Below are positions 1 through 48,747 of a stretch of 48,747 nucleotides of DNA, piece by piece (position 1 is the stretch's first letter; each line of letters starts with the position of its first letter). The notes below the pieces were generated by a model. It made no database searches and was not told the DNA's origin. It saw nothing but the letters and a program-made list of their open reading frames with translations. The stretch spans positions 17,140 to 65,886 of the forward strand of contig MFNE01000036.1 of assembly GCA_001783695.1 (NCBI GenBank), in the 5' to 3' direction. This DNA is from Candidatus Lambdaproteobacteria bacterium RIFOXYD2_FULL_50_16 (GTDB lineage: Bacteria; SAR324; XYD2-FULL-50-16). Position numbers and translations under genes: made by a program.

Positions 1-387
1 GCTAGTCAAGCGGCTTAATACCTTGCCAACTGGGTTTTTGTCGTAATATTTGCGAGGCAGGGCCAAACAGTGGCGGAAAAGGTCTTTGCGTAAATCAGCA
101 ATGGCCATTTGACCAGCCCGTTGCAAACTATAGGTATAAACCCCATCGGCCAGATACCCCACCAGCACCGCCCCCGCCATGGCCCCGACCGAGATTAAAA
201 GCCCTTGAGTGTTGGTTTTAACCAGCTCGACATCAATAATATGGACGATCAGCCAAGGTAAAAAGAGGGTGGTCGCAATCCCAAAGGGTAAGGCTAAGAC
301 GGAAGCCCAAATCCACTTACGGTAGGGAACGACATATTCCCAAAAAAAGCGGAGCAACCGTAAATCTGTTTTTTTAGTGTTTTGCAA
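1..387 (-). CDS. ABC exporter half-transporter, N-terminal part (cut by window edge)
   Basis: The frame is open from a TTG at 385-387 to base 1, giving 129 codons of a truncated protein. An AGGAGG Shine-Dalgarno lies 6 bases upstream of the TTG, which decides the start. The visible part is the first half of an exporter transmembrane domain: two hydrophobic helices (about residues 22-43 and 57-78) and then the loop with YYDKNPVGKVLSRLT, typical of MsbA/MdlB-type ABC exporters. The gene overlaps the preceding half-transporter by 14 bases, so the two are probably translated together and form a heterodimer. The nucleotide-binding domain is outside the window, so the substrate and the state of its ATPase site cannot be judged. 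Confidence 0.85.
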   Translation of the reverse strand, partial: MQNTKKTDLRLLRFFWEYVVPYRKWIWASVLALPFGIATTLFLPWLIVHIIDVELVKTNTQGLLISVGAMAGAVLVGYLADGVYTYSLQRAGQMAIADLRKDLFRHCLALPRKYYDKNPVGKVLSRLTS

Positions 388-2125
388 GGCTGCCCTCCTG
401 CTGCAAAGCCCAGGTACTTTGGTAAATTCCAGGTTGCTCAATGAGGTTCGCATGCCGCCCCTGTTGCACCACTTGACCTTGATCTAGTACTAAAATCTGG
501 TCCGCTGATTCTAGGGCCCTAACCCGGTGGCTAACAATCAAAAGGCTTTGCGCAGTATCTCGTTTTAGGATTTGGCTTAAAAGAAATCGCTCGGTTTCAT
601 AGTCCACCGCCGAAAGGACATTGTCCAAAATCAAAAGCCCCGTTTTGGCCGCTAAAGCGCGGGCTAACGCGATTCGTTGTTTTTGACCACCTGACAGCAT
701 GATCCCGCGCTCCCCTACCAGGGTGTCTAATCCTAAGGGAAAGCGGGCGACCTCGTCTTTAAGAGCCGACTTTTGTACGATCGCCAATAGTTCCTGGTCG
801 CTCAAATCCCCTTGTGCCCCAAACAGGATGTTGTTTTTGACGCTGTCTGAAAAGAGAAACACCTCTTGGCTGACGGTGCGGATCACTTGGCGCAGATCGG
901 CGGGATGAAGGTTGACCAATTCCTCGCTGCCAAGCCTTATTTGGCCAGCACCCACCGGCAAATGGCCGTTGAGACAGTTTACTAAAGTAGTTTTGCCAGA
1001 GCCAATCTTGCCTAAAATCCCTAAGGTTTGCCCAGGCTTGATCGTAAAGCTGATTCCTCTTAGCAGGGGTTCACCGCCTGGGTACGCAAAGCTTAGGTTG
1101 TCCACCACTAGGCCTTGCTCAAAAAGCTGGGTGGGTTGGGGATGGCGTTTGAGGTCTTGGCGGGGGGTCTCTTGCTTTAAAATGGTTTCAATCGAATCAA
1201 TCCCCACCATTCCCTGTTGGTACAGCGTGGTCAGCCAGCCCAAGCCCATGATCGGGTGGGTGAGGAGAGCGGCGTAGGCGATAAACTCGGTCAACTCGCC
1301 TATACTGAATTGGTGCTGGATTACATAATATCCACCCAGGGTCAAAACCAAAACCTTTAGAATATTTTCGAGGTTGCCTAAAATGGGCATTAGAAAACTC
1401 CTAAGCAGGCTAATTTTTAGGGTTTCATCGATCAATCGGTCATTTTGTCCGTTAAATCGCCCTGCGGTCCAGCCTTCCAAGCTAAATCCTTTCACGACCT
1501 CGACCCCACTCAAGGAGGAGACAATAAACCCAGAAAGCTCTTGTAGCCTTGATTGGCGCAGGTGCATATGTGCTACCATATAACTCATGCCGAAGCGCAC
1601 CAGCCCGAACACCAACACCACTGGCAACACGCAAAACAAGGTCAGCTCGGGGCTTAGCTGCCACATCATATAAGGGGTAAGGCTCAAAGCCGAAAGAATA
1701 TTAAAAAACTGCATGATCCCAAAACCCGCCAAGAGTCGCAGCCCAGTAATGTCGTTTTGCAGCCGCGAGATAATCGCCCCGACCTCGTTTTTGTCGTGAT
1801 AGTTTTTCTCTAGATGGGTCAACTTTTCAAAAAGGCGGTTTTTAACCTCTGCCTCAACCCGCCGGCCTGGATTAAAAAACATCACCCTAGAGAGGGTCCG
1901 CACCCCAACCACAGCCAAGGCCAATAGCAAGATCATGGTGAGCACGTGGCGCAAGTGGGTTTGATCTTGGCCTTGGGGGTTGTTACTTAAAAAATCAATC
2001 GCCTCTTTTAAATAACCAGGAACCGAGACGGTCATTAGGTTGGTCGCGAAAATGGCCAAGATTCCGGTGCTGTAGGCCCACTTGTGCCGGGCAAGTTGGG
2101 CAAATAAAAAGCGGTATCTGGTCAT
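374..2125 (-). CDS. ABC exporter half-transporter with degenerate ATPase site (MdlA/YheI-like)
   Basis: A fused exporter of 583 residues: about six membrane helices (residues 1-310) and then an ATPase domain. Walker A is GKIGSGKTT (from residue 372), the signature is LSGGQKQR (about 475), Walker B is LLILDN (D501) and the switch is IVSHR. The residue after the Walker B Asp, normally the catalytic Glu, is Asn (N502), followed by VLSAVD. The MdlA/YheI/BmrC class of heterodimeric exporters likewise lacks this Glu and relies on the partner's site. The second half-transporter begins inside the end of this gene, consistent with a heterodimer. The ATG overlaps the stop of a tiny upstream ORF (ATGA). 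The family includes multidrug and lipid exporters; the substrate is not predictable here. Confidence 0.93.
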   Translation of the reverse strand: MTRYRFLFAQLARHKWAYSTGILAIFATNLMTVSVPGYLKEAIDFLSNNPQGQDQTHLRHVLTMILLLALAVVGVRTLSRVMFFNPGRRVEAEVKNRLFEKLTHLEKNYHDKNEVGAIISRLQNDITGLRLLAGFGIMQFFNILSALSLTPYMMWQLSPELTLFCVLPVVLVFGLVRFGMSYMVAHMHLRQSRLQELSGFIVSSLSGVEVVKGFSLEGWTAGRFNGQNDRLIDETLKISLLRSFLMPILGNLENILKVLVLTLGGYYVIQHQFSIGELTEFIAYAALLTHPIMGLGWLTTLYQQGMVGIDSIETILKQETPRQDLKRHPQPTQLFEQGLVVDNLSFAYPGGEPLLRGISFTIKPGQTLGILGKIGSGKTTLVNCLNGHLPVGAGQIRLGSEELVNLHPADLRQVIRTVSQEVFLFSDSVKNNILFGAQGDLSDQELLAIVQKSALKDEVARFPLGLDTLVGERGIMLSGGQKQRIALARALAAKTGLLILDNVLSAVDYETERFLLSQILKRDTAQSLLIVSHRVRALESADQILVLDQGQVVQQGRHANLIEQPGIYQSTWALQQEGSLAKH

Positions 2126-2220
2126 TGAAATCCTTTAGTGTAATGGGAAACTAGCAGGGTCCGGCAATTCGGACAATAAGTGGCTTTACCAAAGCGCCCT
2201 TTGGCGCAATAATGGGACAA
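2122..2220 (-). CDS. Possible 32-residue zinc-ribbon-like ORF
   Basis: A short frame whose TGA overlaps the ATG of the ABC half-transporter (ATGA at 2122-2125), the arrangement of coupled genes. The peptide contains HYC followed 10 residues later by CPNC, so it has Cys/His ligands like a minimal zinc ribbon. A TTG at 2218-2220 is a possible start, but the Shine-Dalgarno (GGGG about 8 bases upstream) is weak. The frame stays open further upstream, where it would overlap the divergent lipoprotein gene at 2243. I do not recognise a family. It could be chance reading of a leader region. Confidence 0.3.
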   Translation of the reverse strand: MSHYCAKGRFGKATYCPNCRTLLVSHYTKGFQ

Positions 2221-2242
2221 ACTTTTTTCCCCAAGGTCTTTT

Positions 2243-3397
2243 ATGGGTCGATGGATGCTTTTTGGGGGGGTGGCTCTGGTTCTAATGGGCTGCGAAACCC
2301 GCACAATGGAAGAGGCCTTTCCGAGCCATTTTGCAGGACCTAGAGAAAAAGAATGGGTTATTTACACCGATCCTCAAGACCTGCCGAACGAGATTGTCCG
2401 GGCGTTGCCCACCGATTATCAACTGATCAATCAAGGGGGCTACCTAACCCTACTGCTGGACCGTACAGGAATCATCGAAAGGCCCAGGTTTCGGATGGTC
2501 GATTTTTCACTTTTTCAGCACAACCGCGAATTTTTGGGCGAGATTGGCAAATTAAAGGGTGAACATCGCCAAGGAATGGGGCTTCATGGCTTTCCTCATG
2601 TCTATGCTTCCGCACCAAAATTAGAACCCGAATCAGTACTCCGCTTGGAGGGGATGCTTTTTTGGCGGCGGTTTTACCTAGCCTACCAAAGGGTGGGGGG
2701 GCCTAATCCCGATCCTTTGGCCGCGGCCTTTGTTGGCCGGTGGCAGGGAAATTTGTTGGATCCACAAATGGTGGAGATCCTGATTGAAGTCGAGTCTTGG
2801 ATGGAGCACCCAGAAAAACATTTTGATCGGACTGTAGCCAAACAGATTAGAACTCGGCATTTGAGTCTGCCCCCCTTGAGTCTTGCCGCTCAAAGTCCCT
2901 ATACCCAAGCCATTAAAGGACAAGACGAATTGGATTTAGAATTGGCCTTAGGGGTCGCAATTGAGTTTAAACGCCAAGGGCCTTGGGCAGAGCCAGAGCT
3001 TTATCAAGGTTTGGTGGTAGCACTGGAAAAAGCCGGGCTCTTGCTTTTTAAAGAGTCACCAGAGATTTCCAGGTTCGCCTTGGCTGCCTTTGTCCCTCAA
3101 GGGGTTAAGGGGCCTTCCCTGGCCTATTTAGCCCCCAAACGGGCCCAAGCCCTAGCCTCGCAATTCGCCCACTTTAACCAGTTGGGTGCCCAAGCTCAAT
3201 GGGCTGCAGAGGAGCCGTCGCGGTTAAAACTGGGCCGTTACCCCGACGAGTCTGAATTAAGTCAGCGAGAGTCCGAAAAATTGGCTTCCGTCCAAATCCT
3301 TAACCAAAAAGCCCCGCAACGAGTGAATTTATATCGCCCGCCCCGCCTTTTTACAGACCCCCAAACTAGACCCCTCTCGGGCAAAAGGACCCCATGA
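2243..3397 (+). CDS. Predicted lipoprotein of unknown function
   Basis: A 384-residue protein with a lipoprotein signal: charged MGRW start, hydrophobic stretch and LVLMGC lipobox, which would leave Cys17 as the acylated N-terminus. The mature part is soluble and rich in Leu, Pro and aromatic residues, with no second membrane helix. I recognise no enzymatic motif or family. The start ATG has AAGG about 5 bases upstream. The stop overlaps the start of nnr by 4 bases (ATGA), so the two are probably cotranscribed, although nothing in the protein suggests a link to nucleotide repair. The protein is likely anchored in the inner or outer membrane facing the periplasm. Confidence 0.8.
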   Translation: MGRWMLFGGVALVLMGCETRTMEEAFPSHFAGPREKEWVIYTDPQDLPNEIVRALPTDYQLINQGGYLTLLLDRTGIIERPRFRMVDFSLFQHNREFLGEIGKLKGEHRQGMGLHGFPHVYASAPKLEPESVLRLEGMLFWRRFYLAYQRVGGPNPDPLAAAFVGRWQGNLLDPQMVEILIEVESWMEHPEKHFDRTVAKQIRTRHLSLPPLSLAAQSPYTQAIKGQDELDLELALGVAIEFKRQGPWAEPELYQGLVVALEKAGLLLFKESPEISRFALAAFVPQGVKGPSLAYLAPKRAQALASQFAHFNQLGAQAQWAAEEPSRLKLGRYPDESELSQRESEKLASVQILNQKAPQRVNLYRPPRLFTDPQTRPLSGKRTP

Positions 3398-4863
3398 AAT
3401 TAGCACCCGCTTTGGCCATGGCCGATTTGGACAAAAAAACCATTGCTGAAAAGGGAATCCCTGGCTTGGTCTTGATGGAAAATGCGGCTCGCTCTGTAAT
3501 AGAGGCCTGCCGGGATTGGCTGGCTTCTGGGCCCACCTGCTGGATTTTTTGCGGTCCAGGCAATAACGGCGGAGATGGATACGCTTTAGGGCGGCTTTTG
3601 ATCAACCATGGCCTGGAGGTCAATCTGATTTCTTTGGGCGCTCCGCGCACCCCAGACGCAATCAAAAATGAGCAGCTATACCGGCAGTTTGGTAAGGTGA
3701 TTAGTTTTGACGATCTGCTGTCTATCCTGATCCGCCCAGAGCCCCATGACCTTATTTTTGACGCTCTTTTAGGCACTGGGACCAACAGCCCTTTGACTGG
3801 TCAGATAGCCGAAGCGGTCGGATGGATCAACCGGGCGCAGGGCCGAGTGCTGTCTTTGGATCTGCCCAGCGGGATTGATGCGAGTACAGGCGACGAATTG
3901 GGGCTTTCGATTAAGGCCGAGCGAACGGTGACCTTTCAAATGGAAATGCCCGGTCACCATTTGCACCCAGGCAAGGCGCACCGGGGCGAATTGATTTGTA
4001 GTAAAATCAGTATTTGGGAGGAGCCGTTAGCGTCAAAATTTTTCCTCTTAGACAAGCAAGAAGCCAAAGCCCTGATGCCCCGCCGGGACCCAACCGCTTA
4101 TAAACAGCAACTAGGGCATTTAGGGGTTTTGGCCGGGAGTCCAGGTATGATGGGCGCGGCCATTTTGGCTGGCCGGGCGGCACTTTATGCAGGTGCAGGA
4201 CTGGTGACACTTTTGGTGCCTAAGGCGGAGCTAAACGCGGGTCTCGCAGCCGCCCCCGAATTGATGAGCCAAGCTCGCGAGGTGTTAACCCCAGAGGACC
4301 TTGCGCGTTTTGATGCGCTGGTGATTGGCCCTGGATTAGGGCGAAATCCTCAAGATTGGGCCCAATATGCCGATTATATAGCGGGCTATCCTGGTCCTGT
4401 GTTACTTGATGCAGACGCCTTCTCAGGGCTTAAGGGAATCCATGGTTTAAAACCAGAGCGGATGGTTTTAACCCCTCATCCAGGTGAGTTTGCCCGTATT
4501 TCGGGTTTGGAAGCGCCTAAAAGTAATGGAAAACGGATCGGTCAAGCGTTGGCCTATGCTGGGCGGGAGCAAGTGGTTTTGCTGCTTAAGGGCGGGCCTT
4601 CTATTTTAGCCAATCCCGAGGGTGAGCTTTGGATCAATGGTACCGGGAATCCTGGAATGGCTACAGCCGGTTCAGGGGATGTTTTAAGTGGGATCATTGG
4701 GGCTTTTTTGGCGCGAAAACTCAGCCCTTGGAATGCCGCCCGGTTGGGGTGCTGGCTCCATGGCAAGGCTGGAGATTTAGAGGCCCAATCCGGTTCCCAA
4801 GAAAGCCTAACGGCCAGCCACTTGATCAACCGCTTAGCTGAAGCCTTTAATAGCTTGAACTAA
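3394..4863 (+). CDS. nnr: Bifunctional NAD(P)H-hydrate epimerase / ADP-dependent dehydratase
   Basis: The protein repairs NADHX and NADPHX, the hydrated forms of NAD(P)H. At 489 residues it is the usual fused length. The N-terminal YjeF epimerase domain (about 1-210) shows PGNNGGDGYALGR, DALLGTG and LDLPSGIDASTG. The C-terminal ribokinase-like dehydratase domain (about 225-489) shows GSPGMMGAAILAGRAAL, DALVIGPGLG, LLDADAF, LTPHPGEFA and the nucleotide loop NGTGNPGMATAGSGDVLSG. All signature motifs are present, so both activities are expected. Translation is probably coupled to the upstream lipoprotein gene through the 4-base overlap. Confidence 0.96.
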   Translation: MKLAPALAMADLDKKTIAEKGIPGLVLMENAARSVIEACRDWLASGPTCWIFCGPGNNGGDGYALGRLLINHGLEVNLISLGAPRTPDAIKNEQLYRQFGKVISFDDLLSILIRPEPHDLIFDALLGTGTNSPLTGQIAEAVGWINRAQGRVLSLDLPSGIDASTGDELGLSIKAERTVTFQMEMPGHHLHPGKAHRGELICSKISIWEEPLASKFFLLDKQEAKALMPRRDPTAYKQQLGHLGVLAGSPGMMGAAILAGRAALYAGAGLVTLLVPKAELNAGLAAAPELMSQAREVLTPEDLARFDALVIGPGLGRNPQDWAQYADYIAGYPGPVLLDADAFSGLKGIHGLKPERMVLTPHPGEFARISGLEAPKSNGKRIGQALAYAGREQVVLLLKGGPSILANPEGELWINGTGNPGMATAGSGDVLSGIIGAFLARKLSPWNAARLGCWLHGKAGDLEAQSGSQESLTASHLINRLAEAFNSLN

Positions 4864-4942
4864 CGGGGATCAACGATATAATAAGTGGTGGAAGTTGGCT
4901 CTACCTAGGTGCGATTATACCCAAAAAAAGCCAGGGTGGTTT

Positions 4943-4961
4943 CCTTTTTTTTAAAAAAAGG
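4943..4961. repeat. A/T palindrome downstream of nnr
   Basis: CC followed by eight T, seven A and GG: arms of 9 bases around a single central base, with no proper loop. It sits about 80 bases after nnr and faces the end of the minus-strand small-protein operon, so it could act in transcript ending on either strand. The lack of a loop makes it a poor classical hairpin. Confidence 0.25.
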
Positions 4962-5019
4962 GATTTGGTCCAGACTTTTCAAACTCAAGACAACTAAAAG
5001 TCTCACCTCCAGGCGCTAG

Positions 5020-5044
5020 ACCTGATCCCATCCTCGAACTCGGA
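5020..5044 (+). other. 5S rRNA-like sequence fragment
   Basis: This 25-base stretch matches the conserved 5S rRNA segment CCTGATCCCATCCCGAACTCGG (helix III and loop C), with one inserted T after CCATCC. The surroundings do not form a complete 5S gene: the following bases do not continue the usual GAAGTGAAAC, and I see no closing helix I. It reads as a relic or a borrowed segment lying between nnr and the end of a small convergent gene. The match is from memory of the 5S consensus, not from a covariance search. Confidence 0.35.
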
Positions 5045-5085
5045 CCGGGGCCTAACTTCTTAATAAAAAGCCTGAATCTTACCCC

Positions 5086-5358
5086 TTAACCTGCTTGTGG
5101 GTCGCTGTCGCCAGACTTGCCCTTTTTTTCAGCAGCGTAGCGTTTTAGGTCTTCCGCTTTTTGCTTGATCAACTCTTCAAGCTTGTTTTTTTGGGCTAAA
5201 AGTTCGTCTAAGTCTAGTCCACTACCAAGCTTAAACGACTTAGGTAACCCGTCCAAGATTTCTTGTAACTCTTCCTGGTTTTTATTGGCTAATGCTTGCG
5301 CAAAATAGCCAGCAGCCAAACCGGCGCTTAACCCTATAAAAAAAGCTTTGGCGCTCAT
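5086..5358 (-). CDS. Small membrane-anchored coiled-coil protein
   Basis: A 90-residue protein with one N-terminal hydrophobic helix (about residues 4-24, with the Gly/Ala-rich spacing GLSAGLAAG), then a charged helical tail rich in Glu, Leu and Lys (about 27-78) that should form a coiled coil, and a polar end. The architecture resembles YtxH-like or other small stress-associated membrane proteins, but I cannot name a family. Its ATG overlaps the stop of the upstream 32-residue membrane peptide by 4 bases, so the two are probably translated together and may interact. Confidence 0.75.
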   Translation of the reverse strand: MSAKAFFIGLSAGLAAGYFAQALANKNQEELQEILDGLPKSFKLGSGLDLDELLAQKNKLEELIKQKAEDLKRYAAEKKGKSGDSDPQAG

Positions 5359-5453
5359 TTTTTCTCGACTGCTTTGCCGTACAGAAAAAATAGACCCAAG
5401 TAAACTGCACAGATGGCACCGAAAGTTGCCAAGATTTCAATTTCGTGAGACAT
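5355..5453 (-). CDS. 32-residue single-span membrane peptide
   Basis: A short gene with strong support: AGGAGG lies 5 bases before the ATG, a good promoter lies further upstream, and its TGA overlaps the next ATG by 4 bases. The peptide begins MSHEIEIL, has one hydrophobic span (about residues 8-25, ending GLFFLYG), and finishes KAVEKK. The acidic start and basic end favour a single membrane helix with the C-terminus in the cytoplasm. Its size and shape recall accessory subunits such as CydX or CcoQ, but no sequence family was recognised. The likely partner is the coiled-coil protein encoded directly downstream. Confidence 0.75.
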   Translation of the reverse strand: MSHEIEILATFGAICAVYLGLFFLYGKAVEKK

Positions 5454-5484
5454 GATTCCCTCCTAGAGTTTTGATATCGGCCCG

Positions 5485-5513
5485 ACTATACCCTAGCCCT
5501 ATCTGGGTGACAA
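5485..5513 (-). promoter_or_regulatory. Promoter of the small membrane protein pair
   Basis: Read on the minus strand: -35 TTGTCA (5508-5513), a 17-base spacer and -10 TATAGT (5485-5490), about 30 bases before the AGGAGG and ATG of the 32-residue peptide. Both boxes are one base from the sigma70 consensus. Confidence 0.65.
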
Positions 5514-5626
5514 CCAAAAATTACTTCATTTTGGCTAGGTTAAAAATTAAGTTTATTGGGGCTTTTTCAATCACTTTGTTTTAGGTAAGATCACGGCAAC
5601 ACCAACCACCAACCCTTAAGTAAAAT

Positions 5627-6181
5627 ATGGAAGGAATCTTTAACGAACTCGGCCACAAAATGAAGAAGGCCGCTGAACACTTAGACCTGGAATTCAGTAA
5701 GGTCCGCACTGGGCGGGCGAATCCGCAGATTTTGGACCACGTGATGGTCGATTATTACGGAACCCCTACCGCATTAAATCAGGTGGGCAATCTAAGTGTG
5801 CCCGATCCCCAGATGATCGTGATTACCCCTTGGGAAAAAAAGATGTTAAGCGAGATTGAGAAGGCCATATTGCGTTCCGATCTGGGTCTGACGCCGCAAA
5901 ACGACGGCAATATTATCCGCTTGCCCATCCCCTCTCTGACCGAAGATCGGCGTAAGGACCTAGTAAAACAGGTTAAAAAAATGGTCGAGGAGGCCAAGAT
6001 CGCGGTTAGAAATCTTCGGCGTGATGGGAATGAGCGTTTAAAGAAGATGGAAAAAGACAAAGAGATTGGCCAAGACGAGCTTAAAACCGGTGAAGCTCGC
6101 ATCCAAAAGGTCACCGACGAGGCAATCTCTAAGATTGAGCAAAAGTTGGCTGCAAAAGAAAAAGAGTTAATGTCAATCTAG
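5627..6181 (+). CDS. frr: Ribosome recycling factor
   Basis: The protein splits post-termination ribosomes together with EF-G. At 184 residues it is the normal length. Recognisable family sequences are KVRTGRANPQIL near residue 26, DYYGTPTALNQVGNLSVPD, ITPWEKKMLSEIEKAI, the PIPSLTEDRRKDLVKQVKK block in the hinge region, and the C-terminal helix ending in a basic and acidic coiled coil. The start ATG has only a weak Shine-Dalgarno. frr often follows pyrH or tsf, but here it stands alone, with clpB and its own operator 100 bases downstream. Confidence 0.97.
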   Translation: MEGIFNELGHKMKKAAEHLDLEFSKVRTGRANPQILDHVMVDYYGTPTALNQVGNLSVPDPQMIVITPWEKKMLSEIEKAILRSDLGLTPQNDGNIIRLPIPSLTEDRRKDLVKQVKKMVEEAKIAVRNLRRDGNERLKKMEKDKEIGQDELKTGEARIQKVTDEAISKIEQKLAAKEKELMSI

Positions 6182-6230
6182 CCTGGACCACCCTATCAGG
6201 AGGCCCCTTTTGTTAGGTGGGGTTGATAGA

Positions 6231-6257
6231 TTAGCACTCTTAATGGTAGAGTGCTAA
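6231..6257 (+). promoter_or_regulatory. CIRCE operator (HrcA binding site)
   Basis: A perfect CIRCE inverted repeat: TTAGCACTC (6231-6239), 9-base spacer, GAGTGCTAA (6249-6257). HrcA binds this site and represses heat-shock genes; repression is relieved by heat as GroEL becomes occupied. It ends 26 bases before the ATG at 6284. The gene controlled is clpB, possibly with the two overlapping or adjacent genes downstream. hrcA itself is not in the window. Confidence 0.96.
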
Positions 6258-6283
6258 TCATCTCGAATCTCCTCAAAAGGCTT

Positions 6284-8635
6284 ATGAACAACTTTGATCC
6301 CATCGTCTTAGGCAGTATCGAACTGGCTCAGGCCGAAGCACTTAAACGAAAAAACCCAGAACTCACTGAAATCCATCTGCTTTGGGGCCTGATTGGCAAT
6401 CCTAAAACAGTTAGCCATAAACGGCTTGGTGAGGAAAAAAAGCTTCTAAAAGGGTTACTCGAAAAACTTCCTACCCTAAGCCACCAAAGTCTTGATGGAA
6501 TCAGGCCCAGTAGCCTACTTTCCGAATGGTTCACCCTGTCCGCAGCCGATGCCATCGGCTCGGGACGCGACCAGATCGCTGAAGCCGACCTCTTGCGGCA
6601 CCTAAACAAGGTTTTCCCTCAGCTCCAATTTGAAATGCCCGAAGGTCCCGGAGCAAGCGAGGTGCCTGATTTTTTAACCAACCTTAATGAACTGGCTGAT
6701 TCAGGGAAGTTAGACCCGGTTATTGGACGGGCGCAAGAGATTCGAAGAGTACAAGAGATTTTGTGCCGCCGCACCAAAAATAATCCCGTATTAGTGGGCA
6801 GCCCCGGGGTGGGTAAAACCGCCATTGTCGAAGGCTTGGCGGGCTTAATCCAGACAGGCAAAGTACCTGATATTATCCAGGGCAAAACCATCTATAGCTT
6901 GTCGATGGGGAGCCTGATGGCAGGTACCAAGTTCAGAGGTGACTTTGAACAGCGGATTGAGGAACTACTTAAGTTTGTCAAAGACAAGGGACGAGATGCA
7001 ATTTTGTTTATCGACGAGATTCACCTGCTTATTGGTGCGGGCAAGACCGAAGGGGCAATGGACGCAGCTAACCTACTTAAACCCGCGCTGGCCAGGGGAG
7101 ATTTAAACTGTATTGGGGCTACGACCCTTGATGAATATCAAAAACATATTGAGGCCGATTCGGCCTTAGAGCGGCGCTTTCATCAGGTGCGAGTGCATGA
7201 ACCCACTAAGGAAGACAGCATCCAAATTCTTATGGGGCTCAAAGAACGCCTGGAAATACACCACGGAATCGAAATCACTGAAGAGGCGATTGTTTCGGCG
7301 GTTTATCTTTCAGATCAATTTATAAGCGAGCGGTTTTTGCCGGATAAAGCAATTGATATTATAGACGAAGCTGCGGCAGGCCTAAAACTAAGCGCCGACT
7401 CTATGCCACCCGAACTGGCCGAGTTGGAGGCGTCGATTCAGTCCAAAAAAATTCTGGCCTCTGCCAGCCCTCATAAACACCTGGAGCAAGAGATTAAGGG
7501 GTTAGAGGCCCAATTCGCTGAAAAAAAACGCCAATGGGACGAAAAAACGTTAGACCTAAAACGAGTGGCCCAACTCAAAAAACACCATGAAGATTTGCAA
7601 TTTCAATTGCAAAAAGCAAAACAAGACAATGACTTTGAAGCGGCTAGCCGTTTGCAATATGGGGAGCTTCCAAAGTTAGAGGCCGAGCTTAAAAAATACG
7701 AGGTTACCTGGAAATTAACCCGGCTCAATATTGGCGAGGTTATCGCCAGGGCCACCGGGGTGCCGGTGGAGCGCGTTTTGCGCTCGAATCAGGAAAATTT
7801 GCTCAAGTTAGAAGATTTTTTGAACGATCGGGTCCTTGGCCAGTCAGGCCCCTTAGGTGAAATCGCCGATACTTTGATCGCCGCCCATGCAGGCCTGACC
7901 GACCAAAACCGGCCCATGGGTAGTTTTTTACTAATGGGGCCTTCAGGGGTGGGGAAAACCGAGACCGCTAAAGCAATTCAAGACTTTTTGTTCCAGTCGA
8001 ACCGCCATTTAATCCGCATTGATCTCTCGGAATTCCGCGAGTCCCACGCGGTGGCCAAACTGATTGGGGCTCCGCCAGGGTATGTGGGTTATGCTGAAGG
8101 GGGCGTATTGACCGAGCCAGTACGGAAAAATCCATATTCCGTATTGTTGTTTGATGAGATTGAAAAGGCCCACCCAGACTTTGCTGATATTCTGCTACAA
8201 GTCCTAGACGACGGGCGTTTGACCGACAACCACGGGCGCACGGCGAACTTTAAAAACTGCATTATTTTTATTACCACCAATCTCAAAGACCCTAAATCCT
8301 GGCTGAAACCAGAACTTTTGGGAAGGTTAGATGCGGTTTTGGAGTATAAACACCTCAGTGCTGAAACAGTGCACCAACTGATTGACCGGCAACTATTTGA
8401 GCTAAATGAGCGTTTAGAGGATCGGGGACTAAAACTTAGCCTTGATCCAGCGCTGATTGAACGGGTTCAGGCCGCCGGTTTTGATGAATCATATGGGGCC
8501 AGACCCCTTAACAGCGCCTTTAGTCGGCTTGTGGTTAAACCCTTATCCAAGGCACTTTTGCAGCAGCCAGGGCTTAACGGTGAGCAGTTAATGGGTCTTA
8601 ATGACAACCAACCTTGGTTTAGGCCCCATGGCTAG
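6284..8635 (+). CDS. clpB: ClpB-type disaggregase, short form
   Basis: An AAA+ unfoldase that with DnaK extracts proteins from aggregates. The ATG at 6284 (AAAGG upstream) is preferred over the in-frame GTG at 6251, which lies inside the CIRCE operator. Its 783 residues comprise an N domain (1-130), a first AAA domain with Walker A GSPGVGKT (172-179) and IDEIH (243-247), a coiled middle domain, and a second AAA domain with [18 protein letters not shown] and [19 protein letters not shown] in the middle domain matches ClpB rather than ClpA/ClpC. The protein is about 70 residues shorter than typical ClpB: the middle domain is about 20 shorter, and the segment before the second arginine finger (LLGRLDAV) is also reduced. 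The first pore loop has KFRG in place of KYRG. Confidence 0.92.
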
Positions 8636-10040
8636 GGACCTTAAAGGCAAATCACTGTTAGTGATTGACCGAGACTCGGGATTTTTGCGTCAAGCAAAAG
8701 GTCTGCTTAGTGATCTTGGGGCGCAGGTACATTTGGCCCATAGCCTTGAAGACGCTTTGAGCCTGTTAAGTGTCACCCCGGTGGAGTTGGTTTTTTTTGA
8801 GGCCCAGCTTCCCTTTTCGGGGGCTGAACTCAAATTGAATTATCAGACATTGAATCGGGCCGCCCGGTTTTTTGCATTGGTCGATAAGTCCGGTAAGGGC
8901 AGTGAAGCGGCCCAAGGGGTGGATGGCTTTTTGGTCAAGCCACTATCGATTGTGGAGGTGTTAAAAAAGACCGCTCCGAACGAGTCCGCCCAACATCTTC
9001 CTGTAAGCCGATTAGATCCTCTGACCGAGCTTTTGCGGCCCTACTTGATCTTTCGCTCCGCTTTAATGCGGCGACGGCTGCAAATGTTACCTCAAATGGC
9101 CGCCAGCGACCATGGGGTGTTGATCACAGGTGAAACGGGGACCGGTAAAGAAATGGCCGCCCACGCCATTCACGACCTAAGCCGCTACAAAAACGGCCCT
9201 TTTATCGCGGTCAATTGCGGGGCGATTCCAGAGACCTTGATCGAAGGGGAACTCTTCGGTCACGAAAAGGGGGCGTTCACGGGCGCTGGGAATCTACACA
9301 AAGGTAAGTTTGAATTAGCCCAAGAAGGCACCCTGTTTTTAGATGAAATTGGGGAGATGCCTTTGCTCTTGCAAGCCCGGTTGCTTAGGGTTTTAGAGGA
9401 GCGAGCAGTGTACCGGATTGGGGGGGAGAAGCCAATCCCGGTGGACCTGCGAGTTTTGGCCGCGACCCGAGTAGATCTAGCTAAAGCGGTGGAAAACGGA
9501 CTGTTTCGAGAGGACCTATATTACCGCCTAAATATCTTGCCACTGCATCTACCCGCCCTACGCGAACGCCCAGAGGATATTGCTTTATTGGCTTGGTATT
9601 TTTTAGAGCGAGCCTTTTTAGAAGCAAAGCGGCAACCGCCCTTTCCGAGTTTGACCGAAGCCTCTATTTCTATCTTGTCCGCTCAAGTTTGGCGGGGAAA
9701 TGTTCGCGAGTTGCGAAATCTGATGACCCGCTTGGCGGTGTTGCTGCCCCCCTCGATTGGCTATATTGAGCCCAAACATCTGCTGGCCTATTTTCCTGAA
9801 GCCTTAAACACCGAGCCAAGGAACGAACGTCCGGCCCTTAATGGGGTGATCGAATTAAGCCCCCAATTGACGGAGGCCCCTAAAGAGGGGATTCTTATCC
9901 CTTGGGGAACCCGCTTGGATGAGGCCGAAGGGCTTATTTTGCAAGCAGTACTTGATCAGGTCGGCGGCAACCGCAGTGAGGCGGCCCGCCTCTTGGGGAT
10001 CAGCCAACGCACTATTAGGCGAAGGCTTAACGAGATTTGA
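8601..10040 (+). CDS. Sigma54-dependent activator with pseudo-receiver domain
   Basis: An NtrC-family enhancer-binding protein of 479 residues. The receiver-like domain (about 15-125) keeps the acidic pair (IDRD) and the Lys (K113), but the phospho-accepting Asp is Glu (E67 in VFFEAQLP). The AAA+ domain has GETGTGKE (177-184), the sigma54-contacting GAFTGA (224-229) and Walker [12 protein letters not shown] (243-253). The C-terminal Fis-type helix-turn-helix is [20 protein letters not shown]. The start overlaps clpB by 35 bases; an alternative ATG at 8628 overlaps by 8 bases, and neither has a strong Shine-Dalgarno. The overlap suggests readthrough from the CIRCE-controlled promoter. In NtrC the D54E change is known to give phosphorylation-independent activity, so this protein may be constitutively active. 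No cognate kinase lies next to it. Confidence 0.92.
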
Positions 10041-10043
10041 GAG

Positions 10044-10979
10044 ATGCATAAGGTTTTTATAGACGGACAGGCAGGCACCACTGGACTGCAAATTGCTCAA
10101 AAGCTTGGAACTCGGCCCGAGATTGAGTTGCTGGTACTGAGTGAGGAGGCGCGTAAGGATCCCCAAACTAAAAAGGCGCTGGCCGCGAAAGCTGACCTAG
10201 TGATCCTCTGTTTGCCAGACGATGCCGCTCAAGAGGCGGTCAAACTCTATGCAGATCTAAATTGCCGAATCTTGGACGCCAGTTCTGCCCACCGGGTCCA
10301 CGAGGATTGGGTTTATGGATTACCGGAACTAGAAGGCCAGCGAGAGCGAATTTTAGGGGCCAAATGGGTGGCCAATCCGGGCTGTTACCCAACCGGCTTT
10401 TTATTGGCCATCGCCCCTTTGGTCCGGGCTGGATTGGTTCCCAAGGATTATCCAGTCACGATCCACGCGGTTTCTGGTTATTCAGGTGGCGGGCGCAAGA
10501 TGATCGAAAAATATGAACAGCCCCTGGATCAAGCCTGGGCCTTCCGGCCTTATTCGCTAAACTTCGGTCACAAACATCTGCCTGAAATGGGGCTTTACTC
10601 GGGTCTCGAATACACCCCTCTGTTTAGCCCAGCGGTGGCCGATTTTAAACAGGGAATGCTGGTGCAGGTGCCTCTAATTACGGATTTACTAGATTTAGGC
10701 GACCAAGAACCGTTGGAAGCGATTTATCAGATTTGGACCCAGGCCTATAGTGGTGAACCCTTTGTGGAGGTTTTAGAGCCTGGCCAAGGGGACGAAGAAG
10801 GGTATTTGTCGGCGACCGATTTAAATGACACCAACGAATGCCAACTGATGGTTTTTGGTGACGCAGAGCAGGTGCAGTTAGTAGCGCGGCTGGACAATCT
10901 GGGAAAGGGAGCTTCAGGAGCAGCGGTGCAAAACCTGAATTTAATGCTGGGGCTAGCCGAGAATACCGGACTTGAATAA
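10044..10979 (+). CDS. argC: N-acetyl-gamma-glutamyl-phosphate reductase, short type
   Basis: Third step of arginine biosynthesis: NADPH-dependent reduction of N-acetylglutamyl phosphate to the semialdehyde. The 311 residues match the short ArgC class (about 310) rather than the 340-residue class. The N-terminal nucleotide-binding sequence is [13 protein letters not shown], with LCLPDDAA following. The catalytic Cys is C114 in [11 protein letters not shown], and the substrate-binding region is [11 protein letters not shown]. It begins 3 bases after the sigma54 activator gene, so the two are probably cotranscribed although their roles look unrelated. No other arg gene is in the window. Confidence 0.95.
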
Positions 10980-11020
10980 GCAAAAAGGCTCGTTAGTTGC
11001 GATAAAAACCGCAACCTAGA

Positions 11021-11308
11021 CTAGTTGTGCTTGGGGTGGTCAGCGACCTGGGTTATAGCAAAGCGAACCACCGACTCCACGTCCTCATCGGTCACCTCTT
11101 TATTGAGAATGATGCTTCCTAGATGCGCATAGGTGGCGGGAATGCGCGATAAGGCCAAAGCGTAAACATCTTCAACACACATCGAACACTGGTCGAAGCT
11201 CGGGTATTCGTTCATCACTTTTTTAATGGATTCGATCACCATCAGTTCGCATATATTTCGGATGCGTTCGAGTGAGCGTCCGTTGATCAAGTAACGGTTT
11301 GTTTTCAA
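11021..11308 (-). CDS. ComFB-family protein (candidate c-di-GMP receptor)
   Basis: A 95-residue protein of the late-competence ComFB family. The signature is CSMCVEDVYALALSRIPATYAH: the CxxC pair followed by D-V-ALAL and the Pro-x-x-Tyr element, with helices on both sides. ComFB proteins in cyanobacteria have been reported to bind c-di-GMP, and B. subtilis comFB lies in the comF locus. Here the gene starts at a TTG, with AGGAG 6 bases upstream, and begins 17 bases after the hybrid kinase stop codon, so it is probably the last gene of that transcript. A nucleotide-sensing role next to the kinase is inference. Confidence 0.8.
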   Translation of the reverse strand: MKTNRYLINGRSLERIRNICELMVIESIKKVMNEYPSFDQCSMCVEDVYALALSRIPATYAHLGSIILNKEVTDEDVESVVRFAITQVADHPKHN

Positions 11309-11325
11309 AACAATCTCCTAAAAAG

Positions 11326-14103
11326 TTATTCGTTGTGAAGTTGGGCTGCGTATAACCCTAAAAGGTCTTGCAGTGCGTAGGGATCAATGGGTTTGGATAC
11401 GTAATCATCCATCCCGGCATCGAGGTATTTTTCTCGATCGCCTCGCATAGCATTGGCGGTCATGGCCACAATAAAGGGGCGCTGCCTGGGCTCAAGATTT
11501 CGCATTAGGTGTTGAGTAACTTCCATCCCATCCATCTCGGGCATCTGGATATCCAGCAGTATCATGTCGTATCTTTCTTGGGAAATCTTCTCGATAGCTT
11601 CTTTCCCATCCTCTGCCAGGGCCGCCGAATATCCCATTTTTTCTAGGAGTTTTAGGATTAAGGTCTGGTTGAGTTCGTTGTCTTCTGCGACTAAGATTCG
11701 CATGGGTAAACGCGAACCTAAAGTTTTATCAAGGGTTTGAATCACGGCTTTAGCTCCCGATGCGACACCTAGAGATTGTTGCATAACTTCAAACAACGGA
11801 CCTAAGCGAATTGGTTTGGAAATTAAGATCCCACTTGGACAAATTCGGTCGTAAAATTCGTAATTTAAAAACCCCATTTTCACCATCGAGAGTTCTAACT
11901 CTTTCACTTTTGCGCAAAGAGCGGAGGTCTCTTTTAGACAGGTACTGTTAGTTCTCGGTAGATTAAATAGAATTAAAGCGTTTCGGTCTTTTGGTCCTAA
12001 CTGATTAATATCAGACGTAGTTAATTGAAATTTTGTCACCAAAAAACCAGATTCTTCTAAGACCTGAGCCCAATGAATCTGGTGAACCAGATCATAGTCG
12101 AAATAAAGGACTCGCTTGCCAGCCATATGGGGCGAAGGTCGGCGAATGATACTTGCCAGTTCCGCTTGGCCGACCTCGCAAGGCAAATTAAAATAAAAGG
12201 TGGCACCTTTGGCGGTGTCTGAATTGACGCCGAGGTTGCCCCCCATCAGTTCAATGAGTTGCTGGCTAATAGCCAGCCCAAGTCCAGTCCCAGGGTACTT
12301 GCGCGTATTTGAGGCGTCTAGCTGGGTAAAGGCTTTAAAGAGCCTCGCTTGATCTGCTAGTGCGATACCAATCCCTTTGTCTTCAACTGAAAATTCCAAA
12401 TTAATCTTAGAATCAGTTGCCGGATTTGGAGCTGCGATTCGCACCAAAACATCTCCCCCATCGGAGAATTTAATAGCATTGTCCAAGAGGTTATTTAAGA
12501 TCTGCCTTAACCGGATTGGGTCCCCAATCACTACCAGGGGAACCTTTTTGTCGATTCGGTAGATTAGCTCTAACCCTTTTTCAGCTGCCTTGGTTTGGGA
12601 CAGGGTAAAGGCTTCCTCAATCAACAAATGGAGATCAACGGGCAACTTTTCAAGCTTGATCTTGGCGGATTCGAGCTTAGTAAAGTCTAAAATATCATTG
12701 ATAACCGCTAGTAAGGACTCGCCGCACTGATTGATAATATGGACAAATTCGGTTTGCTCTTCATTTAACGGGGCTTGTTCTAAGAGACTGGCCATCCCTA
12801 AAATACCGTTAAGAGGGGTCCTGATCTCGTGGCTCATTACCGCTAAAAACCGACTCTTGGCTTCGACCGCTGCTTCTGCGGCTTGTTTAGCCTGGGCGAG
12901 TTCACGGATTAACTTTTCGCGTTCCGTAACATCGACCAACACACAAGCATATTGACCAGGTTTGGGGCAAAGTCCGTAATATTCAATTTGCCGGTCAAGG
13001 CTTGGGTAATATACCTGAAAGCGGGCTGGTTTGCCAGTTAAAACCACCTCTAACATCTGTTTAAAGTTGGTACCTTCGACCGAAGCAAATTGGCTTAGAA
13101 GTTGACCTACCCGGCTTTCAGTGACGCCAAATATTTTATCATGCGCCCGATTCGTCTCAACAAATCGGAAGTCGATAGGTTGATTGTTGGCTCCTAAAAT
13201 CACGTCAAACAGGATATACCCGTTGAGCATGGTTTCAAAAAGCATCCGATATTTGCTTTCTCGATTCGTAATTTCGATTTTGGCCCGTTGGGCTTGGGTC
13301 ACATCACGAAGTACTAACGCTACCTCTCCACTGGTTCCAATTGGATAAAAGATCCGATCATACCACCTACCATTCCAATCTACGATACCACTTTGGGATT
13401 CGCCGGTTTCTTGTGCTTTTTTAAAACGCTCTTTTGCGGCCTCAACCTGGGTGGGTTCAATTTTGTCCCATAACTGACTACCTTGCAGTTCATGACCAAA
13501 AAGCTGGACAGCCATCCGGTTGGCTTCTATAACCGTCCCGGCCTTATCCATTAAAAGATTAATACTCGAAGGCGCATCAAGGAGGGCTCGGGTGCGTGAT
13601 TCTTGAAGCTGTAAACGTTCGTTGGTCTCAACCATCTGACCGGCATCTTTGGCCACAAACAGGATATGAGGCTCGCCAAACATTTCAATGACCTTTGCCG
13701 AGGTCAAGCCATAAGCGTAGGTCCCGTTTTTAATTTTGTAACGCAAAATTTCACCATCTATAGAACCTTTTACCTTCAATTGGCGGTAAACACGGTCCCT
13801 AATGCTATCATCGGCCCACAGACCTAATTCGTTGGAGGTTTTACCGATAGCCTCTAGGGCGCTCCACCCAGTTAGCTTGCAGAAACCTTCGTTGACTTCA
13901 ATGATTTTTTGATCGGAAATGCGGACAATAGAGACCGAAACTGGAGATAACTCAAAAGCTACTTGAAATTTATCCCTCGCTAAGCGTAACTCGGTCAATT
14001 CTGCTTGGGAGGCCTCATGACGGGCTTTCAAATCAGCCAGCGTTTGTTTGAGCTGGTCTAATTCGCTTTGGTCTCTTTGGGCTAGGTCGGCGTGGGACGA
14101 CAT
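11326..14103 (-). CDS. PAS-containing hybrid histidine kinase
   Basis: A 925-residue soluble kinase with no membrane helix. In order: an N-terminal coiled coil (about 5-45), three PAS-like domains (about 46-165, 170-275, 285-400), a HisKA domain with phospho-acceptor H425 in MSHEIRTPLNG, a HATPase domain with NLLDNAIKF and GTGLGLAI, a degenerate receiver-like segment starting LYFDYDLV that has no clear phospho-Asp, and a complete C-terminal receiver (ILVAEDNELNQ, D851 in LLDIQMPEMDG). The first PAS domain is followed by a second sensing module with NGRWYDRIFYP. Cytoplasmic sensing is likely; the ligand is unknown. Upstream lies a TerB-like gene and downstream a comFB gene, all on one strand. 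The output may be the ComFB protein or an unlinked regulator. Confidence 0.93.
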   Translation of the reverse strand: MSSHADLAQRDQSELDQLKQTLADLKARHEASQAELTELRLARDKFQVAFELSPVSVSIVRISDQKIIEVNEGFCKLTGWSALEAIGKTSNELGLWADDSIRDRVYRQLKVKGSIDGEILRYKIKNGTYAYGLTSAKVIEMFGEPHILFVAKDAGQMVETNERLQLQESRTRALLDAPSSINLLMDKAGTVIEANRMAVQLFGHELQGSQLWDKIEPTQVEAAKERFKKAQETGESQSGIVDWNGRWYDRIFYPIGTSGEVALVLRDVTQAQRAKIEITNRESKYRMLFETMLNGYILFDVILGANNQPIDFRFVETNRAHDKIFGVTESRVGQLLSQFASVEGTNFKQMLEVVLTGKPARFQVYYPSLDRQIEYYGLCPKPGQYACVLVDVTEREKLIRELAQAKQAAEAAVEAKSRFLAVMSHEIRTPLNGILGMASLLEQAPLNEEQTEFVHIINQCGESLLAVINDILDFTKLESAKIKLEKLPVDLHLLIEEAFTLSQTKAAEKGLELIYRIDKKVPLVVIGDPIRLRQILNNLLDNAIKFSDGGDVLVRIAAPNPATDSKINLEFSVEDKGIGIALADQARLFKAFTQLDASNTRKYPGTGLGLAISQQLIELMGGNLGVNSDTAKGATFYFNLPCEVGQAELASIIRRPSPHMAGKRVLYFDYDLVHQIHWAQVLEESGFLVTKFQLTTSDINQLGPKDRNALILFNLPRTNSTCLKETSALCAKVKELELSMVKMGFLNYEFYDRICPSGILISKPIRLGPLFEVMQQSLGVASGAKAVIQTLDKTLGSRLPMRILVAEDNELNQTLILKLLEKMGYSAALAEDGKEAIEKISQERYDMILLDIQMPEMDGMEVTQHLMRNLEPRQRPFIVAMTANAMRGDREKYLDAGMDDYVSKPIDPYALQDLLGLYAAQLHNE

Positions 14104-14114
14104 CGGCTCTGTGC

Positions 14115-14150
14115 TCTAGCAGTTGAAGCGCTCACGAGGCGCATGCTAGA
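14115..14150 (-). repeat. Hairpin in the leader of the hybrid kinase gene
   Basis: Arms TCTAGCA (14115-14121) and TGCTAGA (14144-14150) enclose a smaller GCGC/GCGC pair with CTC and GAG next to it. The structure ends about 11 bases before the kinase ATG and could mask the weak ribosome-binding region. It is not followed by a T-run in either direction, so it does not look like a classical terminator. Confidence 0.4.
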
Positions 14151-14219
14151 AAGCTACCCGATTGACAGCGGCAAATCTACAAAAAACGACTTTTGTTACC
14201 CAATTTAATGGGGGTATAG

Positions 14220-14594
14220 TTAAAGCGTTTTTTTAAGCTTTTCTAATAGCTCAAGTTCTTCGTCCTCAAATACGCCATCCGCTCCCATCACCGCTCCCAT
14301 TAAATCAACCAAAACTTGGCGAAACTCGATGCTAATAGTGGGTAAAAAATCAGCGAAAAACAACTCTTCTTTAGAAAGCTCCCCTTCTTTGGTTTCAGAT
14401 GCCTCGAAAAATGCGACTACTTCTTCGTCGATTTCGCGGAACATACCGCGCACTGTGCCCCAACCGGGCTGCCAGTGTTCTTCGGCAAATTTTTCGATTA
14501 CTTTGAGTTCTGAATCGTCCATGTACCCATCGGCAGCAGCCATAATAAATGAGGCCAGAACAATCTTGTGAAGGGAATCTTTATCGAATGTCAT
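14220..14594 (-). CDS. TerB-like tellurite-resistance-family protein
   Basis: A 124-residue all-helical acidic protein. Two copies of the TerB-type acidic turn are visible: AAADGYMDDSE near residue 19 and MGADGVFEDEE near residue 105, each followed by a Leu-rich helix. TerB/DUF533-like domains bind metal ions and occur in stress and membrane-associated systems, mostly without known enzymatic activity. No other ter gene (terC, terD, terZ) is present, so tellurite resistance should not be assumed. It lies 116 bases upstream of the hybrid kinase gene on the same strand; the intervening hairpin suggests separate control or processing. Confidence 0.72.
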   Translation of the reverse strand: MTFDKDSLHKIVLASFIMAAADGYMDDSELKVIEKFAEEHWQPGWGTVRGMFREIDEEVVAFFEASETKEGELSKEELFFADFLPTISIEFRQVLVDLMGAVMGADGVFEDEELELLEKLKKTL

Positions 14595-14731
14595 AACAAA
14601 GCTTTTTAAAGGGGAAACTTTTTTAAGTAATCAATAAACCAAAGTGATCAAGATTGAAAGTAGAAAAAAGCTAAACGCGGTTAAACCGTTGGGAGGAGCA
14701 AAGGAGACTTTTCTAATAATTGACTTGCCCC

Positions 14732-14759
14732 TTGCCGAGTTTGTCTGTTTAATTATAAT
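14732..14759 (+). promoter_or_regulatory. Promoter of the anchored protein gene at 14794
   Basis: -35 TTGCCG (14732-14737), 16-base spacer and a perfect -10 TATAAT (14754-14759). The predicted transcript start near 14766 lies after the earlier in-frame GTG at 14644, which supports the ATG at 14794 as the real start. Confidence 0.6.
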
Positions 14760-14793
14760 TCAAGCAACCGAAGCTTTTAGGTATAAAAAGAAT

Positions 14794-15663
14794 ATGAAAA
14801 ACAGACTGTGGTGGGTGGCACTTCTGCCGCTTTTAATTTTAGCCTATTACTTGGTAGGGCATAAAAACCAAACTGCCGAAAATATACCCGTCACCGAGGG
14901 GAAAAAAGGCCAATTGCCTGAACAGGTAGGAACCCTGGGCCTTAAGAAAACCCAACACTTTGACCGTTCTAATCTTTGGCAATGGGTTGAGTCTCAATCT
15001 GACTACTACATCTCCATGGGGTTTAAACATTTGGTGGTCGCCGAATATGTTTCCCAGATGGAACCAGATGTTAGTTTGGTGACCTTAGAGATATTTACTT
15101 TTGATAAGGCACTCAATGCGTTCGGGGTACTTTCAGATGAAGGGGAAGGCGGTGAGGCCATTGAGCTTGGGCAGGTAGGGTGGAAAAAGGGGGATTTGAT
15201 CTTGTTTTATCAAGGAGGCCGCTATTACCGTCTGTCTGTAGGGGGTGAACTTTCCACGGCTATAAAAATGGGCAAGCTTCTCTTAGAATTGGACCCCGCA
15301 CCCCCGCTTGAGGAATTTGAAGGATTTGTCGGTACAGAAGGGTTAAAAGCGAGCTGGTATCAAAAAAATGGCTTTAAAGGTCTCGATTGGGTAGGGCCCG
15401 TGGTTTTCCGGGAATACGAAAATGGGGAGTTTGTCTTTCAAATCGCCCGGTTTTTAGACCCCGGACCGGCCGCTTTGAAGCTTTACTTGGAACACCTAAC
15501 TCTTGTAAAAAAAACCACAACAGGGGGCGGTTTTTCCTATAAGGGGCATGATCTGAACAATAGTCCAATAGAACTGATTTTGACCAAAAAGGGTTTGTAT
15601 GGGGTGTACGGCGATGCCCCGCCCGATTTAATCCAAAACCTTCTTAATAAAAATGGAATCTAG
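14794..15663 (+). CDS. Membrane-anchored periplasmic protein (DUF6599-like)
   Basis: 289 residues from the ATG at 14794, chosen because a TATAAT promoter lies just upstream. An uncleaved or cleavable hydrophobic segment (residues 5-20, WWVALLPLLILAYYLVG) is followed by a soluble domain. Sequences such as FDRSNLWQWVESQSDYYISMGF and LVVAEYV, and the repeated beta-rich stretches, resemble the DUF6599 family, whose role is unknown. The family assignment is from memory and tentative. The last 11 bases overlap the downstream VOC gene, suggesting cotranscription. Confidence 0.7.
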   Translation: MKNRLWWVALLPLLILAYYLVGHKNQTAENIPVTEGKKGQLPEQVGTLGLKKTQHFDRSNLWQWVESQSDYYISMGFKHLVVAEYVSQMEPDVSLVTLEIFTFDKALNAFGVLSDEGEGGEAIELGQVGWKKGDLILFYQGGRYYRLSVGGELSTAIKMGKLLLELDPAPPLEEFEGFVGTEGLKASWYQKNGFKGLDWVGPVVFREYENGEFVFQIARFLDPGPAALKLYLEHLTLVKKTTTGGGFSYKGHDLNNSPIELILTKKGLYGVYGDAPPDLIQNLLNKNGI

Positions 15664-16072
15664 GCTACACTTAATCACCCTAGGGGTTAAAAACCTGGAG
15701 AGAGCTGGTTCCTTTTATGAGGCGCTCGGTTGGCAACGCTCCTCGGCAAGTACGCCAGAGATCATCTTTTTCAAAGGGGTCCCAGCGTTAGCCTTGTTTG
15801 GCCGGGACGACCTAGCCCAAGACGCAGGGGTTAGCCCAGTCGGTCAGGGATTTGCCGGGGTGGCCTTCGGATGGAACCAGCCTTCGACCGAAGCGGTCGA
15901 TCACTTTATGGACCTCGCCTTGGCCCAGGGAGCCCAAGAGATCAAACCTGCCCAAGCGACCCTTTGGGGAGGATATGCAGGCTACTTCGCCGACCTAGAC
16001 GGCCATCTCTGGGAGCTAGTGTATAATCCCTTTTTCCCCTTCGATCTTCTAGGACACCTCGACTTACCTTAA
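15653..16072 (+). CDS. VOC/glyoxalase superfamily protein
   Basis: A 139-residue protein with the paired beta-alpha-beta-beta-beta fold of the vicinal oxygen chelate family: LHLITLGVKNLERAGSFYEALGW at the start, and WGGYAGYFADLDGHLWELVYNP near the end, where the final Glu (in LWELVYNP) is the usual metal ligand. Members include glyoxalase I, dioxygenases and antibiotic-resistance proteins; most short stand-alone members have no assigned substrate. The start overlaps the upstream anchored protein gene by 11 bases. The N-terminal metal position reads LHLITLG with a His, consistent with metal binding. Confidence 0.9.
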   Translation: MESRLHLITLGVKNLERAGSFYEALGWQRSSASTPEIIFFKGVPALALFGRDDLAQDAGVSPVGQGFAGVAFGWNQPSTEAVDHFMDLALAQGAQEIKPAQATLWGGYAGYFADLDGHLWELVYNPFFPFDLLGHLDLP

Positions 16073-16137
16073 GGTTAGTGCAGGCCCCCTTCCACTGGAA
16101 AAAAAGAATAGCCCCCCCTTTTAAAGCCCGCCAGATG

Positions 16138-16146
16138 TGTTATAGT
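16138..16146 (+). promoter_or_regulatory. Extended -10 promoter candidate for the FN3 lipoprotein
   Basis: TG-T-TATAGT (16138-16146) forms an extended -10 element. No convincing -35 lies 17 bases upstream, which is usual for extended -10 promoters. It would leave a leader of roughly 95 bases before the ATG at 16248. Confidence 0.4.
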
Positions 16147-16247
16147 GTGGGCGAGACCTGTTAGAGTAGTCAAAAAAAAAGGGCCCTCTATTTGCAGTGG
16201 AATAATTTGGGGGGGCGAAAGAAACCGTTACTAGCCAGGGTAGAAAA

Positions 16248-17531
16248 ATGAACAGATACAAGTTAGGGATTGGGCTCCTAATCCTACTGGTGCTTTTATT
16301 CGGCTGTAAAAAAATTGAAAATACCGATGATACAGCCGACGCCACAACTACGACCACGACCGACCAAACCGCCCCGACAGTTTCCAGCGGGACTTTGAGT
16401 ATTTCCAGCGTGAGCAGCAGTGGCTTGACCCTAAGTTGGAGCAAAGCGACCGATGACCAAAGTGCCCAAACGGCGCTTAAATATCAGGGCTGGTATTCTA
16501 CCTCAAATAATCTTGATTCAACCAGTACTGCCGCCAGCAATGGCACCAGTATCGCCGACGCCACCGCAGACATCTCCAGTTTGACCGTCACCGGGCTTAC
16601 TGCCTCCACCACCTACTATTTTAATGTAGTGGTTGCCGACGAAGCGGGCAATAAGACCGCCTATACTGCTGCCAGTCAAGCCACTAGTGCCGCCACCAGC
16701 ACCTCCGATACCACTAGCCCAGTTGCAGGCGGTTCGGGGGTAATTACCGCATCGACTCAGACTTACACGAGTTTGCTTTTATCTTACTCGGCGGCTAGTG
16801 ACGAGACCACGGCGGCGGCAAATCTGACCTACAAGGTTTATTATTCGACGAGTAATAACATCGACTCAGTCGCAAATCTTACGGCCAATGGCACTGCGGC
16901 GACGACGGCTAGCACAGCTACTACTTCGGCGAGTGTATATAATCTTTCACCAGGAGTGACCTATTATTTCAACCTATTGGTAAGTGATGCCGCAGGGAAT
17001 AAAACGGTTTATACCCCCGTCAGCACGACCACGACCAATGCCATCATCCTGTTTGAGGTCAACCCCGTTGACTCGGGCAGTCTAGGTGGACGTAGCGGAG
17101 CCGACACCCTTTGTAGCACCTCTAAAACCAATAACTACTCCAATTTGACCTGCGCCAATATCCGGGCGTTTATCTCGGTCAGTGGTACAGATGAGATCCA
17201 GGATATGCCCACCAATTATAGTGTCTCTACCAGCTTGCCCATTATTGGCCCCACTGGCCTTCCCTTTGGCACCAACTGGGCCGATTTGTTGGATGGCTCG
17301 GTCAGTTATTCGTTAAGTGATGCGGGGATTAACACCAACAGTGCAGGTTGGTTTTCAGGAAGTGATGCTGCCGGGGCACTGCATGCCAACAATTGTTCTG
17401 GTTGGACGAGTTCTAGCGGTTCAGCGGAAGGGGGCTTTAAAAACCTGACTACTAGCCTGTGGATCACCAGTTACGTTTTCACTTGCGCGAACTTTTCAGC
17501 CTACAGCATCCTTTGCCTCTGTTACCAGTAG
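16248..17531 (+). CDS. Surface lipoprotein with two fibronectin-III-like repeats
   Basis: A 427-residue lipoprotein. The signal is MNRYK, a hydrophobic core and LLFGC, leaving an acylated Cys20. A Thr/Asp-rich linker precedes two tandem domains (about 45-150 and 155-265). Each starts near an APTV or SPVA element, contains YSTSNN (LD or ID), and ends with TYYFN followed by D(E/A)AGNKT and YT, a typical FN3-type strand pattern. The last 160 residues begin ILFEVNPVDSGSLGGRSGADTLC and carry paired Cys residues up to the terminal LCLCYQ. This end resembles the DUF1554-type domains seen in Leptospira and other surface proteins. The upstream AGGG supports the start. Exposure on the outer membrane, adhesion or a structural role are inferences. 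Confidence 0.85.
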   Translation: MNRYKLGIGLLILLVLLFGCKKIENTDDTADATTTTTTDQTAPTVSSGTLSISSVSSSGLTLSWSKATDDQSAQTALKYQGWYSTSNNLDSTSTAASNGTSIADATADISSLTVTGLTASTTYYFNVVVADEAGNKTAYTAASQATSAATSTSDTTSPVAGGSGVITASTQTYTSLLLSYSAASDETTAAANLTYKVYYSTSNNIDSVANLTANGTAATTASTATTSASVYNLSPGVTYYFNLLVSDAAGNKTVYTPVSTTTTNAIILFEVNPVDSGSLGGRSGADTLCSTSKTNNYSNLTCANIRAFISVSGTDEIQDMPTNYSVSTSLPIIGPTGLPFGTNWADLLDGSVSYSLSDAGINTNSAGWFSGSDAAGALHANNCSGWTSSSGSAEGGFKNLTTSLWITSYVFTCANFSAYSILCLCYQ

Positions 17532-17583
17532 AGCTTAAAGAACCTCCCCCTTGATCCTCCCCAGGGGGGAGGCGCCTTAAGCT
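17532..17583. terminator. Two-step hairpin immediately after the FN3 lipoprotein gene
   Basis: Starts at the base after the stop codon. Outer arms AGCTTAA (17532-17538) and TTAAGCT (17577-17583) enclose inner arms CCTCCCCC (17543-17550) and GGGGGAGG (17565-17572). No T-run follows on either strand. Position suggests transcript ending or 3' protection. Confidence 0.5.
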
Positions 17584-17726
17584 AATCGCCGCCGCCACTC
17601 CAGTTGGCGCCGTTGTCCCAGCTTTTAGATCGAAGCCGTGGCAACCAATACAACGAACCTCCCCGTCATACACCCACTGCCATGAGCTTTATGGTTTGAT
17701 GGGTTTTGAGGGGGTTAGCTAAAAAA

Positions 17727-18383
17727 CTAAAAAGCAAATCCCAAAATCAGGCCACCTGTTCCGTATCGATTGACCGATTTGTAATAGTCCTTATAAGTGG
17801 ATTCGCTGAAGGTCGCTTTTGGATTAATACTCTCAAAACCAAATATTCCGATAAACACACTACTTTCAAAGGTGTAGTCCAAAACGGCAGAAACTACTTG
17901 TGAAGTTATTTTAAAATCAATGGTTTTTTGGGTGGTGTAGCTAGTAGCGCTGCAAGCCACTTCACCGCTCCCCAGCCCAATTCCAAAAGTCCATTGACTT
18001 CGATCATGGGGGTTCTCTGAAAACCAGTTTTGTTCGATAGTCCGAAATTTCTCGTTGCAGGTACCTGAAAAATCATGGGAAATATCGCCGCCGAACCAGA
18101 TGGTAGAAATCGGAGAGGAATGATTGACCGCACTGAATGACAATTGTTTACCAACGATCCGTGCCCCAAAACCGGAGCCGCTGTTGGTCCGGTAGGAGTC
18201 AGTGGTGGCGTCGTAGCGTTTAAAAGTGGATTGCGTCGTTCCAGAAAGCGCGAAAATTTTTAATTCAAGTCGGTCCGAGTTATCTTGAGCTCGAAGCTCT
18301 TTTGGACTAGACCAAATTAAAGCCATCAAAAAGAGCGGAAATAACCAAGGGTACTTTTGTTTAAAAACAAAAAAGTATTTCAT
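17727..18383 (-). CDS. Predicted outer-membrane beta-barrel protein
   Basis: 218 residues from the ATG at 18383, chosen because a promoter lies 55 bases upstream and AGGCG precedes the ATG; the longer frame would start nearer the promoter and has no ribosome site. The signal peptide is MKYFFVFKQKYPW, a hydrophobic core and a probable cleavage near LRAQ (about residue 30). The mature part alternates polar and aromatic or aliphatic residues and ends GFAF, a C-terminal Phe recognised by the barrel assembly machinery. There are two Cys residues in loop-like positions. The family is not recognised. It shares general plan, but no clear sequence identity, with the barrel protein at 42626-43321. Confidence 0.7.
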   Translation of the reverse strand: MKYFFVFKQKYPWLFPLFLMALIWSSPKELRAQDNSDRLELKIFALSGTTQSTFKRYDATTDSYRTNSGSGFGARIVGKQLSFSAVNHSSPISTIWFGGDISHDFSGTCNEKFRTIEQNWFSENPHDRSQWTFGIGLGSGEVACSATSYTTQKTIDFKITSQVVSAVLDYTFESSVFIGIFGFESINPKATFSESTYKDYYKSVNRYGTGGLILGFAF

Positions 18384-18437
18384 GGTGCGCCTAAAAAATG
18401 GGTATTTGGTTGTAAAAGCAAATTGCAACAAGGTAAG

Positions 18438-18466
18438 ATTTTACAAGGTCGTGAATAATTTGTCAT
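18438..18466 (-). promoter_or_regulatory. Promoter of the barrel protein gene
   Basis: Minus strand: -35 ATGACA (18461-18466), 17-base spacer, -10 TAAAAT (18438-18443). Each box is one base from consensus. The expected transcript start is about 45 bases before the ATG at 18383. Confidence 0.6.
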
Positions 18467-18700
18467 TAAAAGGATGATTAGCTTAAATTGCACAGTTATT
18501 AAATAGGATTAATTAGTCCCCTAATCAGCTACTTTTTGGTTGCCCTATCGCAAGTGGAAAAATGGAATATGCCTTAAGCAAGGACATACCCCCAAATCCT
18601 AAGGCCAACTAGGCTACAAAGTTGGGCGGGCTTGGGCGAGTTTAAAAAAAGTTTTGAAATGGACCGGAGAGCAAGGGGGGAAGAAAGCAAATAGTCCTTA
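18467..18700. other. Non-coding stretch between a barrel gene promoter and the PilZ-like gene end
   Basis: AT-rich near the promoter, with a small ATTAG/CTAAT hairpin near 18512-18525; I see no gene or strong terminator. A plus-strand frame from 18654 is only the shadow of the PilZ-like gene end. Confidence 0.5.
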
Positions 18701-19297
18701 CTACATCCGGTTTAAAGATTTAAAAAGATTTTCGAAGGTTTTGGAGTTTTTTTCATCTAACGCCATGATCCCTTCAGAATGGGTTAACGCCTCACGGACT
18801 ACACTGCTCCAATCGCCAGAGTCAACCTCAATCCCCACTTGGCCTAATTCAGACCATTGGTTGCCAACAATCTTGGTTTTTAGGTCTTCTTGGGCGATCG
18901 AAAGCCCAAAATGCTCTTTGCAGTAATCGATTTTGGTTTCGGTGCGGCTGCTGTCTCGTACTAGATCAATAATCTCATGCACCAAGACCGGGTCTTTTTG
19001 ATGGTACTCGGTTAATAGCTGTTCAAGAAGGATCATGTTTAGCGCCATATCAATCAAATCTTTCGACGTGATTTCCTGACGCTGCCACACAACCTTCCCC
19101 GTAAACAGGGTGTTTCCCTTTTTGAAACTAAGGGAAGTCCCTGATGCCAAGGCCTCTTCGAAAAAGAAATTAAACCCGATTTCGTTCCAATGCAACGCCT
19201 TGACCCAGTGCCAAGTGTCATTAATTTGGACCTTCAGCGAAATGTAAGCGTGATCATACCGGAGTTGAGTCCGGGTTTTGGGAGCATACATCTGCAT
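18701..19297 (-). CDS. Divergent PilZ-like protein
   Basis: 198 residues from the ATG at 19297, which has AGGAG 8 bases upstream; a start 8 codons earlier lacks a Shine-Dalgarno. The first 90 residues have a PilZ-like beta pattern: charged RTQLRYD, then VKALHWNEIGFNFFF, LASGTSLSFKKG and FTGKVVWQRQE, but the canonical RxxxR and D/NxSxxG c-di-GMP contacts are altered (N-E-I-G in place of D-x-S-x-x-G). The last 110 residues are helical and not recognised. It follows gap by 32 bases and is probably cotranscribed. c-di-GMP binding is doubtful because key residues are missing. Confidence 0.6.
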   Translation of the reverse strand: MQMYAPKTRTQLRYDHAYISLKVQINDTWHWVKALHWNEIGFNFFFEEALASGTSLSFKKGNTLFTGKVVWQRQEITSKDLIDMALNMILLEQLLTEYHQKDPVLVHEIIDLVRDSSRTETKIDYCKEHFGLSIAQEDLKTKIVGNQWSELGQVGIEVDSGDWSSVVREALTHSEGIMALDEKNSKTFENLFKSLNRM

Positions 19298-19329
19298 GGG
19301 TTCTTCTCCTTTTTCAGCCATTTGGGCCC

Positions 19330-20430
<1,101 letters not shown>

Positions 20431-20570
20431 CTAGGCGTACAGGTCAAATTAAGATATGCTAGTCTTGCTTTTGGAACTGGCGTTGCATTGTATTTTAAAA
20501 TAGTCCCCCCTAGCCACTCTCCAAGTGGGCGGGTAGGGGTTAATTGAACCGTGGCAGAGGCCCGATTGGT

Positions 20571-22112
20571 ATGAATATGGACGCCCACGAGGGGGTTACA
20601 GAGCCGGATGTAGAGGCCGCCCAGGCTAACACTGACCAGCCCCATTTTGCAAACACTCCCCCACCGCACCCGGAGTCCTCCGCCCAGTCTGCCGATGTGT
20701 CCCAGCCTAAAAAAACTAAAAGTGGGGGCCGCGGGAGTGCAGCTGCGGCCAAAGCAGCAGAAGAGCGTAAAAAATCAGAACTAGAGGGCGAGCTTAGAGA
20801 AATCGAGCCGAGGGCGGTACCACGCGACTTTTCTATGCGGGTCGCTACCCGAATTACCGCTATTAACGAGCGGGAAATGGACGAGTCTATCGCCAGTGGA
20901 CGGGTGACCGAGTTAGTGTTCCGCAATCTTAAAGATGCGGACATGCACATGCACTACTTGGATATGGTCAACCTACTCTTATCGGATCCAGATACTTCCA
21001 AATATGCGGCCACCACCTGGGCGGGTTTAATCTGGCATGAGGAAGAGCATTCTGAATACCGCGAGATGTTGCAATCCTTGATTAAGACCTATGTTGACGC
21101 TCACCTAGTCAACGCAAGGGAGTCCAAGGAACATGAAGATACGGGAAAATACTTCTCAGCATTTGCTACGCATATGGGTGAGGTTTTTATCCAGATGATG
21201 CGAATTTCGGCTGATTTGTATGACCTAGTTACTGATATTTATACCTCCGTGATCAAGATGGAGATGACTCGGGACCTGGGCAAGAAAGACGAGGACGAAA
21301 GGAAGGGAAAAAAAGGGACTTCCCCGAAGAAAAAAGAGGAAAAACGCAACTTTAACCCCAAGAAATTATACGATGATATTATTGACTTTGTCTCAGCTCG
21401 TGGGGATTTTAAGTCGGACAACTTAAACCAAAAAAACCCCAACGAATTTATTATTGTCTTGGCTGACCGGATGCGTAGCACCCGTCGTTACGTGATCCAA
21501 GACATTATGAACCGCCACGCTTTAGATAAAAAGAAACAACTTGAAAAAGAGTTGCGCGAGCGGGAGGCAGGGGCGGAAGAAGTGATTACCTCTGCTGCTC
21601 CTTTTAACATGGGGCTGTATTATTATTGGGTAGAAAAACGGTACAATTTTAAATATTTAGCCGTTGAAAAGGTGCGGATTACCTTACAGGTCTTGGGTTT
21701 TTTAATGGGACTAATTGCGGTAGGTACCTCCTATTTGCAATTGATGCCTTTAGACCTGCCTGACGCACTGCTAATTAGTGTAATGATGATTGGCTGGTCG
21801 AAATTGTTTTGTAGCAAATTTTTCTTTATCGCCTTTTATCCCAAGGACGTGACTGCTAAACTTGAAGAAGAGGTGGGGCTTTTTACCCCAGTTTTTCGAA
21901 AAATGAGTAAATCACAAATGAACAGCTTTATCAACCGACAGGTGCATCACGGCGAAAATAATCTCTTATTACACCTGATGCCTGAATATTTTAAGTACAT
22001 CTTTGCTGTAATGCCCGACCGAAACAACCTGCTGATGAGTAAGGATGAACTCAACGAGGTCTTGGAGCGGTTAGAGGTGAGTATTGCCAAATACCAACGA
22101 GGGTCGCGTTAG
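20571..22112 (+). CDS. Large two-span membrane protein of unknown function
   Basis: About 513 residues from the ATG at 20571 (a GAGG lies about 10 bases upstream; a TTG at 20544 is also open). The first 60 residues are polar, Pro/Ala/Gly-rich and probably disordered. A long soluble helical region follows (about 70-360) with a strongly basic insert (KKDEDERKGKKG). Two adjacent hydrophobic segments (about 373-395 and 400-425, VLGFLMGLIAVGTSYLQL and ALLISVMMIGWSKLF) form a hairpin in the membrane, and a charged soluble end follows. No catalytic motif or known family was recognised. The N-terminal region is presumably cytoplasmic. The gene stands alone between convergent and divergent neighbours. 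Confidence 0.75.
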   Translation: MNMDAHEGVTEPDVEAAQANTDQPHFANTPPPHPESSAQSADVSQPKKTKSGGRGSAAAAKAAEERKKSELEGELREIEPRAVPRDFSMRVATRITAINEREMDESIASGRVTELVFRNLKDADMHMHYLDMVNLLLSDPDTSKYAATTWAGLIWHEEEHSEYREMLQSLIKTYVDAHLVNARESKEHEDTGKYFSAFATHMGEVFIQMMRISADLYDLVTDIYTSVIKMEMTRDLGKKDEDERKGKKGTSPKKKEEKRNFNPKKLYDDIIDFVSARGDFKSDNLNQKNPNEFIIVLADRMRSTRRYVIQDIMNRHALDKKKQLEKELREREAGAEEVITSAAPFNMGLYYYWVEKRYNFKYLAVEKVRITLQVLGFLMGLIAVGTSYLQLMPLDLPDALLISVMMIGWSKLFCSKFFFIAFYPKDVTAKLEEEVGLFTPVFRKMSKSQMNSFINRQVHHGENNLLLHLMPEYFKYIFAVMPDRNNLLMSKDELNEVLERLEVSIAKYQRGSR

Positions 22113-22137
22113 CCAAACCGCTAGCGCAGCAAAGCAC

Positions 22138-22159
22138 TAAGGCCCCAAACGGGGCCTTA
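22138..22159. terminator. Symmetric hairpin between convergent genes
   Basis: Perfect 9-base arms TAAGGCCCC and GGGGCCTTA around an AAAC loop, placed between the convergent ends of the genes at 22112 and 22182. It could end transcripts from both sides, but no T-run follows in either direction. Confidence 0.6.
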
Positions 22160-22181
22160 AGCAATCCCAAAAAAAGAAAGT

Positions 22182-22652
22182 TTACTCTGGCTGGTGCCAA
22201 ATGGAAATGGAGTCCATGTGGCTAGAAAAGCTGGAATAAAAACCGTTGGGCTTGAGTTTGGCTGCTAAGGTAACCATGGGCCGCGAGGTCAAGGCTTCAC
22301 CGATTTCCATCGGTTCTGGCGCCTTTTCCCCACTAAAAGTAAATTTGAGATAGCTAACTACCCCGTAAATTCCTTTGGTCACGTCCAGTTGGCCTATCAC
22401 TTTTTCAATGATGACCCCGGGTTTGAGCCGGACCATCTTCGAGGGCTTGTCTTGTTGCAAACCGGCCACAAAGGGATCACCTGTTTCAAAATCTACCATA
22501 ATCCCGCATGGACACTTGTCTTCGCTTCGGTAATAGATTGAAAGGCTATTAATCGTATCAAAGGCGGGGCCTTCTCGGTGTGTGGTATCTGAACTATCAG
22601 ACAGGGTTCCGCCATAACCACCAAAGTGCAGACTTTTAATATATTCAGGCAT
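22182..22652 (-). CDS. Jacalin-like beta-prism protein
   Basis: A 156-residue soluble protein without signal peptide. The N-terminal FGGYGGTLSDSS and the strand series INSLSIYYR, GIMVDFETG, VRLKPGVIIEKVIGQLD and YLKFTFSG resemble the jacalin or ZG16 lectin fold, in which the GG-x-GG start and the E-x-I-x-x-V-x-G strand are characteristic. The assignment rests on pattern and is moderate. Two Cys residues (CPC) are near the middle. It has its own promoter. Carbohydrate binding would be the expected role if the fold is right; no glycan gene is adjacent. Confidence 0.5.
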   Translation of the reverse strand: MPEYIKSLHFGGYGGTLSDSSDTTHREGPAFDTINSLSIYYRSEDKCPCGIMVDFETGDPFVAGLQQDKPSKMVRLKPGVIIEKVIGQLDVTKGIYGVVSYLKFTFSGEKAPEPMEIGEALTSRPMVTLAAKLKPNGFYSSFSSHMDSISIWHQPE

Positions 22653-22690
22653 ATCACTCCCCTTAAGCTTTTAATTTGCGAGACTTTGCC

Positions 22691-22720
22691 ACTATAAAGT
22701 ATTTCGAGCCCTCCCTACAA
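22691..22720 (-). promoter_or_regulatory. Promoter of the jacalin-like gene
   Basis: Minus strand: -35 TTGTAG (22715-22720), 18-base spacer and -10 TATAGT (22691-22696), about 38 bases before the ATG. A GGGGAG ribosome site lies just before the ATG. Confidence 0.5.
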
Positions 22721-22755
22721 GCAGAAAAGCTATTGGAGGTTTTTGGTCAAGTTAA

Positions 22756-24417
22756 TTAGGGCTCAACCCAGCGTCCTTCAGTTTTAATCAGTGCAAGCAA
22801 CGCCGGAACCGCTTCGGCTTCGTCGAGGCCTCGGCTAACCCGATTCTGGCCCAGGTAAAGGTCGATTTTGCCGAGCCCAGAGCCAACATACCCAAAATCA
22901 GCATCCGCCATTTCGCCGGGGCCATTTACAATACATCCCATAATCCCAATCTTGACCCCCTTAAGGTGTCTGGTTTGGGCTTTGATTTTGGCGGTGGTCT
23001 CTTCTAGGTCAAAAAGCGTGCGGCTGCAACTGGGGCAGGCGATGTAGTCGGTCATAAAGATGCGGGCTCGGGTCGCTTGTAAGAGATAAGCGAGTAGGGT
23101 CTGCTCCTTTATATTAAGACCGGCTTGGATTACCAGAAAATCGACCAAACCTTCTGCCAAAACCCCGGCTATTTGAATCTGAGTAAATAGGCTATTTAAG
23201 GCGCAATTCGAGACTAATAGACCAATAGGGCAGGGGCTTGGGCCCAGTTGGGCATAAAAGGCTCGAAGCGTAAATAGAGGCGAAGGGTGGTCTAAAACCC
23301 AAGCTTCGGGAAGTGGGATAGGAGAAGGGTAAACCTTAAGTAAGTGTCCTTCGATCTCAAATCCTTCAGCGCCTTGCTGGACCGTGATGTCTGGAACTAA
23401 TTGAGGATTTTTATTAAGGCCAATTTCAGCAATAATCGCTAAAGGGGAAGTCCCCCCAAGAGTGACCTCCCCCAGATTAACCACCGCGTTGCCTACTCGG
23501 TTTTGAGCCAGGGGCCTAGTCCAATAGCTCGTTGATGGTGGGCATTGAGGGGGTAAAGCGGCCAAAAGTTGACCTCCATACTCGATCTCATGTTCGCTAG
23601 GTTCGGTTAGCGAGACCCGGATGGTGTCACCGAGTCCGTCAACCAGCAAAGGACCAATCCCGACTAGACTTTTTGCGCGGCCCATCAAACCCTCACCAGC
23701 CTCGGTTACCCCAATATGAAGCGCCAGGGGTTCCTTGGGTTCGCGCATTTGATCCAAAAGCCGGTAGGCCTTCTGCACAGTCAAGGGGTTCGAAGATTTT
23801 AGAGAAACCACTAAATCTAAAATCCCTAAGTCCTCTAAGAGGTCCACCGCCTCCAAAGCAGAAGCCACCATCCCTATAGGGGAATCCCCAAACTGGGCCA
23901 TCATTCGTTCAGACAACGAACCTTGGTTAACCCCCACTCGCAAGGCACGGCCATATTTTTTGGCCGCCAAGGCTAAGGGAATCAAGGCCTCTTTGAGGCG
24001 CTCTCGCCCCACGGCAAAGTTGTCTAGGCTAGGGCGGCTGTTTTTGGGGCGGTCAGAAAAGTTGCCTGGATTAATCCGAACCTTTTCGAAAAACTCACAG
24101 GCGTCTATAGCCAATTGGGGGACAAAGTGAACGTCTGCCACTAAGGGCCGGTCAATGCCTTCTTCAGTCATTAACCGCCGAAGGTTGCCAGTGGCCTCAA
24201 GTTCTTTTTGGTGGGGAATACTTAAACGAATTAATTGGCAACCAGCCCGGTCCAGGGCTGAAATCTGGGCTAGCGCCCGTTTGGGGTCGGTAGCCGAGGC
24301 GGTGATCATCGATTGCAGGACAATTGGATTATTACCTCCAATTGTCAAAGAACCCACCTTTACCGGGCGCGAGAGACGGCGCCCAGGGCCAAGTGGATAG
24401 CGGATTTGCTCCACCAA
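22756..24417 (-). CDS. ispG: 4-hydroxy-3-methylbut-2-enyl diphosphate synthase, long form
   Basis: Penultimate step of the MEP isoprenoid pathway; an iron-sulfur enzyme that converts the cyclic diphosphate to HMBPP. The N-terminal TIM barrel reads PIVLQSMITASATDP, LIRLSIP, VADVHFVPQLA and KVRINPGNF. The 4Fe-4S ligands are C461 and C464 (in CPSC) and C495 (in GCIVNGPGE). At 553 residues it is about 180 longer than the E. coli type. A region of low similarity (about residues 285-440) separates barrel and cluster domain, as in the inserted IspG of plants, Chlamydiae and Bacteroidetes. It starts 2 bases after the rpoZ stop codon, so it is in an operon with rpoZ and a TPR gene. Confidence 0.95.
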   Translation of the reverse strand: MVEQIRYPLGPGRRLSRPVKVGSLTIGGNNPIVLQSMITASATDPKRALAQISALDRAGCQLIRLSIPHQKELEATGNLRRLMTEEGIDRPLVADVHFVPQLAIDACEFFEKVRINPGNFSDRPKNSRPSLDNFAVGRERLKEALIPLALAAKKYGRALRVGVNQGSLSERMMAQFGDSPIGMVASALEAVDLLEDLGILDLVVSLKSSNPLTVQKAYRLLDQMREPKEPLALHIGVTEAGEGLMGRAKSLVGIGPLLVDGLGDTIRVSLTEPSEHEIEYGGQLLAALPPQCPPSTSYWTRPLAQNRVGNAVVNLGEVTLGGTSPLAIIAEIGLNKNPQLVPDITVQQGAEGFEIEGHLLKVYPSPIPLPEAWVLDHPSPLFTLRAFYAQLGPSPCPIGLLVSNCALNSLFTQIQIAGVLAEGLVDFLVIQAGLNIKEQTLLAYLLQATRARIFMTDYIACPSCSRTLFDLEETTAKIKAQTRHLKGVKIGIMGCIVNGPGEMADADFGYVGSGLGKIDLYLGQNRVSRGLDEAEAVPALLALIKTEGRWVEP

Positions 24418-24419
24418 CC

Positions 24420-24680
24420 TTAACCTTCGTCTTCCTCTTCGTCGAAGTCGTAATCTTCGGGGGTTTCGATCTTGTCCGTGATTACAGGTTCGATCAAATC
24501 GGTTAGCATTTCGTACTGGGCCTTGGTGGTAGGCTTGCGCCCTTCAAGACCAGAAACCATACAAGACTTCCCAGAATAGATGTCTTTGGCCCGGCTAGAT
24601 AAAACCAAAACTTTTTCGAACTGGCTGAGCGGAGTTTCGAATTTGTATTCTTCGATCAAGTCAAGGTAATTCTTTTTCAT
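24420..24680 (-). CDS. rpoZ: RNA polymerase omega subunit, divergent
   Basis: An 86-residue protein with the omega pattern: an N-terminal helix, FEKVLVLSSRAKDIYSG (compare NRFELVLLASKRARQL) and RKPTTKAQYEMLTDLI (compare KPTVVALREI). The C-terminal tail is highly acidic (DFDEEEDEG). Omega assists assembly of the beta-prime subunit. Its start overlaps the TPR gene stop by 4 bases and ispG follows after 2 bases. A divergent member; the assignment comes from motifs and size, not from gene context such as gmk or spoT, which are absent here. Confidence 0.65.
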   Translation of the reverse strand: MKKNYLDLIEEYKFETPLSQFEKVLVLSSRAKDIYSGKSCMVSGLEGRKPTTKAQYEMLTDLIEPVITDKIETPEDYDFDEEEDEG

Positions 24681-25360
24681 GGCGATACTAGGGGAAGCAG
24701 TTGTTGAGCCCTATGTTTATAGAGCGAGTCGGGGTAATCTTTTAGCAATTCGTCGAGGGTGGCCTTGGCCTCTTTGCTTTTTTTAACCTTCAAATAGGCT
24801 TCAGCGAGTTCCAGTAAAATAGCGTCACGCATCACCGAACCTTGAACCGCTTCTAAGAAACTGATGGCTTCATCTACCTTGCCTTGATCCCTTAAGAGGT
24901 TCGCCAAGACGACCTGCGCGATTCGTTTAAAGCCAGTGTCGCCCTCAATCGAAGCGATCAGGATCTCAAGTTCCATCTGGGCTTTAAGATACTGCCCTTG
25001 ACCGGCAAAAAGGTTAGCCCTCATAAAACGGGCCATATGCACTTGCGCGGTGTTCGGATAAGTCTTGGCAAAATCTGCCAGCCTGTCTAAAGCGCGGTCG
25101 TTTTTAGTTTTGAAGTCGAGATTAGGGTCGGTTAAGCCTTTTTCAATCTGATATAGCGCGACATTACGGGCGATTTCTTGCGCAGATACCCATTCGCGCC
25201 AGCCTAAAAACCCAACCACTAGAACCAGAAGCCCCAGTCCAAAGGAGATTAAAACCTTGCGTTTGCGATAGAAGTAATCGGCCAGATGGAAAAAGAAGTC
25301 GTCCACTGGTTGGGCCAGCGCTTCTTCAACCTCTTTTGGTATGGACTTGTCTTCGGTCAT
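24677..25360 (-). CDS. Membrane-anchored TPR protein (YfgM-like)
   Basis: A 227-residue protein with a cytoplasmic N-terminus, one membrane helix (about residues 38-58, VLISFGLGLLVLVVGFLGW) and a soluble helical-repeat domain of TPR type (AQVHMARFMRANLFAGQGQYLKAQMELE and similar repeats). The same plan occurs in YfgM/AncA, which associates with the SecYEG translocon and chaperones. TPR repeats bind partner proteins; the partner is unknown. Overlaps rpoZ by 4 bases, so it is the first gene of the TPR-rpoZ-ispG operon. Confidence 0.75.
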   Translation of the reverse strand: MTEDKSIPKEVEEALAQPVDDFFFHLADYFYRKRKVLISFGLGLLVLVVGFLGWREWVSAQEIARNVALYQIEKGLTDPNLDFKTKNDRALDRLADFAKTYPNTAQVHMARFMRANLFAGQGQYLKAQMELEILIASIEGDTGFKRIAQVVLANLLRDQGKVDEAISFLEAVQGSVMRDAILLELAEAYLKVKKSKEAKATLDELLKDYPDSLYKHRAQQLLPLVSP

Positions 25361-25434
25361 GGATATCTTCGCTAATCAGGAGTAAACCAACTGACCCTAG
25401 CCTTTCAGTTCAACTTCTGCAAGTCTTATCTGGT

Positions 25435-27384
25435 CTATAACCCTTGAGTCGCCTCTTGGATCTGGGCCAGATTGATAGGTTTAGTTACAAAATTATCCAT
25501 TCCCACGGACAAACATTCCTGCTTTTCTCCCTCGGAGGTCCCGGCGGTCATAGCACAAATGGCCACTCGAGCTACCTTTTTTTGCTCTTCAAATTGCCTT
25601 ATCCGCCTAGTCGCTTCCAGGCCATCCATCACTGGCATACGGACGTCCATCAGGATCAAGTCTAGGGTCCGCTTTTGCATGCGGTAGTCGATGTATTTCA
25701 TCACTGCTTCTTGTCCGTCAGCCGCCGTATCCACAGAGTAACCCTGCTTTTTTAACATGGTTAAGCCTAGTTTGGTGTTGAGTTGGTTGTCGTCAACCAA
25801 AAGGCAGTGCAGTTTTTTTGCCGGTTTTATTGCAAATACGGAGGACGAATCGATAGCCGGCGCGACCACCGGTTCTAAAACAGGGGCGCTATATAGCTTG
25901 GGTAATATAACCGAAAATTGACTACCTTTGCCTTCTTCACTTTGCACCAAAATCTCGCCCCCATGTTGTTCAACCAATTCCTTGGTAATTGACATGCCCA
26001 AGCCTGTGCTGGCTTCCCCGGCGGTGCCTGGGCGGCTAGCTTGGCTGTATTTGTCAAATAAGAACTGGATTTTGTCTTTAGGAATACCGATCCCCGAATC
26101 AATCACTGAGACTTTGATTTTATCATCCCCGACAGGTTCGATGATTTGACGGATTTTGCCGCCTTTGGGGGTAAACTTGATGGCGTTGGAGAGTAGGTTG
26201 TTAAAGACCCGCATCAGACCGCCCCTGTCTCCCGAGATTCCCGACTGTTCGCAGCGATTTTCTATTATTAATTCCAAACCTTTAGGGCTGGCCATATGGC
26301 GCAGGGTTTCGGTGGCAGACTTAATGATATCTGAAACCTCAACCGGTTTGAAGTCTAACACATTGTTTTCTGAGTTAACCCGCCCTAAATACAAGATCTC
26401 CCCAATTAGGCTTAATAAAAACTCGCCTGATTGTTGTACGTGGCCCAAGTATTCACGCTGGATTTCGGTTAATCCTTCTTCGCTTAAGAGCAATTGGGAA
26501 AAACCCATGATTCCGTTTAAGGGAGCGCGTAGATCGTGGCTGGTAACCGCTAAAAATTCGTCTTTTAGTTTATTGAGTTTTTTAAGCTGATGAACCTTGT
26601 TTTCCAAATCTTTGGTTAATTGCCTAGCCTCGAGGTGAACTCGAATCCGGCTAAGCAACTCCTCTTTGGCAAAGGGCTTAATAACATAATCCGAAGCCCC
26701 GGCTTTGAAGATTCGCAAGATCTCACCGCGCTCGCTCATCGCTGATAGGAATATTATCGGCAAGCTTTTGTTTCCCAACTCATTTCTAATTTTTTTACAC
26801 AACTCGTCGCCGTTCATTTGGGGCATAAAGTAGTCGGTCAAAAGTAGATCAATTTCGTGCTCTTTACGTTTGATCAGGTCAAAGGCCTCGACGCCGTTAG
26901 AGACCAGATAGGTTTGAACCCCTTCGGCACGCAAGATGTTGTCGATCAGTTGACGGGCCATGTTGGTGTCTTCGGCGACCACTACCTTAAGACCTGAAAG
27001 ACCCTGTTTGAGGTTTAAGAGTCGGTTTACCGATTCGACCACCTCGCCTTTGATAAAAGGCTTGGTAATAAAATCCGAAGCACCGACTTCAAACCCACGG
27101 CTACGGCCTTCGATGGTATCATTGGCCGTGATAAACACGACCGGTAGGTTTTTAAAATAGTCGTTTTCAGGTCCAAAATCCGAGCGCAGCCGGAAGCAGG
27201 CTTCAAAGCCGTTTAGCCGCGGCATGTCCACGTCAAGGGTGACCAGATTAGGTCGGAGTTGGGGAATCTTTTCTAAGGCGTCCAATCCGTCCACCGCTTC
27301 GCAAGTCTCGTATCCTGCGTCTTGTAACTCACGGCTCAAGATTTTGCGCATCATTGCGCTGTCATCGACTACCATTACTTTCAC
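25435..27384 (-). CDS. Triple-receiver hybrid histidine kinase
   Basis: A 649-residue soluble signalling protein with domain order REC-REC-HisKA-HATPase-REC. The phospho-Asp residues are D51 (LVTLDVDMP), D184 (LLTDYFMP) and D580 (LILMDVRMP). The phospho-His is H283 in TSHDLRAPLNG, and the ATP-binding domain has NNLLSNAIKF, DSGIGIP and STGLGMSI. All three receivers keep the acidic pair and the KP motif. There is no sensor domain or membrane segment, so the input probably arrives through the N-terminal receivers, as a phosphorelay hub. The start is GTG (27384), with GAGGGG about 8 bases upstream. It follows hom by 33 bases and may be cotranscribed with glnD and hom. Confidence 0.93.
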   Translation of the reverse strand: MKVMVVDDSAMMRKILSRELQDAGYETCEAVDGLDALEKIPQLRPNLVTLDVDMPRLNGFEACFRLRSDFGPENDYFKNLPVVFITANDTIEGRSRGFEVGASDFITKPFIKGEVVESVNRLLNLKQGLSGLKVVVAEDTNMARQLIDNILRAEGVQTYLVSNGVEAFDLIKRKEHEIDLLLTDYFMPQMNGDELCKKIRNELGNKSLPIIFLSAMSERGEILRIFKAGASDYVIKPFAKEELLSRIRVHLEARQLTKDLENKVHQLKKLNKLKDEFLAVTSHDLRAPLNGIMGFSQLLLSEEGLTEIQREYLGHVQQSGEFLLSLIGEILYLGRVNSENNVLDFKPVEVSDIIKSATETLRHMASPKGLELIIENRCEQSGISGDRGGLMRVFNNLLSNAIKFTPKGGKIRQIIEPVGDDKIKVSVIDSGIGIPKDKIQFLFDKYSQASRPGTAGEASTGLGMSITKELVEQHGGEILVQSEEGKGSQFSVILPKLYSAPVLEPVVAPAIDSSSVFAIKPAKKLHCLLVDDNQLNTKLGLTMLKKQGYSVDTAADGQEAVMKYIDYRMQKRTLDLILMDVRMPVMDGLEATRRIRQFEEQKKVARVAICAMTAGTSEGEKQECLSVGMDNFVTKPINLAQIQEATQGL

Positions 27385-27417
27385 AACCAGCCCCTCGGGA
27401 AAAAATTGTAAAAGATT

Positions 27418-28722
27418 TTACGGCGAATCTACTCTAATCAATTTGGTGGGTCGAGCAATAAAATCCATTTGACCTATTTCTTCTAAGGCCTTGCGAATAT
27501 CCCGCTCCAGTGCTTGGTGTGTAAAAATAACTACATCTACCGCGTCCTTGGCTTTGGCGGCCCGTTCGTTTTGGATCATAGAGGATATCGAAATATTTTG
27601 ATCCCCTAAAGCCCTGGTAATTTTTGCCAAAACCCCGACCCGGTCAAGTACGGAAAACCGAAGGTAATATTCGCTGCTGATTTCGCCGATGGGCAGAATT
27701 TCTTTGGGTACTAACCGATCTGGTAAAAGTGATAACGGTGGGGGGGCCTCACCTTTGAAGCTTCTGATGACTCCAACTAGATCGGCAACAACGGCGGACG
27801 AAGTTGGGTGTCCACCAGCGCCCCGGCCATAGGCCATTAGATGCCCTGCAAAATCAGCCTCGACCGAAACGGCATTAAAGGCTCCATTAACTGCGGCCAA
27901 AAGGTCGTCTTCAGGAACCAAGGCAGGATGAACCCGCCCCTCGTAGGAACCGCCACGGTCAATCGCTTTGCCTAACAGCTTAATTTTATAGCCAAATTCC
28001 TTGGCCATGGCGATATCAATCGACTCGATTTGGGTGATGCCTTCGGCGTAAAGCTGATCAAACGAAAAGAGCCCACCAAAGGCTAGGTTCATTAAAATTA
28101 ACAGTTTGTGCGCTTGATCGATCCCTTCTACGTCAAAGGTCGGGTCCGCTTCGGCGTAACCTAATGCTTGGGCGTCTTTGAGCGCGTCCGCAAAACTTTG
28201 GCCCTGCTCGCTCATTTGGGTTAAAATATAGTTGCTTGTGCCATTGATAATCCCTGAAACCCCGGTGATTCGGTCGCCACTAAGCCCTTCTCTAATCATC
28301 CGTAATATCGGGATTCCGCCGGCTACGGAAGCCTCAAAACCCAAGCGGGCTCCAGTCTTGGCGGCGGCACCAAAGATCTCTCTCGAATGAACAGCTAGCA
28401 AGGCTTTGTTGGCGGTTACCACCGCTTTGCCCTTGGCAAAGCTAGTGAGCAAGATCTCTTTGGCCAAATCACAGCCCCCAATTAATTCAATAACCAAATC
28501 AATTTCAGGATCGTCCAAAATAAAATTAGGGTCAGCACTCACCTCAATGTCGGTTAAATCGACAGATCGAGGCTTGTGAGGGTTGGCGGTAACCGCTTTG
28601 ATTACCCTGGGTAGAATCCCGGTGCGGGCCTCAATCAAAAGACCATTGACTCTAATTTGTTCGACCACGGATTGACCCACCGTGCCCAGTCCAAATATCC
28701 CGATTTTAATCTCTTTTGGCAT
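27418..28722 (-). CDS. hom: Homoserine dehydrogenase
   Basis: NAD(P)-dependent reduction of aspartate semialdehyde to homoserine, the branch point to threonine and methionine. The 434 residues carry the Rossmann motif GIFGLGTVGQSVVEQ at the start, VTANKALLA near 110, the catalytic-domain signature GIINGTSNYILT and AEADPTFDVEGIDQAHKL. A C-terminal ACT domain (about 355-430, RFSVLDRVGVLAKITRAL) is the usual site for feedback regulation. The start lies 6 bases after glnD, a tight link between nitrogen-status signalling and amino acid synthesis. Confidence 0.97.
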   Translation of the reverse strand: MPKEIKIGIFGLGTVGQSVVEQIRVNGLLIEARTGILPRVIKAVTANPHKPRSVDLTDIEVSADPNFILDDPEIDLVIELIGGCDLAKEILLTSFAKGKAVVTANKALLAVHSREIFGAAAKTGARLGFEASVAGGIPILRMIREGLSGDRITGVSGIINGTSNYILTQMSEQGQSFADALKDAQALGYAEADPTFDVEGIDQAHKLLILMNLAFGGLFSFDQLYAEGITQIESIDIAMAKEFGYKIKLLGKAIDRGGSYEGRVHPALVPEDDLLAAVNGAFNAVSVEADFAGHLMAYGRGAGGHPTSSAVVADLVGVIRSFKGEAPPPLSLLPDRLVPKEILPIGEISSEYYLRFSVLDRVGVLAKITRALGDQNISISSMIQNERAAKAKDAVDVVIFTHQALERDIRKALEEIGQMDFIARPTKLIRVDSP

Positions 28723-28728
28723 GTTAAC

Positions 28729-31700
28729 CTATTGATGGATTTCACTGTCTAAAAATTTCGCCAATACCTGATCAAACTGCTTGTCTTCAAGCAGTTGTTT
28801 TTCTTCGGCACTAACGTAAAAATAATCTACCAACTGATTCCCGATGGTGGTCACGGTAACCTGTATCGGAGTTACCCCTAGGCTGGCTAAAGCCATCATG
28901 ATCTTGAAATAGGCGTAAGCCGTGTCTAACATAGAAACCTTTACCGCCCAACACTCTACGGGCTGTCTTAAAAACTGGCCTGGTTCGGTTTCGGTGACTT
29001 GATAACCCTTTTCGCGCTCCAAGAAATAGCTAACCTGCAGTTTTACTTGATGCTTGGCAACCCAACTTGGTCGCCCCATGTCGGGTAGATGTAGGTTTAA
29101 CACCATTGATTCTAACTCGACTACCGAGATTTCACCGCCCTTGAGGCTTACCCCTTGAAAAAAGCCAACCACCCCTTGGCTGCCGTCGAGATAAACCACC
29201 CGGTTGATTTTTGCTAGTTCGAGGTTGATCCCTTTTGAGTTGAGGGCAAAAGCGATTTTTGCTTGGATGCCAGGGTCTTCGTTGGCGTAAAACAGGAGAC
29301 TGTCATATTCCCCAGCAGAACCTTTGATAAAAGAAAACCTGAGGGTTTGCTCTCTGAAGTTATCAAAGTCTAATAATTGGCGGGTTAGCTGTTGTGGGGA
29401 AGCCGATAATAGATAACGGTTGGGGATGGCCGTAAAAAACCAATGCCAATCGCTAGAATAAGGTCGGGCTAGGTTAAAAAGCTGATCTTTAGGAACCTGA
29501 TCGGCCAATATCCGGCTGAATCGCTGGTAGTGTTTGTCCAGGCTTTTAGGGTCTAATTCGCCGAGGGCCAAATAATGCACCGCTGAAGATAATTCAGACC
29601 GATTTTTTAAAAGTTGCTCACTGATTTTAGGAGCAGCTAAGCGCAAAGGTTCTAATAAAACCTCGTCCAAGCTCCGGTTGCAGGCCTGATGCAGCAATAA
29701 ATCGCGAATGACCGCTTCTTTTTGTTCCTCAACCTTTTGATCTAAAAATTCATTAATGGTTTGCGTGAGGTTCGCCCCATGGCGGATTACCTCGAGAATA
29801 CTTAAAACCCGTTGAAAAAACTCATCCAAGTGGCCAGCTTTATCCGCCATTTGTTCGCTGACTGATTTGAAATCGGAAATATTGACCAGATAAAGCAAAA
29901 TCAACTTTCTCGGGTCCCTTTGTGCTAATTCGAAAAATTTGAGCAGGCCAAGGTCGAGATGGGTCGAAAGTTTAGAGAAGCGGACCATTGATTGGTGGTG
30001 CTGCACCAACAACCGGATCAAGTCCACCAAGTCTGAGTTTACATCAAAACCTAAACGGTCGAGCATCCGCCCAGATAACTTAGGCCCCAGCTGCTCATGG
30101 TCTCGAAACAGGTTGATCTTGCCTAGGTCATGAAAAAAAATCGACCATTTAAGGGCGAACAATTCGCCTGGTCCTATAAAACGCCAGAGTTCAGGCTCGT
30201 TTCGGCGAAATTTAACAATCTCCAACTCCATCCGGGCTAACGCCTTTTGCGAATGAATGCAAAGCGGGTATTGATGCACCTCTAGGTTCCGCAAGAGATA
30301 TCGCATCTGATTGACTTCGGGTAAAAACAATCCCAAAAGGGTGCGCGCTTGGTCATTTTCAATGGGCAAGGCAATGTCCATCATCTGTTTGACCGCCTCT
30401 GCTGAATGCTCGGCTGAAAAGAGATGAAACACAAAATCTTGCAGCGCTTCTTTAGGCAGTTCGCTTTGTTTTTTATAAAGGCGGCTTAAGAGATTGGCCA
30501 ACCCTTCAGCCAAAGGCCCGGCGAGGTCGTTGCCGTTATTAGCCAGATAACCAAAAAGGGCAAATAGGTTATTCCAATCTAAAAATAATTCCTCGTCGAT
30601 CTGACCTGGGGCGCGCTCGGGTCGGTTGTAGTCCCAAAGTTTGCGAATTTGATTACTGCCTAAATGTTTAACTAACAAGAACCCAGGCAAACGCTCCTCA
30701 TGCATCCGGTCCAAAACCTTAGCGATTAATTTATCGGCCAAAGTAGCCAGGGACAAAGAGGCGTTCAAGCGGTTTAGGTCCAGTTGATCCACTTGGGTAA
30801 AGCGGTGTTTAAGCTTGAGGTAGGCCATAGCCAAACGGTCCGTAAACCGCTCGCTAAGTTTTTCTTGAGCCAAGAGTTTTTCGCCCATGCTCTCAAGTAT
30901 AGGGCGGTATTGCTCGTATAGCCCCATAAAATTTCGCAAATCCCAGATGGTCTCTAGGGACTGGATGGCGACGGCTCTCTGCACCGGGGTTAACCAGCCT
31001 TTTTCTTCTAATTCGCCAAGCAAACCAAAGGTATCGGTTTTTTTTGGCTTGGTTAACAACACCACCATCCAAAGCGCAAACTGAAGGTGCCTAAGCCCTC
31101 CGCGCCCTTCTTTAAGGGTTAATTCTTCGATCCGGTCCAGCTTGAGCTCTGCAACCTGCGCATTTAAAAACCTGACCATCCGCTCAGTTGGGCAGGCTGC
31201 GCGGACTTCTTTTTTAAAACGGTCTAAAAGCTTAGCGTTCCCTGAAATTAACCGGGCCTCTAATAGGGAAGGAATGGCGTGTAAGGCTTCGGTTTGAGAA
31301 AACCGTTCTAAATCTTCTCCCAATTCAAAATACTGGCTTGCTACCTCTAGGGGAACCTCGACAAAGAGTTCGCTTAAGCGCTTGAGTTGTTCTTGTAAGA
31401 CTAATCGATCCAGTTTACCTAATCCCTCTAAATCAACCAGATAGGCTAAATCAACATCAGAGGCAAAACTGAGTTCCCGCCTCCCATAGCCCCCTCTGGC
31501 GATCAGGGCAAAATGGGGGGTAAACCGGTGGGGGTCGTGTTGGTAGTTTTTGATTTGAGGTAACGTTTCTTCGATTAGCTCAATTTGGGCTTCAGCCGAT
31601 TTTTTGTCTGTTAAGGTAGTCTGTAACAGATTATTATAATAGGCATATTCAGCGGGGTCCATCGGCGCTGGGGTGCCGTCGGCTAAAAATAAGAGGCTGG

Positions 31701-32040
31701 ATAGCTCGGCCGCTTTTAAGGCTTTGGCCGGTAACAATCCGTTAAGGTAACTCAACTTTCCACTAGATTCTTGGGCAAGGGATTTGATCAACATCAAGGT
31801 TTCTTCCTGCACAAAATCCCAACTAAAACAAACCCAGCCGTCCATCCAAGTGGTCAGACGCTCTAGGCCAGCTAAGGCTTCCCGGTCCTTGAGGTGAGCC
31901 AAGGCACTTTCTTTTTGGTAGGTCGTCCAAAGGGCTAAAAACCGCTGCTTATAGGCCTGTTTGCGGGCTTGTAGGCCTTGGTCAATAAGGTCTGCGGTTT
32001 CAAAATGGGGGTGGGGTAAGGCTTTATTGGTGCTGTTCAT
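28729..32040 (-). CDS. glnD: PII uridylyltransferase / uridylyl-removing enzyme family, long form
   Basis: GlnD attaches and removes UMP on PII proteins according to glutamine level. The nucleotidyltransferase motif is GGYGRRELSFASDVDL (about residues 183-198, with the Asp pair), the HD hydrolase motif is FFHDLGKINLFRDHE (H637) and two ACT-like regions follow near 900-990 and 1020-1090. At 1103 residues it is longer than typical GlnD (850-950), with about 90 extra residues before the transferase motif and a long middle. Catalytic residues of both activities are present. Its PII substrate (glnB/glnK) is not in the window. hom follows directly, and purQ is divergently encoded upstream. Confidence 0.9.
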   Translation of the reverse strand: MNSTNKALPHPHFETADLIDQGLQARKQAYKQRFLALWTTYQKESALAHLKDREALAGLERLTTWMDGWVCFSWDFVQEETLMLIKSLAQESSGKLSYLNGLLPAKALKAAELSSLLFLADGTPAPMDPAEYAYYNNLLQTTLTDKKSAEAQIELIEETLPQIKNYQHDPHRFTPHFALIARGGYGRRELSFASDVDLAYLVDLEGLGKLDRLVLQEQLKRLSELFVEVPLEVASQYFELGEDLERFSQTEALHAIPSLLEARLISGNAKLLDRFKKEVRAACPTERMVRFLNAQVAELKLDRIEELTLKEGRGGLRHLQFALWMVVLLTKPKKTDTFGLLGELEEKGWLTPVQRAVAIQSLETIWDLRNFMGLYEQYRPILESMGEKLLAQEKLSERFTDRLAMAYLKLKHRFTQVDQLDLNRLNASLSLATLADKLIAKVLDRMHEERLPGFLLVKHLGSNQIRKLWDYNRPERAPGQIDEELFLDWNNLFALFGYLANNGNDLAGPLAEGLANLLSRLYKKQSELPKEALQDFVFHLFSAEHSAEAVKQMMDIALPIENDQARTLLGLFLPEVNQMRYLLRNLEVHQYPLCIHSQKALARMELEIVKFRRNEPELWRFIGPGELFALKWSIFFHDLGKINLFRDHEQLGPKLSGRMLDRLGFDVNSDLVDLIRLLVQHHQSMVRFSKLSTHLDLGLLKFFELAQRDPRKLILLYLVNISDFKSVSEQMADKAGHLDEFFQRVLSILEVIRHGANLTQTINEFLDQKVEEQKEAVIRDLLLHQACNRSLDEVLLEPLRLAAPKISEQLLKNRSELSSAVHYLALGELDPKSLDKHYQRFSRILADQVPKDQLFNLARPYSSDWHWFFTAIPNRYLLSASPQQLTRQLLDFDNFREQTLRFSFIKGSAGEYDSLLFYANEDPGIQAKIAFALNSKGINLELAKINRVVYLDGSQGVVGFFQGVSLKGGEISVVELESMVLNLHLPDMGRPSWVAKHQVKLQVSYFLEREKGYQVTETEPGQFLRQPVECWAVKVSMLDTAYAYFKIMMALASLGVTPIQVTVTTIGNQLVDYFYVSAEEKQLLEDKQFDQVLAKFLDSEIHQ

Positions 32041-32155
32041 TGGGTTTTATGCTCAGGTTGGTGCCTATTCTCCAAGCCCAAAGGGGACAAGTCAAGGTGG
32101 GCCTTTTCAGAACGACCAAAAGGGGGTAAGAACCACACTTTAAGGGAGCAGACCA

Positions 32156-32965
32156 ATGAAAAACCAAGGCACCTTGATCCTTACCGGGCTTGGGCTCAAC
32201 TGTGAAAAAGAAACCGAATACGCTTGCTTGGCCTCTGGTGCTAAACGAGTGGATTTGCGTCATAGCTTAGACCTCCTTAGGGGCCAAGTTAGCCTCAAAG
32301 ACTACGATTTTTTGATTTTTATTGGCGGATTTTTAGACGGCGATTACCTGGGCAGCGCTCGGGTCGGCGCGAACCGCTATAAGTATGGAGCCAACCAATT
32401 TGGCGAGTTTAAGGATCAAATTAGCGAATTTTCGGCCTCAGGACGTTTGATCTTGGGGATTTGTAATGGGTTTCAACTATTGGTAAAGTTGGGACTTTTG
32501 CCTTTTGAGGAATTGGCCAATGGAGGACAGTCGGTGAGTCTGGCGCATAATCGAAGTGGGATTTTTGAAGACCGATGGGTCCATATAAAAATTAATCCCA
32601 AATCGAAAAATATTTTTTGCCAAGGGATGGACGAGGTTTACCTGCCTGTTCGCCATGGGGAAGGGCGCTTGGTGGTCAAGCCCGAAGCTGAAGAGCGGAT
32701 CTTGGCCTGTGGCCTAGACGTGATGGCCTACGCCGACGAGCAGGGGAAAAGGACCGAGCATTACCCCCAAAACCCCAACGGCTCATGGGCCCAGTGCGCT
32801 GGGCTGGGCAATCAAGGGGGCAATATTTTAGGCCTGATGCCTCACCCTGAGGCCTACAATCACTACACCAATCATCCCCATTGGACTCGACTAGAGCGGC
32901 CCCAATCCGTCGATGGCGAAGGGCTTAGGTTTTTCAAAAACGCTTATCGCCACCTACAGTCCTGA
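32156..32965 (+). CDS. purQ: Phosphoribosylformylglycinamidine synthase, glutaminase subunit type
   Basis: Class I glutamine amidotransferase that supplies ammonia in purine synthesis. The 269 residues show the nucleophile Cys in LGICNGFQLL, the oxyanion region FIGGFLDGD, and the catalytic His-Glu in LMPHPEAYNHY. The sequence around LAHNRSGIFEDRWV matches the PurQ/PurL glutaminase family rather than other GATase I enzymes. GGGAG lies 8 bases before the ATG. The stop overlaps the next ATG by one base (TGATG), coupling it to a cysteine desulfurase gene. purL and purS are not in the window. Confidence 0.92.
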   Translation: MKNQGTLILTGLGLNCEKETEYACLASGAKRVDLRHSLDLLRGQVSLKDYDFLIFIGGFLDGDYLGSARVGANRYKYGANQFGEFKDQISEFSASGRLILGICNGFQLLVKLGLLPFEELANGGQSVSLAHNRSGIFEDRWVHIKINPKSKNIFCQGMDEVYLPVRHGEGRLVVKPEAEERILACGLDVMAYADEQGKRTEHYPQNPNGSWAQCAGLGNQGGNILGLMPHPEAYNHYTNHPHWTRLERPQSVDGEGLRFFKNAYRHLQS

Positions 32966-34101
32966 TGCTTTATTTAGACAGCGCCGCCACGACTAGGCCT
33001 CGGCCCGAGGTGGTGGAGCTGGTCGCCGAATTTTTAAGGTCGCCTGCTGGTAATCCAAGCTCGGTTCACCCAGCGGGGATGCTTAAGCGCAAACAGTTGC
33101 AGGAGGCCAGAGAACAACTTGCCTTGTTGTTAGGCGTGCCTTTAGAAGGGGTAACCTTCACCTCTGGTGGAACGGAATCGATCAATCTGGCGATTAAGGG
33201 AGTCCTGTTTAATCGGGGCAAAATCAAGGGACAGTTAGTCACGAGTCCCCTAGAACACAAAGCAGTCACCGAGACTGCCTCCTGGTTTGAAAGCCTGGGC
33301 GGCAAGGTGGAATGGGTTAGGATTGATCCTAAGACCGGGCAGGTGGACCAGAACCATCTAAGCGAATTAGTTGGGCCTCAAACTGGCCTCGTGTCCATCC
33401 AGCAGGTTAACAGCGAAACCGGGATCATCCAAGACTTGCCTGGGGTTGCCAAAATTATTAAAACTAAAAACCCAGCATGTTGGTTTCATGTCGATGGGGT
33501 GCAGGGGTTTGGTAAGCTTCCTCTTGCTTTGCGGGAGACAGGAATTGATCTCTATTCGATAAGTGGGCACAAAATTGGGGGATTGACCGGGGCCGGGGCC
33601 TTAATTCAGACCCAGCGTATAGCTCTGGAGGCTCAGCTATCTGGGGGAGGGCAGGAAGGCGGAAGGCGTGCAGGGACGGAAAATCTGGTGTCTATTTTGG
33701 CCCTAGCCAAGGCGGCGCAGCTGACTTTTTCTGAAAGGTTGGCCAATGGGTCACAGGTTGAAAACTGGGGCCGTACCTTCATCGCAGCGTTGTCGAATGA
33801 GTTGCCCGTTCAATTGGCAGGTTCTGATGCAGTGCGTAGCCCCTACTTGTTTACCCTGCTCTTTGATAAAATCCTCGGCGAAGTGTTGCTGCACCATCTG
33901 GCGCAAAAGGGGATCTATCTCTCCCAAGGCAGCGCCTGCCAAGCCCGCTCAAAACAGCTTTCTCCAAGCCTCAAAGCTCTAGGCTTAAAAGACGAACAAA
34001 TTCGGTCTTCCCTGCGAATCTCGCTGGCTCCAGCCGAGTTGACCCATAGCCCAATAGAGGTGGCACAGCAGTTTATTGAGGTGATAAAAAAGCTGGGGTA
34101 A
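32965..34101 (+). CDS. Cysteine desulfurase (NifS/IscS family)
   Basis: A PLP enzyme that releases sulfur (or selenium) from cysteine (selenocysteine) for iron-sulfur clusters, thio-modified tRNA or selenophosphate. The 378 residues begin YLDSAATTRPRPEV and include TSGGTESINLA, HVDGVQGFGKLPL, the PLP-lysine in SISGHKIGGLTG, GGGQEGGRRAGTEN and the catalytic Cys in SQGSACQARSKQL. The short active-site segment fits the IscS/NifS group more than SufS. No iscU, iscA or fdx follows; translation is coupled to purQ by a 1-base overlap. A role in selenium supply for the selA-dependent pathway is possible but unproven, so no gene symbol is given. Confidence 0.92.
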   Translation: MLYLDSAATTRPRPEVVELVAEFLRSPAGNPSSVHPAGMLKRKQLQEAREQLALLLGVPLEGVTFTSGGTESINLAIKGVLFNRGKIKGQLVTSPLEHKAVTETASWFESLGGKVEWVRIDPKTGQVDQNHLSELVGPQTGLVSIQQVNSETGIIQDLPGVAKIIKTKNPACWFHVDGVQGFGKLPLALRETGIDLYSISGHKIGGLTGAGALIQTQRIALEAQLSGGGQEGGRRAGTENLVSILALAKAAQLTFSERLANGSQVENWGRTFIAALSNELPVQLAGSDAVRSPYLFTLLFDKILGEVLLHHLAQKGIYLSQGSACQARSKQLSPSLKALGLKDEQIRSSLRISLAPAELTHSPIEVAQQFIEVIKKLG

Positions 34102-34141
34102 AAGGTTGTCAGGATATTTCTTTAATATTATGGAATATAAG

Positions 34142-34918
34142 CTAAACCTTGTCCGAATTTCGGTGGACAAAATGGGTGTCTAGTTTGTTTAAAGTCACTT
34201 CATGCACTGGCTGTAACTCCTTGCGCTTTTTCAGGTCGGTCACGTATTGCTCAATGACTGATTTTTCAGCGGCGGTGATGGTGGGCGCAGTGGCCTCAAA
34301 ATCATTGATTAGCTTTACAATCAATCCAGCTGGCGGGCGGCAATCTTTGGTGTCTAAGACCGTTTTGATTTTTTTGACCCTTACCTGCCCCACATGGGTG
34401 GCAATAAAGGTTTTATCAGTCATCACCTTGTGGATCATAATCAACGACTTCATTCGGTCCAGTTTAGGAAGGCGACCATCAAAGATAATATAGGCGTGCA
34501 TGGGTTTATCCGAGGTACCAAACAGCGCCACTTTGCGTTGGGTGAGTTCGATGGCCACAACACCGTTGGTCAGGTGACTCCACGAACTGGGAAATTCCCA
34601 AAGGTCTTTATCTTCCCCTTTAGCTTGTTTCATGGCGTCGATTTTATTGGAAAGCCCAATAAAGGCATTGCCTTCGATGCCAATGATAGTTTTAAATTCT
34701 GTTGCTAGTTTGTCAGCTACCCGACTGAAATCGACCCCATGCTCTAAAAAACCGCCCTCTTTATGGTCCGTATTGCTGGCGATACCCAAAAAGTGGGGAT
34801 GAGCCCCTAAAAGCTTGAAAAGCCCATCCAAAGCCTCTTCCCAGTCGCGTCCGCGGGCAAGGTTGTGTTCATATTCTTGTTTATTTTCGATCTGGATTGG
34901 TTGGGAATTTTCAGCCAT
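34142..34918 (-). CDS. Conserved-looking soluble protein of unknown function
   Basis: 258 residues from the ATG at 34918. The start is chosen because the -10 box of a convincing promoter overlaps the earlier in-frame ATG at 34942, which could not be transcribed from it. No signal peptide or membrane span. The sequence mixes alpha and beta segments (for example GVVAIELTQRKVALFGTSDKPMHAYIIFDG without obvious nucleotide motif) and ends with a charged helical region. I do not recognise a family. It faces the convergent cysteine desulfurase gene across 40 bases, with no terminator visible. Confidence 0.75.
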   Translation of the reverse strand: MAENSQPIQIENKQEYEHNLARGRDWEEALDGLFKLLGAHPHFLGIASNTDHKEGGFLEHGVDFSRVADKLATEFKTIIGIEGNAFIGLSNKIDAMKQAKGEDKDLWEFPSSWSHLTNGVVAIELTQRKVALFGTSDKPMHAYIIFDGRLPKLDRMKSLIMIHKVMTDKTFIATHVGQVRVKKIKTVLDTKDCRPPAGLIVKLINDFEATAPTITAAEKSVIEQYVTDLKKRKELQPVHEVTLNKLDTHFVHRNSDKV

Positions 34919-34937
34919 TTGCCCCCTGGTTTGCCGT

Positions 34938-34965
34938 ATCATACGAAATATTTATGCTTTTGCAA
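34938..34965 (-). promoter_or_regulatory. Promoter of the unknown gene at 34142-34918
   Basis: Minus strand: -35 TTGCAA (34960-34965), 16-base spacer and -10 TATGAT (34938-34943). The expected start is about 13 bases before the ATG at 34918, so the leader is very short. Confidence 0.55.
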
Positions 34966-35132
34966 CCCCCAAGCTTACTTTGAGGGGGCGGCGGGAATGG
35001 TGGAGGGTATTTTATACACATTTTTGTTGCCAAAGTCCCTAGGGGCGTCTAGCCTAAAGCTAGGTTCGCAGCCCATCCCTGGACCTTCGATCCAAAAAAT
35101 ATTCCTTGTAACCTCAAAGCATAAGGACAACA

Positions 35133-35732
35133 ATGAGCGTATTGGTAACCAAACTGGCACCGAATTTTACTGCCAAGGCTGTGATGCCTGACAACACTAT
35201 CAAAGCTGACTTTTCTTTAGCTAGCTACAAAGGAAAATATGTAGTGCTGTTTTTTTATCCCCTCGACTTCACTTTTGTTTGCCCCTCTGAAATCATTGCC
35301 TTTGATCACCGATTGGCCGAGTTTAAAAACCGCGGTGTTGAAGTGATCGGTTGTTCGATTGACTCCCACTTTACCCACCTCGCTTGGAAAAACACGCCGA
35401 TTAACAAAGGCGGGATTGGTAACGTGCAATACCCTCTGGTTTCAGACCTGAAAAAAGACATTTCTCGCGATTACGACGTTTTGATTGGAGACGAAATCGC
35501 TTTGCGTGGTTCCTTCTTGATCGACAAAGAAGGCAAAGTTCGCCACCAAGTGATTAACGACCTTCCCTTAGGACGTAATATCGACGAGATGTTGCGGATG
35601 ATCGACGCTTTGCAATTTAATGAACAACACGGCGAGGTTTGCCCTGCTGGTTGGAATAAAGGCGACAAAGGCATGACCGCCACCGGCGATGGGGTTGCTC
35701 GCTATTTGGCTGAAAACGCTGCAAAGCTTTAA
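35133..35732 (+). CDS. 2-Cys peroxiredoxin (AhpC/Prx1 type)
   Basis: Reduces hydrogen peroxide and organic peroxides using cysteine thiols. The 199 residues have the peroxidatic C50 in DFTFVCPSE and the resolving C170 in GEVCPAGW, matching typical 2-Cys Prx. GGIG (residues 93-96) and YL near the C-terminus stand in the places of the GGLG and YF motifs that make eukaryotic Prx sensitive to overoxidation. No ahpF or thioredoxin reductase gene is adjacent, so the reductant is likely thioredoxin encoded elsewhere. The upstream region has a small CTAGC/GCTAG hairpin in the leader. Confidence 0.95.
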
Positions 35733-35755
35733 GTCCTTTTAGGGTCTAACCTTAA

Positions 35756-36871
35756 ATGGGTTCTACCCTAGCCTGTTTTATAACCGCCCACGGCTTCGGG
35801 CATGCAGCCCGAGCCTCGGCGGTCCTCGCTCAACTGGCCCTTTTAGAGCCAGACCTAGAAATTCATCTCTATACCCAAGTCCCTTATCGGTTTTTTGAAC
35901 AGTCCTTAGCTGGCGGGTTTGAATATCACGAACTTGACGTAGATTTGGGGTTGATTCAGACCAGCGCCTTAAAGGTGGACCTACCCCAGAGTTTGGCCGC
36001 GCTTAGGTCTCGCTTGCCTTTTAAAGCCGAATGGGTCACGCAATTGGCCGAAGAGCTTAAGCAAATTAACGCAAATTTTGTTTTAGCGGACATTGCTCCT
36101 TTGGGACTGTTAGTGGCCCGTCAGGCCCAAATTCCCTCTTTTTTACTGGAAAATTTCACTTGGGACTGGATTTATCAGAGTTATAAAGAATATGATCAGG
36201 CCTATGTTCAGCTTGCGGTGTATTTAAAGGGTTTGTTTGATTTGGCCGACTGGCATATCCAGGGGGAACCCTTTTGTCAGGAGTTTTCGGGAGCCCTGGT
36301 AACCGAGCCGATTGCTCGTAACTCCAGAAAAACCCGATTAGAAACTCGAATACAGCTGGGTTTGCAACCTGATCAAAGGCTTTGTTTGCTTACCCTCGGT
36401 GGTTGGGGTGGCGCTCATCTGGGCCCGCCAAGGGGGAGGCTTGAAAAATCTTGGGTGTTTGTAAGTCCTGGCGCTAGCCAACAGGTTGAGCAAGTAGGCA
36501 ATTGGATCAAACTGCCCAAAGAGTCGGAATTTTATCACCCTGATTTGATGGCGGCGGCAGATTTGGTGGTGACCAAGTTAGGTTATAGTACCATCGCAGA
36601 GGCTTGGGTATCGCAAACTCCCATGTTATACTTGGCTCGCCCAGATTATGTTGAATCGGCTCCGTTAGAGGCGTGGGTTAAAAAAAATATCCCTTCTGGG
36701 CGGATTGCGTGGAAAAAAATAGCCCAAGGAAATTGGGCAAACCAACTAAACGAGATCGTCCTAGTCCCTAAAGGCCCGCCCAGACGTGGTGGAGCCTCAA
36801 TAGCCGCTCAGTGGATTTTTGAGAAGCTGCATGAACGAAAAAAAGAAATACCGGATTTTGGTGGTCGATGA
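35756..36871 (+). CDS. GT-B fold glycosyltransferase-like protein
   Basis: 371 residues with a glycine-rich first loop (ITAHGFGHAARASAV) and a second domain with LLTLGGWGG and the nucleotide-sugar-type region DLMAAADLVVTKLGYSTIAEAW, the pattern of MurG-like or macroside-type GT-B transferases. A related N-terminal domain occurs in arabinose- and galactokinase-linked proteins. The substrate is unknown. The last 41 bases overlap the HD-GYP regulator gene, and lnt and selA follow closely. The start codon has only a distant AGGG. Confidence 0.75.
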   Translation: MGSTLACFITAHGFGHAARASAVLAQLALLEPDLEIHLYTQVPYRFFEQSLAGGFEYHELDVDLGLIQTSALKVDLPQSLAALRSRLPFKAEWVTQLAEELKQINANFVLADIAPLGLLVARQAQIPSFLLENFTWDWIYQSYKEYDQAYVQLAVYLKGLFDLADWHIQGEPFCQEFSGALVTEPIARNSRKTRLETRIQLGLQPDQRLCLLTLGGWGGAHLGPPRGRLEKSWVFVSPGASQQVEQVGNWIKLPKESEFYHPDLMAAADLVVTKLGYSTIAEAWVSQTPMLYLARPDYVESAPLEAWVKKNIPSGRIAWKKIAQGNWANQLNEIVLVPKGPPRRGGASIAAQWIFEKLHERKKEIPDFGGR

Positions 36872-37871
36872 CGAATCGGTCAACCTGAAGCTAATGGCCG
36901 AAATCCTAAGGGAGGAATACGAACTGGCCTTCGCAAAATCCGGGGAAGAGGCATTGAATTTGATTTTAAATCAACCAGATTTGATTCTGCTTGATATCAT
37001 GATGCCCGATAAGGACGGCTACGAGCTGGCCCGCGAGATCAAGATGAATCCCCAAACTAGCCATATCCCCTTGATTTTTGTAAGTGCCATGCATGAGGCG
37101 ACGAATGAAATTCGGGGTCTTGATTTGGGCGCAGTCGATTATATCGCCAAACCTGTTAACGCACAGATTGTTAAGCTTAGGATTAAAACCCAGATCAAAC
37201 TGCTAGAGGCCCAACGCAAGCTTGAAGACTACACCCAAGACCTTGAAGACCAAGTGCGGGCTAGGACCAAAGACCTACAAGAAAGCCAGATCGAAATGGT
37301 AAAAAGAATGGGTCTCTTGGCGGAATATCGCGACCCAGAAACCGGCGACCATGTGGAAAGGATGTCACGCTATTGCGCGGCGTTAGGCATGGCCTACGGG
37401 CTTCCTCAAGAACACTGCGAAGCGATTCGCTTAGCCGCACCTATGCATGACATCGGCAAGGTTGGGATCCCAGACGCGATTTTATGCAAGCCCGCAAAGC
37501 TTGACCCCAACGAGTGGCGCACCATGCAGGCCCACGCCCTGATTGGTTCGACCATCTTGGCCGGTGGGCGTTCAACGCTACTTAAACTCGCCCAAGTTAT
37601 TGCCAGCTATCACCATGAAAAATTTGACGGTAGCGGGTATCCCATGGGAGTCAAGGGTCTTGATATCCCCATTGAAGGCCGGTTGGCGGCGATTGCCGAT
37701 GTTTTTGATGCCTTGAGTTCCAAGCGACCCTACAAGGAACCTTGGCCGGTAGAAAAAGTAGTGGAGCTCTTAATAGCCGAAAAGGGCAAACATTTTGATC
37801 CCGAATTAGTGGACCTGTTTTTGTCCATCTTGCCTGAGATCGAAGACATCATGGCCCAGTATCCCCACTAA
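36831..37871 (+). CDS. Response regulator with HD-GYP c-di-GMP phosphodiesterase domain
   Basis: 346 residues from the ATG at 36831; the earlier in-frame TTG has no ribosome site. Receiver domain (1-122): ILVVDDE, phospho-Asp D55 in LLDIMMP, and AKP Lys. A coiled linker (about 123-160) leads to the HD-GYP domain with H206-D207 in HDIGKVGIP and HHEKFDGSGYP (261-271). These motifs match active RpfG-type phosphodiesterases that hydrolyse c-di-GMP. The gene overlaps the glycosyltransferase gene by 41 bases and lnt starts 4 bases later, so it belongs to a polycistronic unit. No cognate kinase is adjacent; either hybrid kinase in the window could phosphorylate it, but this is not shown. Confidence 0.95.
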   Translation: MNEKKKYRILVVDDESVNLKLMAEILREEYELAFAKSGEEALNLILNQPDLILLDIMMPDKDGYELAREIKMNPQTSHIPLIFVSAMHEATNEIRGLDLGAVDYIAKPVNAQIVKLRIKTQIKLLEAQRKLEDYTQDLEDQVRARTKDLQESQIEMVKRMGLLAEYRDPETGDHVERMSRYCAALGMAYGLPQEHCEAIRLAAPMHDIGKVGIPDAILCKPAKLDPNEWRTMQAHALIGSTILAGGRSTLLKLAQVIASYHHEKFDGSGYPMGVKGLDIPIEGRLAAIADVFDALSSKRPYKEPWPVEKVVELLIAEKGKHFDPELVDLFLSILPEIEDIMAQYPH

Positions 37872-37875
37872 TTTC

Positions 37876-39507
37876 ATGGACCCAAGGGGCAAAGCAGCCT
37901 ACGGACTTGCCGCCCTCGCCGGGGCGATCTTGGCCTCCTCCTTTCCTGGTCCAGGTCTTTTTCCGCTTACTTGGATAGCACTTTTACCTTTGATACTGGC
38001 CCTGGATGGGGCCAGTCCCGCAAGGGCTTGGCGTTTGGGGGTGGTGTTTGGAACGGTTGGGCTGTGGGGCGGATTTTATTGGATTGGGAATTGGGCAGAG
38101 TTAGTGCTAGGTATTCCCGCTCCTTTTGGCCAAGCAGTAGCTGGGGCGTACGCCTTGGTCAACGCCCAATGCTTTGGTTTGATCCTTTATATCTTTCAAA
38201 AGTCCCACAAAAAGTTGGCCTGGGCAGACCCCTTTTTGTTGGCCTTGATCTGGGTGTTAGTATTTTCATTTTGGCCTTGGTTATTCCCCTTTAAACTAGC
38301 CGATTCTCAAGCTCCCAACCTGCCGTTGATCCAACCGTTGGACCTTGTGGGTCCTTGGGGGTTGGACTTGATGATATTGCTGGTTAATGGAGGGTTGTAC
38401 ATGCTGCTCCGCAAAGGCCAGCTAAAGGGGCACGCCATTCCTTTGGTGTTGGCGTCGGTCTGCTTTTCGGTATGGATTGGGTATGGGCTTTCTACTTGGG
38501 GCCTCTGGCAACGGCGGATTCAAAAAATGCCACTAAAGCAGTTAGGGATCGTCCAACCAAATCGACCCGCCCAACTAGGCCGCCCCCAGCCAGAACCCGG
38601 TTATTCAAGGGTTTTCCCCTTAGAAATGCGACTAAGTAAAAATCTGGTTGACGCAGGCGCCGAGGTGCTGCTTTGGCCAGAGGGATACTTTTTTGGATAT
38701 GCCTATTGGAGGGATGTTGAGGTCGGATTTGGGCAGCAGGTGGCCATGTTTGGGGTGCCACTTTTGTTTTTGGATTCAGGGTTTGAAAATATAGGTGGGA
38801 AAAGGCTCCATTACAATACAACCTTTCTATTGTCGGTGGGTGGTTCGCTTGCGGGTAAATATCACAAACGCCGTCTGGTCCCCTTTGGCGAATATACCCC
38901 TGTGCTCGGGGACATTCCGCTTTTGAAAAACTTATTGGGCGAATTTTTGTCTAGCCTGTCCGCCGGTCAAAAAGACGAGACCTTGAACGCCGCTGGGATT
39001 GGGTTTGTGCCTAAAATTTGTTATGAGGTCCTTTTTGAGGAAGAGGTAGCGCAAGCGATTGGACTTGAAGGTGCGGGCAAGGTACTGTTTGTTCAGAGTC
39101 AAGACGGTTGGTATGGAAGAAGTATTCAACCAGAGCAACATCTAGCTGCTTCAGTGCTCCGAGCCGTCGAAAACCGGGTGCCTTTGGTTCATGTGATAAA
39201 CAACGGCCCTTCCTCTGTGATTAATGCGGACGGGAGTTATGGTTTTAAGGCGGACTTTTTCCGTCAAGGCGCCTGGTTGGCTTCTTTGGCCTATGACCCT
39301 CAGTGGGGCGGCAGTCTTTATTCAGCGCACCCTAGCTGGTTTTTATGGAGTTTAAGAGGGGTTGCTGTGGTGTTGCTGTTAACAGGCCTAATCCCCACAC
39401 CCAAACCGCCAGCACAAAAGCCTTTAAAACAAGGAGCCAAGGCGGTCCCTGCGCCAGAGAAGCCGGTGGCAGGAAGAATTAATAAACCCAAAGGGAGAAG
39501 GCGTTGA
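37876..39507 (+). CDS. lnt: Apolipoprotein N-acyltransferase
   Basis: Third step of lipoprotein maturation in the inner membrane: adds the N-acyl chain to diacylglyceryl-Cys. The 543 residues begin with several membrane helices (about 10-210), followed by the periplasmic nitrilase domain. The catalytic triad is visible as E269 (LLWPEGYFF), K331 (YHKRRLVPFGEYTP) and C382 (PKICYEVLF), close to the E. coli E267, K335 and C387. A final membrane helix follows (about 491-509). The start lies 4 bases after the HD-GYP gene, and the stop overlaps selA by 4 bases. Confidence 0.96.
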   Translation: MDPRGKAAYGLAALAGAILASSFPGPGLFPLTWIALLPLILALDGASPARAWRLGVVFGTVGLWGGFYWIGNWAELVLGIPAPFGQAVAGAYALVNAQCFGLILYIFQKSHKKLAWADPFLLALIWVLVFSFWPWLFPFKLADSQAPNLPLIQPLDLVGPWGLDLMILLVNGGLYMLLRKGQLKGHAIPLVLASVCFSVWIGYGLSTWGLWQRRIQKMPLKQLGIVQPNRPAQLGRPQPEPGYSRVFPLEMRLSKNLVDAGAEVLLWPEGYFFGYAYWRDVEVGFGQQVAMFGVPLLFLDSGFENIGGKRLHYNTTFLLSVGGSLAGKYHKRRLVPFGEYTPVLGDIPLLKNLLGEFLSSLSAGQKDETLNAAGIGFVPKICYEVLFEEEVAQAIGLEGAGKVLFVQSQDGWYGRSIQPEQHLAASVLRAVENRVPLVHVINNGPSSVINADGSYGFKADFFRQGAWLASLAYDPQWGGSLYSAHPSWFLWSLRGVAVVLLLTGLIPTPKPPAQKPLKQGAKAVPAPEKPVAGRINKPKGRRR

Positions 39508-40841
39508 GCGAGGATTTTAAAAAATTACCGCCTATCCATGAGATTGATCGATTTCTGGAAGCGCAGGGCTTGGGGCATGGGGTGGAACAGCGGGGTCGAA
39601 TAGAAGACTTACTAGCCAAGTTGCGCAAAGATCCCAAACGCTTGGCCCAATGGGAGCGCCAGGATATTTTAACTTGGTTGGCCGAGGAATTATCCCGGCC
39701 CGTGGGACTAAGGCCAGTGATCAATGCCACTGGAACCCTTATTCATACCAACTTAGGTCGTTCTCCCCTTTCACCAGCCATGGTTGCTGGCTTGCCCGAA
39801 CTCTTAGCTGGTTATTGCAATCTCGAATACGACCTAGAGGCGGGCAAACGCGGCCAACGGGTCTCGGAGTCGGAGCGGTTGATTTGCCGATTGACCGGTG
39901 CCGAAGCTGCCTTGTTTGTTAATAATAATGCGGCTGCCCTACTCCTATGTTTGCAGGTCTTTGCCCAAGGAAAAGAGGTATTACTTTCGAGGGGGGAGAT
40001 GGTCGAGATTGGTGGCAGTTTCCGGGTACCTGAGATGTTAGAGGCCTCTGGCGCCAAACTTAAAGAGCTAGGTACCACCAACAAAACCCATCTAAGAGAC
40101 TTCCAAAACGCCACAGGACCAGAAACCGCGGTGCTATTAAAGGTGCATAAAAGCAACTTTAAAATAACCGGCTTTACCTCAGAACCAAGCCGCAAGGAAT
40201 TGGTTGCCTTGGCTAAGGAAAAGGGGCTGATTTACATTGAGGACTTGGGCAGCGGGAGTTTACAGACGGTTGCGTTAGAAGGCAAGCCGGTCGAGCCCGG
40301 TTTTAAGGAAATCCTGGCCCAAGGCGCTCCCTTGGTTTGCGCGAGTGGGGATAAACTCTTAGGCGGGCCACAAGCCGGCTTGATTCTGGGGCGGGCTGAT
40401 TTAGTGGAGCGTTTAGCAAAGCATCCTTTATATCGATGTCTGCGTTGTGACAAAACCCAGCTTTACCTTTTAGAGCGCTGCCTACTCGCCTACGCTAGAG
40501 GAGAAAGGGTGCCCACTCAAGCGATGCTTAGTGAACCCCTTTCCCAGGTAGAAGAGCGCGCCCAGAAGATACTTTTTGGACTCGATCCCCAGCGGTTTCG
40601 GTTGGTTAAAAGCTTGGCAACTCCGGGCGGCGGCACCTTGCCTGAAGAATCGTTGCCTAGTTGGGCTATAGGGGTACAAGATTCTGAAAATAAAGCAGAA
40701 GTTTTAGCTAAACGCCTTCGCGACGGGGAACCACCCCTGATAGGTCGAATCGAACAAGGAATCCTTTTGATCGATGCCAAGTGTATCCAGCCCCATCAAT
40801 TAGATCTGGTAAACCAGATTTTGAAGGGTTTGTTTGACTAG
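39504..40841 (+). CDS. selA: L-seryl-tRNA(Sec) selenium transferase
   Basis: Converts Ser-tRNA(Sec) to selenocysteyl-tRNA using selenophosphate, so the organism should make selenoproteins. The 445 residues have the SelA signatures PVINATGTLIHTNLGR, EYDLEAGKRGQR, VNNNAAALLLCL, KVHKSNFKITGF, IEDLGSGSL and the PLP Lys K284 in SGDKLLGGPQAG. The start is TTG, with GGAG 8 bases upstream, and overlaps the lnt stop by 4 bases. selB and selD, usually close, are not in the window. The stop codon shares bases with the stop of the convergent 90-residue gene (CTAG). Confidence 0.96.
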   Translation: MSEDFKKLPPIHEIDRFLEAQGLGHGVEQRGRIEDLLAKLRKDPKRLAQWERQDILTWLAEELSRPVGLRPVINATGTLIHTNLGRSPLSPAMVAGLPELLAGYCNLEYDLEAGKRGQRVSESERLICRLTGAEAALFVNNNAAALLLCLQVFAQGKEVLLSRGEMVEIGGSFRVPEMLEASGAKLKELGTTNKTHLRDFQNATGPETAVLLKVHKSNFKITGFTSEPSRKELVALAKEKGLIYIEDLGSGSLQTVALEGKPVEPGFKEILAQGAPLVCASGDKLLGGPQAGLILGRADLVERLAKHPLYRCLRCDKTQLYLLERCLLAYARGERVPTQAMLSEPLSQVEERAQKILFGLDPQRFRLVKSLATPGGGTLPEESLPSWAIGVQDSENKAEVLAKRLRDGEPPLIGRIEQGILLIDAKCIQPHQLDLVNQILKGLFD

Positions 40842-41110
40842 GGGTAATGTATCAGTTTCTTTAATTCTTCGCTAATTGGCAGTGGGCAGCCTAGTTCCTT
40901 TTCTATATCCAAGAGCCGGTCTGGCAAAACCATCATTAAATGCTTGGCCGATCCATATTCGCAAATAGGCTCAATTAGGTTTTTTAAATCGACAAAAAGC
41001 TCTTGGTAATACTCTAAAAGCCCCCTGCCCTCAATCTCTTGAATTTTTTCGATTAAAAAGGCTAAAACCGCCTCAATATTACTTCTTACCAAATGCCGAT
41101 CAAAGTCCAT
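40838..41110 (-). CDS. Small helical protein of unknown function
   Basis: 90 residues, predicted fully helical and soluble, with two Cys residues (EPICEYG and LGCPLP) and acidic and basic stretches. It follows ctaA with a 1-base overlap (TAATG), which supports translation. The end is convergent with selA and shares its stop region. No family recognised; a role in heme A synthesis is only suggested by position. Confidence 0.6.
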   Translation of the reverse strand: MDFDRHLVRSNIEAVLAFLIEKIQEIEGRGLLEYYQELFVDLKNLIEPICEYGSAKHLMMVLPDRLLDIEKELGCPLPISEELKKLIHYP

Positions 41111-42030
41111 TAGTCCCCTTCAGGATCTCGGGTAAAGGCGTTGGCCCCCAATAATACCAAAGTGATCCACAATAAATCAGCGCCTAACAGATGGATCAAT
41201 TGGGACCAAGCGGGCACATGTAGATAAATGTTTAATGCTCCAACTGCGACTTGAACCCCGTAGATGATTGCTAAGAGCGCTCCCATCTGCCTTGTTTGTA
41301 CCGAATACCGGTTCGCTCTAAAAAAGAGACCTAAATAGACAAAATAAAGGCCCAAGGAAGTGGCCAAAATCGGATGGAAGATTCGTAATCGTTTTAAAAA
41401 ATAGACCCCGCCCTCACCGTCGGCCATAAACCCAGCGCCTAATTGTTGGGGGGGAAACAAGGTATCACCCAAAGCGGTTACCGCTCCAGTAACCCCTATT
41501 AAGATCACAAAAGCCAACCCAAGGTAAATCTTGGCTCCCTGTTTGCCTTGCCCTTTTAATGTAAAAAATGGACCTCCACTAGCCCAGAAGCAGGTTAGCG
41601 TAATCGAACTGAGTAAAATAAAGGTGTTAATCAAATGCAGCGCCATTGAGTACACCCTGGCCATACTTGTATCCTCCGCGACCAGTTCGAAGAGCACCAA
41701 GCCTGCGCCCAAGCCCGCTTCGGTGAGCATAAACAAGGTTGACAGAGCGGCCCCTAGGCGCACGGGATGTCCCTTGGGGTAGGCTTTGAATGCCCAAAAC
41801 AACAGGACTAAAATAGTCACTAAAGCCAACCCGCTAGAGGAGCGGTGACTGAACTCGATTAGGGTTTGGATGCGAGGTTCAACAGGGATCACCTCACCGT
41901 TACAGGTCGGCCAATGCCGTCCGCAACCGGCACCTGAACCAGTCGCCCGCACATAGGCCCCCCATAAAATAACCCAGAGGTTGTAGATCAGTATTCCCCA
42001 AGCGAACTTGGCAAACCGGTTTAGCTTCAA
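41110..42030 (-). CDS. ctaA: Heme A synthase (COX15/CtaA family)
   Basis: Oxidises the heme O methyl group to give heme A for aa3-type terminal oxidases. The 306 residues form about eight membrane helices. The first contains WGAYVRATGSGAGCGRHWPTCNGE, typical of the family, including a Cys pair; the conserved His residues are in EFSHRSSSG and LHLINTFILLSS. The following region reads ILIGVTGAVTALGDTLFPP. No ctaB or cox genes are in the window. A 90-residue gene follows, overlapping by one base. Upstream is a strong hairpin (42160-42190). Confidence 0.93.
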   Translation of the reverse strand: MKLNRFAKFAWGILIYNLWVILWGAYVRATGSGAGCGRHWPTCNGEVIPVEPRIQTLIEFSHRSSSGLALVTILVLLFWAFKAYPKGHPVRLGAALSTLFMLTEAGLGAGLVLFELVAEDTSMARVYSMALHLINTFILLSSITLTCFWASGGPFFTLKGQGKQGAKIYLGLAFVILIGVTGAVTALGDTLFPPQQLGAGFMADGEGGVYFLKRLRIFHPILATSLGLYFVYLGLFFRANRYSVQTRQMGALLAIIYGVQVAVGALNIYLHVPAWSQLIHLLGADLLWITLVLLGANAFTRDPEGD

Positions 42031-42159
42031 GAAGGCCTCTTGTTCTTAGGTTTTTCCTAAAGCGTAGGTTTTTTTGGCAAAGCTGTACAGCCCCTCAATG
42101 GAGTTAACCTTACAGGGCAAAAAAAAGGGAGTTTTATCTAGGAGCAAACAGAGGGAGAT

Positions 42160-42190
42160 GGCCAGGCCTCTAAGGGGAGGAGGCCTGGCC
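42160..42190. repeat. Perfect 11-base inverted repeat upstream of ctaA
   Basis: GGCCAGGCCTC (42160-42170) and GAGGCCTGGCC (42180-42190) around a 9-base loop. It lies 130 bases upstream of the ctaA start and over 400 bases upstream of the barrel gene. No T-run follows on either strand. It could be a protein-binding operator or an RNA hairpin in a leader. Confidence 0.6.
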
Positions 42191-42625
42191 GCTTGCCAGA
42201 ATTAGCTAACCAAATTAGCAAAACAGATCTTAACTTAGAAGATTAAGTCCATGGCCCCCCTACCCTACCTATTTTAAACGGCAACCAAGGAAATTTGGCC
42301 TAATCGCCCTTCCGCTATACCTCAATCTTCCATATTCCTGTATTAGTTCTAAATAAAATCTTCGGTCAAAGTCGGCTAAAATCCAAGTGGTTTAGAGTAG
42401 GTGCGAACTTTAAAGAGCGCGAGACCAGGTTTTTACTGTGACTGGCAAAAACTAATCGCAGGTGAGTTTTAACCTAAGTGTTTAGAGTCCAATTTATTAT
42501 GGATTGACCATTTTTGGCCGAAAAGTGGTTTGAACTGGCAGAGATTGTGTGTTAATTTGCCATTACTCCTTGGTTTAAATAAAAAAGGGGAGGTAATTAA
42601 AACAACCTTTTATTTTAAGGTATTC
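42191..42625. other. Non-coding stretch between divergent ctaA and barrel protein genes
   Basis: No convincing gene was found. A plus-strand frame starting at 42530 is just the extended reading frame of the barrel gene. Candidate promoter elements for the barrel gene are weak: a TTGCCA about 17 bases before TAAAAA near 42593. The region could hold an undetected RNA or binding sites. Confidence 0.4.
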
Positions 42626-43321
42626 ATGAAAAAGTGTTTGATATTGGTATCAATTTGGATGCTTGCAAGTTTAAATGTAATGGCTTCCGATTCGATGTTA
42701 ATGGTTGAGGTCGGAGCTTCGTCAGGGGATGTTACCGTTGCGGACACGGATACCAGCTTGGGATGGGACGTGGCTTTATTAAATCATCCTCTATCTGGGA
42801 ATGCTTCTGCGGTGGGTTTTTTCCATACGTTGGATAGTGGGCTTTTATGGGGATTTGGCTATCAACAATTTTCGGTTTCTGGCGAATCGGATCAAGTTGA
42901 AAATTCTGGGACCCTATCTGGGGTGGCCTATACGGAAAAGTATAATTTCAAAACCGTCGAACTTTCCTTGGCCGGGCCTTTTGCTGCGATTGGGTACAAC
43001 ATCCAATTTGCCGGAGATTTTCACTTTTTACCCCAATTTCGGTTTGGTATTGGCAACCGGGTTACCTATAAAAGCTCTCTTCGGTACCGATTAGACGCCC
43101 CGACGATCGGTTATTCTTCGGATGACACGGGTACCTACGATGATTCAGGATCACTAAGCGGCGTTCAAATTGCGCTGCCTGTGGGTTATAACTTTGGGTC
43201 TTTTTCTCTATACTATCAGTATCAGATCGTATCCAAAGGCTATGAGCTAACTGACGGCACTACAACCTTTACCAGTAGGGTGGTGGATTCCTCCACTTTG
43301 AACTTTGGTTTTGGGTTTTAA
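42626..43321 (+). CDS. Predicted outer-membrane beta-barrel protein
   Basis: 231 residues from the ATG at 42626, chosen because AAGG lies 6 bases upstream and the signal peptide begins MKKCLILVSIWMLASL; the longer frame lacks these. Signal cleavage is expected near VMASD (about residue 20). The mature part alternates hydrophobic and polar residues, contains many Gly, Ser and Tyr residues, and ends NFGFGF, the C-terminal Phe signal of barrel proteins. No family recognised. It stands alone, with a long hairpin after it. Confidence 0.7.
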   Translation: MKKCLILVSIWMLASLNVMASDSMLMVEVGASSGDVTVADTDTSLGWDVALLNHPLSGNASAVGFFHTLDSGLLWGFGYQQFSVSGESDQVENSGTLSGVAYTEKYNFKTVELSLAGPFAAIGYNIQFAGDFHFLPQFRFGIGNRVTYKSSLRYRLDAPTIGYSSDDTGTYDDSGSLSGVQIALPVGYNFGSFSLYYQYQIVSKGYELTDGTTTFTSRVVDSSTLNFGFGF

Positions 43322-43344
43322 GTAAAGGGGTTCTATTGATAAGC

Positions 43345-43389
43345 CCTTTTCCAACCCTGGCCTTGAAAGGGGGTTAGGGTTGGAAAAGG
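43345..43389. terminator. Long hairpin after the barrel protein gene
   Basis: Perfect 14-base arms CCTTTTCCAACCCT (43345-43358) and AGGGTTGGAAAAGG (43376-43389) around a 17-base loop, 23 bases after the stop. No T-run follows on the plus strand; on the minus strand it lies downstream of tRNA-Ala. It probably ends transcripts or stabilises the 3' end. Confidence 0.6.
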
Positions 43390-43534
43390 AGCCTAATAAA
43401 ATATTAGCTTCATGAGATTGCCATAAAAAAGGCAAATCTATCAGACCAATTAAAACCTGGATTAAGTGGGAATAGTTGCCCCGTGTGAGGCCAGCAGGCC
43501 AGAATGTCAGCCTTGGAGAACTAAAAACAGTCCG

Positions 43535-43610
43535 TGGTGGAGCCTAACGGGGTCGAACCGTTGACCTCAACGCTGCCAGCGTTGCGCTCTACCAGCTGAG
43601 CTAAGGCCCC
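43535..43610 (-). tRNA. tRNA-Ala (anticodon GGC)
   Basis: 76 bases with encoded CCA. Acceptor stem GGGGCCT pairs with AGGCTCC and includes the G3:U70 pair that specifies alanine. D arm GCTC/GAGC, anticodon loop CTGGCAG (anticodon GGC) on stem CAACG/CGTTG, T arm AACGG/CCGTT with loop TTCGACC. It reads GCC and GCU codons. It lies 51 bases downstream of the last transferase gene, with its own promoter candidate. Confidence 0.98.
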
Positions 43611-43625
43611 GACGAACAAGCCAAA

Positions 43626-43654
43626 TACCTATCGGCCTCACCCGTGTTTGTCAA
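43626..43654 (-). promoter_or_regulatory. Promoter candidate for tRNA-Ala
   Basis: Minus strand: perfect -35 TTGACA (43649-43654), 17-base spacer and a weaker -10 TAGGTA (43626-43631). It would start transcription about 9 bases before the tRNA. It lies in the short gap after the transferase gene. Confidence 0.5.
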
Positions 43655-43661
43655 TCCAATT

Positions 43662-44339
43662 TCAAGGCTTTTTGTGGGAAACGTAAATTGATTTGAGGTG
43701 CTCTTGAGGGTAACCTAACAAATAAAGCGCAACAATCCATAGGTTGATTTTAGTAACCTGCCAAAACCCCCGCTCCTGCCAACGTCTGCCGCTGGTTATC
43801 AACGCTAAGGTAGAGGTAGCTATCTTTCCCTGGCGGCTTATTCTGCGTGAGAATTCGAAGTCTTCCATCAAGGGTACCTCCAAGTACCCACCTAACCTCA
43901 TAAAATCGGCCCGTCTTAAAAACAAACCTTGATCCCCATAGGGCAGCTCAAAATATTTAGAACGCAGGGCCACGCCGAACTCTAATAAAGGCATCCACCA
44001 AGAGCGGAAATCTGTTTTAAATTGAAAGGCTCCAGCGAGAATTTTTGGCTCGGCCATTAACCTAGTTATTTCACCGGACCAACCCGTTGGGAGAATTGAG
44101 TCAGCGTGTAAGAATAAAAGCACTTCCCCCTGAGCTTTGGCGGCGGCTTGGTTAAATTGGCAACCTCGACCGGGCAAGGTGGAAATCAGCGAGGCTTGGC
44201 CAAACACAGCCTCCTGGGTCCCATCATTAGAGCCCCCATCGGCAATTAATACCTCAAAAGGGGCCTCGGCCAATATGCTTGGAAGGCAAGCAAGAAGAGA
44301 ATTTTTGTCGTTTAAACTAGCGATGATCACTGAGATCAT
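43662..44339 (-). CDS. Family 2 glycosyltransferase, rSAM/selenodomain-associated type 2 (TIGR04283)
   Basis: 225 residues with the GT2 start ISVIIASLNDKNSL, IADGGSNDGTQE and LFLHADS, and the specific PYGDQGLFLRRADFMRLGGYLEVPLMEDFEFSRR that marks the TIGR04283 group. This group co-occurs with a partner transferase (TIGR04282) and often with radical SAM/selenocysteine proteins. The partner is directly upstream, overlapping by 4 bases. The substrate is unknown. A C-terminal hydrophobic stretch (IVALYLLGY) could contact the membrane. Link to selA in the window is circumstantial. Confidence 0.85.
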   Translation of the reverse strand: MISVIIASLNDKNSLLACLPSILAEAPFEVLIADGGSNDGTQEAVFGQASLISTLPGRGCQFNQAAAKAQGEVLLFLHADSILPTGWSGEITRLMAEPKILAGAFQFKTDFRSWWMPLLEFGVALRSKYFELPYGDQGLFLRRADFMRLGGYLEVPLMEDFEFSRRISRQGKIATSTLALITSGRRWQERGFWQVTKINLWIVALYLLGYPQEHLKSIYVSHKKP

Positions 44340-44941
44340 AACCTTCCGAAAATCCGGTAAAACAACTCCAAATCGACCGGCTCATCAACATCACCCAAAG
44401 GGGGTAACAGATGATAGCTAAGACCCAAGTGGCTAGCAATATCGAGGGTGGCTTTAAGCACCCAGGGGCTAGACCAAGGAATCTCAGAAAAAAGCTGGGG
44501 TACAGGGCGGTTAAGGCCAATCAAATAATATCCGCCGTCTAGCGCGGGGCCTAGGACTAAGGGTTTTGTAGCTAGCGCCTCAAAGGCCTCTTCTAGGTGT
44601 TGGGCGCTCAACTCTGGGCAGTCACTGCCAATGATTAATACTGCCTCCTGCCCCTGATTAAAGGAGTCGGCAAAACTACGGACCAGTCTAGCCCCAAGGT
44701 CTAGTCCGCGCTGCTCAACAAAGGATTGGCTCCCAAGCCAATCTTGCATTTGCGACAGTCGGGCTCCGGCGAAGTGGATTTCGCGAGTGGTGCCAGCAAG
44801 TTTTTCAAGATGAGATAAAGCGTGGTCCACCATCAACCGGTGGGCTTTTGCCGCCCCTTCGGCCCCCAAGGTAGGAATCAAGCGGGTCTTTACCTGTCCA
44901 GGGGTGGGGAACTTGGTGTAGAGGATAATCAGCCGCCTCAA
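44336..44941 (-). CDS. Glycosyltransferase-like protein, rSAM/selenodomain-associated type 1 (TIGR04282)
   Basis: 201 residues with KFPTPGQVKTRLIPTLGAEGAA at the start (nucleotidyltransferase-like loop with K-T-R), VLIIGSDCPELSAQHL in the middle and LGPALDGGYYLIGL, the typical TIGR04282 signature. The fold is related to nucleotide-sugar and molybdopterin-type transferases. It is paired with TIGR04283 through an ATGA overlap, and its own start overlaps the chorismate-mutase-like gene by 4 bases. Function of the pair is not established. Confidence 0.87.
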   Translation of the reverse strand: MRRLIILYTKFPTPGQVKTRLIPTLGAEGAAKAHRLMVDHALSHLEKLAGTTREIHFAGARLSQMQDWLGSQSFVEQRGLDLGARLVRSFADSFNQGQEAVLIIGSDCPELSAQHLEEAFEALATKPLVLGPALDGGYYLIGLNRPVPQLFSEIPWSSPWVLKATLDIASHLGLSYHLLPPLGDVDEPVDLELFYRIFGRL

Positions 44942-45447
44942 TGTTGAAGGTCTCCTTCGAGGGCTAAAGCGTAGTCATGAATCGCTTCGAACAATCTCGC
45001 GCTCCAGTCTGGGTCTAGTCCCAATTCTTGAGCCTCGATTTTCCTGTTTTCTAAAAGCGTTTGCCAACGGTCCGGGTCTAATGGCTTTACTTGATAAATC
45101 CGTTTAATTCGGCCAATTCGCCTGACCGTGCGGAAACGCTCTGAAAGGGTTAAGAGAATGGTTAAATCTAAGGTGTAAAGACTCGAACCAAAGTCCTGGC
45201 CAGATTCTAAGGGAATGGCTACAGGGGTGTTGGCCGCTTCATCTAATAGCCCGCCCAACTGCTCCAAAAAATAGCGGTCTAAGTCCAGAGCCTCCCCTTG
45301 GTTATAATGGCCAAGCTCGCCCCAAACTTTGTGGCGATTAACCCCCCAAACACCCATGCGGCAACGCTCGGCCAAAAGGCAGAGCAAGGCCTTGTCCAGG
45401 TGGTCGATGGATTTTCGGTAGCCCTCGAGGCCTGGCGGGTTGGTCAT
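44938..45447 (-). CDS. Chorismate-mutase-like protein, possibly with a duplicated domain
   Basis: 169 residues. The N-terminal part LEGYRKSIDHLDKALLCLLAERCRMG resembles the first helix of AroQ-type chorismate mutase. A second copy-like part, starting LTLSERFRTVRRIGRIKRIYQ and continuing LDPDRWQTLLENRK, also resembles the AroQ pattern and keeps the basic residues and the Asp-x-x-Arg, but Trp stands where the catalytic Glu (E52 in E. coli) is expected. Enzyme activity is therefore doubtful. GGAG next to the stop of the upstream CoA-binding gene provides the ribosome site. Function may be regulatory or unrelated. Confidence 0.55.
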   Translation of the reverse strand: MTNPPGLEGYRKSIDHLDKALLCLLAERCRMGVWGVNRHKVWGELGHYNQGEALDLDRYFLEQLGGLLDEAANTPVAIPLESGQDFGSSLYTLDLTILLTLSERFRTVRRIGRIKRIYQVKPLDPDRWQTLLENRKIEAQELGLDPDWSARLFEAIHDYALALEGDLQH

Positions 45448-45450
45448 GGA

Positions 45451-45849
45451 CTAGCTCCGCCACTCGATTTTGGGGCAACGGTCAGATACTAATAATACTC
45501 CAAGCGCCTCTACTTTACGATTAAACTCCTCGTCCACTACCCCCAGCTGACACCAAACCATACCGGGTTTAAGTCGGGTGATTTCAGGTAGCAAATCCAT
45601 CAACCGGCTAGGGTTTAAAAACAAGTCAAGCCAATCTATTTCACCAGGGGCCAATTGGGCCAGGGACGCCTTGGCAGGCCTGCCCAAAATCTCAGCATGG
45701 GCTGGGTGAATGGGGGTGACCTCAAACCCTTGCGCCATTAAGAATTGCCCCACATGATAACTAGGCCTGTCATCCTTGGGACTCAAGCCAACAATGGCTA
45801 CCTTTTTGTGCTTTTTAATCCATTCTATCGCTGTTTTGCTGTCTAGCAT
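45451..45849 (-). CDS. CoA-binding domain protein (YccU-like)
   Basis: 132 residues with a Rossmann-like CoA-binding fold: KKVAIVGLSPKDDRPSYHVGQFLMAQGFEVTPIHP at the start, IDWLDLFLNPSRL, VWCQLGVVDEE and LLVSDRCPKIE at the end. The same small family includes E. coli YccU, of unknown physiological role. It begins 12 bases after ptsI and is followed after 3 bases by the chorismate-mutase-like gene. Confidence 0.9.
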   Translation of the reverse strand: MLDSKTAIEWIKKHKKVAIVGLSPKDDRPSYHVGQFLMAQGFEVTPIHPAHAEILGRPAKASLAQLAPGEIDWLDLFLNPSRLMDLLPEITRLKPGMVWCQLGVVDEEFNRKVEALGVLLVSDRCPKIEWRS

Positions 45850-45861
45850 AACTGCTCCTGT

Positions 45862-47598
45862 TTATCCGCCGAATTCCTCGACATATTGATGATGAAGCTC
45901 TTGGGCAAGATTATTGGACTCGTCCGAGCTGTGCTTGTTGATAAACTTAAAGGCAATCTTTTTACATAAAGCCCGATCTACTTTTGACAAAACCCGCTTG
46001 GTTTTAAGTACCATGTTTGGGCTCATCGAAAAGGTTATGTCGCCGATGCCAATCAGGTACATTTGCATAATCGGGTCAGCGGCCAATTCCCCGCAGATGG
46101 AGATAGGTTTTCCGCGCCGGTTGGCCACTAACACCGAATGTTCGAGCATCCTCAAAATAGCCGGGTGGAAGGGGTCAAACAGGTAGGAGACGTTTTCATT
46201 CATCCGGTCCACGGCCAGGCTGTATTGAATCAGGTCGTTGGTGCCGATCGAGATAAACTCGCAGTGGTCCAATAAATCGTCCAGAATATACACCGCTGCT
46301 GGGGTTTCTAACATACAACCTAATATCAGATTGTGGTTTTCCATCCCTAGACTAATGGCTTCCTCTTCTAATATACGGGCCGAACGGGTGACCTCGTCGA
46401 TCCTGGTGACCATAGGCAACATAACCTTAAGGCGGCAATGGGCGCTGGCACGAAGAAGTGCGCGAAATTGGGGCCTTAAGATAGATTCGTAATTCAAGCA
46501 AGTGCGAATCCCTCGGAAACCCAAAGCGGGGTTGGCCTCTTCGACCAGTTCTTTGATTAACTTAGTAGTTTTATCCGCCCCAATGTCCCAGGTTCTAAAG
46601 GTAATGGGGTTGCAGCCGGTTTCGTCAATCACCTGTTTATAAACCAGGTATTGCTCTTCTTCGGTCGGAAAGTGGCTTTCTAAGCGAAAAAGAAATTCAG
46701 TCCGCACCAAACCAATCGAGGGGATTTGGAATTGTTTGATTTGCGAAACTTCGGCCATAAAGTCGAGGTTTGCCGCCAGTTCAATCACCTCCCCGTCTGC
46801 CAATCGGCCTGGTTGACCAATAAGCAGAGTAAGTTGGTCTTGGGAAAACCTAAATTTTTCTTGTTTATCGAGTTTTTGAGTCCTAATTTTATCATCTGGG
46901 TCCGCGATGATCTCGCCGATGGAGCCGTCCAAGATACAGATTTGGTCGTCTGCCAGCCTAAGCATAATGTCACGCACCCCGACCACGGCGGGGATGTTCA
47001 TAGCCCTGGCCAAGATACTTGAGTGGCTGGTCATGCCCCCCAGTTCGGTTATGATCCCAAGTATCTTGTCCTTACTAAGATGAAAGGCGTCGGTGGGGCT
47101 GATATCGTGGCAGCAGAGGATGACCCGTTCCTTTAGATTACTCAGGTCAAGAGCCGGGGTTTCTAAAAGGTTGTTCATAACCTTTTCCCCTAACTGCCTT
47201 AAATCAGCAGCCCGAGCGCGGATGTAGGGATTTTCGATCTTGGAAAAGCGGGCCTCTAAGTGGGCAACAATCCGAATCAGTGCCCATTCAGCGTTGACTT
47301 TCTGGGTTTCGATCTCTTTGATCATGGCCGGAATAAATTGTTTATCCCGCAGCAACAACTGATAGCTAGTGAAGAGTTGTTGCATCTCTTCGTCGAGCAA
47401 TCCTTCTGAATGACCGGTGATCTCGTCTAATTGAATTTCGGTTAGGGTTTGCGCCCGTTTAAGGCGCTCAATCTCTTGGGGGAGTTGTTGGTCGTCATCA
47501 AACTGGACCCTCGGATAGTTCACAAAAGCCGAATGAATCCGCAAAATTCGCCCAATAGCTACCCCTTCGGAGACGCCAAGGCCGCGGTAGGTCTGCAT
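45862..47598 (-). CDS. ptsI: Phosphoenolpyruvate-protein phosphotransferase (enzyme I)
   Basis: First enzyme of the PTS: transfers phosphate from PEP to HPr. The 578 residues show the phospho-His H192 in GGMTSHSSILARAMNIPAVVG, the PEP-binding domain with ANPALGFRGIR, IGTNDLIQYSLAVDR and the Cys in ISICGELAADP. No ptsH or sugar-specific enzyme II gene is adjacent. The protein may serve a regulatory or nitrogen-type PTS encoded elsewhere, but it lacks the N-terminal GAF domain of PtsP. GGAG lies before the ATG; the gene begins 3 bases after ilvD. Confidence 0.96.
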   Translation of the reverse strand: MQTYRGLGVSEGVAIGRILRIHSAFVNYPRVQFDDDQQLPQEIERLKRAQTLTEIQLDEITGHSEGLLDEEMQQLFTSYQLLLRDKQFIPAMIKEIETQKVNAEWALIRIVAHLEARFSKIENPYIRARAADLRQLGEKVMNNLLETPALDLSNLKERVILCCHDISPTDAFHLSKDKILGIITELGGMTSHSSILARAMNIPAVVGVRDIMLRLADDQICILDGSIGEIIADPDDKIRTQKLDKQEKFRFSQDQLTLLIGQPGRLADGEVIELAANLDFMAEVSQIKQFQIPSIGLVRTEFLFRLESHFPTEEEQYLVYKQVIDETGCNPITFRTWDIGADKTTKLIKELVEEANPALGFRGIRTCLNYESILRPQFRALLRASAHCRLKVMLPMVTRIDEVTRSARILEEEAISLGMENHNLILGCMLETPAAVYILDDLLDHCEFISIGTNDLIQYSLAVDRMNENVSYLFDPFHPAILRMLEHSVLVANRRGKPISICGELAADPIMQMYLIGIGDITFSMSPNMVLKTKRVLSKVDRALCKKIAFKFINKHSSDESNNLAQELHHQYVEEFGG

Positions 47599-47601
47599 TT
47601 T

Positions 47602-48747
47602 TTACCGCTCCAAACGGCTAAGGTCTCGCACGGCACCCTTGTCGGCACTAGTGACCATCAGGGCGTATGCCTGCAGGGCTTTTGAAACCTCGCGCGGCCT
47701 TGGGCCTGGGCTCCAGGCATCTGAACGGGCCTCCATCCTTTCTCGTCGTTGGGTCAAGATCTCATCTGAGACCTGGATCTGAATCAGGCGGTTGGGGATG
47801 TCGATTAAGATCAAGTCCCCTTCTTCAATCAGCGCGATGTTGCCCCCATTGGCGGCCTCTGGGCTAACATGCCCTATCGAAAGTCCCGAGGTACCCCCCG
47901 AGAACCGCCCGTCCGTGATCAAGGCGCAAGATTTGCCCAGATTTTTCGATTTTAAATAGGTTGTAGGATACAACATCTCTTGCATCCCTGGCCCACCACG
48001 AGGGCCTTCATAGCGGATAATCACCACATCGCCAGAGTGAATTTTGCCATCTAAAATCGCGTCACACGCCTCTTCTTGACTGTGTAGCACCTTAGCCGGA
48101 CCCTCAAAGCGCCAAATCGAGGAATCGACGCCGGCGGTTTTTACGATGCAGCCATCTAGGGCTAGATTGCCATAAAGTACGCAGAGCCCACCTTCTTTGG
48201 AGTAAGCATGAGTAACCGAACGAACACAGCCCAATTCTCGGTTTTCGTCTAAGCTTTTGTATTGATTACTTTGACAAAAGGCTTCCGTCGTCCGAAACCC
48301 GCCTGGAGCGGCAGCAAAGAAGGATCGGGCCTTCTCTCCCGAATTTAGGCTATAAGCATGACACTGCTCGGCTAAGGTCATCCCGCTGGCCATCAAGGCC
48401 TCACCGTGGATCAACCCGGCTTTTAGTAATTGCTCCATAATGGCGTTGATCCCGCCAGCCCGATGCACGTCCTCGATATGATAATGACTCGAAGGCGCAA
48501 CCTTGCAGAGCGTAGGGATCTTCCTTGAGATCTGGTCCATATGGGCCATCGTAAAATCGACCTCTGCTTCTTGGGCAATAGCTAATAAATGCAAAACCGT
48601 ATTGGTCGAGCCACCCATAGCGATATCGAGGGCCATGGCGTTATAAAAAGCGTTAAAGTCGCACCGGTCTTTTGGCAAGAGTCCAGGTTTACCCATAAAA
48701 TAATGCTCCTTGGCCATCTCTACGATTCGTAGAGCGGCGTCTTCAAA
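47602..48747 (-). CDS. ilvD: Dihydroxy-acid dehydratase, C-terminal part (cut by window edge)
   Basis: Penultimate step of valine and isoleucine synthesis, an iron-sulfur dehydratase. The 381 visible residues are open to the window edge and begin inside the protein, so about 200 N-terminal residues, including the cluster Cys residues, are missing. Visible signatures: [46 protein letters not shown], and [20 protein letters not shown] with the catalytic Ser. ptsI follows 3 bases after the stop. Confidence 0.95.

Follow-up and report, generated by a model that had tools for sequence, protein, structure and literature searches.

Introduction

ComFB proteins have recently been recognised as cyclic-dinucleotide receptors, and how c-di-GMP and c-di-AMP share them is under question; in Synechocystis, c-di-AMP (2.6 uM) and c-di-GMP are both bound by ComFB, which has an effect on pilus genes (PMC12313861). 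The Synechocystis protein is also called CdgR, and a c-di-GMP-bound structure exists (8hja). CdgR of Anabaena acts partly via the transcription factor DevH (PMC13075795). ComFB of B. subtilis (4wai) binds zinc via four Cys, the fourth being Cys or His among homologues; its authors suggested zinc or redox sensing, and a purely structural zinc was also considered (PMC4381287). Among hybrid kinases, ShkA of Caulobacter (6qrj) has the domain order DHp-CA-pseudo-receiver-receiver and a c-di-GMP-binding Tyr338, and a pseudo-receiver in BarA has been referred to (PMC7010744). Here we describe a SAR324 (Lambdaproteobacteria) locus in which a ComFB gene directly follows a hybrid kinase gene. The window is the whole stretch of DNA that was analysed, 48,747 nucleotides.

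Results

Gene order and domain composition of the locus

The locus contains the following features:

11021..11308, (-) strand, ComFB-family gene (95 aa, TTG start)
11315..11319, (-) strand, AGGAG, probable ribosome-binding site of comFB, assigned from sequence, within the gap 11309-11325
11326..14103, (-) strand, PAS hybrid histidine kinase gene (925 aa)
11365..11697, (-) strand, canonical receiver of the kinase (residues 803-913, Asp851; Pfam and motif position)
11734..12126, (-) strand, pseudo-receiver (about residues 660-790; receiver fold without phospho-Asp, Lys763-Pro764-x-Arg766 kept)
12178..12525, (-) strand, HATPase_c catalytic domain (residues 527-642; Pfam)
12667..12861, (-) strand, HisKA phosphoacceptor domain (residues 415-479, His425; Pfam and motif position)
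13288..13554, (-) strand, PAS domain 2 (residues 184-272; Pfam PF08448)
13645..13971, (-) strand, PAS domain 1 (residues 45-153; Pfam PF00989)
14220..14594, (-) strand, TerB-like gene (124 aa)

The original prediction of three open reading frames encoding TerB-like, PAS kinase and ComFB proteins is confirmed in coordinates and strand, with Pfam matches above cut-off. As it had stated, 17 bases separate the kinase stop from the ComFB start, and the TerB-like gene lies upstream of the kinase gene on the same strand. We find AGGAG ahead of the TTG, and a distance of 116 bases between the TerB-like and kinase genes. The ComFB context is flanked by argC and the kinase. Neither comF genes (the Bacillus linkage) nor hfq (the cyanobacterial linkage) stand beside the window ComFB; such linkage belongs to the genomic context and does not define the ComFB protein family.

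The kinase contains PAS, HisKA, HATPase_c and Response_reg domains. Its best NCBIfam match is the BarA-type model NF008318, scoring 430 bits where the cut-off is 890. Compared with BarA-type kinases, it lacks any transmembrane-like stretch (hydropathy averaged over 19 residues peaks at 1.38) and has no Pfam match to HPt.

The segment between the ATPase domain and the canonical receiver is modelled as a complete receiver fold in the predicted structure. At the place of the phospho-Asp there is no Asp in three of three orthologs, while the Lys-Pro is kept, which bears out the predicted degenerate extra receiver. With the model of the pseudo-receiver plus receiver, the first PDB hit by E-value is ShkA, and ShkA is second in a PDB sequence search with the catalytic half of the kinase; a search with the pseudo-receiver alone gave nothing useful. 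The domain order is common to both kinases, and ShkA Arg344 aligns with Arg766 of the window kinase. The DDR of the ShkA REC1-REC2 linker is not kept (the window kinase has LDK there, the two orthologs FNA and LNS), Tyr338 corresponds to Ile759 in the window kinase with no Tyr in the other two orthologs, and the domain arrangement does not superpose (TM 0.39, rmsd 13). The window kinase also has PAS domains in front and a separate ComFB gene alongside. Because DDR and Tyr338 are not kept, we rejected its assignment to the ShkA family proper.

The TerB-like protein scores 29.4 bits against Pfam PF05099 (cut-off 24.4) and shares the paired acidic motifs (DGYMDDSE and DGVFEDEE); a PDB sequence search with it gave nothing useful. 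Unlike in tellurite-resistance clusters, no other Ter family was found by Pfam among the window neighbours scanned. TerB stands beside the kinase in one other genome (G002, 38% identity) and not in another (G005). A constant three-gene unit is thus rejected, and TerB is possibly an inconstant third member. Among the nine family genomes holding both genes, five have TerB within about 3.2 kb of ComFB, in two arrangements (G000 and G002; G003, G006 and G008, of one genus); by our arithmetic about 0.06 genomes would be expected by chance, with only two lineages involved, and we regard this linkage as a lead.

Conservation of the kinase-ComFB pair

The kinase-ComFB pair after argC is also found in two other genera (G002 and G005), which makes three with the window. 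Kinase identity to the window kinase is 46% and 41% in these genera, against 68% and 55% for Frr, NtrC and ArgC from the locus taken together as one joined sequence. Taking the first possible start, the spacing is 10 bases in G002 and 0 in G005. Preservation of this order at 41-46% kinase identity in three genera is more than chance, and "no conserved linkage" therefore does not hold. The pair is absent in five further family genomes with a readable argC locus, and a near relative in G001 (56% identical) has no such kinase beside it. The neighbourhood is conserved as regards the pair, but of the 33 other contexts in which the phylum has ComFB, this kinase is adjacent in only 2, and the TerB-like gene accompanies it in only one other genome. 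The linkage is conserved but narrow, probably with a single origin.

Proteins encoded next to ComFB at other loci scanned include NUDIX, ABC permease, shikimate kinase, methionine synthase, FliM-like and CheB proteins, and a rhodanese gene precedes ComFB in one genus (L089, L091). A neighbour read as CheA-like occurs at L087, L089 and L091. We considered a general preference of ComFB for kinase neighbours, for which this one further case is too few, because the window kinase has 115 matches within its own genome.

These contexts bear on a reading in which ComFB is a receptor of c-di-GMP (or c-di-AMP) with targets elsewhere, and the operon with the kinase reflects expression or inherited order only. 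This is plausible and has a real claim to attention, short of being probable: neighbours are varied, 31 of the 33 other contexts lack the kinase, Anabaena CdgR works partly through DevH (PMC13075795), and one origin could explain all three genera. Against it, the order has been kept with a spacing of at most 17 bases while the kinases diverged to 41-46% identity.

Fold and predicted metal site of ComFB

The window ComFB matches Pfam PF10719 at 49.3 bits (cut-off 25). Its AF2 model has a pLDDT of 86.8, and structure matches with Z below 8 were set aside. The closest solved fold is B. subtilis ComFB (Z 10.6, 81 residues, rmsd 2.8), and c-di-GMP-bound CdgR matches with Z 9.1, although with helical models a common arrangement alone may account for Z values as high as about 13. 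Foldseek matched the model to the ComFB fold at E 4e-3 (prob 1.00), with no match at E 0.001 or below. The fold call therefore rests on agreement with profile comparison, which gave E 4.3e-9 for B. subtilis ComFB and 6.8e-6 for CdgR. By this modelling, the window protein is predicted to have the ComFB fold.

Window ComFB and B. subtilis ComFB share the fold, the CxxC and the place of the C-terminal ligand. At the zinc-site columns, two Cys and the His are kept, and across the window's family Asp replaces the first Cys in all 19 ComFBs examined; the predicted ligands from the alignment columns are D39, C41, C44 and H94. The window gene also has no comFA or comFC neighbour. CxxC and C-terminal His occur together in 28 of 39 ComFBs; eight have neither, three have the His only and none the Cys only.

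CdgR has Pfam family and fold in common with the window ComFB, and N18, E21, D47, A50, L53 and Y60 line up. However, the window protein is 95 aa long whereas the 8hja chain has 179 aa, it adjoins a kinase and not hfq, and CdgR lacks its metal-ligand residues, including the CxxC. The cyanobacterial analogy of the original prediction thus stands as a fold and profile match but does not extend to the predicted metal site, and the binding shown for CdgR therefore need not hold for the window ComFB.

The predicted metal site could instead make ComFB a metal or redox sensor, in which zinc uptake or loss at D-C-C-H with redox state signals to the kinase and nucleotides are secondary. Co-occurrence of CxxC and His, the rhodanese gene preceding ComFB in one genus and the sensing proposed for B. 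subtilis ComFB speak for this reading, which we nonetheless consider unlikely: the same source (PMC4381287) also weighs purely structural zinc, and the reading gives no account of the association with GGDEF number described below.

Cyclic-dinucleotide enzymes in the window and across SAR324

The original prediction also cited two c-di-GMP genes in the window. The HD-GYP gene is real (36819-37871) but lies 22 kb from the unit, and a Pfam scan of 43 of the 44 non-overlapping window ORFs, all but the one cut by the window's left end, gave no PilZ match, although Pfam could miss a very divergent PilZ. The argument from the window is therefore weak.

We compared 52 SAR324 genomes, 20 ComFB-positive and 32 negative, taking each genome's counts from its genome row. 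Of the ComFB-positive genomes, 18 of 20 carry at least three GGDEF (c-di-GMP synthase) matches, including partial or degenerate domains, as do 2 of the 32 negative ones (Fisher 7.5e-10; the genomes are related, and the cut at three was set after seeing the counts). The window's own genome has 14. AUC for ComFB presence is 0.973 for GGDEF number, compared with 0.752 for genome size and 0.857 for sigma-54 activators, whose counts are lower bounds in genomes with more than 54 candidates. Pooled within families, the values are 0.971 (0 of 5000 permutations) for GGDEF number, 0.862 (4 of 5000) for sigma-54 activators and 0.873 (3 of 5000) for genome size; the single ComFB-negative genome of family f1 is 68% complete, and in family f3 sigma-54 number and genome size perform as well as GGDEF. 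The c-di-AMP cyclase DAC is non-discriminating (19 of 20 positive, 28 of 32 negative). Judged from these gene counts, the pattern suggests c-di-GMP as the messenger of the window ComFB; because almost all of the genomes (47 of 52) carry DAC, c-di-AMP may still be a ligand.

PilO matches occur in 6 of 20 positive and 10 of 32 negative genomes. The own genome gave none, which means little because this model also gave no match in a control with PilO, Synechococcus elongatus (PMC12313861). With the test this weak, a pilus role of ComFB is not supported. That ComFB is chiefly a c-di-AMP receptor, perhaps acting on pili, is quite improbable, since for all the Synechocystis precedent and the one DAC gene in the own genome, DAC occurs regardless of ComFB while GGDEF number differs sharply, and the PilO result, such as it is, adds no help.

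Discussion

A c-di-GMP-responsive ComFB that modulates the neighbouring kinase is our preferred reading of the locus, plausible and tentative. Hybrid kinase and comFB, presumably co-transcribed, would form a two-gene operon, which the TerB-like gene sometimes accompanies upstream. ComFB would most likely be a small c-di-GMP receptor that forms a dimer and whose fold is held together by the putative metal site. It may bind the kinase and alter kinase activity according to c-di-GMP, so that PAS input and second messenger would be combined before phosphate passes from His425 to Asp851 and onward to a separate HPt protein. By analogy with ShkA, the pseudo-receiver would be a likely regulatory hinge.

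Counted for this reading are the pair kept at short spacing in three genera while the proteins diverged, the GGDEF tracking, the CdgR match and ShkA as the first PDB hit of the pseudo-receiver plus receiver model. Counted against it are the CxxC missing from CdgR, the loss of the ShkA DDR and Tyr338, the scarcity of the kinase beside other ComFBs, and the association of sigma-54 number and genome size with ComFB. The original c-di-GMP-linked signalling unit is partly supported: the linkage of the pair holds, and c-di-GMP is supported indirectly by the CdgR match and the association across 52 genomes. The argument from the window is weak, and TerB is not constant.

A more specific version for these SAR324 bacteria, in which the metal-site ComFB is a detachable c-di-GMP-binding subunit docking on the kinase pseudo-receiver, is speculative and improbable; if true, the function carried by one ShkA domain would be split over two proteins.

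As far as sequence can tell, several related bacteria without cultured members, few in number, encode a ComFB of a cyclic-dinucleotide-binding family tightly paired with a sensor kinase. In SAR324, ComFB follows c-di-GMP synthase number, the c-di-AMP cyclase is nearly constant, and a candidate partner kinase is encoded in the same predicted operon, a setting that allows a direct test of both the ligand and the target of ComFB.

Organization of the TerB-like, kinase and comFB genes

ORF reading and Pfam matches confirm the three genes of the original prediction, a possible c-di-GMP-linked signalling unit, with their coordinates, strand and families.

Genes of the proposed unit
14220-14594, minus strand, TerB-like protein, 124 aa (Pfam TerB, 29.4 bits)
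11326-14103, minus strand, hybrid histidine kinase, 925 aa (Pfam PAS, HisKA, HATPase_c, Response_reg)
11021-11308, minus strand, ComFB protein, 95 aa (Pfam ComFB, 49.3 bits)

Transcription runs from the TerB-like gene through the kinase gene to comFB. As predicted, kinase and comFB are 17 bases apart and the TerB-like gene lies upstream on the same strand, at a distance of 116 bases. The TTG start of comFB is credible because AGGAG stands before it in the 17-base gap. Genes for Frr, a ClpA/ClpB-like protein, an NtrC-type activator and ArgC converge with comFB on the plus strand. The window had also been said to hold an HD-GYP protein and a PilZ-like protein. The former is present, as a response regulator (36819-37871), yet 22 kb from the ComFB-kinase pair, while the latter found no support, with no Pfam PilZ match in 43 of the 44 non-overlapping ORFs of the window. 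The genome containing the window is 3.14 Mb.

The gene of the NtrC-type sigma-54 activator (8601-10040) also lies beside argC in eight further genomes of the family, all those in which argC was read. Its N-terminal receiver looks degenerate, with FFE in place of the usual phospho-Asp stretch; the ortholog in family genome G005 differs at this site. Elsewhere in the window are a second hybrid kinase (25435-27384), which matches the receiver model three times and PAS not at all, and a 1103-aa protein (28729-32040) whose only matches are weak ones of GlnD/GlnE type and which adjoins homoserine dehydrogenase. GcpE (IspG; 22756-24417, 553 aa) seems to hold a large insertion, since its Pfam match spans residues 17-545 on a 343-position model.

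Fold and putative metal site of ComFB

The AlphaFold2 model of ComFB (19 sequences, mean pLDDT 86.8) is most similar to B. subtilis ComFB (Z 10.6) and to the c-di-GMP complex of Synechocystis ComFB, CdgR (Z 9.1), with the next match at Z 7.1. The same two structures lead the Foldseek search (E 4e-3 and 1.3e-2; none at or below 0.001) and the sequence-profile search (4.3e-9 and 6.8e-6). The zinc ligands of B. subtilis ComFB are reported to be C25, C27, C30 and C88, with Cys or His at the fourth position among homologues (PMC4381287; the ComFB literature also includes PMC12313861 and PMC12955456). The corresponding residues of the window ComFB are D39, C41, C44 and H94. Across 39 ComFBs (34 from SAR324, five others), CxxC and the C-terminal His occur together in 28 and are both missing from 8, with His only in 3 and Cys only in none, as expected if these residues form a single metal site. 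In the window's family, all 19 ComFBs have Asp at the first ligand position; in family f4, another SAR324 family, 7/7 have Cys there. Whereas the window ComFB has C41 and C44, CdgR has no CxxC. Thus, the ComFB with solved c-di-GMP binding belongs to the type without this pair, which is a caveat for the analogy to cyanobacterial ComFB.

Architecture of the hybrid kinase

The kinase contains PAS1, PAS2, HisKA (His425), HATPase_c, a degenerate receiver and a second receiver that has Asp851. The alignment points to a likely third PAS-like stretch, and no transmembrane-like stretch occurs in the sequence. The predicted degenerate extra receiver was borne out, because all three kinase orthologs lack its phospho-Asp and keep Lys-Pro-x-Arg, and the predicted model shows a complete receiver fold. 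Such a domain is common rather than strange, since pseudo-receivers are described as widespread among histidine kinases (PMC7010744).

By E-value, the top PDB match of the receiver tandem is the Caulobacter hybrid kinase ShkA (9.6e-13), although the two domains do not superpose overall (TM 0.39, rmsd 13; model pTM 0.50). In ShkA, c-di-GMP on the pseudo-receiver is reported to relieve kinase inhibition (PMC7010744; PMC12632262). The window kinase keeps neither Tyr338 of ShkA nor its DDR motif in the linker (D369, R371), whereas Arg344 has a counterpart in Arg766 (the PDB chain numbering is shifted by 12, fitting D369, R371 and Y338). The kinase is without these c-di-GMP features of ShkA and probably shares an operon with the ComFB gene. 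Both points are most simply read together if the ligand site of the unit would be on ComFB and the kinase would be its target; the analysis shows gene order, a predicted fold and a genome association, and all further steps of this mechanism are inferred. In the available portions of the literature, nothing on ComFB together with a histidine kinase was found beyond an array paper.

Linkage across genomes

Among the matches listed for the ten family genomes, whole-kinase matches occur only in G002 (46%) and G005 (41%), in both directly upstream of ComFB. TerB lies beside the kinase in G002 only; the TerB genes of G005 are elsewhere in the genome. The frr-ntrC-argC block is also present in G003, G006, G007, G008 and G009, with other genes after argC. 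G001 has ntrC and argC together on a contig ending just past argC, and argC had no match in G004. An unrooted tree of joined Frr, NtrC and ArgC proteins from nine genomes separates the window genome, G002 and G005 from G001 and the two larger-genome genera (support 96.4/96). Without a root, the tree is compatible with either gain of the pair on the one side of this split or its loss on the opposite side.

In 19 further SAR324 genomes, this kinase is adjacent to 2 of 33 other ComFB genes, and TerB is within three genes of 3 of the 33; kinase neighbours were scored by a match to the catalytic region of the window kinase, a test that CheA-like proteins escape. The ComFB-kinase linkage is therefore real but narrow, and TerB is an optional companion. 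The strongest rival is that ComFB acts elsewhere in the cell rather than on the neighbouring kinase, because 31 of the 33 other ComFB genes lack a neighbouring kinase of this kind.

Scanned ComFB neighbours elsewhere varied (NUDIX, ABC permease, S49 peptidase, shikimate kinase, methionine synthase, FliM-like, CheB). ComFB directly follows a FliM-like gene in G004 (L055, 4857-6290) and a CheB gene in a Desulfobacterales MAG (L098, 2159-3650), which hints at a motility link. In one family genus (L087, L089, L091; about 5140-8318), ComFB is preceded on its own strand by the gene of a HATPase_c protein that reads as CheA-like, with a rhodanese gene between them in L089 and L091. In one genus (L050, 6066-7246; L052, 5920-7096), a different ComFB paralog is followed by a small gene (NUDIX in L050) and a TerB-like gene on the opposite strand. 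The named relatives of the window genome are 'Candidatus Lambdaproteobacteria' and SAR324 MAGs, among which RIFOXYD2_FULL_56_26 has the closest ComFB (72% identical).

ComFB and second-messenger synthases

Synechocystis ComFB is reported to bind both c-di-AMP and c-di-GMP (PMC12313861). Synthases were compared in 52 SAR324 genomes, 20 with ComFB and 32 without; in the library searched, no paper names both Lambdaproteobacteria and a diguanylate cyclase. GGDEF matches number 2 to 15 per ComFB-positive genome and 0 to 5 per negative genome, with at least three in 18/20 and 2/32, respectively (Fisher 7.5e-10; the cut-off of three was picked afterwards). The difference holds with one genome per genus (15/17 versus 1/9, 2.3e-4) and in genomes of 2.2-4.4 Mb (10/12 versus 1/24, 2.7e-6).

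Over all genomes, GGDEF separates ComFB-positive from negative genomes with an AUC of 0.973; sigma-54 activators reach 0.857, genome size 0.752 and PilO 0.494, the last saying little because the PilO model also missed the control Synechococcus elongatus. Within family f4 the values are 0.857, 0.429, 0.452 and 0.500; in family f3, sigma-54 and genome size are on par with GGDEF (0.981 versus 0.991). Pooled within families, GGDEF reaches 0.971 (0/5000 permutations), sigma-54 0.862 (4/5000) and size 0.873 (3/5000). Thus, both controls also associate with ComFB, less than GGDEF does. DAC is found in 19/20 ComFB-positive and 28/32 negative genomes (p 0.64); so nearly universal a gene leaves c-di-AMP a possible ligand of ComFB. 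The correlation of GGDEF with ComFB favours c-di-GMP as the messenger of ComFB in the SAR324 phylum.
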